Shown: piece after piece, positions 1-46,406 of the stretch
Layout of the letters: the number at the start of each line of letters is the position of its first letter
Numbering within the stretch: position 1 is the stretch's first letter
Origin: Rubrivivax sp.
Lineage (GTDB): Bacteria; Pseudomonadota; Gammaproteobacteria; Burkholderiales; Burkholderiaceae_C
NCBI GenBank assembly: GCA_016788525.1
Contig: JAEUPD010000175.1
Location: 1 to 46,406 of the forward strand
Length of the DNA stretch: 46,406 nt
Reading direction: 5' to 3'
The notes under the pieces: generated by a model
The model's database searches: none
Told to the model about the DNA's origin: nothing
Seen by the model: only the letters and a program-made list of their open reading frames with translations
Made by a program: the position numbers and the translations under genes

Positions 1-906
1 GTCGGCGCCGAAGTGGCTGGCGAAGCCTTCCAGCCGGGGCAGCGCGCCGGCGGCCTCGAAGGCCTCGGCGTACAGCTCCAGCGCCGCCGGCGCCGTGTAG
101 CAGCCGGCGCCGCAGACGCTTTGCTCCTTCATCGCCACGGCATGCGGGGCGCTGTCGGTGCCGAGGAAGAACTGCGGGCTGCCCGAGGTGGCGGCGCGCA
201 CCAGCGCGCGCCGGTGGCGCTCGCGCTTGAGCACCGGCAGGCAGTAGTGGTGCGGGTGCAGGCCGCCGCTGAACAGGGCGTTGCGGTTGTAGAGCAGGTG
301 GTGGGCTGTGACGGTGGCCGCGGTCAGCGCGCCGGCCTCGGCCACGTAGGCCGCGGCCTCGGCGGTGGTGATGTGCTCGAAGACGACCTTCAGGCCCGGG
401 AAGCTGCGGCGCAGCGGCTGCATCACGCGCTCGATGAACACCGCCTCGCGGTCGAACACGTCGACCTCGGGGTCGGTGACCTCGCCATGCACCAGCAGCA
501 ACAGGCCCTCGCGCTGCATCGCCTCCAACGTGCGGTGGGTCTTGCGGATGTCGGTGACGCCGGCGTCGCTGTTCGTCGTGGCGCCGGCGGGATACAGCTT
601 GAGCGCCACGAGGCCGGCGGCGCGGGCGCGCACGACCTCCTCGGGCGGCGTGTTGTCGGTCAGGTACAGCGTCATCAACGGCTCGAAGCGGCTGCCCGGG
701 CCTTCGCGCGGCCGCGCCGCCAGCAGCCGCTCGCGGTAGGCCAGCGCCATCGCCGTGGTGGTGACGGGCGGCTTCAGGTTGGGCATGACGATGGCGCGCG
801 CGAACTGCCTGGCACTCGCGGGCAGCACGGCGGCCATCGGTGCGCCGTCGCGCAGGTGCAGGTGCCAGTCGTCGGGGCGGGTGAAGGTGATCGAGTCGGC
901 GGGCAT
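1..906 (-). CDS. pyrC: Dihydroorotase PyrC (3' end cut by window edge)
   Basis: Cytosolic zinc amidohydrolase that cyclises N-carbamoyl-aspartate to dihydroorotate in pyrimidine synthesis. About 302 residues are present; the family is usually near 345, so the C-terminus lies outside the window. Near the N-terminus the metal motif reads HLHLRDG. A lysine in [10 protein letters not shown] fits the carbamylated bridging Lys. Downstream are HGEV, EHITT and GTDSAPHA, the last carrying the catalytic Asp. An alternative ATG lies 9 nt upstream (915). The gene follows a LysR gene on the same strand after about 60 bp, with no obvious terminator between them. The family call is firm; the start is uncertain by three codons. 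Confidence 0.95.
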
Positions 907-966
907 GGCGCACATTGTCGGCGCCGCCGCGGCCTTGGCGCAGCGGCGGCGGCCTCGCGGCGGTCG

Positions 967-1929
967 TCAGCGCGGGGCCGGCACCTGCGCGCCGAGGAAC
1001 TCCCACAGCGCCTGCACGCCGGCCTTGGCCGCGTGGCGCGCCACCTCGGGGCGCTCGCGGTACAGGCGCACCTCCATGGTCGCCTCGAAGCGCCCCGGCG
1101 CCGACGCGCGCACCAGCCGGCCGGCGTGCAGCTCCTGGCGCACCGAGCTCTCGGGCAGGAAGGCCAGGCCGTGGCCTTCCAGCGCCATCGCCTTCAGGCC
1201 TTCGGCCATGTCGGTCTCGTACACGGCGTCCAGCGGCAGCGCCACCTCGGCGCGCCGCAGGATCTTCTCGACCACGCGCGCCATGTAGGCGCCCGAGGCA
1301 TAGGCCAGATAGGGCACCGGCTGGCCCGCGCGCACCGGCGGCAGCGGGAACAGCGGCTCGGTGCGGGCACCGGCGCGGGCCGTGTCGGCCGCGCGCGGCT
1401 TGGAGAACGGCGCCAGCGTCTCGGTGCCCAGGCTGAGCATCTCGTAGCGCTCGTGCGCCAGTTGCAGCGGCGCGGCGTCGTGGTGGTAGGCGATGAGCAG
1501 GTCGCAGGCACCCTCGGTGAAGCGCAGCACCGCGTCGTGCACGTTGAGCGCCGTGAGCCGCGTCTTCATCGCGCCGTTGAAGTGCTGGCGCAGCTCCATC
1601 AGCCAGTGCGGGAAGAAGGTGAACGCCAGCGTGTGCGGCACCGCGAACTCGATGGTGTCCTGCCCCGCGGCCTGGAAGCCGCGCATCATGTTGCGCGTGG
1701 CGTTGAGCAGCTCCAGCAGCTCCAGCGCCTGGGCGTGGAAGGTCTCGCCGGCCGGCGTGAGGCGAGTCGGGTAGGAACTGCGGTCGACGAGGTCGATGCC
1801 GGTCCACGCCTCCAGCGCCTGGATGCGGCGCGAGAACGCAGGCTGCGTGACATGCCGCAGCTGAGCCGAGCGCGAGAAGCTGCGGGTCTCCGCGAGGCTC
1901 ACGAAGTCCTCGAGCCACTTGGTTTCCAC
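967..1929 (-). CDS. LysR-family regulator, HypT (YjiE)-like
   Basis: DNA-binding transcription factor of 320 residues. The N-terminal winged HTH (about residues 5-62) contains SFSRSAQLRHVTQPAFSRRI, followed by a linker helix and a substrate-binding-like domain. I chose the GTG start at 1929 because it gives the METKWLEDF opening. That resembles the IETKWLYDF opening I recall for E. coli HypT, a hypochlorite-responsive LysR protein. The open frame continues upstream to 2067, but that stretch lacks LysR features and overlaps the divergent gene. The regulator is divergent from a secreted-protein gene (149 bp gap) and sits just upstream of pyrC. The family is certain; oxidant sensing is only inferred from similarity. 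Confidence 0.88.
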   Translation of the reverse strand: METKWLEDFVSLAETRSFSRSAQLRHVTQPAFSRRIQALEAWTGIDLVDRSSYPTRLTPAGETFHAQALELLELLNATRNMMRGFQAAGQDTIEFAVPHTLAFTFFPHWLMELRQHFNGAMKTRLTALNVHDAVLRFTEGACDLLIAYHHDAAPLQLAHERYEMLSLGTETLAPFSKPRAADTARAGARTEPLFPLPPVRAGQPVPYLAYASGAYMARVVEKILRRAEVALPLDAVYETDMAEGLKAMALEGHGLAFLPESSVRQELHAGRLVRASAPGRFEATMEVRLYRERPEVARHAAKAGVQALWEFLGAQVPAPR

Positions 1930-2078
1930 GCCGGGCAGTGTAGCCAGCAGGGGTGAATCTGCCCTCGGTGGGCACCCTCGGCACACCTGCTGCCGCGGCG
2001 CCGCGCTGCTATGCTCCGCCGCACTCACCGGCGCCGAGGTCTCCTTCGGCGCCAACCTTGCCGCCAAGGAGCCCGCCC

Positions 2079-2576
2079 ATGCCCCGTCTGCCCAAGCTGC
2101 CCGCGCTTGCCTCGGTTGCCCTGCTCGCCCTGGCCGGCGCCGCGGCGCATGCCGAATCGTTTGCCAGCTCGGCCATCTCCAACAGCGTGTCGACCTCGGT
2201 GGGCAGCGTGTCGACGTCGTTCAACGCCTCCAGCGATGCCTCCTCGCCCGGCCGACCGGTGGCCGCTGGCGCCTGGCGCGTAGTGGAAGTGGCGGCGGCG
2301 CCGGGCCGCGAGGGCATCGCCCGCGTGGCGCTGCGCGCCGAATCGGGCCGCGCCTCTGACGACGGCGCGCGCGAAGCCACGTTGTTCCTGCCGCAGGAGA
2401 CCGTGGCGCGTGCCGGCGTGGCGGCCGGCCAGGTGATCCACGCCCGCGAGCGCTCTTACGGGCTGGAGCTGGCGCTGGGCAGCACTGCCGAAACCGCCGA
2501 GCGCGCCGCGGCGTTTTTCCTCGTCGTCGCCGACGACGTGTATCGCGAGCTGCAGACGCGGCCCGTCAGGCTCTGA
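2079..2576 (+). CDS. Secreted hypothetical protein, partner of the DUF2145 gene
   Basis: Protein of 165 residues with a clear signal peptide: a basic start, a hydrophobic Ala/Leu core and a likely cleavage after AAAHA near residue 25. A Ser/Thr-rich low-complexity stretch (about 26-55) follows, then a compact domain ending in LQTRPVRL. The ATG at 2079 is preceded by AAGGAG at good spacing, so the longer open frame from 1953 is not the gene. The TTG start of the DUF2145 gene lies 8 nt after its stop, so the two are probably translated together. I recall similar Ser-rich small proteins beside DUF2145 genes in Comamonadaceae. Function unknown; periplasmic location inferred from the signal. Confidence 0.75.
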   Translation: MPRLPKLPALASVALLALAGAAAHAESFASSAISNSVSTSVGSVSTSFNASSDASSPGRPVAAGAWRVVEVAAAPGREGIARVALRAESGRASDDGAREATLFLPQETVARAGVAAGQVIHARERSYGLELALGSTAETAERAAAFFLVVADDVYRELQTRPVRL

Positions 2577-2584
2577 GCGGTTCG

Positions 2585-3538
2585 TTGCGGCGCGGCGGCG
2601 CGGCGGCGACGGTCGCACGCCTGCGCACAGCCTCGTTCGCTGGTCCGTTCGTCCTCGCGCTGGCGGCGGCCTGCGGGCCCGGGGCGGCGCGGGCCGGGCT
2701 CTCGTCGGCCTACTGCGACAGCGACAGCCGCCTCAGCGTGGCCGAGAAGGACCGCCTGCTGCGCGTGGCGGGCGTGGTGCGCGCCGAGCTGCAGCGCTCC
2801 AGTGCCGATGTGGCGATCGTCTCGCGCAGCGGCCTGGACCTCTCGCGCTGGGACATCCGCCACTCGCATGCCGGCATCGCGCTTCGGCAGGGCACTGACA
2901 CGCCCTGGGCCGTGCGCCAGCTGTACTACGCCTGCGACGAAGGCCAGCCGCGCATCTTCGACCAGGGCCTGGCGGCGTTCATCCTCGGCGCCGACCAGCC
3001 CGAGCGAGGCCACGTGTCGATGGTGCTCGTGCCACGCCCGGCCGCCGCGCTGGCGCGAGCGGCGCAGGACAACGCGCTGGCGCTCTCGCTGCTGGCCGGC
3101 CGCTACAGCGCCAACGCCTACGCGTTCAGCACGCGCTACCAGAACTGCAACCAGTGGCTGGCCGAACTGCTGGCCGCGGCGTGGGCCGGCATCACGCCGG
3201 CGCCCGATTCGCGCGCACAGGCGCAGCGCTGGCTGGCCACGCAGGGCTACCAGCCGACGCGGGTGGACGCAAGCTGGCGGCTGGTGCAGTGGCTGGGCGC
3301 GGCGTTCTCGCCCTGGCTGCACAACGACGACCATCCGCCCGAAGACCTGGCGGCGGCGCAGTACCGCATCAGCCTGCCGGCGGCCGTCGAAGGGCTGGTG
3401 CGCCAGCAGGCGGCCGGGGCTGAGCGGGTGCAGGTCTGCTACTCCGGAACGCAAGTGCTCGTGCGGCGCGGGTGGGGCGCCGCGCTGGCGGCCGATTGCC
3501 GGCACGAGGAAGGCGACGAGCGCATCGCGCTCGATTGA
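2585..3538 (+). CDS. DUF2145 family exported protein, candidate papain-like fold
   Basis: Protein of 317 residues starting at TTG, 8 nt after the upstream stop. The N-terminus has a hydrophobic segment ending AARA near residue 38, which looks like a Sec signal peptide. The body matches DUF2145 as I know it, with the conserved blocks HSHAGIAL and YQNCNQWLAELL. The His-then-Cys order resembles permuted NlpC/P60 (papain-like) hydrolases, which would make His in HSHAG and Cys in NCNQW catalytic. That reading is inference. It is coupled to the small secreted protein upstream and converges on the flavoprotein gene. A substrate cannot be predicted. Confidence 0.8.
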   Translation: MRRGGAAATVARLRTASFAGPFVLALAAACGPGAARAGLSSAYCDSDSRLSVAEKDRLLRVAGVVRAELQRSSADVAIVSRSGLDLSRWDIRHSHAGIALRQGTDTPWAVRQLYYACDEGQPRIFDQGLAAFILGADQPERGHVSMVLVPRPAAALARAAQDNALALSLLAGRYSANAYAFSTRYQNCNQWLAELLAAAWAGITPAPDSRAQAQRWLATQGYQPTRVDASWRLVQWLGAAFSPWLHNDDHPPEDLAAAQYRISLPAAVEGLVRQQAAGAERVQVCYSGTQVLVRRGWGAALAADCRHEEGDERIALD

Positions 3539-3545
3539 AGGGTGA

Positions 3546-3566
3546 AGGGCCGGCCGGGCCGGCCCT
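3546..3566. terminator. GC-rich hairpin between convergent genes
   Basis: Perfect 10-bp inverted repeat (AGGGCCGGCC / GGCCGGCCCT) around a single G, just after the DUF2145 stop and before the end of the convergent flavoprotein gene. It lacks a T-run, so intrinsic termination is only plausible. The rest of 3567-3650 shows no gene. Confidence 0.35.
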
Positions 3567-3650
3567 GTCAGCGGGCCAGCTCGCCGCACCTGTGTAGATG
3601 GTCCGCGTGCCCGCGCTTGTCCGGGGCCTGCGGCCGTCGAACGATGGCGT

Positions 3651-5009
3651 TCAGCCGCGGCGGGTCGCCCCGGGCTCCCCTTCGGCTGGGCCGGCCGCGC
3701 AGGCTGCAGCTGCCTCGTGCTGCGGGTCGCGGGTCAGGGGCGGCCTCGCCGCGCGTGCCTGCCCGGCGTCCGGGGGCAAAGCCTGAGCCAGCAGCTCGTC
3801 GCCACAAGCCTCTTGGGGCGGATGGATGAGGACACGGTTGATGTGCTGCTTGGTGGCCTTGGCGGCAGGGCCCTGGCGCAGCACCTGTCGATCGTGGCCC
3901 TGCGTGAACAGCGCGCCGTAGCGACCGAGATCGATGCAAGTGACGTAGGGGCGCGCGCGCAACGGCACCAGCGGTTGGCCAAGCAGCACGCGGGCGGCAT
4001 TGGCGCCCGCGACGCGGCCGCTTTGCAGGGCATGCTGGCACGAGGCCACCGTGTCGTGGCCGCAGCCGTCGTCGGCGACCGCTGCGTCGCCTGCGGCCCA
4101 CACGCCAGTGGCACTGGGGAGATCGGCTTCGCGTCGTGCACCGGGGCCGGGCGCACCAAGCGCCAGATGGCCCGGGGTGGCGCACACGCGCAGGAAGGCA
4201 TCGACGCGCAGCCTGCCGTGGTCGTCGTGCGAGCCCGGCACCCAGCGTGTCGCGGGCGCTGCCTCCATGCCGGTGGCCAGAATGACGACATCGGCCGCCT
4301 GCCCGGTGCCGTCATCCAGCGACAGCATGGTCCCATCCAGCCCGCGCACGCGCACGCCAAGCCGCGGCGCCACGCCGCCGAGGGCCAACGCCTGTGTGAC
4401 CACGCTCCAGGCGGCGCGGCCGATGCGTGCACCCGGGTCGGCCGAGGCATCCAAGAGCACGATCTGCGCACGCTCGCCGGCCTGCGCGCCGCCGTGCAGC
4501 GCCAGCCGGTCGCGCAGCTCCAGCGCCAGCTCGATGCCCGTGAAACCCGCACCGACGACGGCCAGGCGCGGCTCGGGCTGCGTGCGGGCGATCTCGGCCA
4601 GCCTGCGGTCGAGCGCGATGGCCTCGGCCTGCGTGTCGATCGAGAAGGCCTGTGCGGCGCCGGCGAACGCAGGGCGGCGCAGGCGGCTGCCCGTAGTGAC
4701 GACGAGGCTGCGGCTGGCGATGCAACGACCGTCGGACAGCAGGGCGCGACCAGCAGCTGCGTCGATGCCGGTCACCTCGCCTTCGTGCCAGCCGACATCG
4801 GCGCGCCGCAACAGCGGCGGCAGCGGCACGGCCAGCGTTTCCGGCTGCGCCTCGTACAGGCGCGGGCGCAATTGCAGAGCCGGCTCGCGCGAGACGAGGG
4901 TCACGCGAAGCGCATCGTGACCGCGGGCACGGGCCACCGCCCGCGCCGCCAGCGCGGCCCAGAACCCGGCGAAGCCTCCGCCAAGCACGAGAACGTCGGT
5001 CTCGATCAT
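3651..5009 (-). CDS. NDH-2-like FAD/NAD(P) disulfide-reductase-family oxidoreductase
   Basis: Flavoprotein of 452 residues. The N-terminal FAD Rossmann motif GGGFAG is at about 10-15, the NAD(P)-binding motif VVGAGFTG at about 151-158, and a third FAD contact GVWAAGDAAV at about 302-311. This is the layout of type II NADH dehydrogenases, which pass electrons from NADH to quinone at the inner membrane without pumping protons. I see no strong C-terminal membrane anchor; the tail is Ala/Pro/Arg-rich. The start ATG at 5009 overlaps the stop of the Rrf2 gene as ATGA, so the two are translationally coupled and the Rrf2 protein probably controls it. Quinone reduction is inferred; another electron acceptor is possible. 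Confidence 0.82.
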   Translation of the reverse strand: MIETDVLVLGGGFAGFWAALAARAVARARGHDALRVTLVSREPALQLRPRLYEAQPETLAVPLPPLLRRADVGWHEGEVTGIDAAAGRALLSDGRCIASRSLVVTTGSRLRRPAFAGAAQAFSIDTQAEAIALDRRLAEIARTQPEPRLAVVGAGFTGIELALELRDRLALHGGAQAGERAQIVLLDASADPGARIGRAAWSVVTQALALGGVAPRLGVRVRGLDGTMLSLDDGTGQAADVVILATGMEAAPATRWVPGSHDDHGRLRVDAFLRVCATPGHLALGAPGPGARREADLPSATGVWAAGDAAVADDGCGHDTVASCQHALQSGRVAGANAARVLLGQPLVPLRARPYVTCIDLGRYGALFTQGHDRQVLRQGPAAKATKQHINRVLIHPPQEACGDELLAQALPPDAGQARAARPPLTRDPQHEAAAACAAGPAEGEPGATRRG

Positions 5010-5635
5010 CGGCGGCTGCCGCGGTGGGCGGGCGTGCGCGGCCCGCATCGTGCCCGTTTGGCGCGGGCACGCTGGCGGCCGCCCAGGCGTGGGGCATCGG
5101 GCCCGCGCTTCGAACGGGACGACGTCGAGCGCGCGAGCGCCCGCTCGCCGAACCAGCGCACGATCTCGCGGTGGCCGCCTTCAGACACCTTGCCGCGCAC
5201 GCGCCCGGCCAGGTCGGCCAGGGTGTGGGCGGCCAGTTCGTGCCGCATCGCCTGCTCGGCTGCGAGCATCACAGCGTGGATGCTGCACACGCCGCGCCGC
5301 GCCGCTGCCGGGGCCTCCTGCCCGGACCACAGCGCGCACTGCTCGCGCACGTCGCGGCAGACGAACAACGGCTCGCGGCGCTGCACCGCATCGGCCACCT
5401 GCAGCACCGTAAGCGCCTGCGCGCCGGCGGCCAGCTGCCAGCCGCCGCGCAGGCCCTCGGTGGCGCGCACGATGCCGGCCTTCTCGAGCTGCGTGAGGAG
5501 CTTGCGCACGTAGGCCAGCGGCAGCCGCTGGAAATCGGCGAGATCACGCGCGCTCGGTGGCTCGTGCGGCGCGGCCAGGCACAGGTTGACCAGCGTGTGC
5601 AGCGCGTACTCGACCTGGGCACCAAAGAGGGCCAT
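5006..5635 (-). CDS. Rrf2-family regulator with three cysteines
   Basis: Regulator of 209 residues. An N-terminal winged HTH begins MALFGAQVEYAL and includes the Rrf2 signature around LPLAYVRKLLTQLEKAGIV. Cysteines at 93, 100 and 117 (C-x6-C-x16-C) lie where IscR and NsrR hold their iron-sulfur cluster, but the second gap is much longer than in those proteins. The C-terminal 45 residues are Arg-rich and of low complexity. The start at 5635 was chosen by domain boundary; the open frame upstream crosses the promoter. The gene heads a two-gene operon with the NDH-2-like flavoprotein (ATGA overlap). A redox or Fe-S sensing role is inferred. Confidence 0.85.
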   Translation of the reverse strand: MALFGAQVEYALHTLVNLCLAAPHEPPSARDLADFQRLPLAYVRKLLTQLEKAGIVRATEGLRGGWQLAAGAQALTVLQVADAVQRREPLFVCRDVREQCALWSGQEAPAAARRGVCSIHAVMLAAEQAMRHELAAHTLADLAGRVRGKVSEGGHREIVRWFGERALARSTSSRSKRGPDAPRLGGRQRARAKRARCGPRTPAHRGSRR

Positions 5636-5653
5636 GGACTGTGTGCTTGAACT

Positions 5654-5672
5654 GCGACTTGTGTTGTCGCAG
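5654..5672. promoter_or_regulatory. Candidate operator for the Rrf2 regulator
   Basis: Inverted repeat TGCGAC-N7-GTCGCA about 19 bp upstream of the Rrf2 start and directly downstream of the predicted -10 box. Its position fits autorepression. The sequence does not match the IscR or NsrR sites I know. Confidence 0.5.
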
Positions 5673-5701
5673 TATGCGCATGGGTCGCGGGCCGCGTCAA
5701 G
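5672..5701 (-). promoter_or_regulatory. Predicted sigma-70 promoter of the Rrf2-flavoprotein operon
   Basis: On the minus strand TTGACG (5701-5696) is followed after 18 bp by CATACT (5677-5672), reasonable -35 and -10 elements. The downstream inverted repeat abuts the -10 box. Read by eye; no start-site data. Confidence 0.45.
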
Positions 5702-5739
5702 ACCACGCCGGCCCTGCCGCGCAGCCGGGCGGCCGGCCT

Positions 5740-7611
5740 CTACACGGGGCCGGTGGTAGGTGCTGACTCGTCCTCGCCGGCCTGCTGCAGGCGCCACATC
5801 TGCGCATAGCGGCCCTCCAGCGCCAGCAGCTGCGCGTGTGAACCTCGCTCGGCAACACGCCCGGCTTCGAGCACCACGATCTCGTGCGCATCCACCACCG
5901 TCGACAGCCGGTGCGCGATGACCAGCGCCGTCTTGCCCGCCGCCGCGCTTCTCAGCTCGGCCTGGATGGCGCGTTCGTTGGCCGAGTCGAGCGCGGAGGT
6001 GGCTTCGTCGAAGATGAGGATCGGCGGGTTCTTCAAGAGGGTGCGGGCGATCGCCACGCGCTGCTTCTCGCCGCCGCTGAGCTTGAGCCCGCGCTCGCCG
6101 ACCATCGTCTCGTAGCCCTTGGGCGTGGCGGCGATGAAGTCGTGGATGTGCGCGGCCTTGGCTGCCGCCTCCACCTCGTCGCGGCTGCAGCCGGGGCGGC
6201 CGTAGGCGATGTTGTATTGCACCGTGTCGTTGAACAGCACCGTGTCCTGCGGCACGATGCCGATGGCCGCGCGCAGGCTGGCCTGCGTCACGCTGCGCAG
6301 GTCCTGGCCGTCGATGGTGATGCCGCCGCCCGTTCCTCCGCCCGTTCCGCCCGGACCCTTGCCGACGTCGTAGAAGCGGTAAAGCAGCCGCGCCAGCGTG
6401 CTCTTGCCCGCGCCCGAGGGGCCGACCACCGCCACCGTCCTGCCGGCGGGGATCTCGAAGCTGATGCCATGCAGGATGGGGCGCGCGGCCTCATAGGCGA
6501 AGTGCACGTCGTCGAAGCGCACCGTGCCCTCGCGCACGACCAGCGGCTTGGCGCCCGGCGCATCGTCCACCTCGCGGTGGCGTTCCAGCAGGCCGAACAT
6601 CTTGTCCAGGTCGGTGAGGCTTTGCTTGACTTCGCGGTACAGCACCCCGAGGAAGTTCAGCGGGATGTACAGCTGGATGAGGAAGGCGTTGATCATCACC
6701 AGGTCGCCCAGCGTCAGGCGGCCCGCCACCACGCCTTCGGTGGCGCGCCACAGCATCGCCACCAGGCTCGTCGCAATCACCAGCTGCTGCCCGGTGTTCA
6801 GCAGCGACAGCGTGGTCTGGCTCTTCACCTGCGCGCGGCGGAAGGCCTCCAGCCCCTCGTCGTAGCGCCTGGCCTCGAAGGCCTCGTTGTTGAAGTACTT
6901 GACCGTCTCGTAGTTCAGCAGCGCGTCGATGGCGCGGCTGTTGGCGCGCGAGTCGAACTCGTTCATCTCGCGCCGGTAGCGCGTGCGCCACTCGGTCACG
7001 CTGACGGTGAAGACGATGTACACCGCCAGCGCGGTGAGGGTGATCCACACGTAGCCGGCATCGAACTTCACGCCCAGCACGGTCAGCACCAGCATCACCT
7101 CCACCAGCGTGGGCAGGATGGTGTAGAGCGAATAGCTCACCAGCGACTGCAGCGCGCGCGTGCCGCGCTCGATGTCGCGCGTGAGGCCGCCGGTCTGCCG
7201 CTCGAGGTGGAAGCGCAGGCTCAGCGAGTGCAGGTGCTGGAACACCTGCAGTGCGATCAGCTTGCTGGCGCCGAAGCTGACCTTGGCGAAGACCAGCTCG
7301 CGCAGCTCGGTGAACAGGCTCGTGGCCAGCCGCAGGCCGGCGTAGGCCAGCAAGAGGCCGACGGGCACCACCAGCAGCGCGCGCGGGTCGCCGGGCTTCA
7401 GGTCCAGCGCATCGACCAGGTACTTCAGCAGCACCGGCACGCCGACGTTGGCGCCCTTGGCCAGCAGCAGGAACGCCAGCGCCAGCGCCACGCGCCAGCG
7501 CCACGGCCACAGGTAGGGCAGCAGGCGCTTGAGCGTGTGCCAGTCGGTGCGGGCGGCGGTGCGGGTGTCTTCGGCCGGCAGGGGCAGCGTCGTGGCGGCG
7601 TGGCGCCTCAT
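5740..7611 (-). CDS. Atm1-type ABC exporter (fused permease and ATPase)
   Basis: Half-transporter of about 623 residues working as a homodimer in the inner membrane. The six-helix transmembrane domain spans about residues 35-330 and contains NYETVKYFNNEAFE, a signature of the Atm1/HMT1 family that exports glutathione-linked sulfur or metal species. In the ATPase domain, Walker A GPSGAGKST is near 397, LSGGEKQ near 511 and Walker B ILIFDE near 531. Oddity: a glycine-rich insert (GPGGTGGGTGGG, about 419-430) lies between Walker A and the beta strand ITIDGQDL. The ATG at 7611 was preferred over 7701 because the extra N-terminus is Pro/Arg-rich and lies outside the family. The substrate is unknown. 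Confidence 0.9.
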   Translation of the reverse strand: MRRHAATTLPLPAEDTRTAARTDWHTLKRLLPYLWPWRWRVALALAFLLLAKGANVGVPVLLKYLVDALDLKPGDPRALLVVPVGLLLAYAGLRLATSLFTELRELVFAKVSFGASKLIALQVFQHLHSLSLRFHLERQTGGLTRDIERGTRALQSLVSYSLYTILPTLVEVMLVLTVLGVKFDAGYVWITLTALAVYIVFTVSVTEWRTRYRREMNEFDSRANSRAIDALLNYETVKYFNNEAFEARRYDEGLEAFRRAQVKSQTTLSLLNTGQQLVIATSLVAMLWRATEGVVAGRLTLGDLVMINAFLIQLYIPLNFLGVLYREVKQSLTDLDKMFGLLERHREVDDAPGAKPLVVREGTVRFDDVHFAYEAARPILHGISFEIPAGRTVAVVGPSGAGKSTLARLLYRFYDVGKGPGGTGGGTGGGITIDGQDLRSVTQASLRAAIGIVPQDTVLFNDTVQYNIAYGRPGCSRDEVEAAAKAAHIHDFIAATPKGYETMVGERGLKLSGGEKQRVAIARTLLKNPPILIFDEATSALDSANERAIQAELRSAAAGKTALVIAHRLSTVVDAHEIVVLEAGRVAERGSHAQLLALEGRYAQMWRLQQAGEDESAPTTGPV

Positions 7612-7737
7612 GGGATGCAGGGGTGTGGTCTTGCGCGAGGTCGGGCCGCCCGGTGCGGCGCGGCGCGGCGGGCCACGGCCGCGCGGCATTGTCGCCGCCA
7701 CGCCAAAGGGGGCCGGTTCATCGCGCGGCCGGGCCAG

Positions 7738-8826
7738 TCATGCCACCGTCCTTCTGAGCACCAGTTCGCGGTAGCTGATGAGCCCCAGGCTCACGGCCGT
7801 GGCCATCAGGCAGCCGGCCAGCACGTTGCGGCTGCGGGCCGCGGGCCGCCGCGCGAGCGCGCGGCGCGCGAACCATGGCCAGCGCGTGAACGCGCCGGTC
7901 AGGCGCTCCAGGCGCACGAGGTTGGGCATCACCTCGCGGTCCAGCGCCGCCATGCTTTCGAGCTCGAGGCCGGCTGCCGCCGCCGCGCCGCGCATCTCGG
8001 CCAGCGTCTGCAGGCGGTCGATGGCCATGCCCTTGGCCACCAGCTCGACGGCCAGCGCCTCGTCGGCGGCCAGGCCCGGCGACCCTTGCAGCCCCGGCAG
8101 CCCCTGCGGCGAACGCGGCAGGTACCCGTCGTACAGCGTGAAGCGGCCGCCCGGCCGCAGCACGCGCGCCACTTCGCCCATGGCGCGCGGCAGGTCCATC
8201 GCGTGGCAGAAACTCTCGATGCAGAACACCGCATCGATGCTGCCGGCGGCCTGCGGCAGGTGGTGGAAGTCGCCATGCGTGAGCACGAGCCGGGGCTCGG
8301 GGCCCGTCGTCCAGCGCGCCAGGCGCTCGCGCGCCAGCGCCACATGCGCGGGCGTGAGGTCGATGCCCTGGAAGCGCATGCGCGCGTGCCGCGGCAGCAA
8401 GACGCCGAGGTTGTAGCCCTGGCCGAAGGCCAGTTCCAGCACATCGGCCGGCGGCCCTTCCGGCTGCCGTGCCCATTGCGCTTCCAGCCGCTGCAACTGG
8501 CTGGCGAACCCCGCCGGGTCGAAGCGCCCGTCGGGGTTCAGTGCCATGTGCACTGCGCCTTCGGCCGAGTGGTAGCGGCGATAGCTGCCCTCGTTGACCG
8601 CGTAGTAGTGGGCCACGGCCGTGATGTCGGGCACCTCGCTGCGCACGGCATCGAGATCGAACACGCGCGAAAGGCGCCGCAGCCAGCGCGCCAGCTGCGG
8701 CTGGCCGCGGCGCGGGTCCAGCGGCGCGCGCCTCGGGGCTTCTTCGTTTGGGTCCAGTGGCGCGCCCCTCGGGCCTTGCTCGTGCGGGGCCGGCGGCGCT
8801 GCGGCTAAAGTCGGTGCACCGTGCAT
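7738..8826 (-). CDS. Class I SAM-dependent methyltransferase with C-terminal membrane segment
   Basis: Protein of 362 residues. Motif I reads VLELAFGQGYN near residue 130, followed by GIDLTPAHVALAR and a C-terminal half of the Rossmann domain with VLRPGGRFTLYDGY. This resembles the sterol/ubiquinone methyltransferase-like group. A hydrophobic C-terminal stretch (LAGCLMATAVSLGLISY) could anchor it to the membrane. The first 40 residues are odd: they contain two near copies of APLDP encoded by a GC-rich direct repeat at about 8700-8795, so the true start may be later. It is divergent from the YciA-like gene by 57 bp. The substrate is unknown, perhaps a lipid. Confidence 0.78.
   Translation of the reverse strand: MHGAPTLAAAPPAPHEQGPRGAPLDPNEEAPRRAPLDPRRGQPQLARWLRRLSRVFDLDAVRSEVPDITAVAHYYAVNEGSYRRYHSAEGAVHMALNPDGRFDPAGFASQLQRLEAQWARQPEGPPADVLELAFGQGYNLGVLLPRHARMRFQGIDLTPAHVALARERLARWTTGPEPRLVLTHGDFHHLPQAAGSIDAVFCIESFCHAMDLPRAMGEVARVLRPGGRFTLYDGYLPRSPQGLPGLQGSPGLAADEALAVELVAKGMAIDRLQTLAEMRGAAAAAGLELESMAALDREVMPNLVRLERLTGAFTRWPWFARRALARRPAARSRNVLAGCLMATAVSLGLISYRELVLRRTVA
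8700..8795. repeat. Direct repeat with CCTCGGG core inside the methyltransferase 5' end
   Basis: Two near copies of a unit with GGGTCCAG(C/T)GGCGCGC followed by CCTCGGG(G/C)CTT lie in tandem and encode the APLDP repeats of the methyltransferase N-terminus. The unit resembles the GC-rich palindromic repeats seen at 36.1 kb and 44.2 kb, suggesting that a dispersed repeat was captured by the gene. Confidence 0.5.
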
Positions 8827-8883
8827 GCGCCGATTCTCGCCGCCGCGAGACAGGCCTGGCCGCCGACCGAGGAGCGAGTTGCG

Positions 8884-9327
8884 ATGCCGCCCGACACCCA
8901 GCCCCCCGCCGCCGGGCCGCTGCACCCCGAGATCAAGATGGCGCCGGCCGCGCTGGCCGACGGCCGCGAGCTGGTGCTGCGCGTGATGCCGATGCCCGCC
9001 GACGTGAACGGCAACGGCGACATCTTCGGCGGCTGGGTGATGGCGCAGGTGGACATCGCCGGCGCGGTGCTGCCCTTCCGCATCGCCAAGGGCCGCATCG
9101 CCACCGTGGCAGTGAACCAGTTCATCTTCAAGCAACCGGTGTCGATGGGCGACCTGCTGAGCTTCTACGCCAAGGTCACGCGCATCGGCACCACCAGCAT
9201 CAGCGTGCATGTGGACGTGTACGCCGAGCGCAACCCGGCCAACCTGCAGGTGGTGAAGGTGACCGAGGCCGACGTCACCTACGTGGCCATCGACAAGGAA
9301 GGCAAGCCGCGGCCGCTGCCTTCATGA
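8884..9327 (+). CDS. YciA-type acyl-CoA thioesterase
   Basis: Hotdog-fold hydrolase of 147 residues that cleaves acyl-CoA to free acid and CoA. The core contains NGNGDIFGGWVMAQVDIAGA, where the Asp of GGWVMAQVD is the expected catalytic acid, followed by TVAVNQFIFKQPV. Such enzymes form hexamers in the cytosol. I used the ATG at 8884 because GAGGAG lies 9 nt upstream; the open frame extends to 8821 but overlaps the divergent methyltransferase start. The next gene downstream (glyoxalase II-like) is 154 bp away across a repeat-rich gap. Confidence 0.9.
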   Translation: MPPDTQPPAAGPLHPEIKMAPAALADGRELVLRVMPMPADVNGNGDIFGGWVMAQVDIAGAVLPFRIAKGRIATVAVNQFIFKQPVSMGDLLSFYAKVTRIGTTSISVHVDVYAERNPANLQVVKVTEADVTYVAIDKEGKPRPLPS

Positions 9328-9481
9328 GACCCCGCGCGAAGCGCCTGCGGCGCCTCCCCCGGTGGCCTTCAAGGCCACTGCGTGGCCGGGCACCGCCGGC
9401 GGCCCGGCAAAGCCGGTTCCGCGGTGGTTGCCTGGCTGTGCTCGGTTGCTTGCCTGTGTCCCACACAACGAAAGAGCCACC
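9328..9481. repeat. Palindrome-rich intergenic stretch
   Basis: No gene. It holds several GC-rich dyads, including GTGGCCTT-C-AAGGCCAC at 9362-9378 and short GCGCC/GGCGC stems. It resembles the C-rich palindromic repeats common between genes in Burkholderiales and may act as a terminator for the thioesterase gene or simply be repeat DNA. Confidence 0.5.
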
Positions 9482-10273
9482 ATGATCGTCAAGCAGATCT
9501 GGACCGCCAACGCCTACCGCAACTTCAACTACCTGATCGCCTGCCCCGAAAGCGGCGAGGCGCTGGCCATCGACCCGCTGGACCACGAGAAGTGCCTGGC
9601 CGCTGCCAAGCAAGAGGGCTGGCAGATCACGCAGGTGCTCAACACCCACGAGCACCGCGACCACACCGGCGGCAACGAGGCGCTCATCGCCAAGACCGGC
9701 GCGAAGCTGTTGGCGCACGTGAACGCCAAGGACAAGATCGCCGGCATTCACCGCGGGCTTTCGGCCGGCGACGTGGTGAAGGTGGGCCGCACGGTGGAAC
9801 TGGAGGCGCTGGACACGCCGGGCCACACCTATTGCCACATCTGCCTGTGCGCGCACGGCGAACGCAAGGCCCTGTTCTGCGGCGACACGCTGTTCAACGC
9901 CGGTGCCGGCAACTGCCACAACGGCGGCCACCCCGAGGCGCTGTACGACACCTTCTCGCGCCAGCTGGCGCGGCTGCCCGACGACACGCTGGTCTACCCC
10001 GGCCACGACTACATCGAGAACAACCTCGGCTTCACGCTGGACCGCGAGCCCGACAACCAAGACGCGCAGCAGCTCCTAGACCAGGTGCAGGGGCAGGACC
10101 CGAACCAGCCGTTCGTCTCCACGCTGGCGGTGGAGCGGCGCATCAACACCTTCTTCCGGCTGACCAGCGCCTCGGTGATCAACCGCCTGCGCGAGGTGTT
10201 CGCAGACCTGCCCGAGCGGCCGGACCCGAAGACGGTGTTTCTCAGGCTGCGGGAGTTGCGCAACGGGTGGTGA
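9482..10273 (+). CDS. gloB: Glyoxalase II-like metallo-beta-lactamase-fold hydrolase
   Basis: Protein of 263 residues. The zinc motif THEHRDH is near residue 56, with DTPGHTYCH and FCGDTLFNAG further along and GHDY near 176. These supply the binuclear metal ligands of hydroxyacylglutathione hydrolase, which releases D-lactate and glutathione from S-lactoylglutathione. The C-terminal region ending VFLRLRELRNGW is compatible with GloB but differs from the E. coli type (NAGAGNC in place of AGGCG), so substrate preference may differ. Start ATG at 9482 with a GAAAG-like RBS. The gene converges on the immunity-gene island. Confidence 0.82.
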   Translation: MIVKQIWTANAYRNFNYLIACPESGEALAIDPLDHEKCLAAAKQEGWQITQVLNTHEHRDHTGGNEALIAKTGAKLLAHVNAKDKIAGIHRGLSAGDVVKVGRTVELEALDTPGHTYCHICLCAHGERKALFCGDTLFNAGAGNCHNGGHPEALYDTFSRQLARLPDDTLVYPGHDYIENNLGFTLDREPDNQDAQQLLDQVQGQDPNQPFVSTLAVERRINTFFRLTSASVINRLREVFADLPERPDPKTVFLRLRELRNGW

Positions 10274-10318
10274 GGGGGAGCGGCTGGCGCGCGGGAGATG
10301 GAGCAGCCACGGAGGAAC

Positions 10319-10423
10319 TCAGTCTCTCAGGCTGACGGCCCTGACGGCCCATTGCTCGGCAAGTTGCAGGGCGGCCCGCAGCTCGGAGTGGTCCCTGAAG
10401 AGGTCGGGAGTCCTTTTCCTCAT
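10319..10423 (-). pseudogene. 34-codon truncated copy of the 111-aa immunity-like gene
   Basis: Short frame whose ATG (10423-10421) overlaps the TGA of the Imm11-like gene as TGATG. Its 28-residue C-terminal part (SELRAALQLAEQWA) closely matches the end of the protein at 11939-12274 (SELRDALQLVEQWA), and the DNA similarity continues past the stop. This is therefore a partial duplicate left by recombination. Whether the coupled 34-residue peptide is made is unknown. Confidence 0.65.
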
Positions 10424-11508
10424 CAGCCGATCGGCACGATCTGGCCCGGCTCGGCAGGCGGCAGGTCGCCTGCGCACAGCATGTTGAACAGCAGCGCCGT
10501 CGTTGGCGCGTCGGCTCCGATCTGCAGGCCGAAGTGCGGCACCGGTGCGAACACATGCTGGCCCGTGGGTGCGAGCAGCGCAATCCAGCGCAGGCTGCGC
10601 CCTTGGCGCAACTCCACCCACGACCAGCCGAGCGCCGAGCGAAGCAGATCGCCATAGATGGCCGACAGACCGAGCACCGTGTCTTCCCGCTGCTCGGCGC
10701 TCAGTTCGCTCCAGCGCAGCCGCCGTTCGCGCATCTCGGATTGCAGCTGGGCCAGCACGAATTCCGCGCTTGCTTCAAGGGACAGGCGCAACCGATGGCG
10801 CATCTCGGCGCCTGCCAGTTCGAGTTCGTGCAACTGCTCTGCAGGCAGCGGCGCTACGCTCAAATTGGGACCCTTGTACTTTCTCCGGCTCGCCGCGAGA
10901 GGTGGAGGCGCTGGCTCGGGCACGGCGTGTGCGGCATCGGGCACGATGTAGCCGATGTGCTTGAACTCGAGTCCCTTCAAGCCGAGCCCGTGGTAGCGCT
11001 GCACAAGGGCGTCGGTCCAGAACAGCCGGGGGAATGGTGGCGCCCCAAGTGTGAACATGCCCAGTTCGTGCGCGCGAGGGTCAGTGACGTTGATCCACTT
11101 GATATCCATCAACGACCGATCGTGGCCCTGCAACTCCAGGAACCGAAGGTGGCTGCTGGCGTGGTCGAACTCGAAGACCCTTCGAAGGCAATTCATCAGT
11201 ACCCATTGCTGCTGCGCAATTGCGAACGGCACGAGCTCGAAACCGGCGGTGTCACCGCCGAGCAGGGCGTCTGCGATCGAGGGAGTGGCGCATGGTCCCG
11301 ACAGGCATAGCGTCGTGATGTCCGGCGCCCGGTCGCGCTTTCGATGACTGTGCCACTCGAGGAGGCGAGGCGCGCGCCATGTGTCTCCGATGGGGCCCAT
11401 GGCGATCTGCGACATCCACCCGGTCTCGGGCTTTGGCGAAGCGGGAAACACAGGGACCAAGAAACCCCCGGAAGGTTCGTTGGTCCACAGCTTGGTCTGC
11501 TCGTTCAT
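10423..11508 (-). CDS. Imm11-like immunity protein with a second C-terminal domain
   Basis: Protein of 361 residues. The N-terminal about 190 residues look like the Imm11 (DUF1629) type of polymorphic-toxin immunity domain: WVLMNCLRRVFEFD, then FWTDALVQRYHGLGLKGLEF. The remaining part (about 215-361), with LSAEQREDTVLGLSAIYGDL and RWIALLAPTG, is a separate alpha/beta module that I recall from stand-alone immunity-like or DUF3806-like proteins. GAGGA lies 7 nt before the ATG. The gene belongs to a same-strand array downstream of the RHS gene and is lower in GC than the flanks. Immunity function is inferred from domain and context; the cognate toxin is not in the window. Confidence 0.65.
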   Translation of the reverse strand: MNEQTKLWTNEPSGGFLVPVFPASPKPETGWMSQIAMGPIGDTWRAPRLLEWHSHRKRDRAPDITTLCLSGPCATPSIADALLGGDTAGFELVPFAIAQQQWVLMNCLRRVFEFDHASSHLRFLELQGHDRSLMDIKWINVTDPRAHELGMFTLGAPPFPRLFWTDALVQRYHGLGLKGLEFKHIGYIVPDAAHAVPEPAPPPLAASRRKYKGPNLSVAPLPAEQLHELELAGAEMRHRLRLSLEASAEFVLAQLQSEMRERRLRWSELSAEQREDTVLGLSAIYGDLLRSALGWSWVELRQGRSLRWIALLAPTGQHVFAPVPHFGLQIGADAPTTALLFNMLCAGDLPPAEPGQIVPIG

Positions 11509-11601
11509 CGAAAGGTCCTCGAGTCCGATCCGCAGAAGCGCGAGCAGTCATCTCGGGGCTCGAGGAAGTGAGTCGGTGGAGGCAGCCTTCACGTCGGAGC
11601 C

Positions 11602-11811
11602 TCAGCCTCCACGAATGGCCGCGAAAGCGTACACCCCAACGCCTGCGAATCCGATCAGGGCGAGACCAAGCCTCGTCATCTGCTTCCACGACTCATCGCC
11701 GGGGAACAACAATGAGAACGCGGATACCCCAATGGCCCCGAGGGCAAACGCCAGCAGTCCGTGAGCTCGCAACCTGCCCATGGGTTTGTGGTGTGCTCTT
11801 CCGACCTTCAC
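11602..11811 (-). CDS. Small two-helix membrane protein (hypothetical)
   Basis: Frame of 69 codons from GTG 11811, or 59 from the internal ATG at 11781, which is the likelier start. The product has two hydrophobic segments (about LLAFALGAIGVSAFSLLF and LGLALIGFAGVGVYAFAAI) joined by a short loop with DESWKQ. It sits between two immunity-like genes on the same strand. Small membrane proteins do occur as immunity factors to pore-forming toxins, but nothing here proves that. Confidence 0.45.
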   Translation of the reverse strand: MKVGRAHHKPMGRLRAHGLLAFALGAIGVSAFSLLFPGDESWKQMTRLGLALIGFAGVGVYAFAAIRGG

Positions 11812-11818
11812 GTCATTA

Positions 11819-11938
11819 CTACCACGTCATCACTTCGAAAATCCGCAGATCGTCTTCACCCTCCACGTGCGGCGCGCCTGCAAATTCGTCGAAGTCGGGC
11901 ACGCGGGCACGCGGGCTCCTGAGTAGTCGCCGCCGAAC
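11819..11938 (-). pseudogene. Open 39-codon extension after the 111-aa gene (possible gene remnant)
   Basis: Directly after the TGA at 11939 the same frame stays open for 39 codons and ends in TAG-TAA-TGA. The last 28 residues are acidic and protein-like (PDFDEFAGAPHVEGEDDL). This looks like the C-terminus of an immunity gene whose 5' part was replaced, or a neighbour that lost its start. It has no start codon of its own near the beginning. Confidence 0.35.
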
Positions 11939-12274
11939 TCAGTCCTTCAGGCCAGTGGCCCACTGCTCGACAAGTTGCAGGGCATCCCTCAGCTCCGAGA
12001 AGTCCCTGGCGACGATCTGCAAGGCTGGCGTGGTCCAGTCGGCGTTGCGAATCAGGCGGACCAGGAAGCAGCGCAACGGGTAAGGGCCTTCGGTATTGCT
12101 GATCGACGTCAAGGTGAACCAGCCAACATCGAGCGTCAGCCCGTTCGGGTACTGCGCCTGCAGCAGATCGTCGTTGATCTGAAAGCTGCGCTCCAACTGG
12201 AGCAAGCTCTGCGAGTCGTCAACTTCCGACAGCCGGTCGTGTGCGGTGGTGCAACTTAGGTGGGACAAGTTCAT
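11939..12274 (-). CDS. Small immunity-like hypothetical protein
   Basis: Protein of 111 residues with no family I recognise. It has an acidic N-terminal half and a C-terminal amphipathic helix (SELRDALQLVEQWATGLKD). Its ATG immediately follows the TAG of a toxin-like remnant, the usual toxin-immunity spacing. The C-terminal module is duplicated at 10319-10423. The lower-GC composition matches the rest of the island. Immunity is inferred from context only. Confidence 0.6.
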   Translation of the reverse strand: MNLSHLSCTTAHDRLSEVDDSQSLLQLERSFQINDDLLQAQYPNGLTLDVGWFTLTSISNTEGPYPLRCFLVRLIRNADWTTPALQIVARDFSELRDALQLVEQWATGLKD

Positions 12275-12424
12275 CTATCGCTCCCCGGTGTGCCTCGTGT
12301 ACTCCTCCAGCGGTACAGGGTGTCCATGCACAACACCGGGACTGCTGCACTCGATGCGAACGCAGGATGTCTCGGCGCCGTTCGGCGCTCCGGTTTCCCG
12401 GCCTGAAGAGTACTTGTAGCTTGC
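12275..12424 (-). pseudogene. Toxin C-terminal remnant (no start, 49 codons)
   Basis: A frame bounded upstream by TGA (12427-12425) reads 49 codons to a TAG that touches the ATG of the next gene. The product ends GVVHGHPVPLEEYTRHTGER, which reads like the tail of a polymorphic toxin module. No start codon or RBS is visible. It fits a leftover tip from an older RHS or contact-toxin allele whose immunity gene survived. The 12425-12529 stretch upstream shows nothing else I can call. Confidence 0.4.
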
Positions 12425-12529
12425 TCAGATCGGAGGGTATCGACCCCAGGAGAGCGCCAGCGCCGGCGCCGCGTCATCCATGTCACCGGCCGCATCACGA
12501 GTGCAGGACGCGGCGCGTTTGCAGTTTGT

Positions 12530-13045
12530 TCAGTCGCCGATAGCCGCAATTTTCCGCACGAGGACGCAATTGATTACTGGTGTACCTTCGAGCCAGTCCA
12601 CCGACGCGCCCTCGGGAACGAACCGCAGTTCCTCCAATGCCTGGCTCGACTTGCCCAGCCGCGCGAGGCAGAAGGCGCGCGTCAGATGCGCATACTCAGC
12701 AAAGTACGTGGACCCTTCGGCGTCCTCAACAGCGACAAGGCGACTGAGAACACGCTCTGCCTCGCTCAGGCGTCCAAGTCCCAGCAACAGACCGGACAAG
12801 TGGCTGAGTGATGCAGCAAGCCGCGGACCTGCTTGAGCCGAGACTACGTCGTGCAGGTCCGCGATTGCCTTCTCGTACTCATTGAGCCAGGCCCAAGAGT
12901 AGGCCCCTTGGCTGAGGATGTCCGACCGTCGGTTTGGATGCTCGCTCAATGGGCTTTCGTACCGGCACATCACGTCGTCCGTGCTCCCGCCGCTCTTCAA
13001 CTTCGAATGAATTCTTTCTGCAGCGTGATCGACCGTGTCGCGCAT
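12530..13045 (-). CDS. TPR-like protein in the immunity array
   Basis: Protein of 171 residues, helical, with tetratricopeptide-like spacing: GAYSWAWLNEYEKAIADL, then LLLGLGRLSEAERVLSRL, then LTRAFCLARLGKSSQALEEL. I chose the ATG at 13045 because AGGAG lies 9 nt upstream, whereas for the ATG at 13054 the same AGGAG touches the start. The RBS falls exactly at the junction with an orphan RHS core fragment, so the gene looks as if it was once preceded by an RHS reading frame. Immunity or chaperone function is suggested only by position. Confidence 0.7.
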   Translation of the reverse strand: MRDTVDHAAERIHSKLKSGGSTDDVMCRYESPLSEHPNRRSDILSQGAYSWAWLNEYEKAIADLHDVVSAQAGPRLAASLSHLSGLLLGLGRLSEAERVLSRLVAVEDAEGSTYFAEYAHLTRAFCLARLGKSSQALEELRFVPEGASVDWLEGTPVINCVLVRKIAAIGD

Positions 13046-13060
13046 TATTGGCATCTCCTG

Positions 13061-13176
13061 GTGCCGCTCACGGCCCCTGGCGGGAGCAGCTCGGCCAGGC
13101 GGCCGGCGGCGTCGTAGGTCAAGCGCAGCTCGCGCCCGAAGTGTTTGCGCACGGAGATCAACAGGCCCGGGCGCGG
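13061..13176 (-). pseudogene. Orphan RHS core fragment
   Basis: This 116-bp stretch is collinear with 15536-15651 of the RHS gene, with about 107 identical bases by eye and no gaps. Translated, it gives FGRELRLTYDAAGRLAELL, against FGRELKFTYDAAGRLAELL in the full gene. Upstream it breaks into unrelated sequence with a stop; downstream it ends at the RBS of the TPR-like gene. It is a typical footprint of RHS tip exchange. Confidence 0.85.
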
Positions 13177-13232
13177 GGGCTATTGAGGGAAGCGCCGAGG
13201 TCCGCGATCGAGGGGCGCATCGGTCGCTGGGC

Positions 13233-13778
13233 CTAAGCGTCTTCAGAGAAGAGTAGTTGGAACACAGTCGGATCGTCGGAATGATCGAGGCGCATGCGCA
13301 TCTCGTCGGTGATCAGCGCCGGGTCAACGCGTAGTGCGCAGATCTCCGAGTAGTCAATCACCTCGAGCGCGAACGCGCCTGCCAGCATGAAGGCCAGCCG
13401 CTGAAGCTCCGGATCGGCCTCGCTGCCTTGCTCCCAAATCCCGCCTTTGCACGTCCGCTGCACAGTCGTGATGAGCGGTACCCTGGTGCTCACGTAGATG
13501 TCCCACCGTCGGAATCCCTCTAGATCGGTAGGCCGCAAGTCAGAGGTAACCGCAAGGGGTAAGGCGAGCCCATCGCGTTGGAAATGGACTGTCCAGTGCA
13601 ACGCCCCGCCGTCTGAGGCATGAGCGCTCGGTTGTTCGAGAACGAGCGGATGCGGACCGGCCGCGGTTGGGTAGGCGGAAGCAATCGCATGGTCAAGCTT
13701 GTCCGCCATTGACGCCAGCGCGAGAGACACTGGCGCATTCAGGCGCTCCAAGACAAACTGCCTGATCTCAGGGGCCAT
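13233..13778 (-). CDS. Putative cognate immunity protein of the RHS toxin
   Basis: Protein of 181 residues with no family I recognise. The sequence is mixed alpha/beta with RRWDIYVSTRVPLITTVQ and a final acidic stretch HSDDPTVFQLLFSEDA. Its ATG overlaps the last 11 nt of the RHS gene, the arrangement expected for a toxin-immunity pair. The acidic C-terminus would suit binding a basic toxin. The assignment rests on position, size and overlap, not on homology. GC is lower than in housekeeping genes nearby. Confidence 0.6.
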   Translation of the reverse strand: MAPEIRQFVLERLNAPVSLALASMADKLDHAIASAYPTAAGPHPLVLEQPSAHASDGGALHWTVHFQRDGLALPLAVTSDLRPTDLEGFRRWDIYVSTRVPLITTVQRTCKGGIWEQGSEADPELQRLAFMLAGAFALEVIDYSEICALRVDPALITDEMRMRLDHSDDPTVFQLLFSEDA

Positions 13779-16700
13779 TCTTGTACTCGTGCCCAGGGTG
13801 CATCGTGATCACCTCGTTGCGGGCGTAGGTCTTGTGGCACGGTTCCTTCTGAACCACGATCGTTATCTTCCTCGTTTCCACAAAGGTTCCGGACCCCTTC
13901 GGGAAGGGCATCCTTCCTACGTAGGTGGGCAAGCGCCCGCGGTAGACCAGTCGATCACCGTCCGGGATCGGCACGGTGGTAGATACGACCAGATCGACTA
14001 GTGCTTGGTTCGCTGGAACCGTGAAGTAGCTCTGGTCGCTGAACATCGATCGCATGTGACCGCCGTACCACAGGTGCATGTAGATTCCCGGCGTCAGCGT
14101 TGGCTTCGAGTAACCACCCGACGGATTACATTGACATGCGCGCTGCCTCTCTTCTTCTAGCTTCCTCTTCAGCCTGTCAGCGGCAGTCATCAGCGCCATC
14201 AGCATGTCAGTTCTGGGGTCGAACTCGGGCCGACGCGGCCTCAGATCGCCCCAGACGATCACTTGTGCGACTGCCCTTGGTACGAACAAGTCACCGATGC
14301 GGTCGACGGCCTTCCGAATGGGGCCGCGAGACGCAGCAGCAGTGCGCACGCGATGAAGCCCGCCTTGTGCCAGCGACCCAGGAGTGAGCTCCTGGCCATT
14401 CATGCGGACGCCCAAGACCGAACCAACGGCGCTGTAGTCGATGTCGAAGCGGGTCGCGTCGGTCAGTAGCACTTGGGTGAGGAGACCGCGCGGGTCATAC
14501 GTGAAGGTGGTCGCCACTCCATCACGCTCGACGCGAGTGAGGTGTCCTCGAGGTGTGTAGGCAATCACAACAGGCACGGCGCTATCGGCCGTACCGGCAG
14601 TCACCCTGCCAGCGAGGTCAATGCCGGAGATGACTGCTTGACCACCTCCTGTGGCGTCGGCGATTCGTGTCGTGTCTCCAAGAGCGGTGTAGATCTGCGT
14701 CCACCGCTGAGTTTCTGCCCCGTCGACTCTTTCGATGGTCGTCGTGGCAAGGTTAGCGGTGTTGTAGCTCCACGCGGTGGCAAACGTACTCCCCGTCTTC
14801 ACCGCCGCAAACTTCGCCGCCCCCGTCACATCCGTCGTCGCCGTCCAGCTCTCCCCAGTGACCCGGCCCCCGGTGCCATACGTGTACGCCGTCACCTTCC
14901 CCGGCTCCGCCACCTGCGTTGGCAGGTTCCAGGTCGAATGCCACTTGGTGCTGACCACCCGCTCGGCCAGGTTCAGCGCCGGCCGGGTGGTGGCGCTGTT
15001 GTACGCCGTGGGGAACGTCGCCCGCTCGGTCTCGCGCCCCTTGGCGTCGTAGGTGTAGAAGGTGATGCGCCCGTCGTGCTCCACGCGCCGGGCGACATCG
15101 CCGCCGGTGGTGTAGGCGGTGCGGGCGCTGGTGCTGCTGCACTGCGAGCAGGGTGCCGAAACGCTCACCGGCCGCACGGTGCCGCCCACGCTCTCCCAGG
15201 TGTAGACGCTGGTCACGGGCGCCGGGCCGCTGCGGTCGATCAGCTGCGTGGTGTTGCCGCTGTAGATCAGGTCCACGACCTTCGTGCCGTTGGGGCCCTC
15301 GCTGCGCACGAGTTGGCCGGTGGGGCTGTAGGTGTAGGTGCCGATGCGCACGCCCAGCTCGTCGGTGCGGCCGGTGAGCCACTGCGGGAACTGGGTGTTC
15401 TCGTAGTGGTAGCGGCGCAGGTGGCCGTCTTGCCACACCACGCTGGTGGGCTGGTTCAGCGCCGGCACGCCGCTGCCCAGGCTGGCCGGCTCGTTGTGGA
15501 CGTAGCGGATGGGGCTGGCGGCGCTGCCGGGTGCGGTGCCGCTCACGGCCCCGGGCGGCAGCAGCTCGGCCAGGCGGCCGGCGGCGTCGTAGGTGAACTT
15601 CAGTTCGCGGCCGAAGTGGTTGCGCACGGAGATCAACAGGCCCGGGCGCGGCGCCACGCTGGCTGGTGTGCTGGCGTCGCTGTAGGTCAGCGTATTGGTC
15701 CAGCCGTTGCGCTGCACCACGCGCAGCAGGCGGCCGGCGGGGTCGTAGTGCTCCACGCTGTCGTCGGCCCACAGCTTGTACTGAAAGCCGGTGCGGGCAC
15801 CGCTGGCGTCGCGCTGCTCGGTGAGTGCGTTGCGGTCGCCAGAGGTCTGGGCCAGCCAGGTGGCGTTGCCACTGGACCAGTAGATGCGCTGGCTGGCGTC
15901 TTCGCGCACCACGAAGGCGCGGCCGCGGTAGCCGGTCTCGGGGATGACGTCGATGCGCCGGGCCCAGTTGTGCACCCAGTGGCTCCAGGCGCCCGGCTCG
16001 ACGTAGGGGCGCGCGCCGTGGGAGCGGAAGCTGCGGCTGAACGCGAGCGGGTGGGCGCCGGCACCTTCGTAGTCGATCTCGGTCTGCACCTTGGCGGCGA
16101 TGCCCGGCAGCACGGGGTTCGCTGCCGGGCAGGCGAGGTCGTCCTGGTAGCAGGCGGGATTGGTGACGCCCGGCGTGCAGGGGTAGGTGCAGCGCCATTC
16201 GCCGGCGGCGTTGCGTTCCAGCTCCTGCCCGGCCGGGCACTCGCAGCGCGGCGCGCCGCCCGAGGTGGAGAACAGCATCGCGCCATTGGCGCAGATGGCG
16301 CGCATGCCGTAGTGGTGCGTGGTGGGGTCGACCACGCAGCCCACGGCGGTACAGGTTCCCTGGCTGTCGTAGGCGGTGCAGCCGGCCCATTGGCGCGTGA
16401 TGGGCCGCAGGGCGGTCTGCTTCGACCAGGGGGACAGCGGTGTCTCGGCAACGAAGTCGGCGGTGCTGAAGCGCTGCGCGGTGGCGGGGCAATGGAAGGG
16501 TGGGCCGCCCCAACCCCACGACAAGGTCAGGTGCCAGGCCTCGATGTAGCTGCCAGCGTCCTCGGGACGGGTGAAGCCCCACTGATAAGGAGCGAAGCCG
16601 TTCTCCGTGATGCGGTACTCCGGGGCGGGGGGCAGCTTGGGGTCGCGCGCCTGGGCCTCGGCGGGTGGGGCGAAGAACAGAGCCGTGAACACGGCCAGCG

Positions 16701-16788
16701 CGGCGGCCGCCAGCCAGGCGCGCGTTTGACTTCCGAATGTCGCGACCAGACTCTTGCGCAACCCAAGTGACAGCAACCCAGCGAACAT
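13768..16788 (-). CDS. Sec-exported RHS-repeat protein with unrecognised C-terminal (toxin) domain
   Basis: Protein of 1006 residues. The ATG at 16788 has a strong AGGAGGGGAG site upstream; the frame reaches 16845 without support. The signal peptide runs to about residue 47 (PPAEAQA). A Cys-rich region (about 90-220) precedes the DUF6531-like entry segment ANPVLPGIAAKVQTEIDYE (about 223-241). YD/RHS repeats such as FTYDAAGRL and FYTYDAKGRE run from about 350 to 780. The usual DPxGLxxxxN motif before the toxin tip is missing and the repeat region is short. The last about 200 residues (TLTPGIYMHLWYGGHM; RLVYRGRLPTYVGRM) match nothing I know. GC drops at about 14.76 kb, so the tip is probably acquired. 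Toxicity is inferred from architecture and the overlapping downstream gene. Confidence 0.85.
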   Translation of the reverse strand: MFAGLLSLGLRKSLVATFGSQTRAWLAAAALAVFTALFFAPPAEAQARDPKLPPAPEYRITENGFAPYQWGFTRPEDAGSYIEAWHLTLSWGWGGPPFHCPATAQRFSTADFVAETPLSPWSKQTALRPITRQWAGCTAYDSQGTCTAVGCVVDPTTHHYGMRAICANGAMLFSTSGGAPRCECPAGQELERNAAGEWRCTYPCTPGVTNPACYQDDLACPAANPVLPGIAAKVQTEIDYEGAGAHPLAFSRSFRSHGARPYVEPGAWSHWVHNWARRIDVIPETGYRGRAFVVREDASQRIYWSSGNATWLAQTSGDRNALTEQRDASGARTGFQYKLWADDSVEHYDPAGRLLRVVQRNGWTNTLTYSDASTPASVAPRPGLLISVRNHFGRELKFTYDAAGRLAELLPPGAVSGTAPGSAASPIRYVHNEPASLGSGVPALNQPTSVVWQDGHLRRYHYENTQFPQWLTGRTDELGVRIGTYTYSPTGQLVRSEGPNGTKVVDLIYSGNTTQLIDRSGPAPVTSVYTWESVGGTVRPVSVSAPCSQCSSTSARTAYTTGGDVARRVEHDGRITFYTYDAKGRETERATFPTAYNSATTRPALNLAERVVSTKWHSTWNLPTQVAEPGKVTAYTYGTGGRVTGESWTATTDVTGAAKFAAVKTGSTFATAWSYNTANLATTTIERVDGAETQRWTQIYTALGDTTRIADATGGGQAVISGIDLAGRVTAGTADSAVPVVIAYTPRGHLTRVERDGVATTFTYDPRGLLTQVLLTDATRFDIDYSAVGSVLGVRMNGQELTPGSLAQGGLHRVRTAAASRGPIRKAVDRIGDLFVPRAVAQVIVWGDLRPRRPEFDPRTDMLMALMTAADRLKRKLEEERQRACQCNPSGGYSKPTLTPGIYMHLWYGGHMRSMFSDQSYFTVPANQALVDLVVSTTVPIPDGDRLVYRGRLPTYVGRMPFPKGSGTFVETRKITIVVQKEPCHKTYARNEVITMHPGHEYKNGP

Positions 16789-16845
16789 CGGACTCCCCTC
16801 CTGCCGTTTGGCGGGGATCATCTTCAGCTGTCGGCGATCTGCCAC

Positions 16846-17473
16846 CTCGAAGACCCTGTAGTCTCAGGGTTAGCGATCCCCCTCAGGCACGGGGTCCGCG
16901 CATTCAGACGCTCGCCTGCGCACGGCGCAGACCAAGCCCACCAGGCCTCGAGTCAAGCCGCCTGCAACCTCCAACGCCTCCAACGACGAAGCGGCAGGAA
17001 GCAAGCATCCATGCGGGTTCCCGGTCGACGCGGTGAACTGCGGCGCCCGGAAAAGGTTGCACTCTCGCGCTGCGGCGTGCACAGACCCGGGTGCCCTGCC
17101 CTGCCGCGCCCAAGGGCGAGGCCCGGCGTCCGCGCCAGGCTGCGCCTGTCGCGAATGACGGCCGACGGATACACCGTCGGCCTTCCGGCTCGCGGGCCGC
17201 GCGCCGGACCCCTGCGCTGCGCTCCGGGGCGCCGATCGCCCTCGGGCGCGGCAGGGCAGGGCACCCGGGTCTGTGCAGGCAAGGTCGTGGCGCACCACGC
17301 CTTCGAATGCCAAGCCGGGTAGGCCGACGGTGTATCCGTCGGCCGTCATCGACGCCGGGCCTCGCGTCCCGCGCGGCGCTGCGCTTCGGGCCGGACCTCT
17401 GTTCGCCGCGACGTCCATGCGCGGACGACAACAGCGGTCGAAACTCCCGGATCCAGGAGACCGGCAACGAACC
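16846..17473. repeat. Gene-free stretch with two interleaved long inverted repeats
   Basis: This 628-bp gap between rlhA and the RHS gene holds two repeat types. Arm A, 42 bp at 17078-17119, recurs inverted at 17236-17277 with one mismatch. Arm B, 29 bp at 17155-17183, recurs inverted and identical at 17321-17349. The order is A, B, A', B'. Arm B is itself a hairpin (GGCCGACGG-ATACA-CCGTCGGCC). Open frames across the region are repeat artefacts. It may terminate rlhA transcription or be a REP/BIME-like or recombination-associated element. Confidence 0.75.
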
Positions 17474-19534
17474 TCAGGCGTCGCCGGCCGCCGTGGTTGC
17501 ATCCCCGGCGTGAAGTGCCTTGACGGCGGGGCGACGCCGATAGACCTGCACCGGCACCGCCGCAGCCTGCTTCAGCACGGCCTTCTTCAGGCGGCCCACC
17601 ACGTGCATCTCGCAGGGCTTGCAATCGAAGCGCAGCGTGAAGCGCTCACTGCCCTGCACGATGACCAGCGGCTCGGCGCGCACCGTGCCCTGCACGCCGG
17701 TCACGCCCTTGGCCTGCTTGGGGCACAGGCTGAGCGACCAGCGCACGCAGTGCTTGGTGATCATCAGGCTCACGTCGCCCAGTTCCTGGTGGCTCTCGTA
17801 GGCGGCGTCGATGATCTTCACGCCGTGGCGGGCGTAGAAGGCGGCGGCACGCTGGTTGTAGACGTTGGCCAGGTAGCTCAGCGTGTCCTCCGGGTAGGGC
17901 ACGGGCGGCTCCACAGGGGTGCCGGGCGGCAGCGGCTGAAGGGCCCGGGTGCGCGCGGCCTCCAGCGCGGCCACGGCGTCGCGGCGCAGCGCATTGAGCA
18001 GGCTGGGCGGCACGAAACGCGGCTCGCGCCAGTGCAACTGCACGTGGGCCGGGTCGCGCACCTCGAAGACCGTGCCGCCCAGCCGCGCCAGATGCTCGCG
18101 CACGGCCGGCGCGGCCTGCGCGGCGTCGCGCGCCGGCTCGTGGCGCGCGGGGGCCTCGGCGTGGGCGCGATGGCCGCGCTCGTCGGCGATGTCCAGGCGC
18201 CAGCCGTCGCGGCGTTCGACCAGGCTGAGCGTGGCGCCGATCGTGCGCTCGGCGCTATTCTTCTCGAGCATCCGCTCCCAGGCCATGTCGCGGTTGCGGG
18301 CCACCTCTGTGCCTGCGCGCAGCCCCTTCAGTTCGGCCATCGGCGCATTCGGGTGCAGCCGCCAGGCCCGGCCGCCCAGCGCGGTGGCGACGTTGATCGG
18401 CACGCCCTGCAATGCGCCTTGCAGGTCGGTCCAGGTGACCGCGTCGCCGTTGTGCAGCGCCGTGTCTGCCCCGGTGGCTTCGAGGTCGAAGTGGTCTGGG
18501 CCCAGGCGCAGCACATGCCCCACGGGGATGCCGGCATGCTTGGGCGTGTCGAACGCGCCGATGTCGCCGCCCTCCAGCGCGCGGCGGCCGTTGACGAAGT
18601 AATCGGTGGCGCCACGCTGGAAGCCGCGCTCGGGGTCGGGCTGGAAGGTGTAGCGGCAGCGGCCATCGGACGACGCGGTGAGCTCGGGCCGGCGTTCCAG
18701 CAGCGCGTCGACGAGCTGCCGATAGTGCGCGGTGACGTTCTTCACCGTCGCCATGTCCTTGTAGCGGCCCTCGATCTTGAAGGCGCGGATGCCGGCGTCG
18801 ACCAGGGCCTCGAGGTTGGCGCTCTGGTTGTTGTCCTTCAGGCTGAGCACATGCTTCTCGTGCGCGACGACGCGGCGCTCGCCGTCGAGCACGGTGTAGG
18901 GTTGGCGGCACTCCTGGCTGCAGCTGCCGCGGTTGGCGCTGCGGCCGGTGATGGCGTGGCTGATGTAGCACTGGCCGCTGTAGGCCACGCACAGCGCGCC
19001 GTGGACGAAGAACTCGAGCACGGCAGGCTCGCCGCTGGCGGCCGGGCCGGGCGCGGCCTGCAGCGCGGCCTCGATGGCGCGGACCTGCGCCAGCGTGAGC
19101 TCGCGTGCCAGCACCATCTGGCGGATGCCCACGTCTTGCAGGAAGCGCGCCTTGGCCGGCGTGCGGATGTCCGTCTGCGTGCTGGCGTGCAGCTGGATGG
19201 GCGGCAGCTCGCCGGCGGCGGCCATGTCCAGCAGCGCCATGTCCTGCACGATCAGCGCGTCGGCCCCGGCGGCATGCAGCTGGTGGGCCAGCGTGCGGGC
19301 TTCGTCCAGCTCGTCGTCGCGCAGGATGGTGTTGACGGTGACGAAGATGCGCGCGCCGAAGCGGTGCGCGTGGCGCGCCAGGCGCTCGATGTCGGCCACC
19401 GGGTTGCCGGCCTTGTCGCGCGCGCCGAACCCCGGGCCGCCGATGTAGATGGCATCGGCGCCGTGGTTCACCGCCTCGATGCCGATGGCGGCATCTCTGG
19501 CGGGGGCGAGCAGCTCGAGTTCGCGGCGGGGCAT
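17474..19534 (-). CDS. rlhA: U32 peptidase-family RlhA-like rRNA hydroxylation protein
   Basis: Protein of 686 residues, close to the 650-odd of E. coli RlhA (YdcP) and much longer than TrhP (YegQ). RlhA is needed for hydroxylation of C2501 in 23S rRNA. The N-terminal TIM-barrel-like part opens ELELLAPARDAAIGIEAV. The U32 signature with its cysteines is present as YSGQCYISHAITGRSANRG followed by SCSQECRQPY. Two more cysteine pairs lie near the C-terminus (KHCVRW...LCPKQ and FDCKPCEM), suggesting an Fe-S cluster. Start ATG at 19534. It precedes the repeat-rich gap and follows thrH on the same strand by 56 bp. Confidence 0.88.
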   Translation of the reverse strand: MPRRELELLAPARDAAIGIEAVNHGADAIYIGGPGFGARDKAGNPVADIERLARHAHRFGARIFVTVNTILRDDELDEARTLAHQLHAAGADALIVQDMALLDMAAAGELPPIQLHASTQTDIRTPAKARFLQDVGIRQMVLARELTLAQVRAIEAALQAAPGPAASGEPAVLEFFVHGALCVAYSGQCYISHAITGRSANRGSCSQECRQPYTVLDGERRVVAHEKHVLSLKDNNQSANLEALVDAGIRAFKIEGRYKDMATVKNVTAHYRQLVDALLERRPELTASSDGRCRYTFQPDPERGFQRGATDYFVNGRRALEGGDIGAFDTPKHAGIPVGHVLRLGPDHFDLEATGADTALHNGDAVTWTDLQGALQGVPINVATALGGRAWRLHPNAPMAELKGLRAGTEVARNRDMAWERMLEKNSAERTIGATLSLVERRDGWRLDIADERGHRAHAEAPARHEPARDAAQAAPAVREHLARLGGTVFEVRDPAHVQLHWREPRFVPPSLLNALRRDAVAALEAARTRALQPLPPGTPVEPPVPYPEDTLSYLANVYNQRAAAFYARHGVKIIDAAYESHQELGDVSLMITKHCVRWSLSLCPKQAKGVTGVQGTVRAEPLVIVQGSERFTLRFDCKPCEMHVVGRLKKAVLKQAAAVPVQVYRRRPAVKALHAGDATTAAGDA

Positions 19535-19590
19535 GGGGGCGTGGGACCGGGTTCGCGCTCGGCGGCGGTCAGGCGGCAGTGAGGTGGCGG

Positions 19591-20208
19591 TCAGCCGGCG
19601 CCCAGCCGGGCTGCGGCCGCGTCGATGCTCGCCTTCAGTCCGGCGTAGCTGGAGTGCACCGCGAACTGCGGGAACTGCGCCACCACGTTGGCCGGCGGGT
19701 GGATCAGGAAGCCCGCGTCGGCGGCACCAAGCATCGCGGTGTCGTTGTACGAGTCGCCGGCGGCGATGACGCGGAAGTTCAGGCCCTGCAGCGCCTGCAC
19801 CGCCTGCCGCTTCTGGTCGGGCTGGCGCAGGTGGTAGGCGGCCACGTAGCCCTCGGCATCGGTTTCCAGCCGGTGGCAGAACAGCGTGGGCCGGCCGAGC
19901 TGGCGCATCAGCGGGTCGGCGAACTCGTAGAACGTGTCCGACAAGATGATCACCTGGTAGCGGCTGCGCAGGTCGTCGAGGAACTCGCGCGCGCCGGGCA
20001 ACGGCGCCATGCCGGCGATGACGCCCTGGATGTCGGCCAGCTTCAGGCGATGCTGGCGCAGCAGCGCCAGGCGCCAGCGCATCAGCCGGTCGTAGTCGGG
20101 CTCGTCGCGCGTGGTGCGGCGGAATTCGGCGATGCCGGTGCGTTCGGCGAACGCGATCCAGATCTCAGGCACGAGCACGCCTTCGAGATCGAGGCAGACA
20201 ACTTGCAT
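19591..20208 (-). CDS. thrH: ThrH phosphoserine phosphatase / homoserine phosphotransferase
   Basis: HAD-superfamily enzyme of 205 residues, the same length as Pseudomonas ThrH. Motif I is CLDLEGVLVPE, with the nucleophile Asp early in the protein. Motif II is VIILSDTFYEF and motif IV AAGDSYNDTAML. It dephosphorylates phosphoserine and can move the phosphate to homoserine, linking serine and threonine metabolism. ATG at 20208 chosen as the HAD start. It is divergent from the enoyl-CoA hydratase gene (126 bp between them). Confidence 0.93.
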   Translation of the reverse strand: MQVVCLDLEGVLVPEIWIAFAERTGIAEFRRTTRDEPDYDRLMRWRLALLRQHRLKLADIQGVIAGMAPLPGAREFLDDLRSRYQVIILSDTFYEFADPLMRQLGRPTLFCHRLETDAEGYVAAYHLRQPDQKRQAVQALQGLNFRVIAAGDSYNDTAMLGAADAGFLIHPPANVVAQFPQFAVHSSYAGLKASIDAAAARLGAG

Positions 20209-20334
20209 GGGGGCTTTCGGACAGGGCGCGCGATTTTCGCCCAGCCACGGGCCGGGCCGGCCGGGCGGCCTCTTCGGAAGGCGCCGGTGCGCGCTGCGGC
20301 GATACTGCGCCCACCCGCACCAGACCGCGACGCC

Positions 20335-21249
20335 ATGGCTTCCGACCCCGCCCTCCAGACGCTGCGCGTCGAGCTCGCCGAGCATGTGCTGACGGTGACG
20401 CTCAACCGCCCGGAGCAGCTCAACACCTTCAACCTGGCGATGATGAACGACCTCATCGCCGCGTTCGACCGCGCCGATGCCGACGACGAAGTGCGTGCCG
20501 TCATCGTCACCGGCGCCGGCCGGGCGTTCTGCGCCGGGGCCGACCTGTCGCAGGGCGGCAAGACCTTCGACTACGAGGCCCGCGCCGACCGCCCCGGCGT
20601 GGCCGCGGTGGTGGGCGCCGGGGGCCGTGTGGACTGGTCCAGCGAGGCGGTGCGCGACGGTGGCGGGCGCGTCACGCTGCGCATCTTCAACTGCCTGAAG
20701 CCGGTGATCGCCGCCGTCAACGGCCCGGCGGTGGGCATCGGCGCGACGATGCTGCTGCCGATGGACATCCTGCTGGCCAGCGAGCACGCGCGCTTCGGCT
20801 TCGTGTTCACCCGCCGCGGCATCGTGCCCGAGGCCTGCTCGAGCTGGTTCCTGCCGCGCCGCGTGGGCATCGGCCGGGCGCTGGAATGGACGATGACCGG
20901 CCGGGTGTTCCCGGCGGCCGAGGCGCTGGAGGCCGGCCTCGTGCGCCAGGTGGTGCCCGCCGATGCGCTGCTGCCCGCCGCGATGGCGCTGGCGCGCGAG
21001 ATTGCCGCCCACGCCGCGCCGGTGTCGGTGGCGCTGACGCGGCAGATGATGTGGCGCATGCTGGGCGCCGAGCACCCGATGCAGGCCCACCGCGTGGACA
21101 GCCGCGCCATCTTCGCCCGCGGCCGCTCGGCCGACGTGCGCGAGGGCGTGGCGTCGTTCCTCGAGAAGCGCCCGGCGCACTTCACCGACCGTGTCACCAG
21201 CGCGATGCCCGAATGGTTCCCGTGGTGGCACGATCCACGGTATGAGTGA
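20335..21249 (+). CDS. Enoyl-CoA hydratase/isomerase family protein
   Basis: Crotonase-fold protein of 304 residues. The oxyanion-hole regions are GRAFCAGADLSQGG near residue 62 and AAVNGPAVGIGATMLLPMDI near 125. It is longer than a plain hydratase (about 260), with an insert around 78-110. At the usual catalytic positions I see FVFTRRGIVPEACSSWFLPR, whose Glu and neighbouring Arg resemble crotonases annotated as EchA-type hydratases. The precise substrate is unknown. The ATG at 20335 lies downstream of a GC-rich divergent region shared with thrH. The next gene starts at or just after its stop. Confidence 0.88.
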   Translation: MASDPALQTLRVELAEHVLTVTLNRPEQLNTFNLAMMNDLIAAFDRADADDEVRAVIVTGAGRAFCAGADLSQGGKTFDYEARADRPGVAAVVGAGGRVDWSSEAVRDGGGRVTLRIFNCLKPVIAAVNGPAVGIGATMLLPMDILLASEHARFGFVFTRRGIVPEACSSWFLPRRVGIGRALEWTMTGRVFPAAEALEAGLVRQVVPADALLPAAMALAREIAAHAAPVSVALTRQMMWRMLGAEHPMQAHRVDSRAIFARGRSADVREGVASFLEKRPAHFTDRVTSAMPEWFPWWHDPRYE

Positions 21250-21326
21250 CCGCCAGTGACCGCCGGGGCGCCGCGCCCCGTGCTCGCCAGGAACTCCACT
21301 TCTTCCACGCCCTGCCGCTTGCCCCG

Positions 21327-22016
21327 ATGCCGCTGAACCCGCCGCCCGCGGCCGCGCTGGCCGCCACCGCCCTCGTCGACAGCGACCACGCCGCGGTGCG
21401 CGCCTTTGCCACCGCGCACGCCGTGGGCTGCACCGAGCGCGAACGTGCCGTGGCGCTGTACCTGGCCGTGCGCGACGGCTATCGCTACGACCCGTATCGC
21501 GTGGACCTCTCGCCCCAGGGCATGCGTGCCAGCACCGTGCTCGAGCGCGGCTACGGCTGGTGCGTGCCCAAGGCCGCGTTGCTGGCCGCCGCGTGCCGCG
21601 CCGCCGGCATCCCGGCGCGGCTGGGGTATGCCGACGTGCGCAACCACCTGAGCACCGAGCGCATGCGCCAGGTGGTGAAGACCGACCTGTACATCTGGCA
21701 CGGCTACACCGACATCCTGCTCGAAGGCCGCTGGGTCAAGGCGACGCCGGCGTTCAACATCCAGCTGTGCGAGCGCTTCGGCCTGCTGCCGCTGGAGTTC
21801 GACGGGCGGCACGACTCGATCTACCACCCGTACGACCGCGCCGGCAACCGGCACATGGAGTACGTGCACCAGCGCGGCACCTTCGACGACATGCCGCTGG
21901 CGCAGATCACCGCCGACTTCGCGCGCGTCTATCCCGGCTGGGGCGCGGCCGAGGGCGCCAGCGCCTTCGCCCGGGCCGACTTCGATGCCGACGTGGCGCG
22001 TGAGGCGAAGGCGTGA
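21327..22016 (+). CDS. Transglutaminase-like (papain-fold) protein
   Basis: Protein of 229 residues from the ATG at 21327. A GTG at 21246 overlapping the preceding stop (GTGA) would add 27 residues. The catalytic Cys lies in RGYGWCVPKAALLAAACRAAGIPARLG cut into its parts: GYGWCVPKAALLAAAC, then GIPARLGYADVRNHL. The His is in LYIWHGYTDILL, and the third position is in KATPAFN. This is the bacterial transglutaminase-like fold, usually a cytosolic hydrolase or amidase of unknown substrate. It lies between a hydratase and a thioesterase, with a 55-bp repeat just downstream. No signal peptide is seen. Confidence 0.82.
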   Translation: MPLNPPPAAALAATALVDSDHAAVRAFATAHAVGCTERERAVALYLAVRDGYRYDPYRVDLSPQGMRASTVLERGYGWCVPKAALLAAACRAAGIPARLGYADVRNHLSTERMRQVVKTDLYIWHGYTDILLEGRWVKATPAFNIQLCERFGLLPLEFDGRHDSIYHPYDRAGNRHMEYVHQRGTFDDMPLAQITADFARVYPGWGAAEGASAFARADFDADVAREAKA

Positions 22017-22019
22017 GCG

Positions 22020-22074
22020 TGAGCGCGCCTGGCCGCACCAAAGCGCTCATGCCGCGGCGCGCCAGCGCGGAGGC
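22020..22074. repeat. 55-bp REP-like element, copy 1
   Basis: Begins TGAGCGC with the inverted arm GCGCTCA 16 nt later, then GCCGCGGCGCGCCAGCGC. It shares about 44 of 55 bases with 27498-27552. Both copies sit between a stop codon and the next same-strand gene. Confidence 0.75.
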
Positions 22075-22080
22075 CGCCCG

Positions 22081-22575
22081 ATGAGCGCCGATGTCGGTGC
22101 CGAAGGCGCGGCCGCGCCCCTGGCCGACGCGGCGGTGGACGCCGGCGTGCCGCCGGGCTACCGGCGCTTTCGCGCCAGCACAGGCTTCATCGCCGTGAAT
22201 GGGCCGCTGTGGGTGCGCCACGAGGGCGGCGAGTTCCGGCTGGGCTTTCGCGTCGAGCCGCGGCACTGCAATCCGATGGGCATCTGCCACGGCGGCATGC
22301 TGGCCACGTTCGCCGACATGCTGATGCCGATCGGCGCCATTGCGCAGGTGCCCGAGCTGAAGCGCCGTTTCCTGCCCACGGTCAGCCTGCAAGTCGACTA
22401 CATCGGGCCGGCGCGCCTGGGCGACTGGGTCGAAGGCGAGATGCAGGTGCTGCGCACGACGCGCACGATGGTGTTCATGCAGGGCCTGGTGCGCAGCGCC
22501 GGCGCGGTGGCCATGCGCTGCAGCGGCGTGTTCAAGATCGGGCCGGAATTCGACCGCGAGGCGGTGCGCGGCTAA
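22081..22575 (+). CDS. PaaI-like hotdog thioesterase
   Basis: Protein of 164 residues with the PaaI hotdog core: NPMGICHGGMLATFADMLM (about 63-81), where the Asp of FADM is the expected acid residue. It then has VSLQVDYIGPARLGD and a conserved C-terminal strand. It should hydrolyse an acyl- or aryl-CoA. ATG at 22081 follows CGGAGG-like sequence inside the upstream repeat. Convergent with the DegS-like gene; a hairpin between them could terminate both. The substrate is unknown. Confidence 0.87.
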   Translation: MSADVGAEGAAAPLADAAVDAGVPPGYRRFRASTGFIAVNGPLWVRHEGGEFRLGFRVEPRHCNPMGICHGGMLATFADMLMPIGAIAQVPELKRRFLPTVSLQVDYIGPARLGDWVEGEMQVLRTTRTMVFMQGLVRSAGAVAMRCSGVFKIGPEFDREAVRG

Positions 22576-22586
22576 AGCACGTCATG

Positions 22587-22630
22587 CCCGCTCGGCTGGC
22601 GGGGACCAGCGCCACAACAGGCCGAGCGGG
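22587..22630. terminator. Inverted repeat between convergent thioesterase and DegS-like genes
   Basis: Perfect 10-bp arms CCCGCTCGGC and GCCGAGCGGG separated by 24 nt, placed between the two convergent stop codons. A bidirectional terminator is likely by position, although no T-run follows. Confidence 0.5.
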
Positions 22631-22643
22631 GCCGGGCAACGAG

Positions 22644-23762
22644 TCAGTCGCTGCTGCCCAGCACCACCGCCTGCTTGCGCGATTGCCCGGCGCGCCACAG
22701 CGTCAGCGTCACCGTGTCGCCGGGCTGGCGGCGCTCCAGCAGCGTGAACATGTCGTCCAGGTCGCCGATGTTCTCGCCGTCGATCTGCGTGATGACGTCG
22801 CCGGCGACGATCTCGCCGCGTTGCGCGCCGCGGCGGAAGGGCACGAGGCCCGCGCGCATCGCCGGGCTGTTGCTGCCCACCTGCACGATGGCCACGCCGC
22901 GCGGCAGCTTCAGCGCCCGGTGCAGGTCGGCGGGGCCGGCGCCGATGCCCAGCGTGGGCCGCACGAAGCGCCCGTCGCGGATGAGCCGCGGCACGATGCG
23001 GTTCACCTCGTCCACCGGGATCGAGAAGCCGATGCCCGCGCTGGCGCCGCTCGGGCTGGCGATCTGCGTGTTCACGCCGATCAGGCGCCCGGCGGAGTCG
23101 AGCAGCGGCCCGCCGCTGTTGCCGGGGTTGATGGCCGCGTCCGTTTGAATCACGCCGCGGATGGTGCGCTGGTTGAAGCTCTCGATCTCGCGGTTCAGCG
23201 CGCTGACGATGCCGGTGGTCAGCGTCTGATCGAGCCCGAACGGGTTGCCGATGGCCAGCACGCGCTGGCCCACCTGCAGCTCGCGGCTCGTGCCGATGGC
23301 CAGCGGCGGCAGCTTGTCCTTGGGCGCATTGATGCGCAGCACGGCCAGGTCGCGGTCGGGGAAGGCGCCCACCAGCTCGGCGTCGTGTGTGCTCTGGTCG
23401 GCCAGCGTCACGCGTGCGGCGCTGGCCTCCTGGATGACGTGGAAGTTGGTGACGATGTGGCCGCGCTCGTCCCACACGAAGCCGGTGCCGGTGCCGCGCG
23501 GCACGCGCTGCACGTTCATGCTGAAGAAGTCGCGCTGCGTGCCGAGCGAGGTGATGTGCACCACCGACGGCGAGGCCTTGCGAAACAGCTCGATCAGCGC
23601 GCGCTCGTCGGGCTCCAGCGGCCCGCGCGGCGTGATGTTGCGCGGCGCGGCGTCGGTGCGGCCGTTCACCAGCCGCGGCGCGGTGAGGAAGGCGGCCGCG
23701 GCCAGCAGGCCACCCAGGGTTGCCCATGCCCACCAGGCGAGTTGCGCGCGCTGCCTCTTCAC
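22644..23762 (-). CDS. DegS/HtrA-type membrane-anchored serine protease
   Basis: Protein of 372 residues from GTG 23762. An N-terminal membrane anchor (about 9-27, WWAWATLGGLLAAAAFL) is followed by a trypsin-like protease domain with His108 (TNFHVI), Asp138 (DRDLAVL) and Ser216 (GNSGGPL), then one PDZ domain (about 270-370). A single PDZ with a membrane anchor is the DegS/AlgW arrangement, a periplasmic protease that senses envelope stress. The start overlaps the stop of the zinc-ribbon gene (GTGA), so the two are coupled. No RseA-like substrate is visible in the window. Confidence 0.9.
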   Translation of the reverse strand: MKRQRAQLAWWAWATLGGLLAAAAFLTAPRLVNGRTDAAPRNITPRGPLEPDERALIELFRKASPSVVHITSLGTQRDFFSMNVQRVPRGTGTGFVWDERGHIVTNFHVIQEASAARVTLADQSTHDAELVGAFPDRDLAVLRINAPKDKLPPLAIGTSRELQVGQRVLAIGNPFGLDQTLTTGIVSALNREIESFNQRTIRGVIQTDAAINPGNSGGPLLDSAGRLIGVNTQIASPSGASAGIGFSIPVDEVNRIVPRLIRDGRFVRPTLGIGAGPADLHRALKLPRGVAIVQVGSNSPAMRAGLVPFRRGAQRGEIVAGDVITQIDGENIGDLDDMFTLLERRQPGDTVTLTLWRAGQSRKQAVVLGSSD

Positions 23763-24028
23763 CGGGTGACCCCCTGTTCGGCCGGCTCGGTGCGTGAAGC
23801 CGGCAGGTCGACCGGCAGGTGGTACCAGGCGCGGTGTGGCGAGATCTTCTCGCAGGTCGGGCACTGCGTGGTCTTCCACGGCCGCGTGCACCCCGGGCAG
23901 ATGCCACCGGTCCAGAACGTGTGCCACACGGTGCCGCACTCGGGTGTGCAGGCCCAGCGGTCTTCGATTCGCGGCTTGTAGCCGCAGGCCGGGCAATGAA
24001 TGTCGGGCTGGCGAAGCATGCCCGCCAT
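23759..24028 (-). CDS. Small zinc-ribbon protein
   Basis: Protein of 89 residues (86 from the ATG at 24019). It has four cysteine pairs or knuckles: HCPACGYKP, CTPECG, ICPGC and QCPTC, enough for two zinc ribbons. The C-terminal tail is basic. It overlaps the GTG start of the DegS-like gene by GTGA and follows a deaminase gene on the same strand. I do not know its function; a structural or nucleic-acid-binding role is a guess. Confidence 0.8.
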   Translation of the reverse strand: MAGMLRQPDIHCPACGYKPRIEDRWACTPECGTVWHTFWTGGICPGCTRPWKTTQCPTCEKISPHRAWYHLPVDLPASRTEPAEQGVTR

Positions 24029-24120
24029 TCTGCCGCCGGCGCCGCGGTGCCGGCAGCGCGGCGCGTGCTGCGGCGGGGCCCGGCGGCCGCCTCGCAGGCG
24101 CCGGGCACGGGCGCCGCCGA

Positions 24121-24492
24121 TCAGGGCATCGGCGTTCCCGCGTCGTGGAGCGCCCGGCCGTGGATCATGCGCGCGACGCCGGCGGCGGCCGCGGCGGCTT
24201 CGCAGGCCCGGCAGGGGCGGGAGGTCGAGTACAGCACGGCGCCGGCCAGCGAGGACCGGCCCAGCCGCTGCTGCGCATCGCGCAGGGCCACGCGCTCGGC
24301 GTGCGCATCGGGATTGTGGTCGACCACCACGCGGCTCGGGCCGACGCCGACGATCACCCCGTCGGCGCCCAGCACGGCGCCGTAGGACTGGTCGCCCCAC
24401 GACACGGCCAAGCGCCGCAGGGCCTCGGCGGCGTCGTGAAAGCGCTGCTCCGGGGCGGGCGGGGCGGTGTTCGCCGGGCGCGGCGAGGTCAC
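24121..24492 (-). CDS. Nucleoside/tRNA-type deaminase-like protein
   Basis: Protein of 123 residues from GTG 24492. The zinc deaminase motifs are present: DAHAERVALRDA (His-Ala-Glu) and STSRPCRACEAA (Pro-Cys-x2-Cys). It is shorter than TadA and less similar to it, so it belongs to the broader cytidine/guanine deaminase family, with unknown base preference. The frame is open far upstream, but that part overlaps other genes and is Arg/Pro-rich, so the GTG is my choice. It lies in a same-strand group ending in the DegS-like gene. Confidence 0.75.
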   Translation of the reverse strand: MTSPRPANTAPPAPEQRFHDAAEALRRLAVSWGDQSYGAVLGADGVIVGVGPSRVVVDHNPDAHAERVALRDAQQRLGRSSLAGAVLYSTSRPCRACEAAAAAAGVARMIHGRALHDAGTPMP

Positions 24493-24526
24493 GGGGGTGA
24501 GGGTGCCTGCGGCTGCCCAGGGTGTT

Positions 24527-24712
24527 TCACGGGCCCGGGGTGGGTGCGGGGGGGCTCGCGGCGCCGCCTTCACCAGCGGCCGCGGTGTCAGCCTGATCGG
24601 CCGGCGCATCGCTGCCGGTACGCGACTGCTTGCGCTGCGCCTTCTCCTCCTTCTTGCGCTTCTTCTCAAGTTCGCGCTGGCGCTTCTCGAACGCGTAGTT
24701 GGGCTTGGGCAC
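24527..24712 (-). CDS. Small Lys-rich conserved protein
   Basis: Protein of 61 residues starting at GTG 24712, with AGGA about 7 nt upstream. The beginning PKPNYAFEKRQRELEKKRKK is highly charged and helical and is, as I recall, widely conserved in betaproteobacteria as an unnamed small protein. The C-terminus is Ala/Pro-rich. The longer open frame upstream lacks support. Function unknown; the charge suggests nucleic-acid or ribosome contact, which is inference. Confidence 0.75.
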   Translation of the reverse strand: MPKPNYAFEKRQRELEKKRKKEEKAQRKQSRTGSDAPADQADTAAAGEGGAASPPAPTPGP

Positions 24713-24849
24713 GGCGATTCCTCGGGTGAAGCGGCAGGAGCCGTCAGCATACGCGAGTGCGGGGCGGATTCGTGCCAGCGCGCGGCCCGTCGGTCGGCCG
24801 GCGCGGTGAACAGGTCCGCATCCAGTCCGCGGCCACAATCGGCCCCACG

Positions 24850-26148
24850 ATGCCCCCTGCCCGCCGTCTTCCAAGCCGTCTTGCCGCGCTGGACCCCCGC
24901 AGCCGCCCGTGGATCTGGGCCGTGGTGGCGGTGCTGGCCGTGGCTGCCACGTTGGTCTGGAGCCGCACCCGCGCGGTCCCCGTGCAGGTGCTCACTGCCA
25001 CGGCGGCGCCCCTGGTCCAGAGCCTGGCGGTCAGCGGCCGGGTGGCCAGCGAGAGCCGGGTGTTCGTCGGCGCCACGCTCACCGGCCGGGTGGCCGAGGT
25101 CACGCGCCGCGAGGGGCAATCGCTCGCCGCGGGCGAGCTGCTGGTGCGGCTGGAAGACGCCGAACTCGCGGCCACTGCGCGGCAGGCGGCTGCCGCGCTG
25201 ACTGTCGCCGAGGCCCGGCTGGCCGGCCAGCGCAGACTGGTCGCCCCGGTGGCCACGCAGCAGGTGGAGCAGGCGCGCGCGAACGCCGCGGCCGCCGAGC
25301 GCGAGGCCCAGCGCAGCGAGCAGCTGCTGGCGCAAGGCTTCATCGGCCAGGCACGGCTGGACGAGGCCCGCCGTGCCGCCGAAGTGGCGCAGGCGGCGCT
25401 GCGTTCCGCCCTCGTGCAGCTAGAAGCCAATGTCAGCGGCACCGAGCTCTTGCAGGCCGAGGCCCGCGTGGCCGAGGCACGCGCTTCGCTGGAGCTGGGG
25501 CGCGCGCGGCTGGCGCAGACGCGCATCACCGCACCGGCCGATGCTGCGGTGCTGACGCGGCTGGTAGAACCCGGGCAGATCGTGCAGCCGGGCACGCGTC
25601 TGGCCGAGCTGAGCGTGCGCGGCCCCTTGCAGCTGGTCGCGCTGATCGACGAGAAGTACCTCGGCCGCCTGAGCCCCGGCCTGGCGGCACGGGTCGTGGC
25701 CGACGCATTCCCGCAGCACCCGTTCGATGCGCGCGTGGCGGGCATTGCGCCACTGGTCGACGCCCAGCGCGGCTCGGTCGAAGTGAAGTTCGCGCTGCCC
25801 GCACTGCCGCCGGCACCGGTGGCGCTGAAGAACGACATGACGGTGTCGATCGAGATCGTCACCGGCCGCCGCGAGCGGGCCATCGCGCTGCCCGGCGAGG
25901 CGGTGCGCGCCGGCCCGGCCGTGCTGGTGGTGGCCGGCGGCCGCACCGTGTTGAGGCCGGTGCGCACCGGCCTGCGCACGCTGAGCGCCGTGGAGGTGAC
26001 CGAGGGGCTTGATGCCGGCGAGCAGGTGGTGCTCGACGCGGCGATGCAGCCCGGCGCGCGGGTGCGCGCCGTGGAGCGCAGCGCAGCGGGTTTGCAGGGC
26101 GAGGGGATCGACGTCGGCGCGGCGATGCGCGGCCTGGGGCGCGACTGA
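24850..26148 (+). CDS. HlyD/MacA-type periplasmic adaptor subunit
   Basis: Membrane-fusion protein of 432 residues. An N-terminal anchor (about 22-38, [16 protein letters not shown]) leads to a lipoyl/barrel-sandwich half with [12 protein letters not shown] long Ala/Glu/Arg coiled coil (about 110-215) follows, then the second lipoyl half [20 protein letters not shown] and a beta-barrel domain. It bridges the inner-membrane ABC permease to an outer-membrane channel, which is not encoded here. It is the first gene of an adaptor-permease-ATPase set, with divergent small genes upstream. The exported substrate is unknown; the gene order resembles DevBCA. Confidence 0.9.
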
Positions 26149-26180
26149 ACGGGCCGGCGCGGAACCGGGCAAGGGAAGCA

Positions 26181-26236
26181 GGCAACGGGCAACGGGCAAC
26201 GGGCAACGGGCAACGGGCAACGGGCAACGGGCAACC
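26181..26236 (+). repeat. Heptanucleotide tandem repeat (GGCAACG) x8 upstream of the permease
   Basis: Seven perfect copies of GGCAACG and an eighth ending in C, finishing 4 nt before the ATG of the permease gene. Seven is not a multiple of three and the tract occupies the ribosome-binding region. Copy-number change could therefore alter translation of the permease. Confidence 0.9.
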
Positions 26237-26240
26237 GGGG

Positions 26241-27500
26241 ATGGGTTTCGCTTTCACCGTGGCTTGGCGCTTCCTGCGCGAGGGGCGCTTCCAGACGCTG
26301 CTGATCATCGTCGGCGTGGCCGCCGGCGTGGCGGTGGTGACCTACATCTCGGCGCTGATCCAGGGCCTGCAGGGCAACACCATCGAGCGCACGCTGGGCA
26401 CGCAGCCGCACCTGACGGTCAAGCCGCGGGAAGAGCGCACCGTGGCGGTGCCGGCCGGTGCGGCTGGTGCCATCGCGCGCGACACCCAGCCGCGCGCGCA
26501 ACGCTTGCGCACTCTGGACGACTGGCGTGCCATCGAAGCCGAGATGGCGCGGCTGCCCGGCGTGGTGGCCGTCACCAGCATCGTCAGCGGCGCGGCGCTG
26601 GCGCAGCGCGGCGAGGCCAGCCGTGCGATCTCGCTGCTGGGCATCGAGCTGGAGGGCTACGACCGCATCGTCGCCCTGCGCTCGCGCATCGTCGAGGGCG
26701 AGGCCCGCGTGGCGCCGGGCGAGGCGCTCATCGGCCGCCAGCTGGCCGAAGACCTGGGCCTCGGCGTGGGCGACCGGCTGGTGGTGCGTGCGGGCAGCGC
26801 CGGTGCCGCTGCCGCCGCCCCGGGCGGCACGGTGCCGCTGGGCGTGGCCGGCGACACGTTCAAGATCGCGGGCCTGTTCGACCTGGGCAGCCGCGACCTC
26901 AACCGGCGCTTCGTCTACGTCACGCACACCAGCGCGCAGAGCCTGCTCGGCATCCCCGGAGGCATGACGCAGACCTATGGCCGCGTGGCCGATCTGTTCG
27001 CCGCCGCCGGGCTGGCCGCACTGCTGCGCGCGCGCACCGGCGTCGAGGTGGAAAGCTGGATGGACAGCAACGCCCAGCTGCTCTCGGCGCTGCAGGCGCA
27101 GAGCATCAGCACCGGGCTGATCCGCGCCTTCACCGCCATCGTGGTGATGCTCGGCATCGCCAGCGTGCTGGTGGTGTCGGTGGTGCAAAAGAGCAAGGAG
27201 ATCGGCATCCTGCGCGCGATGGGGGCCACGCGCGCGCAGATGACGCAGGTGTTCCTGATCCAGGGGGCCATCGTCGGCTGGGCCGGCTCGCTGGCCGGCG
27301 TGGTGCTGGCCGATGCGATGCTGTGGGCGTTCTCCACCTTCGCCAAGGGCAGCGACGGCAAGCCGTTGTTCGTGGTGGGGCTGCCGCTGGACCTGGCGTT
27401 GACGGTCGCGCTGGTGGCCACAGCCGCCGGCGTGCTGGCTGCCGTGGCGCCGGCACGGCGCGCGGCGCGGCTGGACCCGGCGCAGGCGATCCGGCTGTGA
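26241..27500 (+). CDS. FtsX/MacB-type ABC permease
   Basis: Protein of 419 residues with the four-helix MacB/LolC pattern: TM1 near 20-40 ([17 protein letters not shown]), a large periplasmic domain (about 45-275), then three C-terminal helices including [35 protein letters not shown] is the coupling motif that contacts the ATPase, typical of lipoprotein-releasing and MacB permeases. The ATG at 26241 directly follows the heptanucleotide repeat, and no ordinary Shine-Dalgarno sequence is seen apart from a GGGG next to the start. It belongs with the flanking adaptor and ATPase genes. Confidence 0.9.
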
Positions 27501-27552
27501 GCGCCTTTGGCCGCTCCAGGTCGCTCACGCCGCAGCGCGCCAGCGCCAAGGC
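27498..27552. repeat. 55-bp REP-like element, copy 2
   Basis: It starts at the TGA of the permease gene and carries the dyad GTGAGCG/CGCTCAC, then GCCGCAGCGCGCCAGCGC. It matches 22020-22074 at about 44 of 55 bases. It fills most of the spacer before the ATPase gene. Confidence 0.75.
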
Positions 27553-27565
27553 TTCCTGCCTGACC

Positions 27566-28346
<781 letters not shown>

Positions 28347-28369
<23 letters not shown>

Positions 28370-28742
28370 TGACCTTGCAGCCCAGCACGCCGGCAAGTTT
28401 GGAGGCCACCACCGAGGCGTCGCCATCGTCGTAGGTGCGGCCCACCGTGATGCGGTCGAGGAAACCGCTGAACAGCGTGATCGACCAGCTGCGCTCGCCG
28501 CGCCCGCCGGGGAAGGCGGCGATGTCCACCGACTGGATGCTGTCGAAGGTGGCCAGCTGCTGGCCTTCCTGCAGCACCGCGCGCGCCTTGCGGTCGAAGA
28601 CGAAGCGGCCGTGCGACGACTCGAGCACGAGCTGGTCGTCGTCGAGGGTGTCGATCTCGACGAAAGGCTCGACCAGCGGCTCGCCGCGGGCGGCTTCGAC
28701 CAGTGGCGAGAGTTTCAGCGCGAGGCGGTGCGGGATCTTCAT
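28347..28742 (-). CDS. Conserved hypothetical protein (131 aa)
   Basis: Protein of 131 residues, predicted beta-rich with a C-terminal helix. Examples are [20 protein letters not shown] and [12 protein letters not shown], which give a PH-like or barrel impression, but no family is recognised. The ATG at 28742 is followed by [13 protein letters not shown]. It overlaps the 3' end of the ABC ATPase gene by 23 bp in convergent orientation and lies 100 bp downstream of the MeaB-fusion stop on the same strand. Role unknown. Confidence 0.7.
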
Positions 28743-28842
28743 GGTGGGCGGCGCGCGTGGAACGAGGGGCACTCGTGAGCCGCGATGCTATCGGGGGCCG
28801 GCGGGGCATTCAACGCCCGCGGCCAGCCTGCGCAGCGTCGGA

Positions 28843-30147
28843 TCACGCGTGGTGCCGGCTCGTGACGTACACGGTGCCGGTGAAGCTGGAGATCGGCTGC
28901 CCGTCGCCGCGCGCCACGTCGACCCGGTAGACCGCGAGCTTGCGGCTGCGCGACACCTCGCGGGCGTGCGCAGTCACCGTCTCGCCTTCGCGCGCCGCCT
29001 GCTGGTAGGTGATGTGCGCGTCGATGCCGGCGGCGACGAGGCCGTGCGAGTTGGCCGCCAGTCCGAAGGCGGTGTCGGCGAGCGCGAAGATGATGCCGCC
29101 GTGGCAGCTGCCGTTGAAGTTGAGGTGCTCGGGCCGAAGCGTGAGGCGAACCTCGGCTTCTCCCGGGCCGCCGCGCACGCAGGTGATGCCGGTGGCGCGC
29201 AGGAAGGGGTCGGCGGCGGCGAGCTGGAACACCCGCGCGGCGGCCGCGGCCGACTTGGCGTCGGCGTGCAGGCGCCGGCCGCGGCCGGCATGCCGGCCAT
29301 GCTCCAGTGCGGCCACCATCAGTTCGCCCGTGCCGACGCCGGTGCTGGCCTGCACGCCGAGCACGGGCACCTTCCAGGCATCGGCCGCAGGCTGGGCGCG
29401 CAGCTGCAGCATTTCACGCAAGTCGCGCGCTGTCGCCTCCGCGCCGGGCAGATCGGCCTTGCTCACCACCAGCAGGTCGGCGATCTCCAGGATGCCGGCC
29501 TTGCTGGCCTGCACCACGTCGCCCAGCCCCGGCGGGCAGACGACAACGCGGGTGTCGGCAACGGCCATGATCTCGACCTCGGACTGGCCGGCGCCCACCG
29601 TCTCGACGATCACCGTGTCGAAGCCCGCCGCATCGAGCACGTCGACGATCGCTCGCGTGGTCGGTGACAGGCCGCCGAGGTGCCCGCGCGAGGCCACCGA
29701 ACGGATGAAGACATGGGGGTGCGCGCCGTGCTCGCCCATGCGCACGCGGTCGCCGAGCACGGCGCCGCCGCTGAGTGGGCTGCTGGGGTCCACGGCGACA
29801 ACGCCGATGCGTTGCCCGCGGCCCAGCAGCTCACCGAGCAGGGCATGCACGAGCGTCGACTTGCCGGCCCCCGGCGCACCCGTGATGCCGATGACATGCG
29901 CGCGCCCGAGGTGAGGAACGAGCGCCGCGCGCAGCGCCGCGGCATCGGGCGCGCCCTGCTCGATGCGGCTGATAGCCCGCGCAACGGCACGGCGCTCGCC
30001 ACGCAGCAGGCCAGGGGGCAGCAGCGAGTCAGTCGGAGGTGCTGCACGCCCGGCGCGTGCCGGGCGCGCGCCGTGGTGCGCGTCGTGGTGCGCCGTGTGC
30101 GCGGTGGGCCTCGTTCGCGCCGCGCCCGCCATCGGAGGCGAGGTCAC
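28843..30147 (-). CDS. meaB: MeaB-type mutase chaperone GTPase fused to a PaaI-like thioesterase
   Basis: Single frame of 434 residues. Residues about 45-295 are a MeaB/ArgK GTPase with Walker [13 protein letters not shown] (86-97), [27 protein letters not shown] (181-192) and VSKADL. MeaB protects and reloads B12-dependent acyl-CoA mutases. Its normal C-terminal dimerisation arm is missing; instead residues about 303-434 form a hotdog thioesterase with [20 protein letters not shown]. The start is GTG 30147, overlapping the mutase stop as GTGA, so translation is coupled to the mutase. Residues 1-40 are His/Ala/Pro-rich and the true start may be later. Mutase association is inferred from operon and family. 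Confidence 0.85.
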
Positions 30148-31853
30148 ACGAACGCCTGCACGTGCCCGAAGCCGAGCTCGCGCCGCAGCGTGGCGCAGAT
30201 CTCGCCGTGCGTGCAGCCGGCCCCGGCGGCTTCGACGACGCGGCCGAAGATGTTGTCCTGCGGGTCGTTCGCCGCCCGCGCCAGCGCACCGAGCGCGCGC
30301 TGCACGTCGGAAGGCGAGCGCGTGGCCTTGAACGCGCGAAAGTCGTCGAGGTGGGCAAGCATCGTCGCGCGCTCGGGCCGCGTGTTGATCGGCCGCGCAC
30401 TGCGGTCTTCATCCACCTGGTAGGCGTTGACGCCCACCAGCGTCTGCTCGCCGCTGTCGATGCGGGCCTGGAAGCGCCGCGCCGACTCGCCGATCAAGCG
30501 CTGCACAAGCCCGGATTCGACCGCCTTGTACATGCCGCCGGCGTCCTGCACGAGGGCCATCACGCGCTCGATCTCGGCCTGCATCTGGTCGGTGAGCGCC
30601 TCGACATAGTGGCTGCCGCCCAGCGGGTCGATGACGTCGGTGAGATGTGCCTCTTCGCGCAAGATGTTCTGCGTGGCCACGGCGATGCGCGCGCCGAACT
30701 CGCTGGGGCAGCTCAGCGCCTCGTCGTAGGCGTCGGTGTGCAGCGACTGCAGGCCGCCGAAAATGCCGGCCATCGCCTGCACGGCCACCCGCGCGACGTT
30801 GTTCAGCGGCTGCTGGCGGGTCAGGTCCACGCCCGAGGTCTGACCGTGGAACTTGAAGCGCCATGACTTCGGGTCCTTGGCGCCCAGCCGCTCCTTCGTC
30901 ACCTTCGCCCAGATGCGGCGCGCGGCGCGGAACTTGGCAACCTCCTCGAAGAAGCTGATCGAGATGTCGAAGAAGAAGGTGAAGCGCGGCAGGAAGGCGT
31001 CGGGGTCCAGGCCGCGCGCGATGCAGTCTTCGGCGTTCTGGATCGCGCTGCAAAGCGTGAAGGCCATCGCCTCGGCCGGCGTGGCGCCGGCTTGCTGCAT
31101 GTGCTGGCCGACCACCGACATCGGGTTCCACTTCGGCACGAAGCGGTTGCAGAACTGAATGTGGTCGCCGAGGATGCGCCGCGCGCCGGGCAGCGCGATG
31201 CGAAAGAACATGTGGTTGGCCACGTAGTGGCTGAGGTAGTCGCTCTGGTTGCTGGTGCCGCTGACCTGGGCCCAGTCGGTGCCGCGCTTCTTGGCCGCGG
31301 CCAGCATGAAGGCCAGCAGCGTGAAGGGGCTGGGGTCGTTGAGTGCGCACGAGGTGGCGGCCAGGTCCACGCCGGCCAGCGCGCGGTCCATGTGCCCGGC
31401 GGTGTTGACCACCGTGCCGCAGGTGCCGAGCAGCTCGACATGCGACTCGTCCATGTCGACGCCGCGGAACACCGAGTTGCACGGGATCAGCGACACCGCG
31501 GTGGCACCCGCGCCCAGCACATCGAGCAGCCGCGCGTTGTATTCGGCGGGGGTGCCCAGGCCGATGAGCTGCCGCTGCGTCCAGGTGCGGCCGCGGTGCA
31601 TGGTGGCATAGATGCCGCGCGTGTACGGCGCCTGGCCGGGCAGGCCCTGGCTGCTCTCGCGTTCAGGGTGCCAGTCGGCGGCGGTGTACAGCGGCTTGAT
31701 CGGCACGCCCGAGCGGTTGAGCACCGGGCGGTCGGCGCCGATCTGCGCGGCGTAGTCTTGCTGCCAGCGCGCCAGCGCCGGGTCGGCGGCCGAGGCGGCG
31801 GAGGCGGCAGCGTCTTCCACCGACGCGAGCGGGGCATCGAAGGGCTTGTTCAT
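30144..31853 (-). CDS. B12-dependent acyl-CoA mutase, large subunit, specificity unassigned
   Basis: Protein of 569 residues: the TIM-barrel substrate subunit of a split mutase (as in isobutyryl- or 2-hydroxyisobutyryl-CoA mutases), with no B12 domain. [20 protein letters not shown] aligns with the family entry segment. The selectivity position in RQ(Y/F/I)AGF is Leu96 here (RQLIGLG). The following loop [16 protein letters not shown] is unlike the FDLPT..GYDSD of known mutases. The catalytic His of GQHMQQAG (His251) and the C-terminal [10 protein letters not shown] and [11 protein letters not shown] are conserved. GGAG precedes the ATG. It is flanked by its B12 subunit and a MeaB fusion. A radical 1,2-rearrangement is expected, but the substrate is unknown. 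Confidence 0.88.
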
Positions 31854-31917
31854 CGTGGAGGCTCCGGCAGGCGGCAGGTGATCGGCTCGGAATGTCGGTC
31901 GGGGCTCGAGCAGCCGC

Positions 31918-32346
31918 TCAGGCGGTGGCGCGTTGTGCGCGCACCTCGGCGGCCAGCGCACGCACGCCGGCGGCGATGTCGGGCAGCGCGGTGCCGGGGT
32001 GGAAGACGCGCGCCACGCCCGCGGCAAGCAGCATCTGCTCGTCCTCGTCGGGCACGATGCCGCCGACGATGACCGCCACGTCGCCGAGCCCGGCCGCGCG
32101 CAGCGCCTCCATCAGCTTGGGCACGATGAGGTGGTCGGTGGCCAGCGAGCTGATGCCGATGACGTCGACATCCTCCTCGGTGGCCAGTTTCACCACGGTG
32201 GCGATCTCCTGCCAGGGCGGCGTGTAGATGACCTCCATGCCGGCGTCGCGCAGCGCGGCAGCCACCACGCGGCTGCCACGGTCGTGGCCGTCGAAGCCGA
32301 TCTTGGTGACCAGCACCTTGGGAATCAGCATGGCGGCGTTGCTCAT
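31918..32346 (-). CDS. B12-binding small subunit of the acyl-CoA mutase
   Basis: Protein of 142 residues, the size of HcmB/IcmB-type subunits. The base-off cobalamin motif is complete: FDGHDRG (Asp19, His21, Gly24), GISSLATDH (the SxL element) and [10 protein letters not shown] (the GG element). It binds adenosylcobalamin and docks on the large subunit encoded 64 bp downstream. Its ATG overlaps the TetR stop as ATGA, so regulator and subunit are co-translated. Confidence 0.93.
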
Positions 32347-33035
32347 GGGGTGGGGGTCTCCCGGTGGGGCTTAAGCAGCGCCGTGAACTGACGGGCCAGT
32401 ACGCGCGGCGACGACGCGCCGTCGGCGCGGTACCAGTTCTGCGCCCAGTTGAGCGCGCCCAGCAGCATCAGCCGCAGCGCGCGGCGGTCGGTGCGGCGCG
32501 GCAGCGGCAGTGCTGCCACGAGTGCGGCCCACAGCGCCTCGTAGCGGTCGCGCTGCGCCACCAGGCGCCGGGCGGCACCGGGCACCTCGGCCGGGCGCAC
32601 GCGCACGACCACGCGCGCGTAGTCGTCGTCGCGCAGGATGGCTTCGAGGTGCGCCACGCAGGCGGCTTCCAGCCGATGCCACGGGTCGGCCAGCGGCTGC
32701 ACGGCAGCCTCGACCGCGGTGCAGATCTGCTCGACGCCGCGCAGATAGACGGCCACCAGCAGATCGTCCTTGGTGTCGAAGTGGCAGTACAGCGAGCCGG
32801 GCAGCATGCCCGCGGCGCCGGCGATGTCGCGCACCGACGTGCCTTCGTAGCCGCGGTGGCAGAACAGCCGCGCCGCCGCGTCCAGCACCAGCGGCGCGCG
32901 GCTGTCGGCGTGGGCCTGCCGCACCGTGACTGATCCGGTGCGATCCAGGCGGTGAGGCGCCGGCCGCGCCGCGCCGGAGCCAGGGCGTGCCTGGCCGCGG
33001 GCAGCGGCGTGGGGGCGGGCAATGGCGCGTGGCAT
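32343..33035 (-). CDS. TetR-family regulator of the mutase operon
   Basis: Protein of up to 230 residues. A GTG at 32924 would give 193, the usual TetR length, and drops a Pro/Ala-rich leader. The HTH reads LFCHRGYEGTSVRDIAGAAGMLPGSLYCHF in its two parts: GYEGTSVRDIAGAAG, then MLPGSLYCHFDTKDDLL. The C-terminal ligand domain is helical. It is the first gene of the operon, overlapping the B12 subunit by ATGA, and its upstream DNA carries CAAAC-N4-GTTTG, the PsrA-type operator. An acyl-CoA or fatty-acid ligand is inferred from operon content and site, not from residues. Confidence 0.85.
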   Translation of the reverse strand: MPRAIARPHAAARGQARPGSGAARPAPHRLDRTGSVTVRQAHADSRAPLVLDAAARLFCHRGYEGTSVRDIAGAAGMLPGSLYCHFDTKDDLLVAVYLRGVEQICTAVEAAVQPLADPWHRLEAACVAHLEAILRDDDYARVVVRVRPAEVPGAARRLVAQRDRYEALWAALVAALPLPRRTDRRALRLMLLGALNWAQNWYRADGASSPRVLARQFTALLKPHRETPTP

Positions 33036-33087
33036 GGGCTCGGGCCGCGTCGGCCCGGGTGCGACCGGGACCCGTGGCGCCTGGTCA

Positions 33088-33112
33088 ATATACCAAACAA
33101 CCGTTTGTTAAA
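33088..33112. promoter_or_regulatory. PsrA-like TetR operator over an extended -10 promoter
   Basis: CAAAC-AACC-GTTTG lies at 33094-33107, a perfect 5-bp dyad in an AT-rich island. The minus strand then reads TGG-TATATT (33096-33088), a good extended -10 element for the TetR operon. The site also precedes the divergent ggt gene. I recall G/CAAAC-N2-4-GTTTG/C as the PsrA consensus. Confidence 0.6.
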
Positions 33113-33299
33113 AGCCGGTGCCGCGCTTCGCGTTGATTGGCGACGCTGTCGGGCGACGACACTGACCACCCTCGCCAACCCGCATGGCGAGATCGCGGGC
33201 GGCCGGTCGCCGCGGGGCCCCGCACTTACCCGGGTTGCTGCCGACGGGCCGGGCCGCAACGATGCGGGTCCGTCCCTCACCAGGAAAGGTCTGCCTGTC

Positions 33300-35171
33300 A
33301 TGAACGTTCCCCCGGCCCGCAAATTCGTCCGTCCGCCGCTTCGCCTGGCCACCCTGGCGGCCTGCGCGGGCCTGGCCTGCGCGCAGGCGCTGGCCACCGG
33401 CGGCCCCGTCGTCGAAGGCACCGCCTACCGGGGTGGCGTCGTGTCGGTGGCCAACCCCCACGGTGCCGAGGCGGGTGCGCGCATCCTGGAGCAGGGCGGC
33501 AACGCCATCGACGCGGCCGTGGCCATCGCCTACGCGCTGAACGTGGTGGAGCCGCAGTCGGCGGGCGTCGGCGGCGGCGGCTTCATGATGTTCCACTTGG
33601 CACAGTGGGGCCTGACCTTCACGCTGGACACGCGCGAGAAGGCGCCTGCGGGCGCCGCGCGCGACATGTTCGTGGGCGTGCCCAGCGCTTCGCTGCAGGG
33701 TGTGGCCGTCGGTGTGCCGGGCATGGTGCGCGGCACGGCGATGGCCGTGCAGTTGCTGGGCCGCAAGTCGCTGGCGCAGGTGATGGCCCCGGCCATCGAG
33801 CTGGCCGACCAGGGCTTTGCGGCGACGCCGCGGTTCGTCTCGAGCCCCGGGTGCACCAACCCGGCCAGCCGTGCGCTGAATTCGCCCGAGTCGGCGGCCT
33901 ACTTCTGCCCCGGTGGTGCAGCCATTGCGGCGGGCACCGTGGTCACCAACAAGCCGCTGGCCGAGACTTTCCGCCTGATCGCCAGGCATGGCCCGGACTG
34001 CTTCTACAAGCACCTGCCGGACAAGGGCTGCGACATTGCGCTGGGCATCGTCGAGGGCCAGAAGTTCGCCCGCAGCCAGGCCGGCAGCAAGGGCGGCAGC
34101 ATGACGCTGGCCGACCTCGAGGCCTACCAGCCCGCCTTCCGCCTGCCCATCGAAGGCAGCTACCGCGGCTACAAGATCAAGGCCATGGGGCCGCCTTCCT
34201 CCGGGGCGCTGACGGTGCTGCAGATCCTGAAGATGCTGGAGCGCTTCCCGCTGGGCGACACCCACGCCGGCTTCGGCTACGGTTCGGTCAAGACGCTCAA
34301 CGTGATGGCCGACGCAATGCGCCTGGCGTTCGCCGACCGCGCCGACTGGATGGCCGATGCCGATTTCGTGCCGGTGCCCGCCAAGGGCCTGCTCGACCCC
34401 ACTTACCTGGCTGTGCGGGGCGGGGCCATCGTGCCCGGCGTGATGCTGGCCCCGAACCCGCTGCCCGGTGATCCGCGGCCCTACCAGACCGCCGGGCTCG
34501 AGCCGCGGCAGGCCGCGCTCAGGGGCGCGCCGACCACGGGCCCGGAGAACGGCACGACGCACTTCTCGGTGGTGGACCGCTGGGGCAACTTCGTCTCCTA
34601 CACCAACACCATCGAGAGCGGCTACGGCATCGGCGTGTTCGCCGGCTACAAGCGCGCCGACGGCACGTTTCACAACCACGGGTTCCTGCTCAACAACGAG
34701 CTGACCGACTTCAACACGGCGCCCAGCACAAACCGCGTCACCGCCGAGGTTGGCTACAACGACGTGCAGCCGGGCAAGCGCCCGCGCAGCAGCATGAGCC
34801 CGACGATGCTGTTCACCCCCGACGGCAAGCCGGTGCTGGCCTACGGTTCGCCGGGTGGTGCGACCATCATCAACTCGGTGGTCAACATCACCATCAATCT
34901 GGTCGACCACGGCATGCAGCTGCAGCCGGCCATCGACGCGGCGCGCATCTCGGTGGCCAGCAGCGCGCCATCGATCACGCTGGAGACCGCACGCCTGCCG
35001 GCCGGCACCGGGCCGGCCACCGAGGCCGCACTGCGGGCGCTGGGCTACACGGTGGGCACCGGGGATGTCGGCTCGGTGCAGATCGTGGCCGTCGACCCGC
35101 GCGACGGCAAGCAGTACGGGGCGGCAGACAACCGGCGGGAGGGCACGGTGATCGGGCTGCCGCGGCACTGA
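33300..35171 (+). CDS. ggt: Gamma-glutamyltranspeptidase
   Basis: Periplasmic Ntn-hydrolase of 623 residues that cleaves the gamma-glutamyl bond of glutathione. A signal peptide (about 1-33, ending ALA) is followed by AVASP-like entry strands. The large subunit contains NVVEPQSAGVGGGGFMMF. Autocleavage is expected before Thr419 in GTTHFSVVDRWGN, and the small subunit holds PRSSMSPTMLF and YGSPGGATII. ATG 33300 has AGGAAAGG upstream. It is divergent from the mutase operon and shares the operator region; a metabolic link to that operon is not obvious. Confidence 0.95.
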   Translation: MNVPPARKFVRPPLRLATLAACAGLACAQALATGGPVVEGTAYRGGVVSVANPHGAEAGARILEQGGNAIDAAVAIAYALNVVEPQSAGVGGGGFMMFHLAQWGLTFTLDTREKAPAGAARDMFVGVPSASLQGVAVGVPGMVRGTAMAVQLLGRKSLAQVMAPAIELADQGFAATPRFVSSPGCTNPASRALNSPESAAYFCPGGAAIAAGTVVTNKPLAETFRLIARHGPDCFYKHLPDKGCDIALGIVEGQKFARSQAGSKGGSMTLADLEAYQPAFRLPIEGSYRGYKIKAMGPPSSGALTVLQILKMLERFPLGDTHAGFGYGSVKTLNVMADAMRLAFADRADWMADADFVPVPAKGLLDPTYLAVRGGAIVPGVMLAPNPLPGDPRPYQTAGLEPRQAALRGAPTTGPENGTTHFSVVDRWGNFVSYTNTIESGYGIGVFAGYKRADGTFHNHGFLLNNELTDFNTAPSTNRVTAEVGYNDVQPGKRPRSSMSPTMLFTPDGKPVLAYGSPGGATIINSVVNITINLVDHGMQLQPAIDAARISVASSAPSITLETARLPAGTGPATEAALRALGYTVGTGDVGSVQIVAVDPRDGKQYGAADNRREGTVIGLPRH

Positions 35172-35228
35172 GTGCGGCGAGCGGCCACGTTGCCGGCCTG
35201 GCCGCTGCTGCTGCGGCCGGCGGCCGCG

Positions 35229-35720
35229 CTACGACACCACGAACGCCGCCGCCCCGGTGGCGATGAGTTCGCCTTCGTCGTTGTGCAGCGCCATCTGGGT
35301 GGAGCCGATGCGCCCGCCCAGGCGCGTGACCTGGGCGGTGGCCTCGAAGTGCTTGCCCAGCCCCTGGCGCAGGAAGTCGATGCGCAGGTCGATGGTGCCC
35401 ATGCGCGCGAAGCGGTGCAGCACCTGTACCGCGCTGTCGCCGGGGTGGCGCTCGGCAATGGCCACCATCAGCGCCAGGCCGGCCATCGCGTCGAGCACCG
35501 AGGAGATCACGCCGCCGTGCAGGCGACCATAGGCGAAGTGGCCAACGAGCTCGGGCTTCATCTCGAAGCGGCCGCGCACGTCGCCCGGTTGCACCGACAG
35601 CACCTTCAGCCCGAGCACCTTGTTGAAGCTGATGTGGTGCTCGAACATTTCGCGCACGGCGCCTTCGAGGCGCGCCTGCTCCTCGGCGCTGCGCGGGGCG
35701 GCCGGCGCCGTGGCGGTCAT
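35229..35720 (-). CDS. Hotdog thioesterase ending the carboxylase/BKACE operon
   Basis: Protein of 163 residues with the PaaI/YiiD-type hotdog core GHFAYGRLHGGVISSVLDAMAGLA cut as FAYGRLHGGVISSVLD then AMAGLALMVA. Later strands include TIDLRIDFLRQGLGKHFEA and GRIGSTQMALHND. The Asp in SVLD is the expected acid. The ATG overlaps the BKACE stop as ATGA, so it is coupled to the last steps of the operon. It may release a stalled acyl-CoA or the product of the BKACE reaction; the substrate is unknown. Confidence 0.87.
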   Translation of the reverse strand: MTATAPAAPRSAEEQARLEGAVREMFEHHISFNKVLGLKVLSVQPGDVRGRFEMKPELVGHFAYGRLHGGVISSVLDAMAGLALMVAIAERHPGDSAVQVLHRFARMGTIDLRIDFLRQGLGKHFEATAQVTRLGGRIGSTQMALHNDEGELIATGAAAFVVS

Positions 35721-36712
35721 GCCAGGGCCGGCGCAGCTGCGAGGCCCAGGCGTGCGCGGGCGTCGGCCGGGCTGGCGACCTCTCGGCCGCAATCGCGTGC
35801 CACGCGCGCCAGCGCCTCGATGAGCGCGCCGTTGCCCCGCGCACGTTCGCCGCTTGGCAGGTAGAAGGTGTCCTCGAGGCCGGTGCGCAGCATGCCGCCG
35901 AGCTCGGCCGTGCGCCGGTGCACGGGCCAGATCTCGGCGCGGCCGATGAGAGTCGTCTGCCACACCGCATCCTTCGGCGCGTAGCGCGGCAGCAGCGCGA
36001 GCAGGTCGGCGTCGGCCGGCATGCCGCTCGCCACGCCCATGACGAAGTTCACCTCGGGCACGAATGTCAGCCCCCTGGTCGCGGCTTCGCCGCGCCCGCG
36101 CCCCGAGGGGGGTGCGCCGGCTTGGGACGGCCCGGCGCCGGCGCCGCTGAACATGCCGGCCTTCAGGTACATGCCCACGCTCCTGACGATGCCGACGTCG
36201 AAGCACTCGAACTCCGGGTGCGTGCCGCACTCGGCCATCGCGTCGAGCATCTGCTGGATCTTGGCCACCGGGTTGTCGAACACCATCGGCGGCCAGGCCC
36301 AGCTGCCGTCTTCCTTGATCTTCAGGTAGTTCAGGCTGCCGGCGTTGCACGCCGCGGCCTCGGGCTTCACTCGCTGGATGCACGCGATGGGGCCCGACAC
36401 ATCCTTGCCCACCACACCCGTGGTCAGGTTGATGACGACGCCCGGGCAGGCAGCGCGAATCGCATTCACCACCGCTTCTGCGACATCGGGGTCCCAGCTC
36501 GGCATGTGGCCCATGCCCGGCTCCTGGCTCCGCAGGTGCACGTGCATGATGCTGGCGCCGGCGTTGAAGGCGTCGCGCGCCTCGGCGGCCATCTGCGCGG
36601 GCGTCACCGGTACCGGGTGCTGCCTCGGGTCGGTGAGCACGCCGGTCAGCGCGCAGGTGAGGATGGCCTTGTCCGGGTTGACCGCGGCCGCGCGGTCGCT
36701 CGCATTCATCAT
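35717..36712 (-). CDS. BKACE (beta-keto acid cleavage enzyme, DUF849) with an internal insert
   Basis: Protein of 331 residues, (beta/alpha)8 barrel, zinc dependent. It opens with AILTCALTGVLTDP and has HVHLRSQEPG (the His pair at about 57 and 59), INLTTGV and EVNFVMGVASGM. Family members condense a beta-keto acid with acetyl-CoA to give acetoacetate and a new acyl-CoA. Residues about 191-217 are a Gly/Pro/Arg-rich insert encoded by a GC-palindrome repeat, between KAGMFSG and PEVNFVMG where homologues run on directly. The start overlaps the carboxylase alpha stop; the stop overlaps the thioesterase start. The keto-acid substrate is unknown, and the insert could affect activity. Confidence 0.88.
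   Translation of the reverse strand: MMNASDRAAAVNPDKAILTCALTGVLTDPRQHPVPVTPAQMAAEARDAFNAGASIMHVHLRSQEPGMGHMPSWDPDVAEAVVNAIRAACPGVVINLTTGVVGKDVSGPIACIQRVKPEAAACNAGSLNYLKIKEDGSWAWPPMVFDNPVAKIQQMLDAMAECGTHPEFECFDVGIVRSVGMYLKAGMFSGAGAGPSQAGAPPSGRGRGEAATRGLTFVPEVNFVMGVASGMPADADLLALLPRYAPKDAVWQTTLIGRAEIWPVHRRTAELGGMLRTGLEDTFYLPSGERARGNGALIEALARVARDCGREVASPADARARLGLAAAPALA
36062..36142. repeat. GC-palindromic repeat inserted in frame in the BKACE gene
   Basis: About 81 bp around the dyad CCCCGAGGGG (36101-36110), flanked by GCGGCTTCGCCGC and GGCGCCGGCGCC. Its sequence class matches the element at 44.19 kb. The length keeps the BKACE frame open and adds about 27 residues. Confidence 0.6.
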
Positions 36713-38640
36713 TCGGCGATCTCCAGTTCCACGAGCACCGTGCCCGCGGCCACGCTGGCCTTGGGTGCGGCGTGCACGGCCTTCACGGTGCCGGCCGCGG
36801 CGGCGTGAAGCCACATCTCCATCTTCATGGCCTCCACGCAGACCATGGCCTGTCCGGCCCGCACCGCCTGGCCGACGGCAACGTTGACCTGCGCCACCAC
36901 GCCGGCCACCGGGGCGCGCGCCCGCCTCGGGTCGAGCGCCGCGTCGGCAGCAGGGTAGGGTGAGGCTTCGCGGAAGCGGAACACCGCGCCGTCGATCGCG
37001 AGCTGCACGCCGCCATCGCCGCCCAGGTGCGCGTGCAGGCGCCGGCGCACGCCATCGACCGTGCAGCGCAGCGACGCGCCTTCGAGCGCATCGACCTGCA
37101 CGCCTTCGGGCGGCGCGCGCAACGTGCGCTTCAGTTCATAGGCACCGTCGCCGGCGAGCAGCGTGAGGTCGAACCGCGCCACGCTGGCCGGGCGGGCGCT
37201 CGCTGCATCGACGTGGCCTGCCAGCAGCGCCGCGGCGATGCGCCAGGCGTCTTCGGGCGGCTCGGGCCGCACGAGCAGCGGCTCGCGTGCTTCCTGCCAC
37301 TCGTCCAGCAGCGTCGTGGTCATCGACGCCGACGAGAACCGCGGGTGGTTGACCAGGTCGCGCAGGAAGCGGGCATTGCTGGCCGGACCGAACAATGGCA
37401 CCTCTTCCAGCCCGCGCGTCAGGCGACGGATGGCGTCCTTCCGGTCGTGGCCGTGGGCGATGAACTTGGCCACCATCGCGTCGTAGTACGGCGTCACCTC
37501 GCCGCCAGCGGCGATGCCGTGGTCGATGCGCACCTCTCCCGCTTCGGGCGCCCAGCCGTCGATCCGCCCGGCCTGCGGTTTCCAGCCGTCGTAAGGGTCT
37601 TCGGCGTAGAGGCGCGCCTCGATCGCGTGGCCGGTGAAGCGGACGTCGGCCTGCAGGCGCGGCACCAGGTTCGTCAACGGCTCGCCGGCGGCGATGCGCA
37701 ACTGCCACTCGACGAGGTCGAAGCCGGTGACGCACTCGGTGACCGGGTGCTCCACCTGCAGCCGCGTGTTCATCTCGAGGAAGTAGTGCCTCAACCCGGC
37801 ATCGACGATGAACTCCACCGTGCCGGCGCCGCGGTAGCCCACGGCCAGCGCGGCGGCCACGGCGTCGCGGCCCATCGCTTCGCGCATCGCGGCATTGACG
37901 ACTGGCGACGGCGCCTCCTCGATCACCTTCTGGCGCCGGCGCTGCGCGGTGCAGTCGCGCTCGCCCAGGTGCACGGCGTGGCCGTGCGCATCGGCGAAGA
38001 CCTGGATCTCGATGTGGCGCCCGCCTTCGACGAGGCGCTCCAGCATCAGCGTGCCGCTGCCGAAGGCGCCTTGCGCTTCGCGGCGTGCGCCCGCCAGGGC
38101 CTCGGGCAGGGCGGCCAGATCACGCACGAGGCGCATGCCGCGCCCGCCGCCACCGGCCACCGCCTTCACCAGCAGCGGCGCGCCCAGGCGCCGCGCTTCG
38201 GCGGCGAGGTGTTCGTCGCTCTGATCGTCGCCGAGGTAGCCCGGTGCGCAGGGCACGCCGGCGTCGCGCATGCGGCGTTTGGCCGCGGCCTTGTCGCCCA
38301 TGGCCGCGATGGCCTCGGGCGGCGGGCCGATGAAGACGAGCCCAGCCTCCGCACAGGCGCGCGCGAAGTCGGCGCGCTCGCTCAAGAAACCATAGCCCGG
38401 GTGCACGGCATCGGCACCGGTGCGGCGCGCGGCGTCGAGCAGGGCGGCGATGTTCAGGTACGACTCGGCCGCCGGTGGCGCGCCGATGCGCACCGCCTCG
38501 TCGGCCATGGCGACATGCGGCGCGCTCGCATCGGCATCGCTGCACACGGCCACGGTCCGGTAGCCGAGGCGATGCGCGGTGCGCAGCACGCGGCAGGCGA
38601 TCTCGCCGCGATTGGCGACGAGGACCTTGCGAAACGTCAT
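36709..38640 (-). CDS. Acyl-CoA carboxylase alpha subunit (biotin carboxylase + biotin carrier)
   Basis: Protein of 643 residues. The ATP-grasp biotin carboxylase domain starts FRKVLVANRGEIACRVLRTA and contains KAVAGGGGRGMRLV and HIEIQVFAD. A linker/BT domain follows, and the C-terminal biotinyl domain has EAMKMEM with Lys606 for biotin. This matches the alpha chains of methylcrotonyl- and geranyl-CoA carboxylases (LiuD, AtuF). ATGA overlaps join it to the hydratase upstream and BKACE downstream. It pairs with the beta subunit at 40683-42293. Substrate class (branched 3-methyl-enoyl-CoA) is inferred from operon order. Confidence 0.93.
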   Translation of the reverse strand: MTFRKVLVANRGEIACRVLRTAHRLGYRTVAVCSDADASAPHVAMADEAVRIGAPPAAESYLNIAALLDAARRTGADAVHPGYGFLSERADFARACAEAGLVFIGPPPEAIAAMGDKAAAKRRMRDAGVPCAPGYLGDDQSDEHLAAEARRLGAPLLVKAVAGGGGRGMRLVRDLAALPEALAGARREAQGAFGSGTLMLERLVEGGRHIEIQVFADAHGHAVHLGERDCTAQRRRQKVIEEAPSPVVNAAMREAMGRDAVAAALAVGYRGAGTVEFIVDAGLRHYFLEMNTRLQVEHPVTECVTGFDLVEWQLRIAAGEPLTNLVPRLQADVRFTGHAIEARLYAEDPYDGWKPQAGRIDGWAPEAGEVRIDHGIAAGGEVTPYYDAMVAKFIAHGHDRKDAIRRLTRGLEEVPLFGPASNARFLRDLVNHPRFSSASMTTTLLDEWQEAREPLLVRPEPPEDAWRIAAALLAGHVDAASARPASVARFDLTLLAGDGAYELKRTLRAPPEGVQVDALEGASLRCTVDGVRRRLHAHLGGDGGVQLAIDGAVFRFREASPYPAADAALDPRRARAPVAGVVAQVNVAVGQAVRAGQAMVCVEAMKMEMWLHAAAAGTVKAVHAAPKASVAAGTVLVELEIAE

Positions 38641-39476
38641 GCGGAACCACCCTCGGCGGCCGGGGGATCCTGCGGCACCCAGTCTGGCCGGCGCTTCTGG
38701 AGGAAGGCCATCGTGCCTTCCACGCCTTCGGGCCCGAGCACGGCCTTCGAGAACGCCTGCGCCGCCTCGGGCACCAGCACGGCCGGCGCCGTGAAGCGCG
38801 CCTTGGCCAGCAGCGCCTTCGTGGCCGCCAGGGCGCCTGGGGCGCAGGCGAGCACCTGCGTCACGATGCGGCCGACGGCCCAGTCGAGCACCTCGGCGTC
38901 GTGCACCTCGTGCACCAGGCGCAACCGCAGCGCTTCCTGCGATTCGACCTTGGCCCCCGTGACGGCCAGGCGCTTGGTCTCGGCGTAGCCGATGCGCTCG
39001 ACGAGAAACGGCCCCACCTGCGCCGGCAACAGGCCGAGGCCCGTTTCGGGCAGGCGGAACGCCACGCTGTCGTCGGCGATGCTGAGGTCGCTCACACAGG
39101 CCAGGCCGAAGCCGCCGCCCATCACCGTGCCCTGCAGCACGGTGATCATGGCCAGCCCGGTGTTGGCGTAGGCGACGCACAGCTCGCCGAACGTGGCGTT
39201 GGTCGTGGCCAGCGCGCGCGGGTCCTCGGCGAGGCGGCCGCGCGCCGCGGCCATGTCCTTGATGTCGCCTCCGGCGCAGAAGTGGCCGCCTGCGCCGCGC
39301 AGCACCAGCACGCGGGTGTGCTCGTCCATCTCGGCCTGCGCCAGCACGGCGCGCAGCTCGCGCACCATCTGCAGCGACATCGCATTGCGTACCTCGGGCC
39401 GGTTGAGCGTGACGTGCAGCACCGGCCCTTCGCGCTTCAGCGCCAGGGTCTCGAAGTGGACCAGCTCGACACTCAT
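38637..39476 (-). CDS. Enoyl-CoA hydratase, AtuE/LiuC-like position
   Basis: Crotonase of 279 residues. The oxyanion motifs are GAGGHFCAGGDIKDM (near 62) and TVLQGTVMGGGFGLACVSDLS (near 110). LPETGLGLLPAQVGPFLVER contains the Glu used by hydratases of the methylglutaconyl type. It lies between an acyl-CoA dehydrogenase and the carboxylase alpha gene, as AtuE does, and probably hydrates the carboxylated enoyl-CoA. Stop overlaps the alpha gene start (ATGA); 7 bp separate it from the dehydrogenase. The exact substrate is inferred only. Confidence 0.9.
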   Translation of the reverse strand: MSVELVHFETLALKREGPVLHVTLNRPEVRNAMSLQMVRELRAVLAQAEMDEHTRVLVLRGAGGHFCAGGDIKDMAAARGRLAEDPRALATTNATFGELCVAYANTGLAMITVLQGTVMGGGFGLACVSDLSIADDSVAFRLPETGLGLLPAQVGPFLVERIGYAETKRLAVTGAKVESQEALRLRLVHEVHDAEVLDWAVGRIVTQVLACAPGALAATKALLAKARFTAPAVLVPEAAQAFSKAVLGPEGVEGTMAFLQKRRPDWVPQDPPAAEGGSA

Positions 39477-39483
39477 CGTGGCC

Positions 39484-40641
39484 TCAATGCGCGCCCTTGG
39501 GCAGCGTGCCCTCGAGCTTGCAGATGATGCCGAGCATGACCTCGTCGGCGCCGCCGCCGATGGAGGTGAGGCGGCCGTCGCGGTAGGCCTGCGAGAGCGG
39601 GTTGTCGGCGGTGAAGCCCATGCCGCCCCAGTACTGCAGGCAGCTGTCGGCCACTTCGCGCCCCAGCCGCCCGGCCTTGAGCTTGGCCATGCTGGCCAGC
39701 TTGGTGACGTCCTTGCCGCTGACGTACAGCTCCACCGCGCGGTAGGTCAGCGCACGCAGTGCTTCGACCTCCGTGCGCAGTTCCGCGAGGCGGAAGTGCA
39801 CCACCTGGTTGTCGAGAATGCTCTTGCCAAAGGCCTTGCGCTGGCGTGTGTAGTCGACGGTAAGGTCGATCAGCCGGTCCATGCTCTTCAGCCCCGCGGC
39901 GGCGCCCCACAGCCGCTCTTCCTGGAACTGCAGCATCTGGAAGGCGAAGCCCATGCCTTCCTGGCCGATCAGGTTTCGCCGTGGCACGCGCACGTTGTCG
40001 AAGAACAGTTGCGCGGTGTCGGAGCTGTGCATGCCGATCTTGTTGATCTTCTGCTTGGTGATGCCGGGGCTGTCCATCGGCACGACGATCAGGCTCTTGT
40101 TCTTGTGCGGCGAGCCGCCTTCGCTGGTGTTGGCGAGCAGACAGCACCAGTCGGCCTTCAACCCGTTGGTGATCCACATCTTGGTGCCGTTGATGACGTA
40201 GTCGCCGCCGTCGTGCCGGGCGCTGGTCTTGACGGCGGCCACATCGCTGCCGCCGCCGGGTTCGCTCACGCCCAGGCAGGCCACGTAGTCGCCGGCGATG
40301 GTGGGCACGAGGTATTCCTTGCGCAGCTCGTCGCTGCCGAAGCGGGCCAGCGCCGGCGTGGCCATGTCGGTCTGCACGCCGATGGCCATCGGGATGCCAC
40401 CGCAGGAGCACACGCCCAGCGCCTCGGCCATGACAAGGCTGTAGCTGAAGTCGAGGCCCTGGCCGCCGTATTCCTCGGGGTACTTCAGGCCGAGCAGCCC
40501 CAGATCGCCGAGCTTCTTGAAGACCTCGTGGCTCGGGAACTGTTCGGCCTTCTCCCACTCGGGCACGAACGGATTGATTTCCTTCTGCACGAACTTGATC
40601 ACCGTGTCTTCGATCTGGCGGTGCTCGGGCGTGAACTTCAT
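39484..40641 (-). CDS. Acyl-CoA dehydrogenase, AtuD-like
   Basis: FAD enzyme of 385 residues. It has the ACAD blocks YPEEYGGQGLDFSYS, LGVSEPGGGSDVAAVKT, NGTKMWITNG and LQYWGGMGF. At the usual C-terminal base position it has GGGADEVML, with no Glu aligned to MCAD Glu376. Glu242 in QEERLWGAAAG instead matches the base of isovaleryl-CoA dehydrogenase, pointing to a branched or isoprenoid acyl-CoA. GGAG sits 7 nt before the ATG. It sits between the carboxyltransferase and hydratase genes, as citronellyl-CoA dehydrogenase AtuD does. Electron transfer would go to ETF, not encoded here. Confidence 0.92.
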   Translation of the reverse strand: MKFTPEHRQIEDTVIKFVQKEINPFVPEWEKAEQFPSHEVFKKLGDLGLLGLKYPEEYGGQGLDFSYSLVMAEALGVCSCGGIPMAIGVQTDMATPALARFGSDELRKEYLVPTIAGDYVACLGVSEPGGGSDVAAVKTSARHDGGDYVINGTKMWITNGLKADWCCLLANTSEGGSPHKNKSLIVVPMDSPGITKQKINKIGMHSSDTAQLFFDNVRVPRRNLIGQEGMGFAFQMLQFQEERLWGAAAGLKSMDRLIDLTVDYTRQRKAFGKSILDNQVVHFRLAELRTEVEALRALTYRAVELYVSGKDVTKLASMAKLKAGRLGREVADSCLQYWGGMGFTADNPLSQAYRDGRLTSIGGGADEVMLGIICKLEGTLPKGAH

Positions 40642-40682
40642 GGGGTTCTCCAGGTGCGATCTGATTCGGCGCCGCGCTGGGC

Positions 40683-42293
40683 TCAGAGCCGCGCCACGCC
40701 AAACGTGTTGGGGCGCAGCGTGCGCGCGGCGGCCTCCGCGACAATCGTCAGGCACAGTCCGAGCACGCGCCGGGTGTCACGCGGGTCGATGATGCCGTCG
40801 TCCCACAGGCGCGCCGTGCCAAAGAGCGCCGTGCTCTCGGCATCGAGGCGGCGGCGCAGCGCATCGCTCATGGCGGCCAGTGCTTCGTCGTTGGGCTGCT
40901 GGCCGATCTTCATGAGCTTGTTGCGGTTGACGATGTCCATCACCTTGGCCGCCTGCGCGCCGCCCATGACCGCGGTGCGCGCGCTCGGCCAGGCGAAGAT
41001 GAAGCGCGGGTCGAAGCCGCGCCCGCACATGCCGTAGTTGCCGGCGCCGAAGCTGCCGCCCAGCACGACGGTGAACTTGGGCACGCGGGCGTTGGCCACC
41101 GCCTGGATCATCTTGCTGCCGTGCTTGATGGCGCCGGCGTGCTCGGCCGCGCGGCCGACCATGTAGCCCGTGGTGTTCTGCAAGAAGACGAGCGGCGTGC
41201 CGCTCTGGTCGCACAACTGGATGAACTGGCCGGCCTTGGTGCTGCCGGCGGGCTGGATGGGGCCGTTGTTGCCGATGAGCCCGACCGCGTGGCCGTGGAT
41301 GCGGGCGTGGCCGCACAGCGTGTCGGTGGCGTAGGCGGCCTTGAACTCCAGGAAGTCGCTGGCGTCGACGAGGCGCGCAATGACTTCGCGCACGTCGTAG
41401 GGCTCGCGCTCGTCAGAGGGCACCACGCCCATCAGCTCCTCGGCCGCGTACAGCGGCTCGGGGGCGGTGGGTCGGGGCATCACGGTGTCCCATGGCAGCT
41501 TGTCGATCAGCTCACGCGCCACGGCGATGGCGTGGGCGTCGTTCTCGGTGAGGTACTCGCCCAGGCCCGTGATCGAGGCGTGCGTCTCGGCGCCGCCGAG
41601 TTCCTCTTCGCTGGCGTCTTCGCCGATCGCGGCCTTCACCAGCGGCGGGCCGGCCAGGTAGATGCTGCTGCGGTTCTTCACCAGCACCACGTAGTCCGAA
41701 AGGCCCGGCAGGTACGCGCCGCCGGCGGTGGAAGCGCCATGCACCACCGCAACCTGCGGAATGCCGGCGGCCGACAGGCGCGCCTGGTTGGCGAACGTGC
41801 GCCCGCCGTCGACGAAGATCTCGGCCTGGTACAGCAGGTTGGCGCCGCCGGACTCGACCAGCGCCACCAGAGGCAGCTTGTTCTCGCGCGCCAGCTCCTG
41901 CGCGCGCAGCGCCTTCCTCAGGCCCATCGGCGCCACGGTGCCGCCCTTGATGCCGCTGTCGCTGGCCGAGACGAGCACGCGCCTGCCGGCGACCACGCCG
42001 ATGCCGACGATGCTGCCGCCGCCCATCACGGCTTTCCTGCCGTCGTCGTCGTGCATGCCCAGGCCCGCGAGCGTGCTCAGTTCGAGGAACTCGCTGCCGC
42101 GGTCGATGAGGCGGGCCACGCGCTCGCGCGGCAGCAGCTGGCCGCGTTCCTCGAACCTCTTGCGCTTGCTTTCGCTTTCGGCCACCACCAGCGCCTCGAG
42201 CCGGCGAACCTCGGCCAGGCGCTCGTGCATGCGCGCGGCGTTGGCCTGGAAGGCCGCCGAGGCCGGGTCCAGCGCAGTGGCGATGCGGGTCAT
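40683..42293 (-). CDS. Acyl-CoA carboxylase beta (carboxyltransferase), AtuC-like
   Basis: Protein of 536 residues, length as in LiuB/AtuC. Two crotonase-like halves: the first with GKLLPRER-type QLLPRERVARLIDRG, LVESGGANL and STAGGAYLPGLSDY, the second with IGNNGPIQPAGSTKAGQFI, FLQNTTGYMVG and GSFGAGNYGMCGRGFDPRF. It transfers carboxybiotin CO2 to the gamma-methyl of a 3-methyl-enoyl-CoA. SASDSGIKGGTVAPMG is nearer to my recollection of AtuC-group enzymes than to methylcrotonyl-CoA carboxylase, but I cannot fix the substrate by eye. ATG 42293. Confidence 0.92.
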   Translation of the reverse strand: MTRIATALDPASAAFQANAARMHERLAEVRRLEALVVAESESKRKRFEERGQLLPRERVARLIDRGSEFLELSTLAGLGMHDDDGRKAVMGGGSIVGIGVVAGRRVLVSASDSGIKGGTVAPMGLRKALRAQELARENKLPLVALVESGGANLLYQAEIFVDGGRTFANQARLSAAGIPQVAVVHGASTAGGAYLPGLSDYVVLVKNRSSIYLAGPPLVKAAIGEDASEEELGGAETHASITGLGEYLTENDAHAIAVARELIDKLPWDTVMPRPTAPEPLYAAEELMGVVPSDEREPYDVREVIARLVDASDFLEFKAAYATDTLCGHARIHGHAVGLIGNNGPIQPAGSTKAGQFIQLCDQSGTPLVFLQNTTGYMVGRAAEHAGAIKHGSKMIQAVANARVPKFTVVLGGSFGAGNYGMCGRGFDPRFIFAWPSARTAVMGGAQAAKVMDIVNRNKLMKIGQQPNDEALAAMSDALRRRLDAESTALFGTARLWDDGIIDPRDTRRVLGLCLTIVAEAAARTLRPNTFGVARL

Positions 42294-42318
42294 GCGCAGG
42301 CGGGCGGTGGCCGAACGG

Positions 42319-43221
42319 TCACTTGAACGCCTCGGGCATGACGGCGCGGTGGAAGCCCTCGTAGGGCCGCTGGTTCTTCGCCTCCTGCAGCGGGAATACC
42401 GCGTGGCCCAGCGACGCGCCACCGTCGATCTGCACGGTGACGCCGGTGACGAACGAGGCGGCCGGCGACAACAGGAACACGATGACGGCGCTGATCTCGG
42501 CTTCCAGCGCCACGCGCTTCATCGGCACCGCGTTCTTCAGCTTGCGGATCAGCGGCTGCATCGCCGGGCCGTAGGTGTCCATGCCGCTGCTGGCCACCCA
42601 GCCAGGCGCCACGGCGTTGACGCGCACGCCGGCATGTGCCCACTCGAATGCCGCGGTCATGGTCAGGTTGCTCATGCCGGCGCGCGCCGCGCCGCTGTGC
42701 GCCATGCCCGGCATGCCGTTGCGGAAGTCGGCCGTCATGTTGACGATGGCGCCGCCGTGCTGTTCCATGCACTGGTTGTACAGCTCGCGCATCATCAGGA
42801 AGCCACCGGTGAGGTTGTTGGCCACCACGGCGTCGAACCCCTTCTTGCCGATGGCCATCAGCGGAGAGGGGAACTGGCCGCCGGCGTTGTTCACCAGGCC
42901 GCCGACCGGGCCGTATTGCGCGACCACCTGCCTGACCGCGCCCTGGACCATGGCCTCGTCGCGGATGTCGAAGGCGATGACGTGGCAGTGGCCGCCGTCC
43001 TCGGTGATCTCGGCGCGCACACGCTCGAGCTTGTCGAGCTTGCGGCCGCTGATGACCACCGTGGCCCCCAGCGAGGCCAGTTCGTGCGCCACGCAGCGGC
43101 CGATGCCGCTGCCGCCACCGGTGACCCAGACCCGCTGGCCGGCGAACAGGCCCGGGCGGAAGGCGCTGCGGTAGCCGGCGGCGGGGGCGCGCGGGTCGGG
43201 CGTGGGCGTGGGCGCGTCCAT
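42319..43221 (-). CDS. SDR-family reductase, AtuB-like, lacking the catalytic Tyr
   Basis: Protein of 300 residues. The NAD(P) motif TGGGSGIG is at 34-41 and the NNAGG motif at 111-115. The usual YxxxK is replaced: the aligned segment is AHSGAARAGM (174-183), Ser for Tyr and Arg for Lys, as in the dienoyl-CoA reductase/PECR branch. The end is unusual for an SDR: QRPYEGFHRAVMPEAFK. It is the first gene of the carboxylase operon, transcribed from the palindrome-bearing intergenic region, and corresponds to AtuB by order. A dehydrogenase or reductase step on a CoA ester is expected; the reaction is not known. Confidence 0.9.
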   Translation of the reverse strand: MDAPTPTPDPRAPAAGYRSAFRPGLFAGQRVWVTGGGSGIGRCVAHELASLGATVVISGRKLDKLERVRAEITEDGGHCHVIAFDIRDEAMVQGAVRQVVAQYGPVGGLVNNAGGQFPSPLMAIGKKGFDAVVANNLTGGFLMMRELYNQCMEQHGGAIVNMTADFRNGMPGMAHSGAARAGMSNLTMTAAFEWAHAGVRVNAVAPGWVASSGMDTYGPAMQPLIRKLKNAVPMKRVALEAEISAVIVFLLSPAASFVTGVTVQIDGGASLGHAVFPLQEAKNQRPYEGFHRAVMPEAFK

Positions 43222-43229
43222 CGGACGGG

Positions 43230-43258
43230 ATTGGAACCGCAGGTGACGTTAACGTCAA
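43230..43258 (-). promoter_or_regulatory. Promoter of the carboxylase operon with palindromic operator
   Basis: On the minus strand TTGACG (43258-43253) and TCCAAT (43235-43230) are spaced 17 bp. The perfect 14-bp palindrome TGACGTTAACGTCA (43244-43257) overlaps the -35 box. A MerR regulator gene of the LiuR kind lies 415 bp away on the divergent arm. The dyad is a good candidate for its binding site. Confidence 0.6.
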
Positions 43259-43282
43259 CTGGATGACATCTAGGGGATTGCG

Positions 43283-43657
43283 ATGAGCGCGGCGGCATGC
43301 GCCGACGCTACGATGGCTGCCAGCCAAGGCGGCATCGGCCGCGACGGAGCCCTGGACCCCATGGACATGCAAGCCATCACCGAGCAGCTGCGCACCAAGG
43401 TCGGTGCGAGCAGCGGCCTGAACGCCACGCTGAAGTTCGACTGCGGCGACGACGGGGTCGTGGTCATCGACGGCCGGAGCGTGCCGAACACGGTGGACAA
43501 CACCGACCGCGAGACCGACTGCACGGTGAGCATCACCCACGAGAACCTCGTGGCGTTGATGACCGGCGAGCTGGAACCGGCCACCGGCTTCATGATGGGC
43601 AAGTTCAAGGTCTCCGGCGACATGAGCGTGGCGCTGAAGCTGCAGCGCGTGGTCTGA
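43283..43657 (+). CDS. SCP2 sterol-transfer-family protein
   Basis: Protein of 124 residues; the internal ATG at 43361 would give 98 and removes an Ala/Gly-rich leader. The SCP2 core is present: LNATLKFDCGDDGVVVIDG, then DCTVSITHENLVALMTGEL and FMMGKFKVSGDMSVALKL. Such proteins bind fatty acyl-CoA or hydrophobic ligands and often lie in lipid catabolic operons. It is divergent from the SDR gene (61 bp) and 15 nt ahead of the MerR gene. The role as acyl carrier in this pathway is inferred. Confidence 0.85.
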   Translation: MSAAACADATMAASQGGIGRDGALDPMDMQAITEQLRTKVGASSGLNATLKFDCGDDGVVVIDGRSVPNTVDNTDRETDCTVSITHENLVALMTGELEPATGFMMGKFKVSGDMSVALKLQRVV

Positions 43658-43672
43658 GCGCCCCCAGGAACC

Positions 43673-44167
43673 ATGCTGCAACGGGCCGCCAGGCGGGCAG
43701 AACGCGCAGGCCGCGCCGCGGGGTTGGCCATCGCCGGCGCGCCGCTGCCGGTGTCGGCGCGTGAGGTGGTGGCCTCGCACCGCGACGATGGCACGGGTGA
43801 GCTGTTTGGCATCACCGAGCTGTGCCGCGAGTTCGGCATCACCCTGCGCACCATCCGTTTCTATGAGGACAAGGAGCTGCTGGCGCCGCGCCGCGTGAAC
43901 GGCACCCGCGTGTACACGCGGCGCGACCGCGCGCGGCTGGCGCTCATCCTGCGCAGCAAGGCCATCGGCGCCAGCCTGGCCGACATCAAGCACTACCTCG
44001 ACCTGTACGGCGCGCACGGGGAAGGTCGCGTGCAGCAGCTGAAGTGGGCGCTGGGCAAGACCGATGCTGCCATCGCCGAGCTCGAGCAGCGCCGCGCCCA
44101 CATCGACGCCACGCTGGCCGAACTGCGCGTGATCAACGGCGAGGTGCGCAGGCACCTGGAGAAATGA
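43673..44167 (+). CDS. MerR-family regulator, LiuR-like
   Basis: Protein of 164 residues. The MerR wHTH begins FGITELCREFGITLRTIRFYEDKELL (first part FGITELCREFGITLRTIRF) at about residue 45, followed by RVYTRRDRARLALILRSKAIG and a dimerisation coiled coil (about 110-164). The 44-residue Ala/Arg-rich leader is unusual; a later start is possible, but no better RBS is seen. I see no metal-binding cysteines in the C-terminal region, so an organic ligand is likely. LiuR controls leucine/acyl-CoA operons in related bacteria. The probable target is the palindrome at 43244-43257. Confidence 0.82.
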   Translation: MLQRAARRAERAGRAAGLAIAGAPLPVSAREVVASHRDDGTGELFGITELCREFGITLRTIRFYEDKELLAPRRVNGTRVYTRRDRARLALILRSKAIGASLADIKHYLDLYGAHGEGRVQQLKWALGKTDAAIAELEQRRAHIDATLAELRVINGEVRRHLEK

Positions 44168-44187
44168 TGAGCCCGAAGCTCACTTGG

Positions 44188-44240
44188 TTCGCGCCCCCCG
44201 AGGGGGCTTCGGCGCCCTTCGTGCGGCCGGGCGGGCGCTG
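44188..44240. repeat. GC-palindromic intergenic repeat
   Basis: GCCCCC-CGA-GGGGGC hairpin at 44193-44207 flanked by GCTTCGGCGCC and GGCCGGGCGGGCG, filling the gap between the MerR stop and the next start. It belongs to the same sequence class as the inserts at 36.1 kb and 8.7 kb. Confidence 0.65.
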
Positions 44241-44242
44241 AG

Positions 44243-45400
44243 ATGGGCCTGCCCCTCTTCCCCTCGGCGTGGATGACCGAGGAGCACCGCATGCTCCAGG
44301 ACGCGGCCGCGCGCTACATCGCCGAGAAGTGGGTGCCGCGTGCGGCCGAGTTCCGCGAGCTCGGCCTGATGCCGCCGGCCGTGTGGCGCGAAGCGGCGGC
44401 CCACGGGCTTCTGTGCGCGTCGACCCCCGAGGAATACGGCGGCGCCGGCGGCGACTTCGGCCACGAGGCGGCCATCCTGCTCGAGCAGGCGCGGGCCAAC
44501 ATGAGCGGCTGGGGCGGCGGCCTGCACTCGGCGATCGTCGCGCCATACATCCTGCACCACGGGTCCGAGGCGCAGAAGCGCCGCTGGCTGCCGAAGATGT
44601 GCACAGCCGAGTTCATCACCGCCATCGCGATGACCGAACCGGGCACCGGCAGCGACCTGCAAAGCGTGCGCACCACCGCGCGACGGGCCGGCGACGAGTA
44701 CGTCATCAATGGCGCCAAGACCTTCATCACCAATGGCCAGAACGCCAATCTGATCGCCGTGGTGTGCCGTACGGGCGACAGTGGTTCGGGCGCCAAGGGC
44801 ATTTCGCTCGTCTTCGTCGAGACGGAAGGGGCCGAGGGCTTCCGCCGCGGCCGCCACCTCGACAAGGTGGGCATGAAGGCGCAGGACACGAGCGAGTTGT
44901 TCTTCGACGACGTGCGCGTGCCGGTCGAGAACCTGCTGGGCATGAAGGAGGGCCAGGGCTTCTTCCAGCTGATGCAGGAGCTGCCGCAGGAGCGGCTGAT
45001 CATCGCGGTGAGCGGCATCGGCGCGATGGAGCGGGCGCTGGAGGAGACCCTGGCCTACGCCAAGGAGCGCAAGGCCTTCGGCAAGACGGTGTGGGACTTC
45101 CAGAACACCCGGTTCAAGCTCGCCGAGGTGCAGGCGACCGTGCTGGCCACGCGCGCGTATGTCGATGCCTGCATGACGGCGCACCTGAAAGGCGAACTCG
45201 ACGCCGCGCGCGCCGCGCTGGCCAAGGCCTGGGTGAGCGAGCAGCAGTGCAAGGTGATGGATGAATGCCTGCAGCTCTTTGGCGGCTACGGCTACATGAT
45301 GGAGTACCCCATCGCCGAGCTCTATGTGGATGCGCGAGTGCAGCGCATCTATGGGGGCACCAACGAGATCATGAAGGAACTCGCGTCGCGCTTCATGTGA
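44243..45400 (+). CDS. Acyl-CoA dehydrogenase (second)
   Basis: FAD enzyme of 385 residues with the ACAD blocks TPEEYGGAGGDFGHEA, IAMTEPGTGSDLQSVRT, NGAKTFITNGQN and LFGGYGYMMEYPI. The C-terminal base position has GGTNEIM. Glu250 in QERLIIAVSG aligns with the isovaleryl-CoA-dehydrogenase base. It is distinct from the paralogue at 39484-40641 and closer in feel to the short/branched-chain group. The last codons (SRFM-stop) are the first unit of a 41-bp tandem repeat, so the C-terminus has been shaped by that repeat. It lies in the divergent arm with SCP2 and MerR. Substrate unknown. Confidence 0.92.
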   Translation: MGLPLFPSAWMTEEHRMLQDAAARYIAEKWVPRAAEFRELGLMPPAVWREAAAHGLLCASTPEEYGGAGGDFGHEAAILLEQARANMSGWGGGLHSAIVAPYILHHGSEAQKRRWLPKMCTAEFITAIAMTEPGTGSDLQSVRTTARRAGDEYVINGAKTFITNGQNANLIAVVCRTGDSGSGAKGISLVFVETEGAEGFRRGRHLDKVGMKAQDTSELFFDDVRVPVENLLGMKEGQGFFQLMQELPQERLIIAVSGIGAMERALEETLAYAKERKAFGKTVWDFQNTRFKLAEVQATVLATRAYVDACMTAHLKGELDAARAALAKAWVSEQQCKVMDECLQLFGGYGYMMEYPIAELYVDARVQRIYGGTNEIMKELASRFM

Positions 45401-45570
45401 AGCGCGGCGCGACGGGAGAGACAGCGTCGCGCTTCATGTGAAGCGTGGCGCGGCGGGAGAAACGGCGTCGCGCTTCATGTGAAGCGTGGCGCGGCGGGAG
45501 AAACGGCGTCGCGCTTCATGTGAGGTGCGGCGCGACTGGAAGGACGGCATCGCGCCTCATGTGAGGCAGG
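45385..45570 (+). repeat. 41-bp tandem repeat (about 4.5 units) with hairpins
   Basis: Units start at 45385, 45426, 45467, 45508 and 45549. Each carries CGC(T/C)TCA-TG-TGA(A/G)G(C/T)G, a short hairpin. Unit 1 covers the end of the dehydrogenase gene including its stop. In the last unit the left arm changes T to C and the right arm A to G, keeping the pairing. After the repeat, 45571-45723 has no gene. Possible role: a multi-hairpin transcription end. Confidence 0.85.
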
Positions 45571-45723
45571 TGCACGGGGCGGCGGCGGGGCGGGTCTCGC
45601 CAGCGGGGTCTGGCGTTGCAGGCTGCGGCGATTAGGTGGCGTTCCCGGCGCCGATGCGGCAGGATCGACGGCTTGGCCACGCCGCCATGGCGTCGTGCCG
45701 CGCGCCCTGAGGAGACGAAAGCG

Positions 45724-46406
45724 ATGAACGTGAACGACCTGCCGCTGACCGAGCGACTGCATTCGACCCTGGCGCTGCAACGCGCCGCCTACCACGCCAA
45801 CCCGGTGCCCACGCTGGCCGAGCGCAAGGACGACTTGAAACGCCTGCGCGCCTTCCTGCGCGACCACCAGCACGAGCTGGCCGCGGCGATCAGCGCCGAC
45901 TACGGCCATCGCTCGGTGCACGAAACGCGCCTTGCGGAGCTGGTGCCGGCGATCGACGGCATCGGCCATGTGTTGCGCCACCTGCGCGGCTGGATGCGGC
46001 CGCAGCGCCGCGGCGTCGACTGGATGACGTTTCCCCTGGCGCGCAACCGCGTCATCCCGCAGCCGCTGGGCGTGGTGGGCGCGATCGTGCCGTGGAACTT
46101 CCCGGTCAACCTGAGCTTCGTGCCGCTGACCTACATCTTCGCCGCCGGCAACCGCGCGATGGTGAAGATGAGCGAGAACTCGCGCAGACTGGCGCGGCTG
46201 CTGATCGAGCGCCTGCCGGCCTACTTCCCGCCCTACAAGCTGCAGGTCTTCGACGAAACCGGCAGCGTAGGCGTCGAATTCTCGAAGCTGCCCTTCGATC
46301 ACCTGCTCTTCACGGGCTCGGGCACCACCGGCCGCGCGGTGATGGCGGCGGCGGCGAGCAACCTGTGCCCCGTCACGCTGGAGCTCGGCGGCAAGGCGCC
46401 CGCGGT
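45724..46406 (+). CDS. Aldehyde dehydrogenase, coniferyl-aldehyde-dehydrogenase-like (cut by window end)
   Basis: First 227 residues of an ALDH. The N-terminal helix region runs to about residue 85, followed by RNRVIPQPLGVVGAIVPWNF, AAGNRAMVKMSE and the NAD-contact stretch HLLFTGSGTTGRAVM. ELGGKAP, near the catalytic region, is reached at the cut. PLGVVGAIVPWNFPVNLSF and the lack of the usual long N-terminus fit the CalB/coniferyl aldehyde dehydrogenase group, which oxidises hydrophobic aldehydes to acids. The ATG at 45724 has GGAG about 10 nt upstream. It might feed acids into the neighbouring CoA pathway; that is inference. Confidence 0.9.
   Translation, partial: MNVNDLPLTERLHSTLALQRAAYHANPVPTLAERKDDLKRLRAFLRDHQHELAAAISADYGHRSVHETRLAELVPAIDGIGHVLRHLRGWMRPQRRGVDWMTFPLARNRVIPQPLGVVGAIVPWNFPVNLSFVPLTYIFAAGNRAMVKMSENSRRLARLLIERLPAYFPPYKLQVFDETGSVGVEFSKLPFDHLLFTGSGTTGRAVMAAAASNLCPVTLELGGKAPA

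Follow-up and report, generated by a model that had tools for sequence, protein, structure and literature searches.

The window, the whole stretch of 46,406 nucleotides analysed here, belongs to a Rubrivivax sp. genome that is 73% complete. It carries a minus-strand operon in the order TetR, mutase small subunit, mutase large subunit, MeaB and PaaI-type thioesterase, with an inverted repeat upstream:

33094..33107, no strand assigned: CAAAC-N4-GTTTG inverted repeat; the called TetR start lies about 60 bases downstream of it
32343..33035, minus strand: TetR-family regulator that opens the operon (Pfam TetR_N and TetR_C_24; 45% identical to Xaut_5045), its end overlapping the small-subunit start by 4 bases
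31918..32346, minus strand: cobalamin-binding mutase small subunit, 142 aa (Pfam B12-binding 88 bits, TIGR00640 138 bits)
30144..31853, minus strand: mutase large subunit, 569 aa, from ATG at 31853 (MNKPFDAPL) to the stop at 30144 (Pfam MM_CoA_mutase 547 bits, E 4.8e-164)
28843..30147, minus strand: natural fusion, in a 434-aa frame, of a MeaB-type GTPase chaperone (about residues 50-296) and a PaaI-type hotdog thioesterase (about 311-428)

Both mutase subunit genes are real, as judged from coding-type GC by codon position and their Pfam matches. The sequence-only reading had placed a split B12 acyl-CoA mutase at 30144-32346, and this was borne out together with the positions of its key residues (numbered from the MNKP start): Leu96 within RQLIGLG, the substrate segment at residues 121-136 and the catalytic His251 within VGQHMQQAG. 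The small subunit likewise keeps the intact B12 motif ascribed to it, DxHxxG in the form DGHDRG. Downstream, a single frame is matched both by Pfam MeaB, at 275 bits, and by Pfam 4HBT, at 60 bits, and the PaaI model TIGR02286 scores 105 bits, below its cut-off of 118.9. MeaB and thioesterase form one protein in the window and at 52 of 85 loci.

Three columns of the large subunit separate it from the familiar mutases. Leu96, Asn213 and Gln250 align with Tyr89, Arg207 and Tyr243 of methylmalonyl-CoA mutase (MCM), in which the Tyr and Arg hold the substrate carboxylate; the window thus has Leu and Asn at the two carboxylate-holding positions. Read in the same order, the columns are Leu/Asn/Gln in the window, Tyr/Arg/Tyr in MCM, Ile/Gln/Tyr in 2-hydroxyisobutyryl-CoA mutase (HCM) and Phe/Gln/Tyr in IcmF-like rows, and the Tyr, Ile and Phe previously listed for the Leu96 column all check. 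HCM further pairs its Ile with Asp at column 123, where the window has Ile123. The ICM/IcmF pattern of Phe at 96 and Gln at 213 is absent from the window protein, which scores 185 bits against the NCBIfam IcmF model (cut-off 1500). A one-residue insertion at Asn202, together with Asn213 and Gln250, makes three more clade-wide departures from MCM; these had gone unnoticed in the initial reading.

We found 164 relatives using patterns from the window's own protein and fetched the best 80. Leu96, Asn213 and Gln250 are identical in all 80, as are Pro124, Cys125, Ser127, Arg130, Gly131 and Asp133, so the residue pattern of the segment is not due to chance. Because the relatives were fetched by pattern and many are closely related, this invariance and the operator counts given below are not independent observations. 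A structure model had been proposed as a check on residues 121-136. The AlphaFold model of the large subunit confirms the fold, with the HCM structure 4R3U ranked first at 36% identity in the fold alignment, but at a middling pLDDT of 71, and under 50 for residues 55-91, it is too weak for analysis of the pocket around that segment.

The closest described system lies on the Xanthobacter autotrophicus plasmid pXAUT01, where Xaut_5045-5041 is collinear with the window operon in the order TetR, small subunit, large subunit, MeaB and PaaI (45%, 75%, 66%, 64% and 36% identity, respectively). We take Xaut_5043/5044 to be the native pivalyl-CoA mutase (PCM) of X. autotrophicus Py2, an enzyme reportedly described by Kitanishi, Cracan and Banerjee in J Biol Chem in 2015. 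PCM makes isovaleryl-CoA from pivalyl-CoA, the ester of an acid that is fully branched and a dead end. Xaut_5043 carries RQLIGLG and SLLPCCSGFRGIDCDE at positions equivalent to the Leu96 motif and substrate segment of the window, and it shares Leu96, Asn213, Gln250 and the Asn202 insertion. The claim that these residues are unlike those of characterised mutases therefore does not hold. Two features do differ between the operons: MeaB and thioesterase are separate in X. autotrophicus and fused in the window, and no counterparts of the ligase and ABC transporter genes found downstream of the X. autotrophicus operon were seen beyond the fusion gene in the window. An acyl-CoA ligase and a branched-chain-type ABC transporter, which would supply the uptake side of a PCM pathway, lie downstream in three of five annotated plasmid loci. 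Within the substrate segment, the window differs from Xaut_5043 at residues 123 (Ile/Leu), 126 (Asn/Cys), 128 (Val/Gly) and 134 (Met/Cys), and for this reason the acyl preference of the two enzymes could differ.

In a quick tree of 37 rows that we selected ourselves, with SH-aLRT values as support and without bootstrap, the window large subunit and Xaut_5043 fall in one 24-row clade (SH-aLRT 100) that excludes the HCM, MCM and IcmF-like rows and sits on a long stem. The tree program flagged places where long branches join, HCM to IcmF-like and L114 to L111. L114 is the single ECM-like row, so labelled from its motifs (the label gamma-glutamyltransferase-like was likewise given from motif or by eye); it has a very long branch, and its selectivity residues differ from those of the window. 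Across 61 genomes, clade members are 66-86% identical to the window protein (own genome excluded) and other mutases at most 44%. The clade has a patchy distribution that takes in Burkholderiales, Alphaproteobacteria, Actinomycetota and other groups, and six of the plasmid records carry it too. The phylum search scored up to four candidates per genome.

These comparisons bear on a rival reading, in which drift has altered the residues of an MCM, an HCM, or an ethylmalonyl- or isobutyryl-CoA mutase. In its favour, no solved structure is closer by sequence than HCM 4R3U (352.7 bits), which also comes first by fold. However, the separate, long-stemmed clade and columns 96, 213 and 250, which match no MCM, HCM, IcmF-like or ECM-like row, make such drift extremely improbable. 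Besides Xaut_5043, the X. autotrophicus plasmid encodes a second, HCM-type mutase, Xaut_5021, in an operon ordered small subunit, ligase, MeaB, large subunit, and the two other mutase matches in the Rubrivivax genome look IcmF-like. Like the window enzyme, HCM is split into two subunits and has a MeaB gene beside it, and MCM shares the fold and catalytic His. IcmF, a single chain with a G domain (4XC6), has been solved with pivalyl-CoA according to the title of entry 5CJW, and PMC10481361 states that it also converts pivalyl-CoA and isovaleryl-CoA.

Sequence comparison thus supports a split mutase that looks intact and belongs to none of the MCM, HCM and IcmF-like groups. The clade shared with Xaut_5043, the same residues at 96, 202, 213 and 250, and the two subunits encoded in one operon with their own MeaB lead us to consider it likely that the enzyme is a split acyl-CoA mutase of the PCM family, dependent on adenosylcobalamin. 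The sequence-only reading had proposed an active mutase for another acyl-CoA, perhaps bulky and branched, and had named clustering with pivalyl-CoA mutase, with matching residues, as the outcome that would count against it; that clustering is what we find. The substrate is still probably a bulky branched acyl-CoA, but the enzyme does not stand apart from characterised mutases. The mutase operon is mostly an ordinary addition to a known family, and the adjoining chaperone-thioesterase fusion is its unusual part.

CAAAC-N4-GTTTG is probably the operator of the TetR regulator. Across 1.10 Mb of 80 related loci, 46 of its 47 occurrences fall between -1500 and +200 of the large-subunit frame, and the site at 33094..33107 is the sole exact one in the 4.43 Mb of its own genome examined, where the reversed control gave 0. 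We also sought the operator at a second operon, located at 35-43 kb, and found none there; the one exact site in the window is that upstream of the mutase operon. The second operon consists of:

35229..35693 (start approximate), minus strand: hotdog thioesterase (Pfam 4HBT)
35717..36700 (start approximate), minus strand: beta-keto acid cleavage enzyme (BKACE), with solved KCE relatives; the top-scoring NCBIfam KCE model gives 166 bits, short of its 382 cut-off
36709..38634 (start approximate), minus strand: biotin carboxylase with biotin-carrier domain (Pfam Biotin_carb_N, CPSase_L_D2, Biotin_carb_C, Biotin_lipoyl)
38637..39476, minus strand: enoyl-CoA hydratase; the runner-up model, gamma-carboxygeranoyl-CoA hydratase, scores below its cut-off
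39484..40755, minus strand: acyl-CoA dehydrogenase, 37.5% identical to its counterpart in the genome's own methylcrotonyl-type operon
40683..42422, minus strand: carboxyltransferase of geranyl-CoA-carboxylase type
42319..43221, minus strand: short-chain dehydrogenase (SDR)

The carboxyltransferase scores 714 bits to geranyl-CoA carboxylase (5ikl_B) versus 527 bits to methylcrotonyl-CoA carboxylase (3u9r_B), and by such matches the operon looks isoprenoid-type, of the geranyl-CoA-carboxylase (Atu) kind. A leucine-type reading of it was rejected on this carboxyltransferase. The earlier call of a carboxylase/BKACE operon was correct, but the backing it was said to give to a branched or isoprenoid acid pathway is circumstantial in the window, because a divergent gene separates it from the mutase operon and it lacks the mutase-operon operator.

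The neighbouring operon raises the question of whether, within the same family, this Burkholderiales lineage acts on a 2,2-dimethyl (gem-dimethyl, 'neo') acyl-CoA of larger size, the adjoining geranyl-CoA-carboxylase-type pathway then receiving a longer 3-methylacyl-CoA. The adjoining operon is of geranyl type both in the window and in Ramlibacter (570 vs 450 bits), with differing gene orders, and the substrate segment is unlike that of Xaut_5043. In a neighbourhood survey based on rough gene calls, with many flanks short, homologues (at least 45% identity) of the neighbouring thioesterase lie beside the mutase at 17 of 85 loci and of the SDR at 8 of 85, though the thioesterase-sharing loci are near relatives and so not independent. 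Biotin carboxylase genes (at least 40%) were in reach at only 7 of the 85, which, like the Atu type of the window's neighbour operon, counts against the PCM reading. Set against this reading, besides the divergent gene and the restriction of the operator to the mutase operon, are a Pseudosulfitobacter plasmid and a betaproteobacterium in which genes for a carboxyltransferase, a hydratase, a biotin carboxylase and an acyl-CoA dehydrogenase come after those for mutase and MeaB. The plasmid carboxyltransferase is of methylcrotonyl type and the betaproteobacterial one is 69% identical to it. These are the partners that an isovaleryl-CoA product would need, which argues for the PCM reading; the plasmid shows this most clearly, but its mutase is one of the clade members furthest from the window (59.7% identity). 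On balance, we regard the larger substrate as unlikely.

A mutase for an unrelated acyl-CoA, such as an arylalkyl or alkylsuccinyl one, with the PaaI-type partner reflecting an aromatic acid, appears very unlikely. Apart from the PaaI-like thioesterase, it could draw on one ligase after Xaut_5041 annotated as phenylacetate-CoA ligase-like, but that annotation also occurs in the HCM-type operon of pXAUT01, whose substrate is non-aromatic. Where the dicarboxylate enzymes have Arg207 the window has Asn, and the partners include methylcrotonyl- and geranyl-type carboxylases. A link to the benzylmalonyl/phenylsuccinyl mutase IaaGH was dropped: 'meab' and 'thioesterase' occur 0 times in the accessible text of PMC8360864, and Xaut_5043 is a direct match.

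Fold, B12 motif, catalytic His, clade membership and operon conservation can be seen in the sequence, and the best reading of them is that the PCM-family mutase acts on pivalyl-CoA or a larger 2,2-dimethylacyl-CoA. The 5'-deoxyadenosyl radical would abstract a hydrogen from a methyl of the quaternary, 2,2-dimethyl-branched acyl-CoA, the thioester carbonyl would then shift 1,2 onto that carbon, and the resulting tertiary radical would take hydrogen back to give a 3-methyl-branched acyl-CoA. Leu96 and Asn213, in place of the carboxylate-holding Tyr and Arg of MCM, may leave room for a methyl. With pivalyl-CoA as substrate the product would be isovaleryl-CoA, which could be degraded by methylcrotonyl-type enzymes encoded elsewhere in the genome, where a methylcrotonyl-type carboxyltransferase (883 bits) and an HMGL-like gene lie on the same contig. 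MeaB would serve cofactor loading and editing, the fused hotdog thioesterase may release CoA from acyl-CoA stuck while the mutase is inactive, and TetR would repress its own operon via CAAAC-N4-GTTTG, with the acid or its CoA ester lifting the repression. We offer as a speculation, and a rather doubtful one, that the Burkholderiales branch catalyses the first step of a 'gem-dimethyl bypass' that has gone unrecognised, in which 2,2-dimethylacyl-CoAs larger than pivalyl-CoA would become 3-methylacyl-CoAs for a geranyl-CoA-carboxylase-type pathway, the tethered thioesterase rescuing CoA when the B12 enzyme stalls.

Beta-oxidation has no way to begin on acids with a quaternary carbon, such as pivalate, which is why they persist. 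Taken with the conserved operator and the partner genes, the operon shows that a PCM-type solution to such acids is patchily present in Burkholderiales and other groups, and the MeaB-thioesterase fusion suggests a testable link between quality control of the B12 cofactor and release of CoA.

The mutase genes of the window form an operon with genes for a TetR protein and a MeaB–PaaI fusion (frames as called, fusion domains from domain searches), and a palindrome lies upstream of the TetR gene:

33094-33107: conserved palindrome CAAAC-N4-GTTTG, ahead of TetR
32343-33035, minus strand: TetR gene
31918-32346, minus strand: mutase small subunit
30144-31853, minus strand: mutase large subunit, from ATG
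28843-30147, minus strand: MeaB GTPase domain and PaaI-type hotdog domain in one 434-aa protein

As called, the TetR and small-subunit genes overlap by 4 bases, as do the large-subunit and MeaB genes, while 64 bases separate the two mutase genes; both of these and the TetR gene have coding-type GC by codon position.

In a plasmid collection, six records showed 59.6–67.0% identity, with the next among the matches listed (best 40 of 426 records) at 39.6%. One of these six clade-level records is pXAUT01 of X. autotrophicus Py2, on which Xaut_5045–5041 are annotated, in order, as TetR, B12 protein, large subunit, LAO/AO ATPase (MeaB) and PaaD. All five are homologous to the window genes in the same order, at 45% (TetR), 75% (small subunit), 66% (large subunit), 64% (MeaB) and 36% (PaaI) identity. 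We take Xaut_5043/5044 to be the native pivalyl-CoA mutase (PCM), which Kitanishi, Cracan and Banerjee reportedly described in 2015. A second split mutase on pXAUT01, Xaut_5021, is 83% identical to 2-hydroxyisobutyryl-CoA mutase (HCM). The window enzyme is a new PCM family member in a well-conserved operon, and the enzyme class itself is ordinary. Passages of two papers describe conversion of pivalyl-CoA and isovaleryl-CoA by the fused mutase IcmF (PMC10481361; PMC9974510), and a passage of a 2010 review records earlier proposals that rearrangements of the pivalyl/isovaleryl type take part in the anaerobic degradation of pivalic acid (PMC2847961).

The residues named by the sequence-only reading are present in the large subunit, and the alignment (window large-subunit numbering) extends them. 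At column 96 the window protein and Xaut_5043 have Leu, where methylmalonyl-CoA mutase (MCM) has Tyr, HCM Ile and IcmF-like rows Phe; at column 213 (MCM Arg207) both have Asn, with Gln in HCM and IcmF-like rows; and at column 250 (MCM Tyr243) both have Gln, with Tyr in MCM, HCM and IcmF-like rows. The comparison uses the established MCM roles and numbering of Tyr89, Arg207 and Tyr243. Asn202 is an insertion missing from all 10 other-family rows shown. Leu96, Asn202, Asn213 and Gln250 are each conserved in 80/80 relatives (the best 80 of 164 matches, many of them close kin and the counts not independent), of which 64 have Ile and 16 have Leu at column 123, and 63 have Tyr at residue 132, where the window protein has Val. 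The segment 121–136 varies inside the clade, Xaut_5043 reading SLLPCCSGFRGIDCDE. In a maximum-likelihood tree of 37 hand-chosen rows, all 24 clade rows fell on one side of a branch with SH-aLRT 100; Xaut_5043 sits in an 8-row subgroup and the window protein in the adjoining subgroup of 12 Burkholderiales rows, closest to proteins of Rubrivivax MAGs, and three rows (L114, L111, L113) have long branches and unsure placement. The proposal of a mutase unlike characterised ones gives way to this grouping with Xaut_5043, which shares its residues at 96, 213 and 250.

The Diaphorobacter sp. HDW4B plasmid (L111) carries, at 4626-6676 and ∼11 kb away from its PCM-type large-subunit gene, a second split mutase that reads GAH, with Ala in the position of MCM Tyr243. 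It was paired with no characterised mutase in this analysis, and its neighbours encode enoyl-CoA hydratase and CoA transferase enzymes as well as a GTP-binding protein. Another locus (L066) carries near its mutase a Rieske ring-hydroxylating oxygenase alpha subunit (6219-7394), a thiolase and other genes; clustered homologues of the Rieske protein occur in five other loci, the domain scan covering the L066 protein only.

MeaB and PaaI are fused in 52/85 loci and separate in 6; MeaB occurs without a PaaI being found in 21, five of these with <2 kb of room, and MeaB was not found in 3 loci despite room and in another 3 without room.

Clade-level matches occur in 7/61 genomes (the own genome, 36 of the same genus and 24 of the same order):

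own genome
same genus: G006, G028, G011, G012
same order: G046, G047

Across 299 phylum genomes, with up to four candidates per genome scored, the own genome is the one match at E 1e-180. The PCM-type mutase looks like an accessory gene; among its named carriers are Nocardioides, Prescottella, Roseovarius, Pseudomaricurvus and a Myxococcota MAG. On the Sphingobium sp. YC-XJ3 plasmid (L085, 7744-24959), TetR-S-L-MeaB with thiolase and AMP-ligase is present in two copies, which are separated by transposases of IS6100 and ISSp1.

Across 80 loci (1.10 Mb) the palindrome has 47 sites, of which 46 lie from −1500 to +200 of the large-subunit frame; among related loci it is almost restricted to this operon. 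At least one exact site is found in 46/80 loci and none in 34, some of the latter having a one- or two-mismatch version and others nothing close. Among five named plasmid loci, the exact form precedes TetR in three (L086, L119, L120), L084 has the variant CTAAACGATCGTTTAG in its place, and a search of L085 found none; pXAUT01 likewise yielded no exact site. The own genome has a single site (4.43 Mb searched, assembly 73% complete), G028 has one upstream of its mutase operon, and G006 and G046 each have their sole site on a contig other than the mutase's.

In two loci (L120, L050), carboxyltransferase, hydratase, biotin carboxylase and acyl-CoA dehydrogenase genes follow the mutase, at 50–69% identity between the two, and the L120 carboxyltransferase scores 589 bits against methylcrotonyl-CoA carboxylase versus 428 against geranyl-CoA carboxylase. 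This methylcrotonyl-type set, and the resembling one of L050, would fit isovaleryl-CoA as the mutase product. The window carboxyltransferase is of the geranyl kind (714 bits geranyl versus 527 methylcrotonyl); a separate carboxyltransferase of the own genome is methylcrotonyl-type (883 versus 490 bits) and shares its contig with one of three HMGL-like matches, and the acyl-CoA dehydrogenase of that methylcrotonyl-type set is 37.5% identical to the window operon's. Orthologues of the window carboxylase operon (76–93%) occur in L003 and L017, and in L003 one strand carries carboxylase, beta-keto acid cleavage enzyme (BKACE) and mutase together. Ramlibacter-type loci (L005, L016, L024) have a related carboxylase set on the opposite strand, with a geranyl-type carboxyltransferase in L005. 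Near the mutase, the neighbour-operon thioesterase occurs in 17/85 loci and the SDR in 8/85 (each at least 45% identity), and BKACE in 1/85.

Between the mutase and carboxylase operons lies a divergent gene (about 33315-35171, plus strand), gamma-glutamyltransferase-like by eye, which is near the mutase in 0/85 loci at ≥40% identity and in one at 30%. Also divergent from the carboxylase operon (43283-45400, plus strand) are genes for an SCP2 domain protein, a MerR regulator and a second acyl-CoA dehydrogenase.

The mutase fold, cofactor motif, chaperone and clade can be read from sequence. The mutase would catalyse a 1,2-shift of the thioester within a 2,2-dimethylacyl-CoA, and TetR would repress the operon. 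The thioesterase may rescue CoA, a role suggested by two points, its fusion to MeaB and the fact that beta-oxidation is closed to acyl-CoAs whose alpha carbon is quaternary. Two features merit testing: the chaperone–thioesterase fusion and the association with geranyl-type carboxylases.
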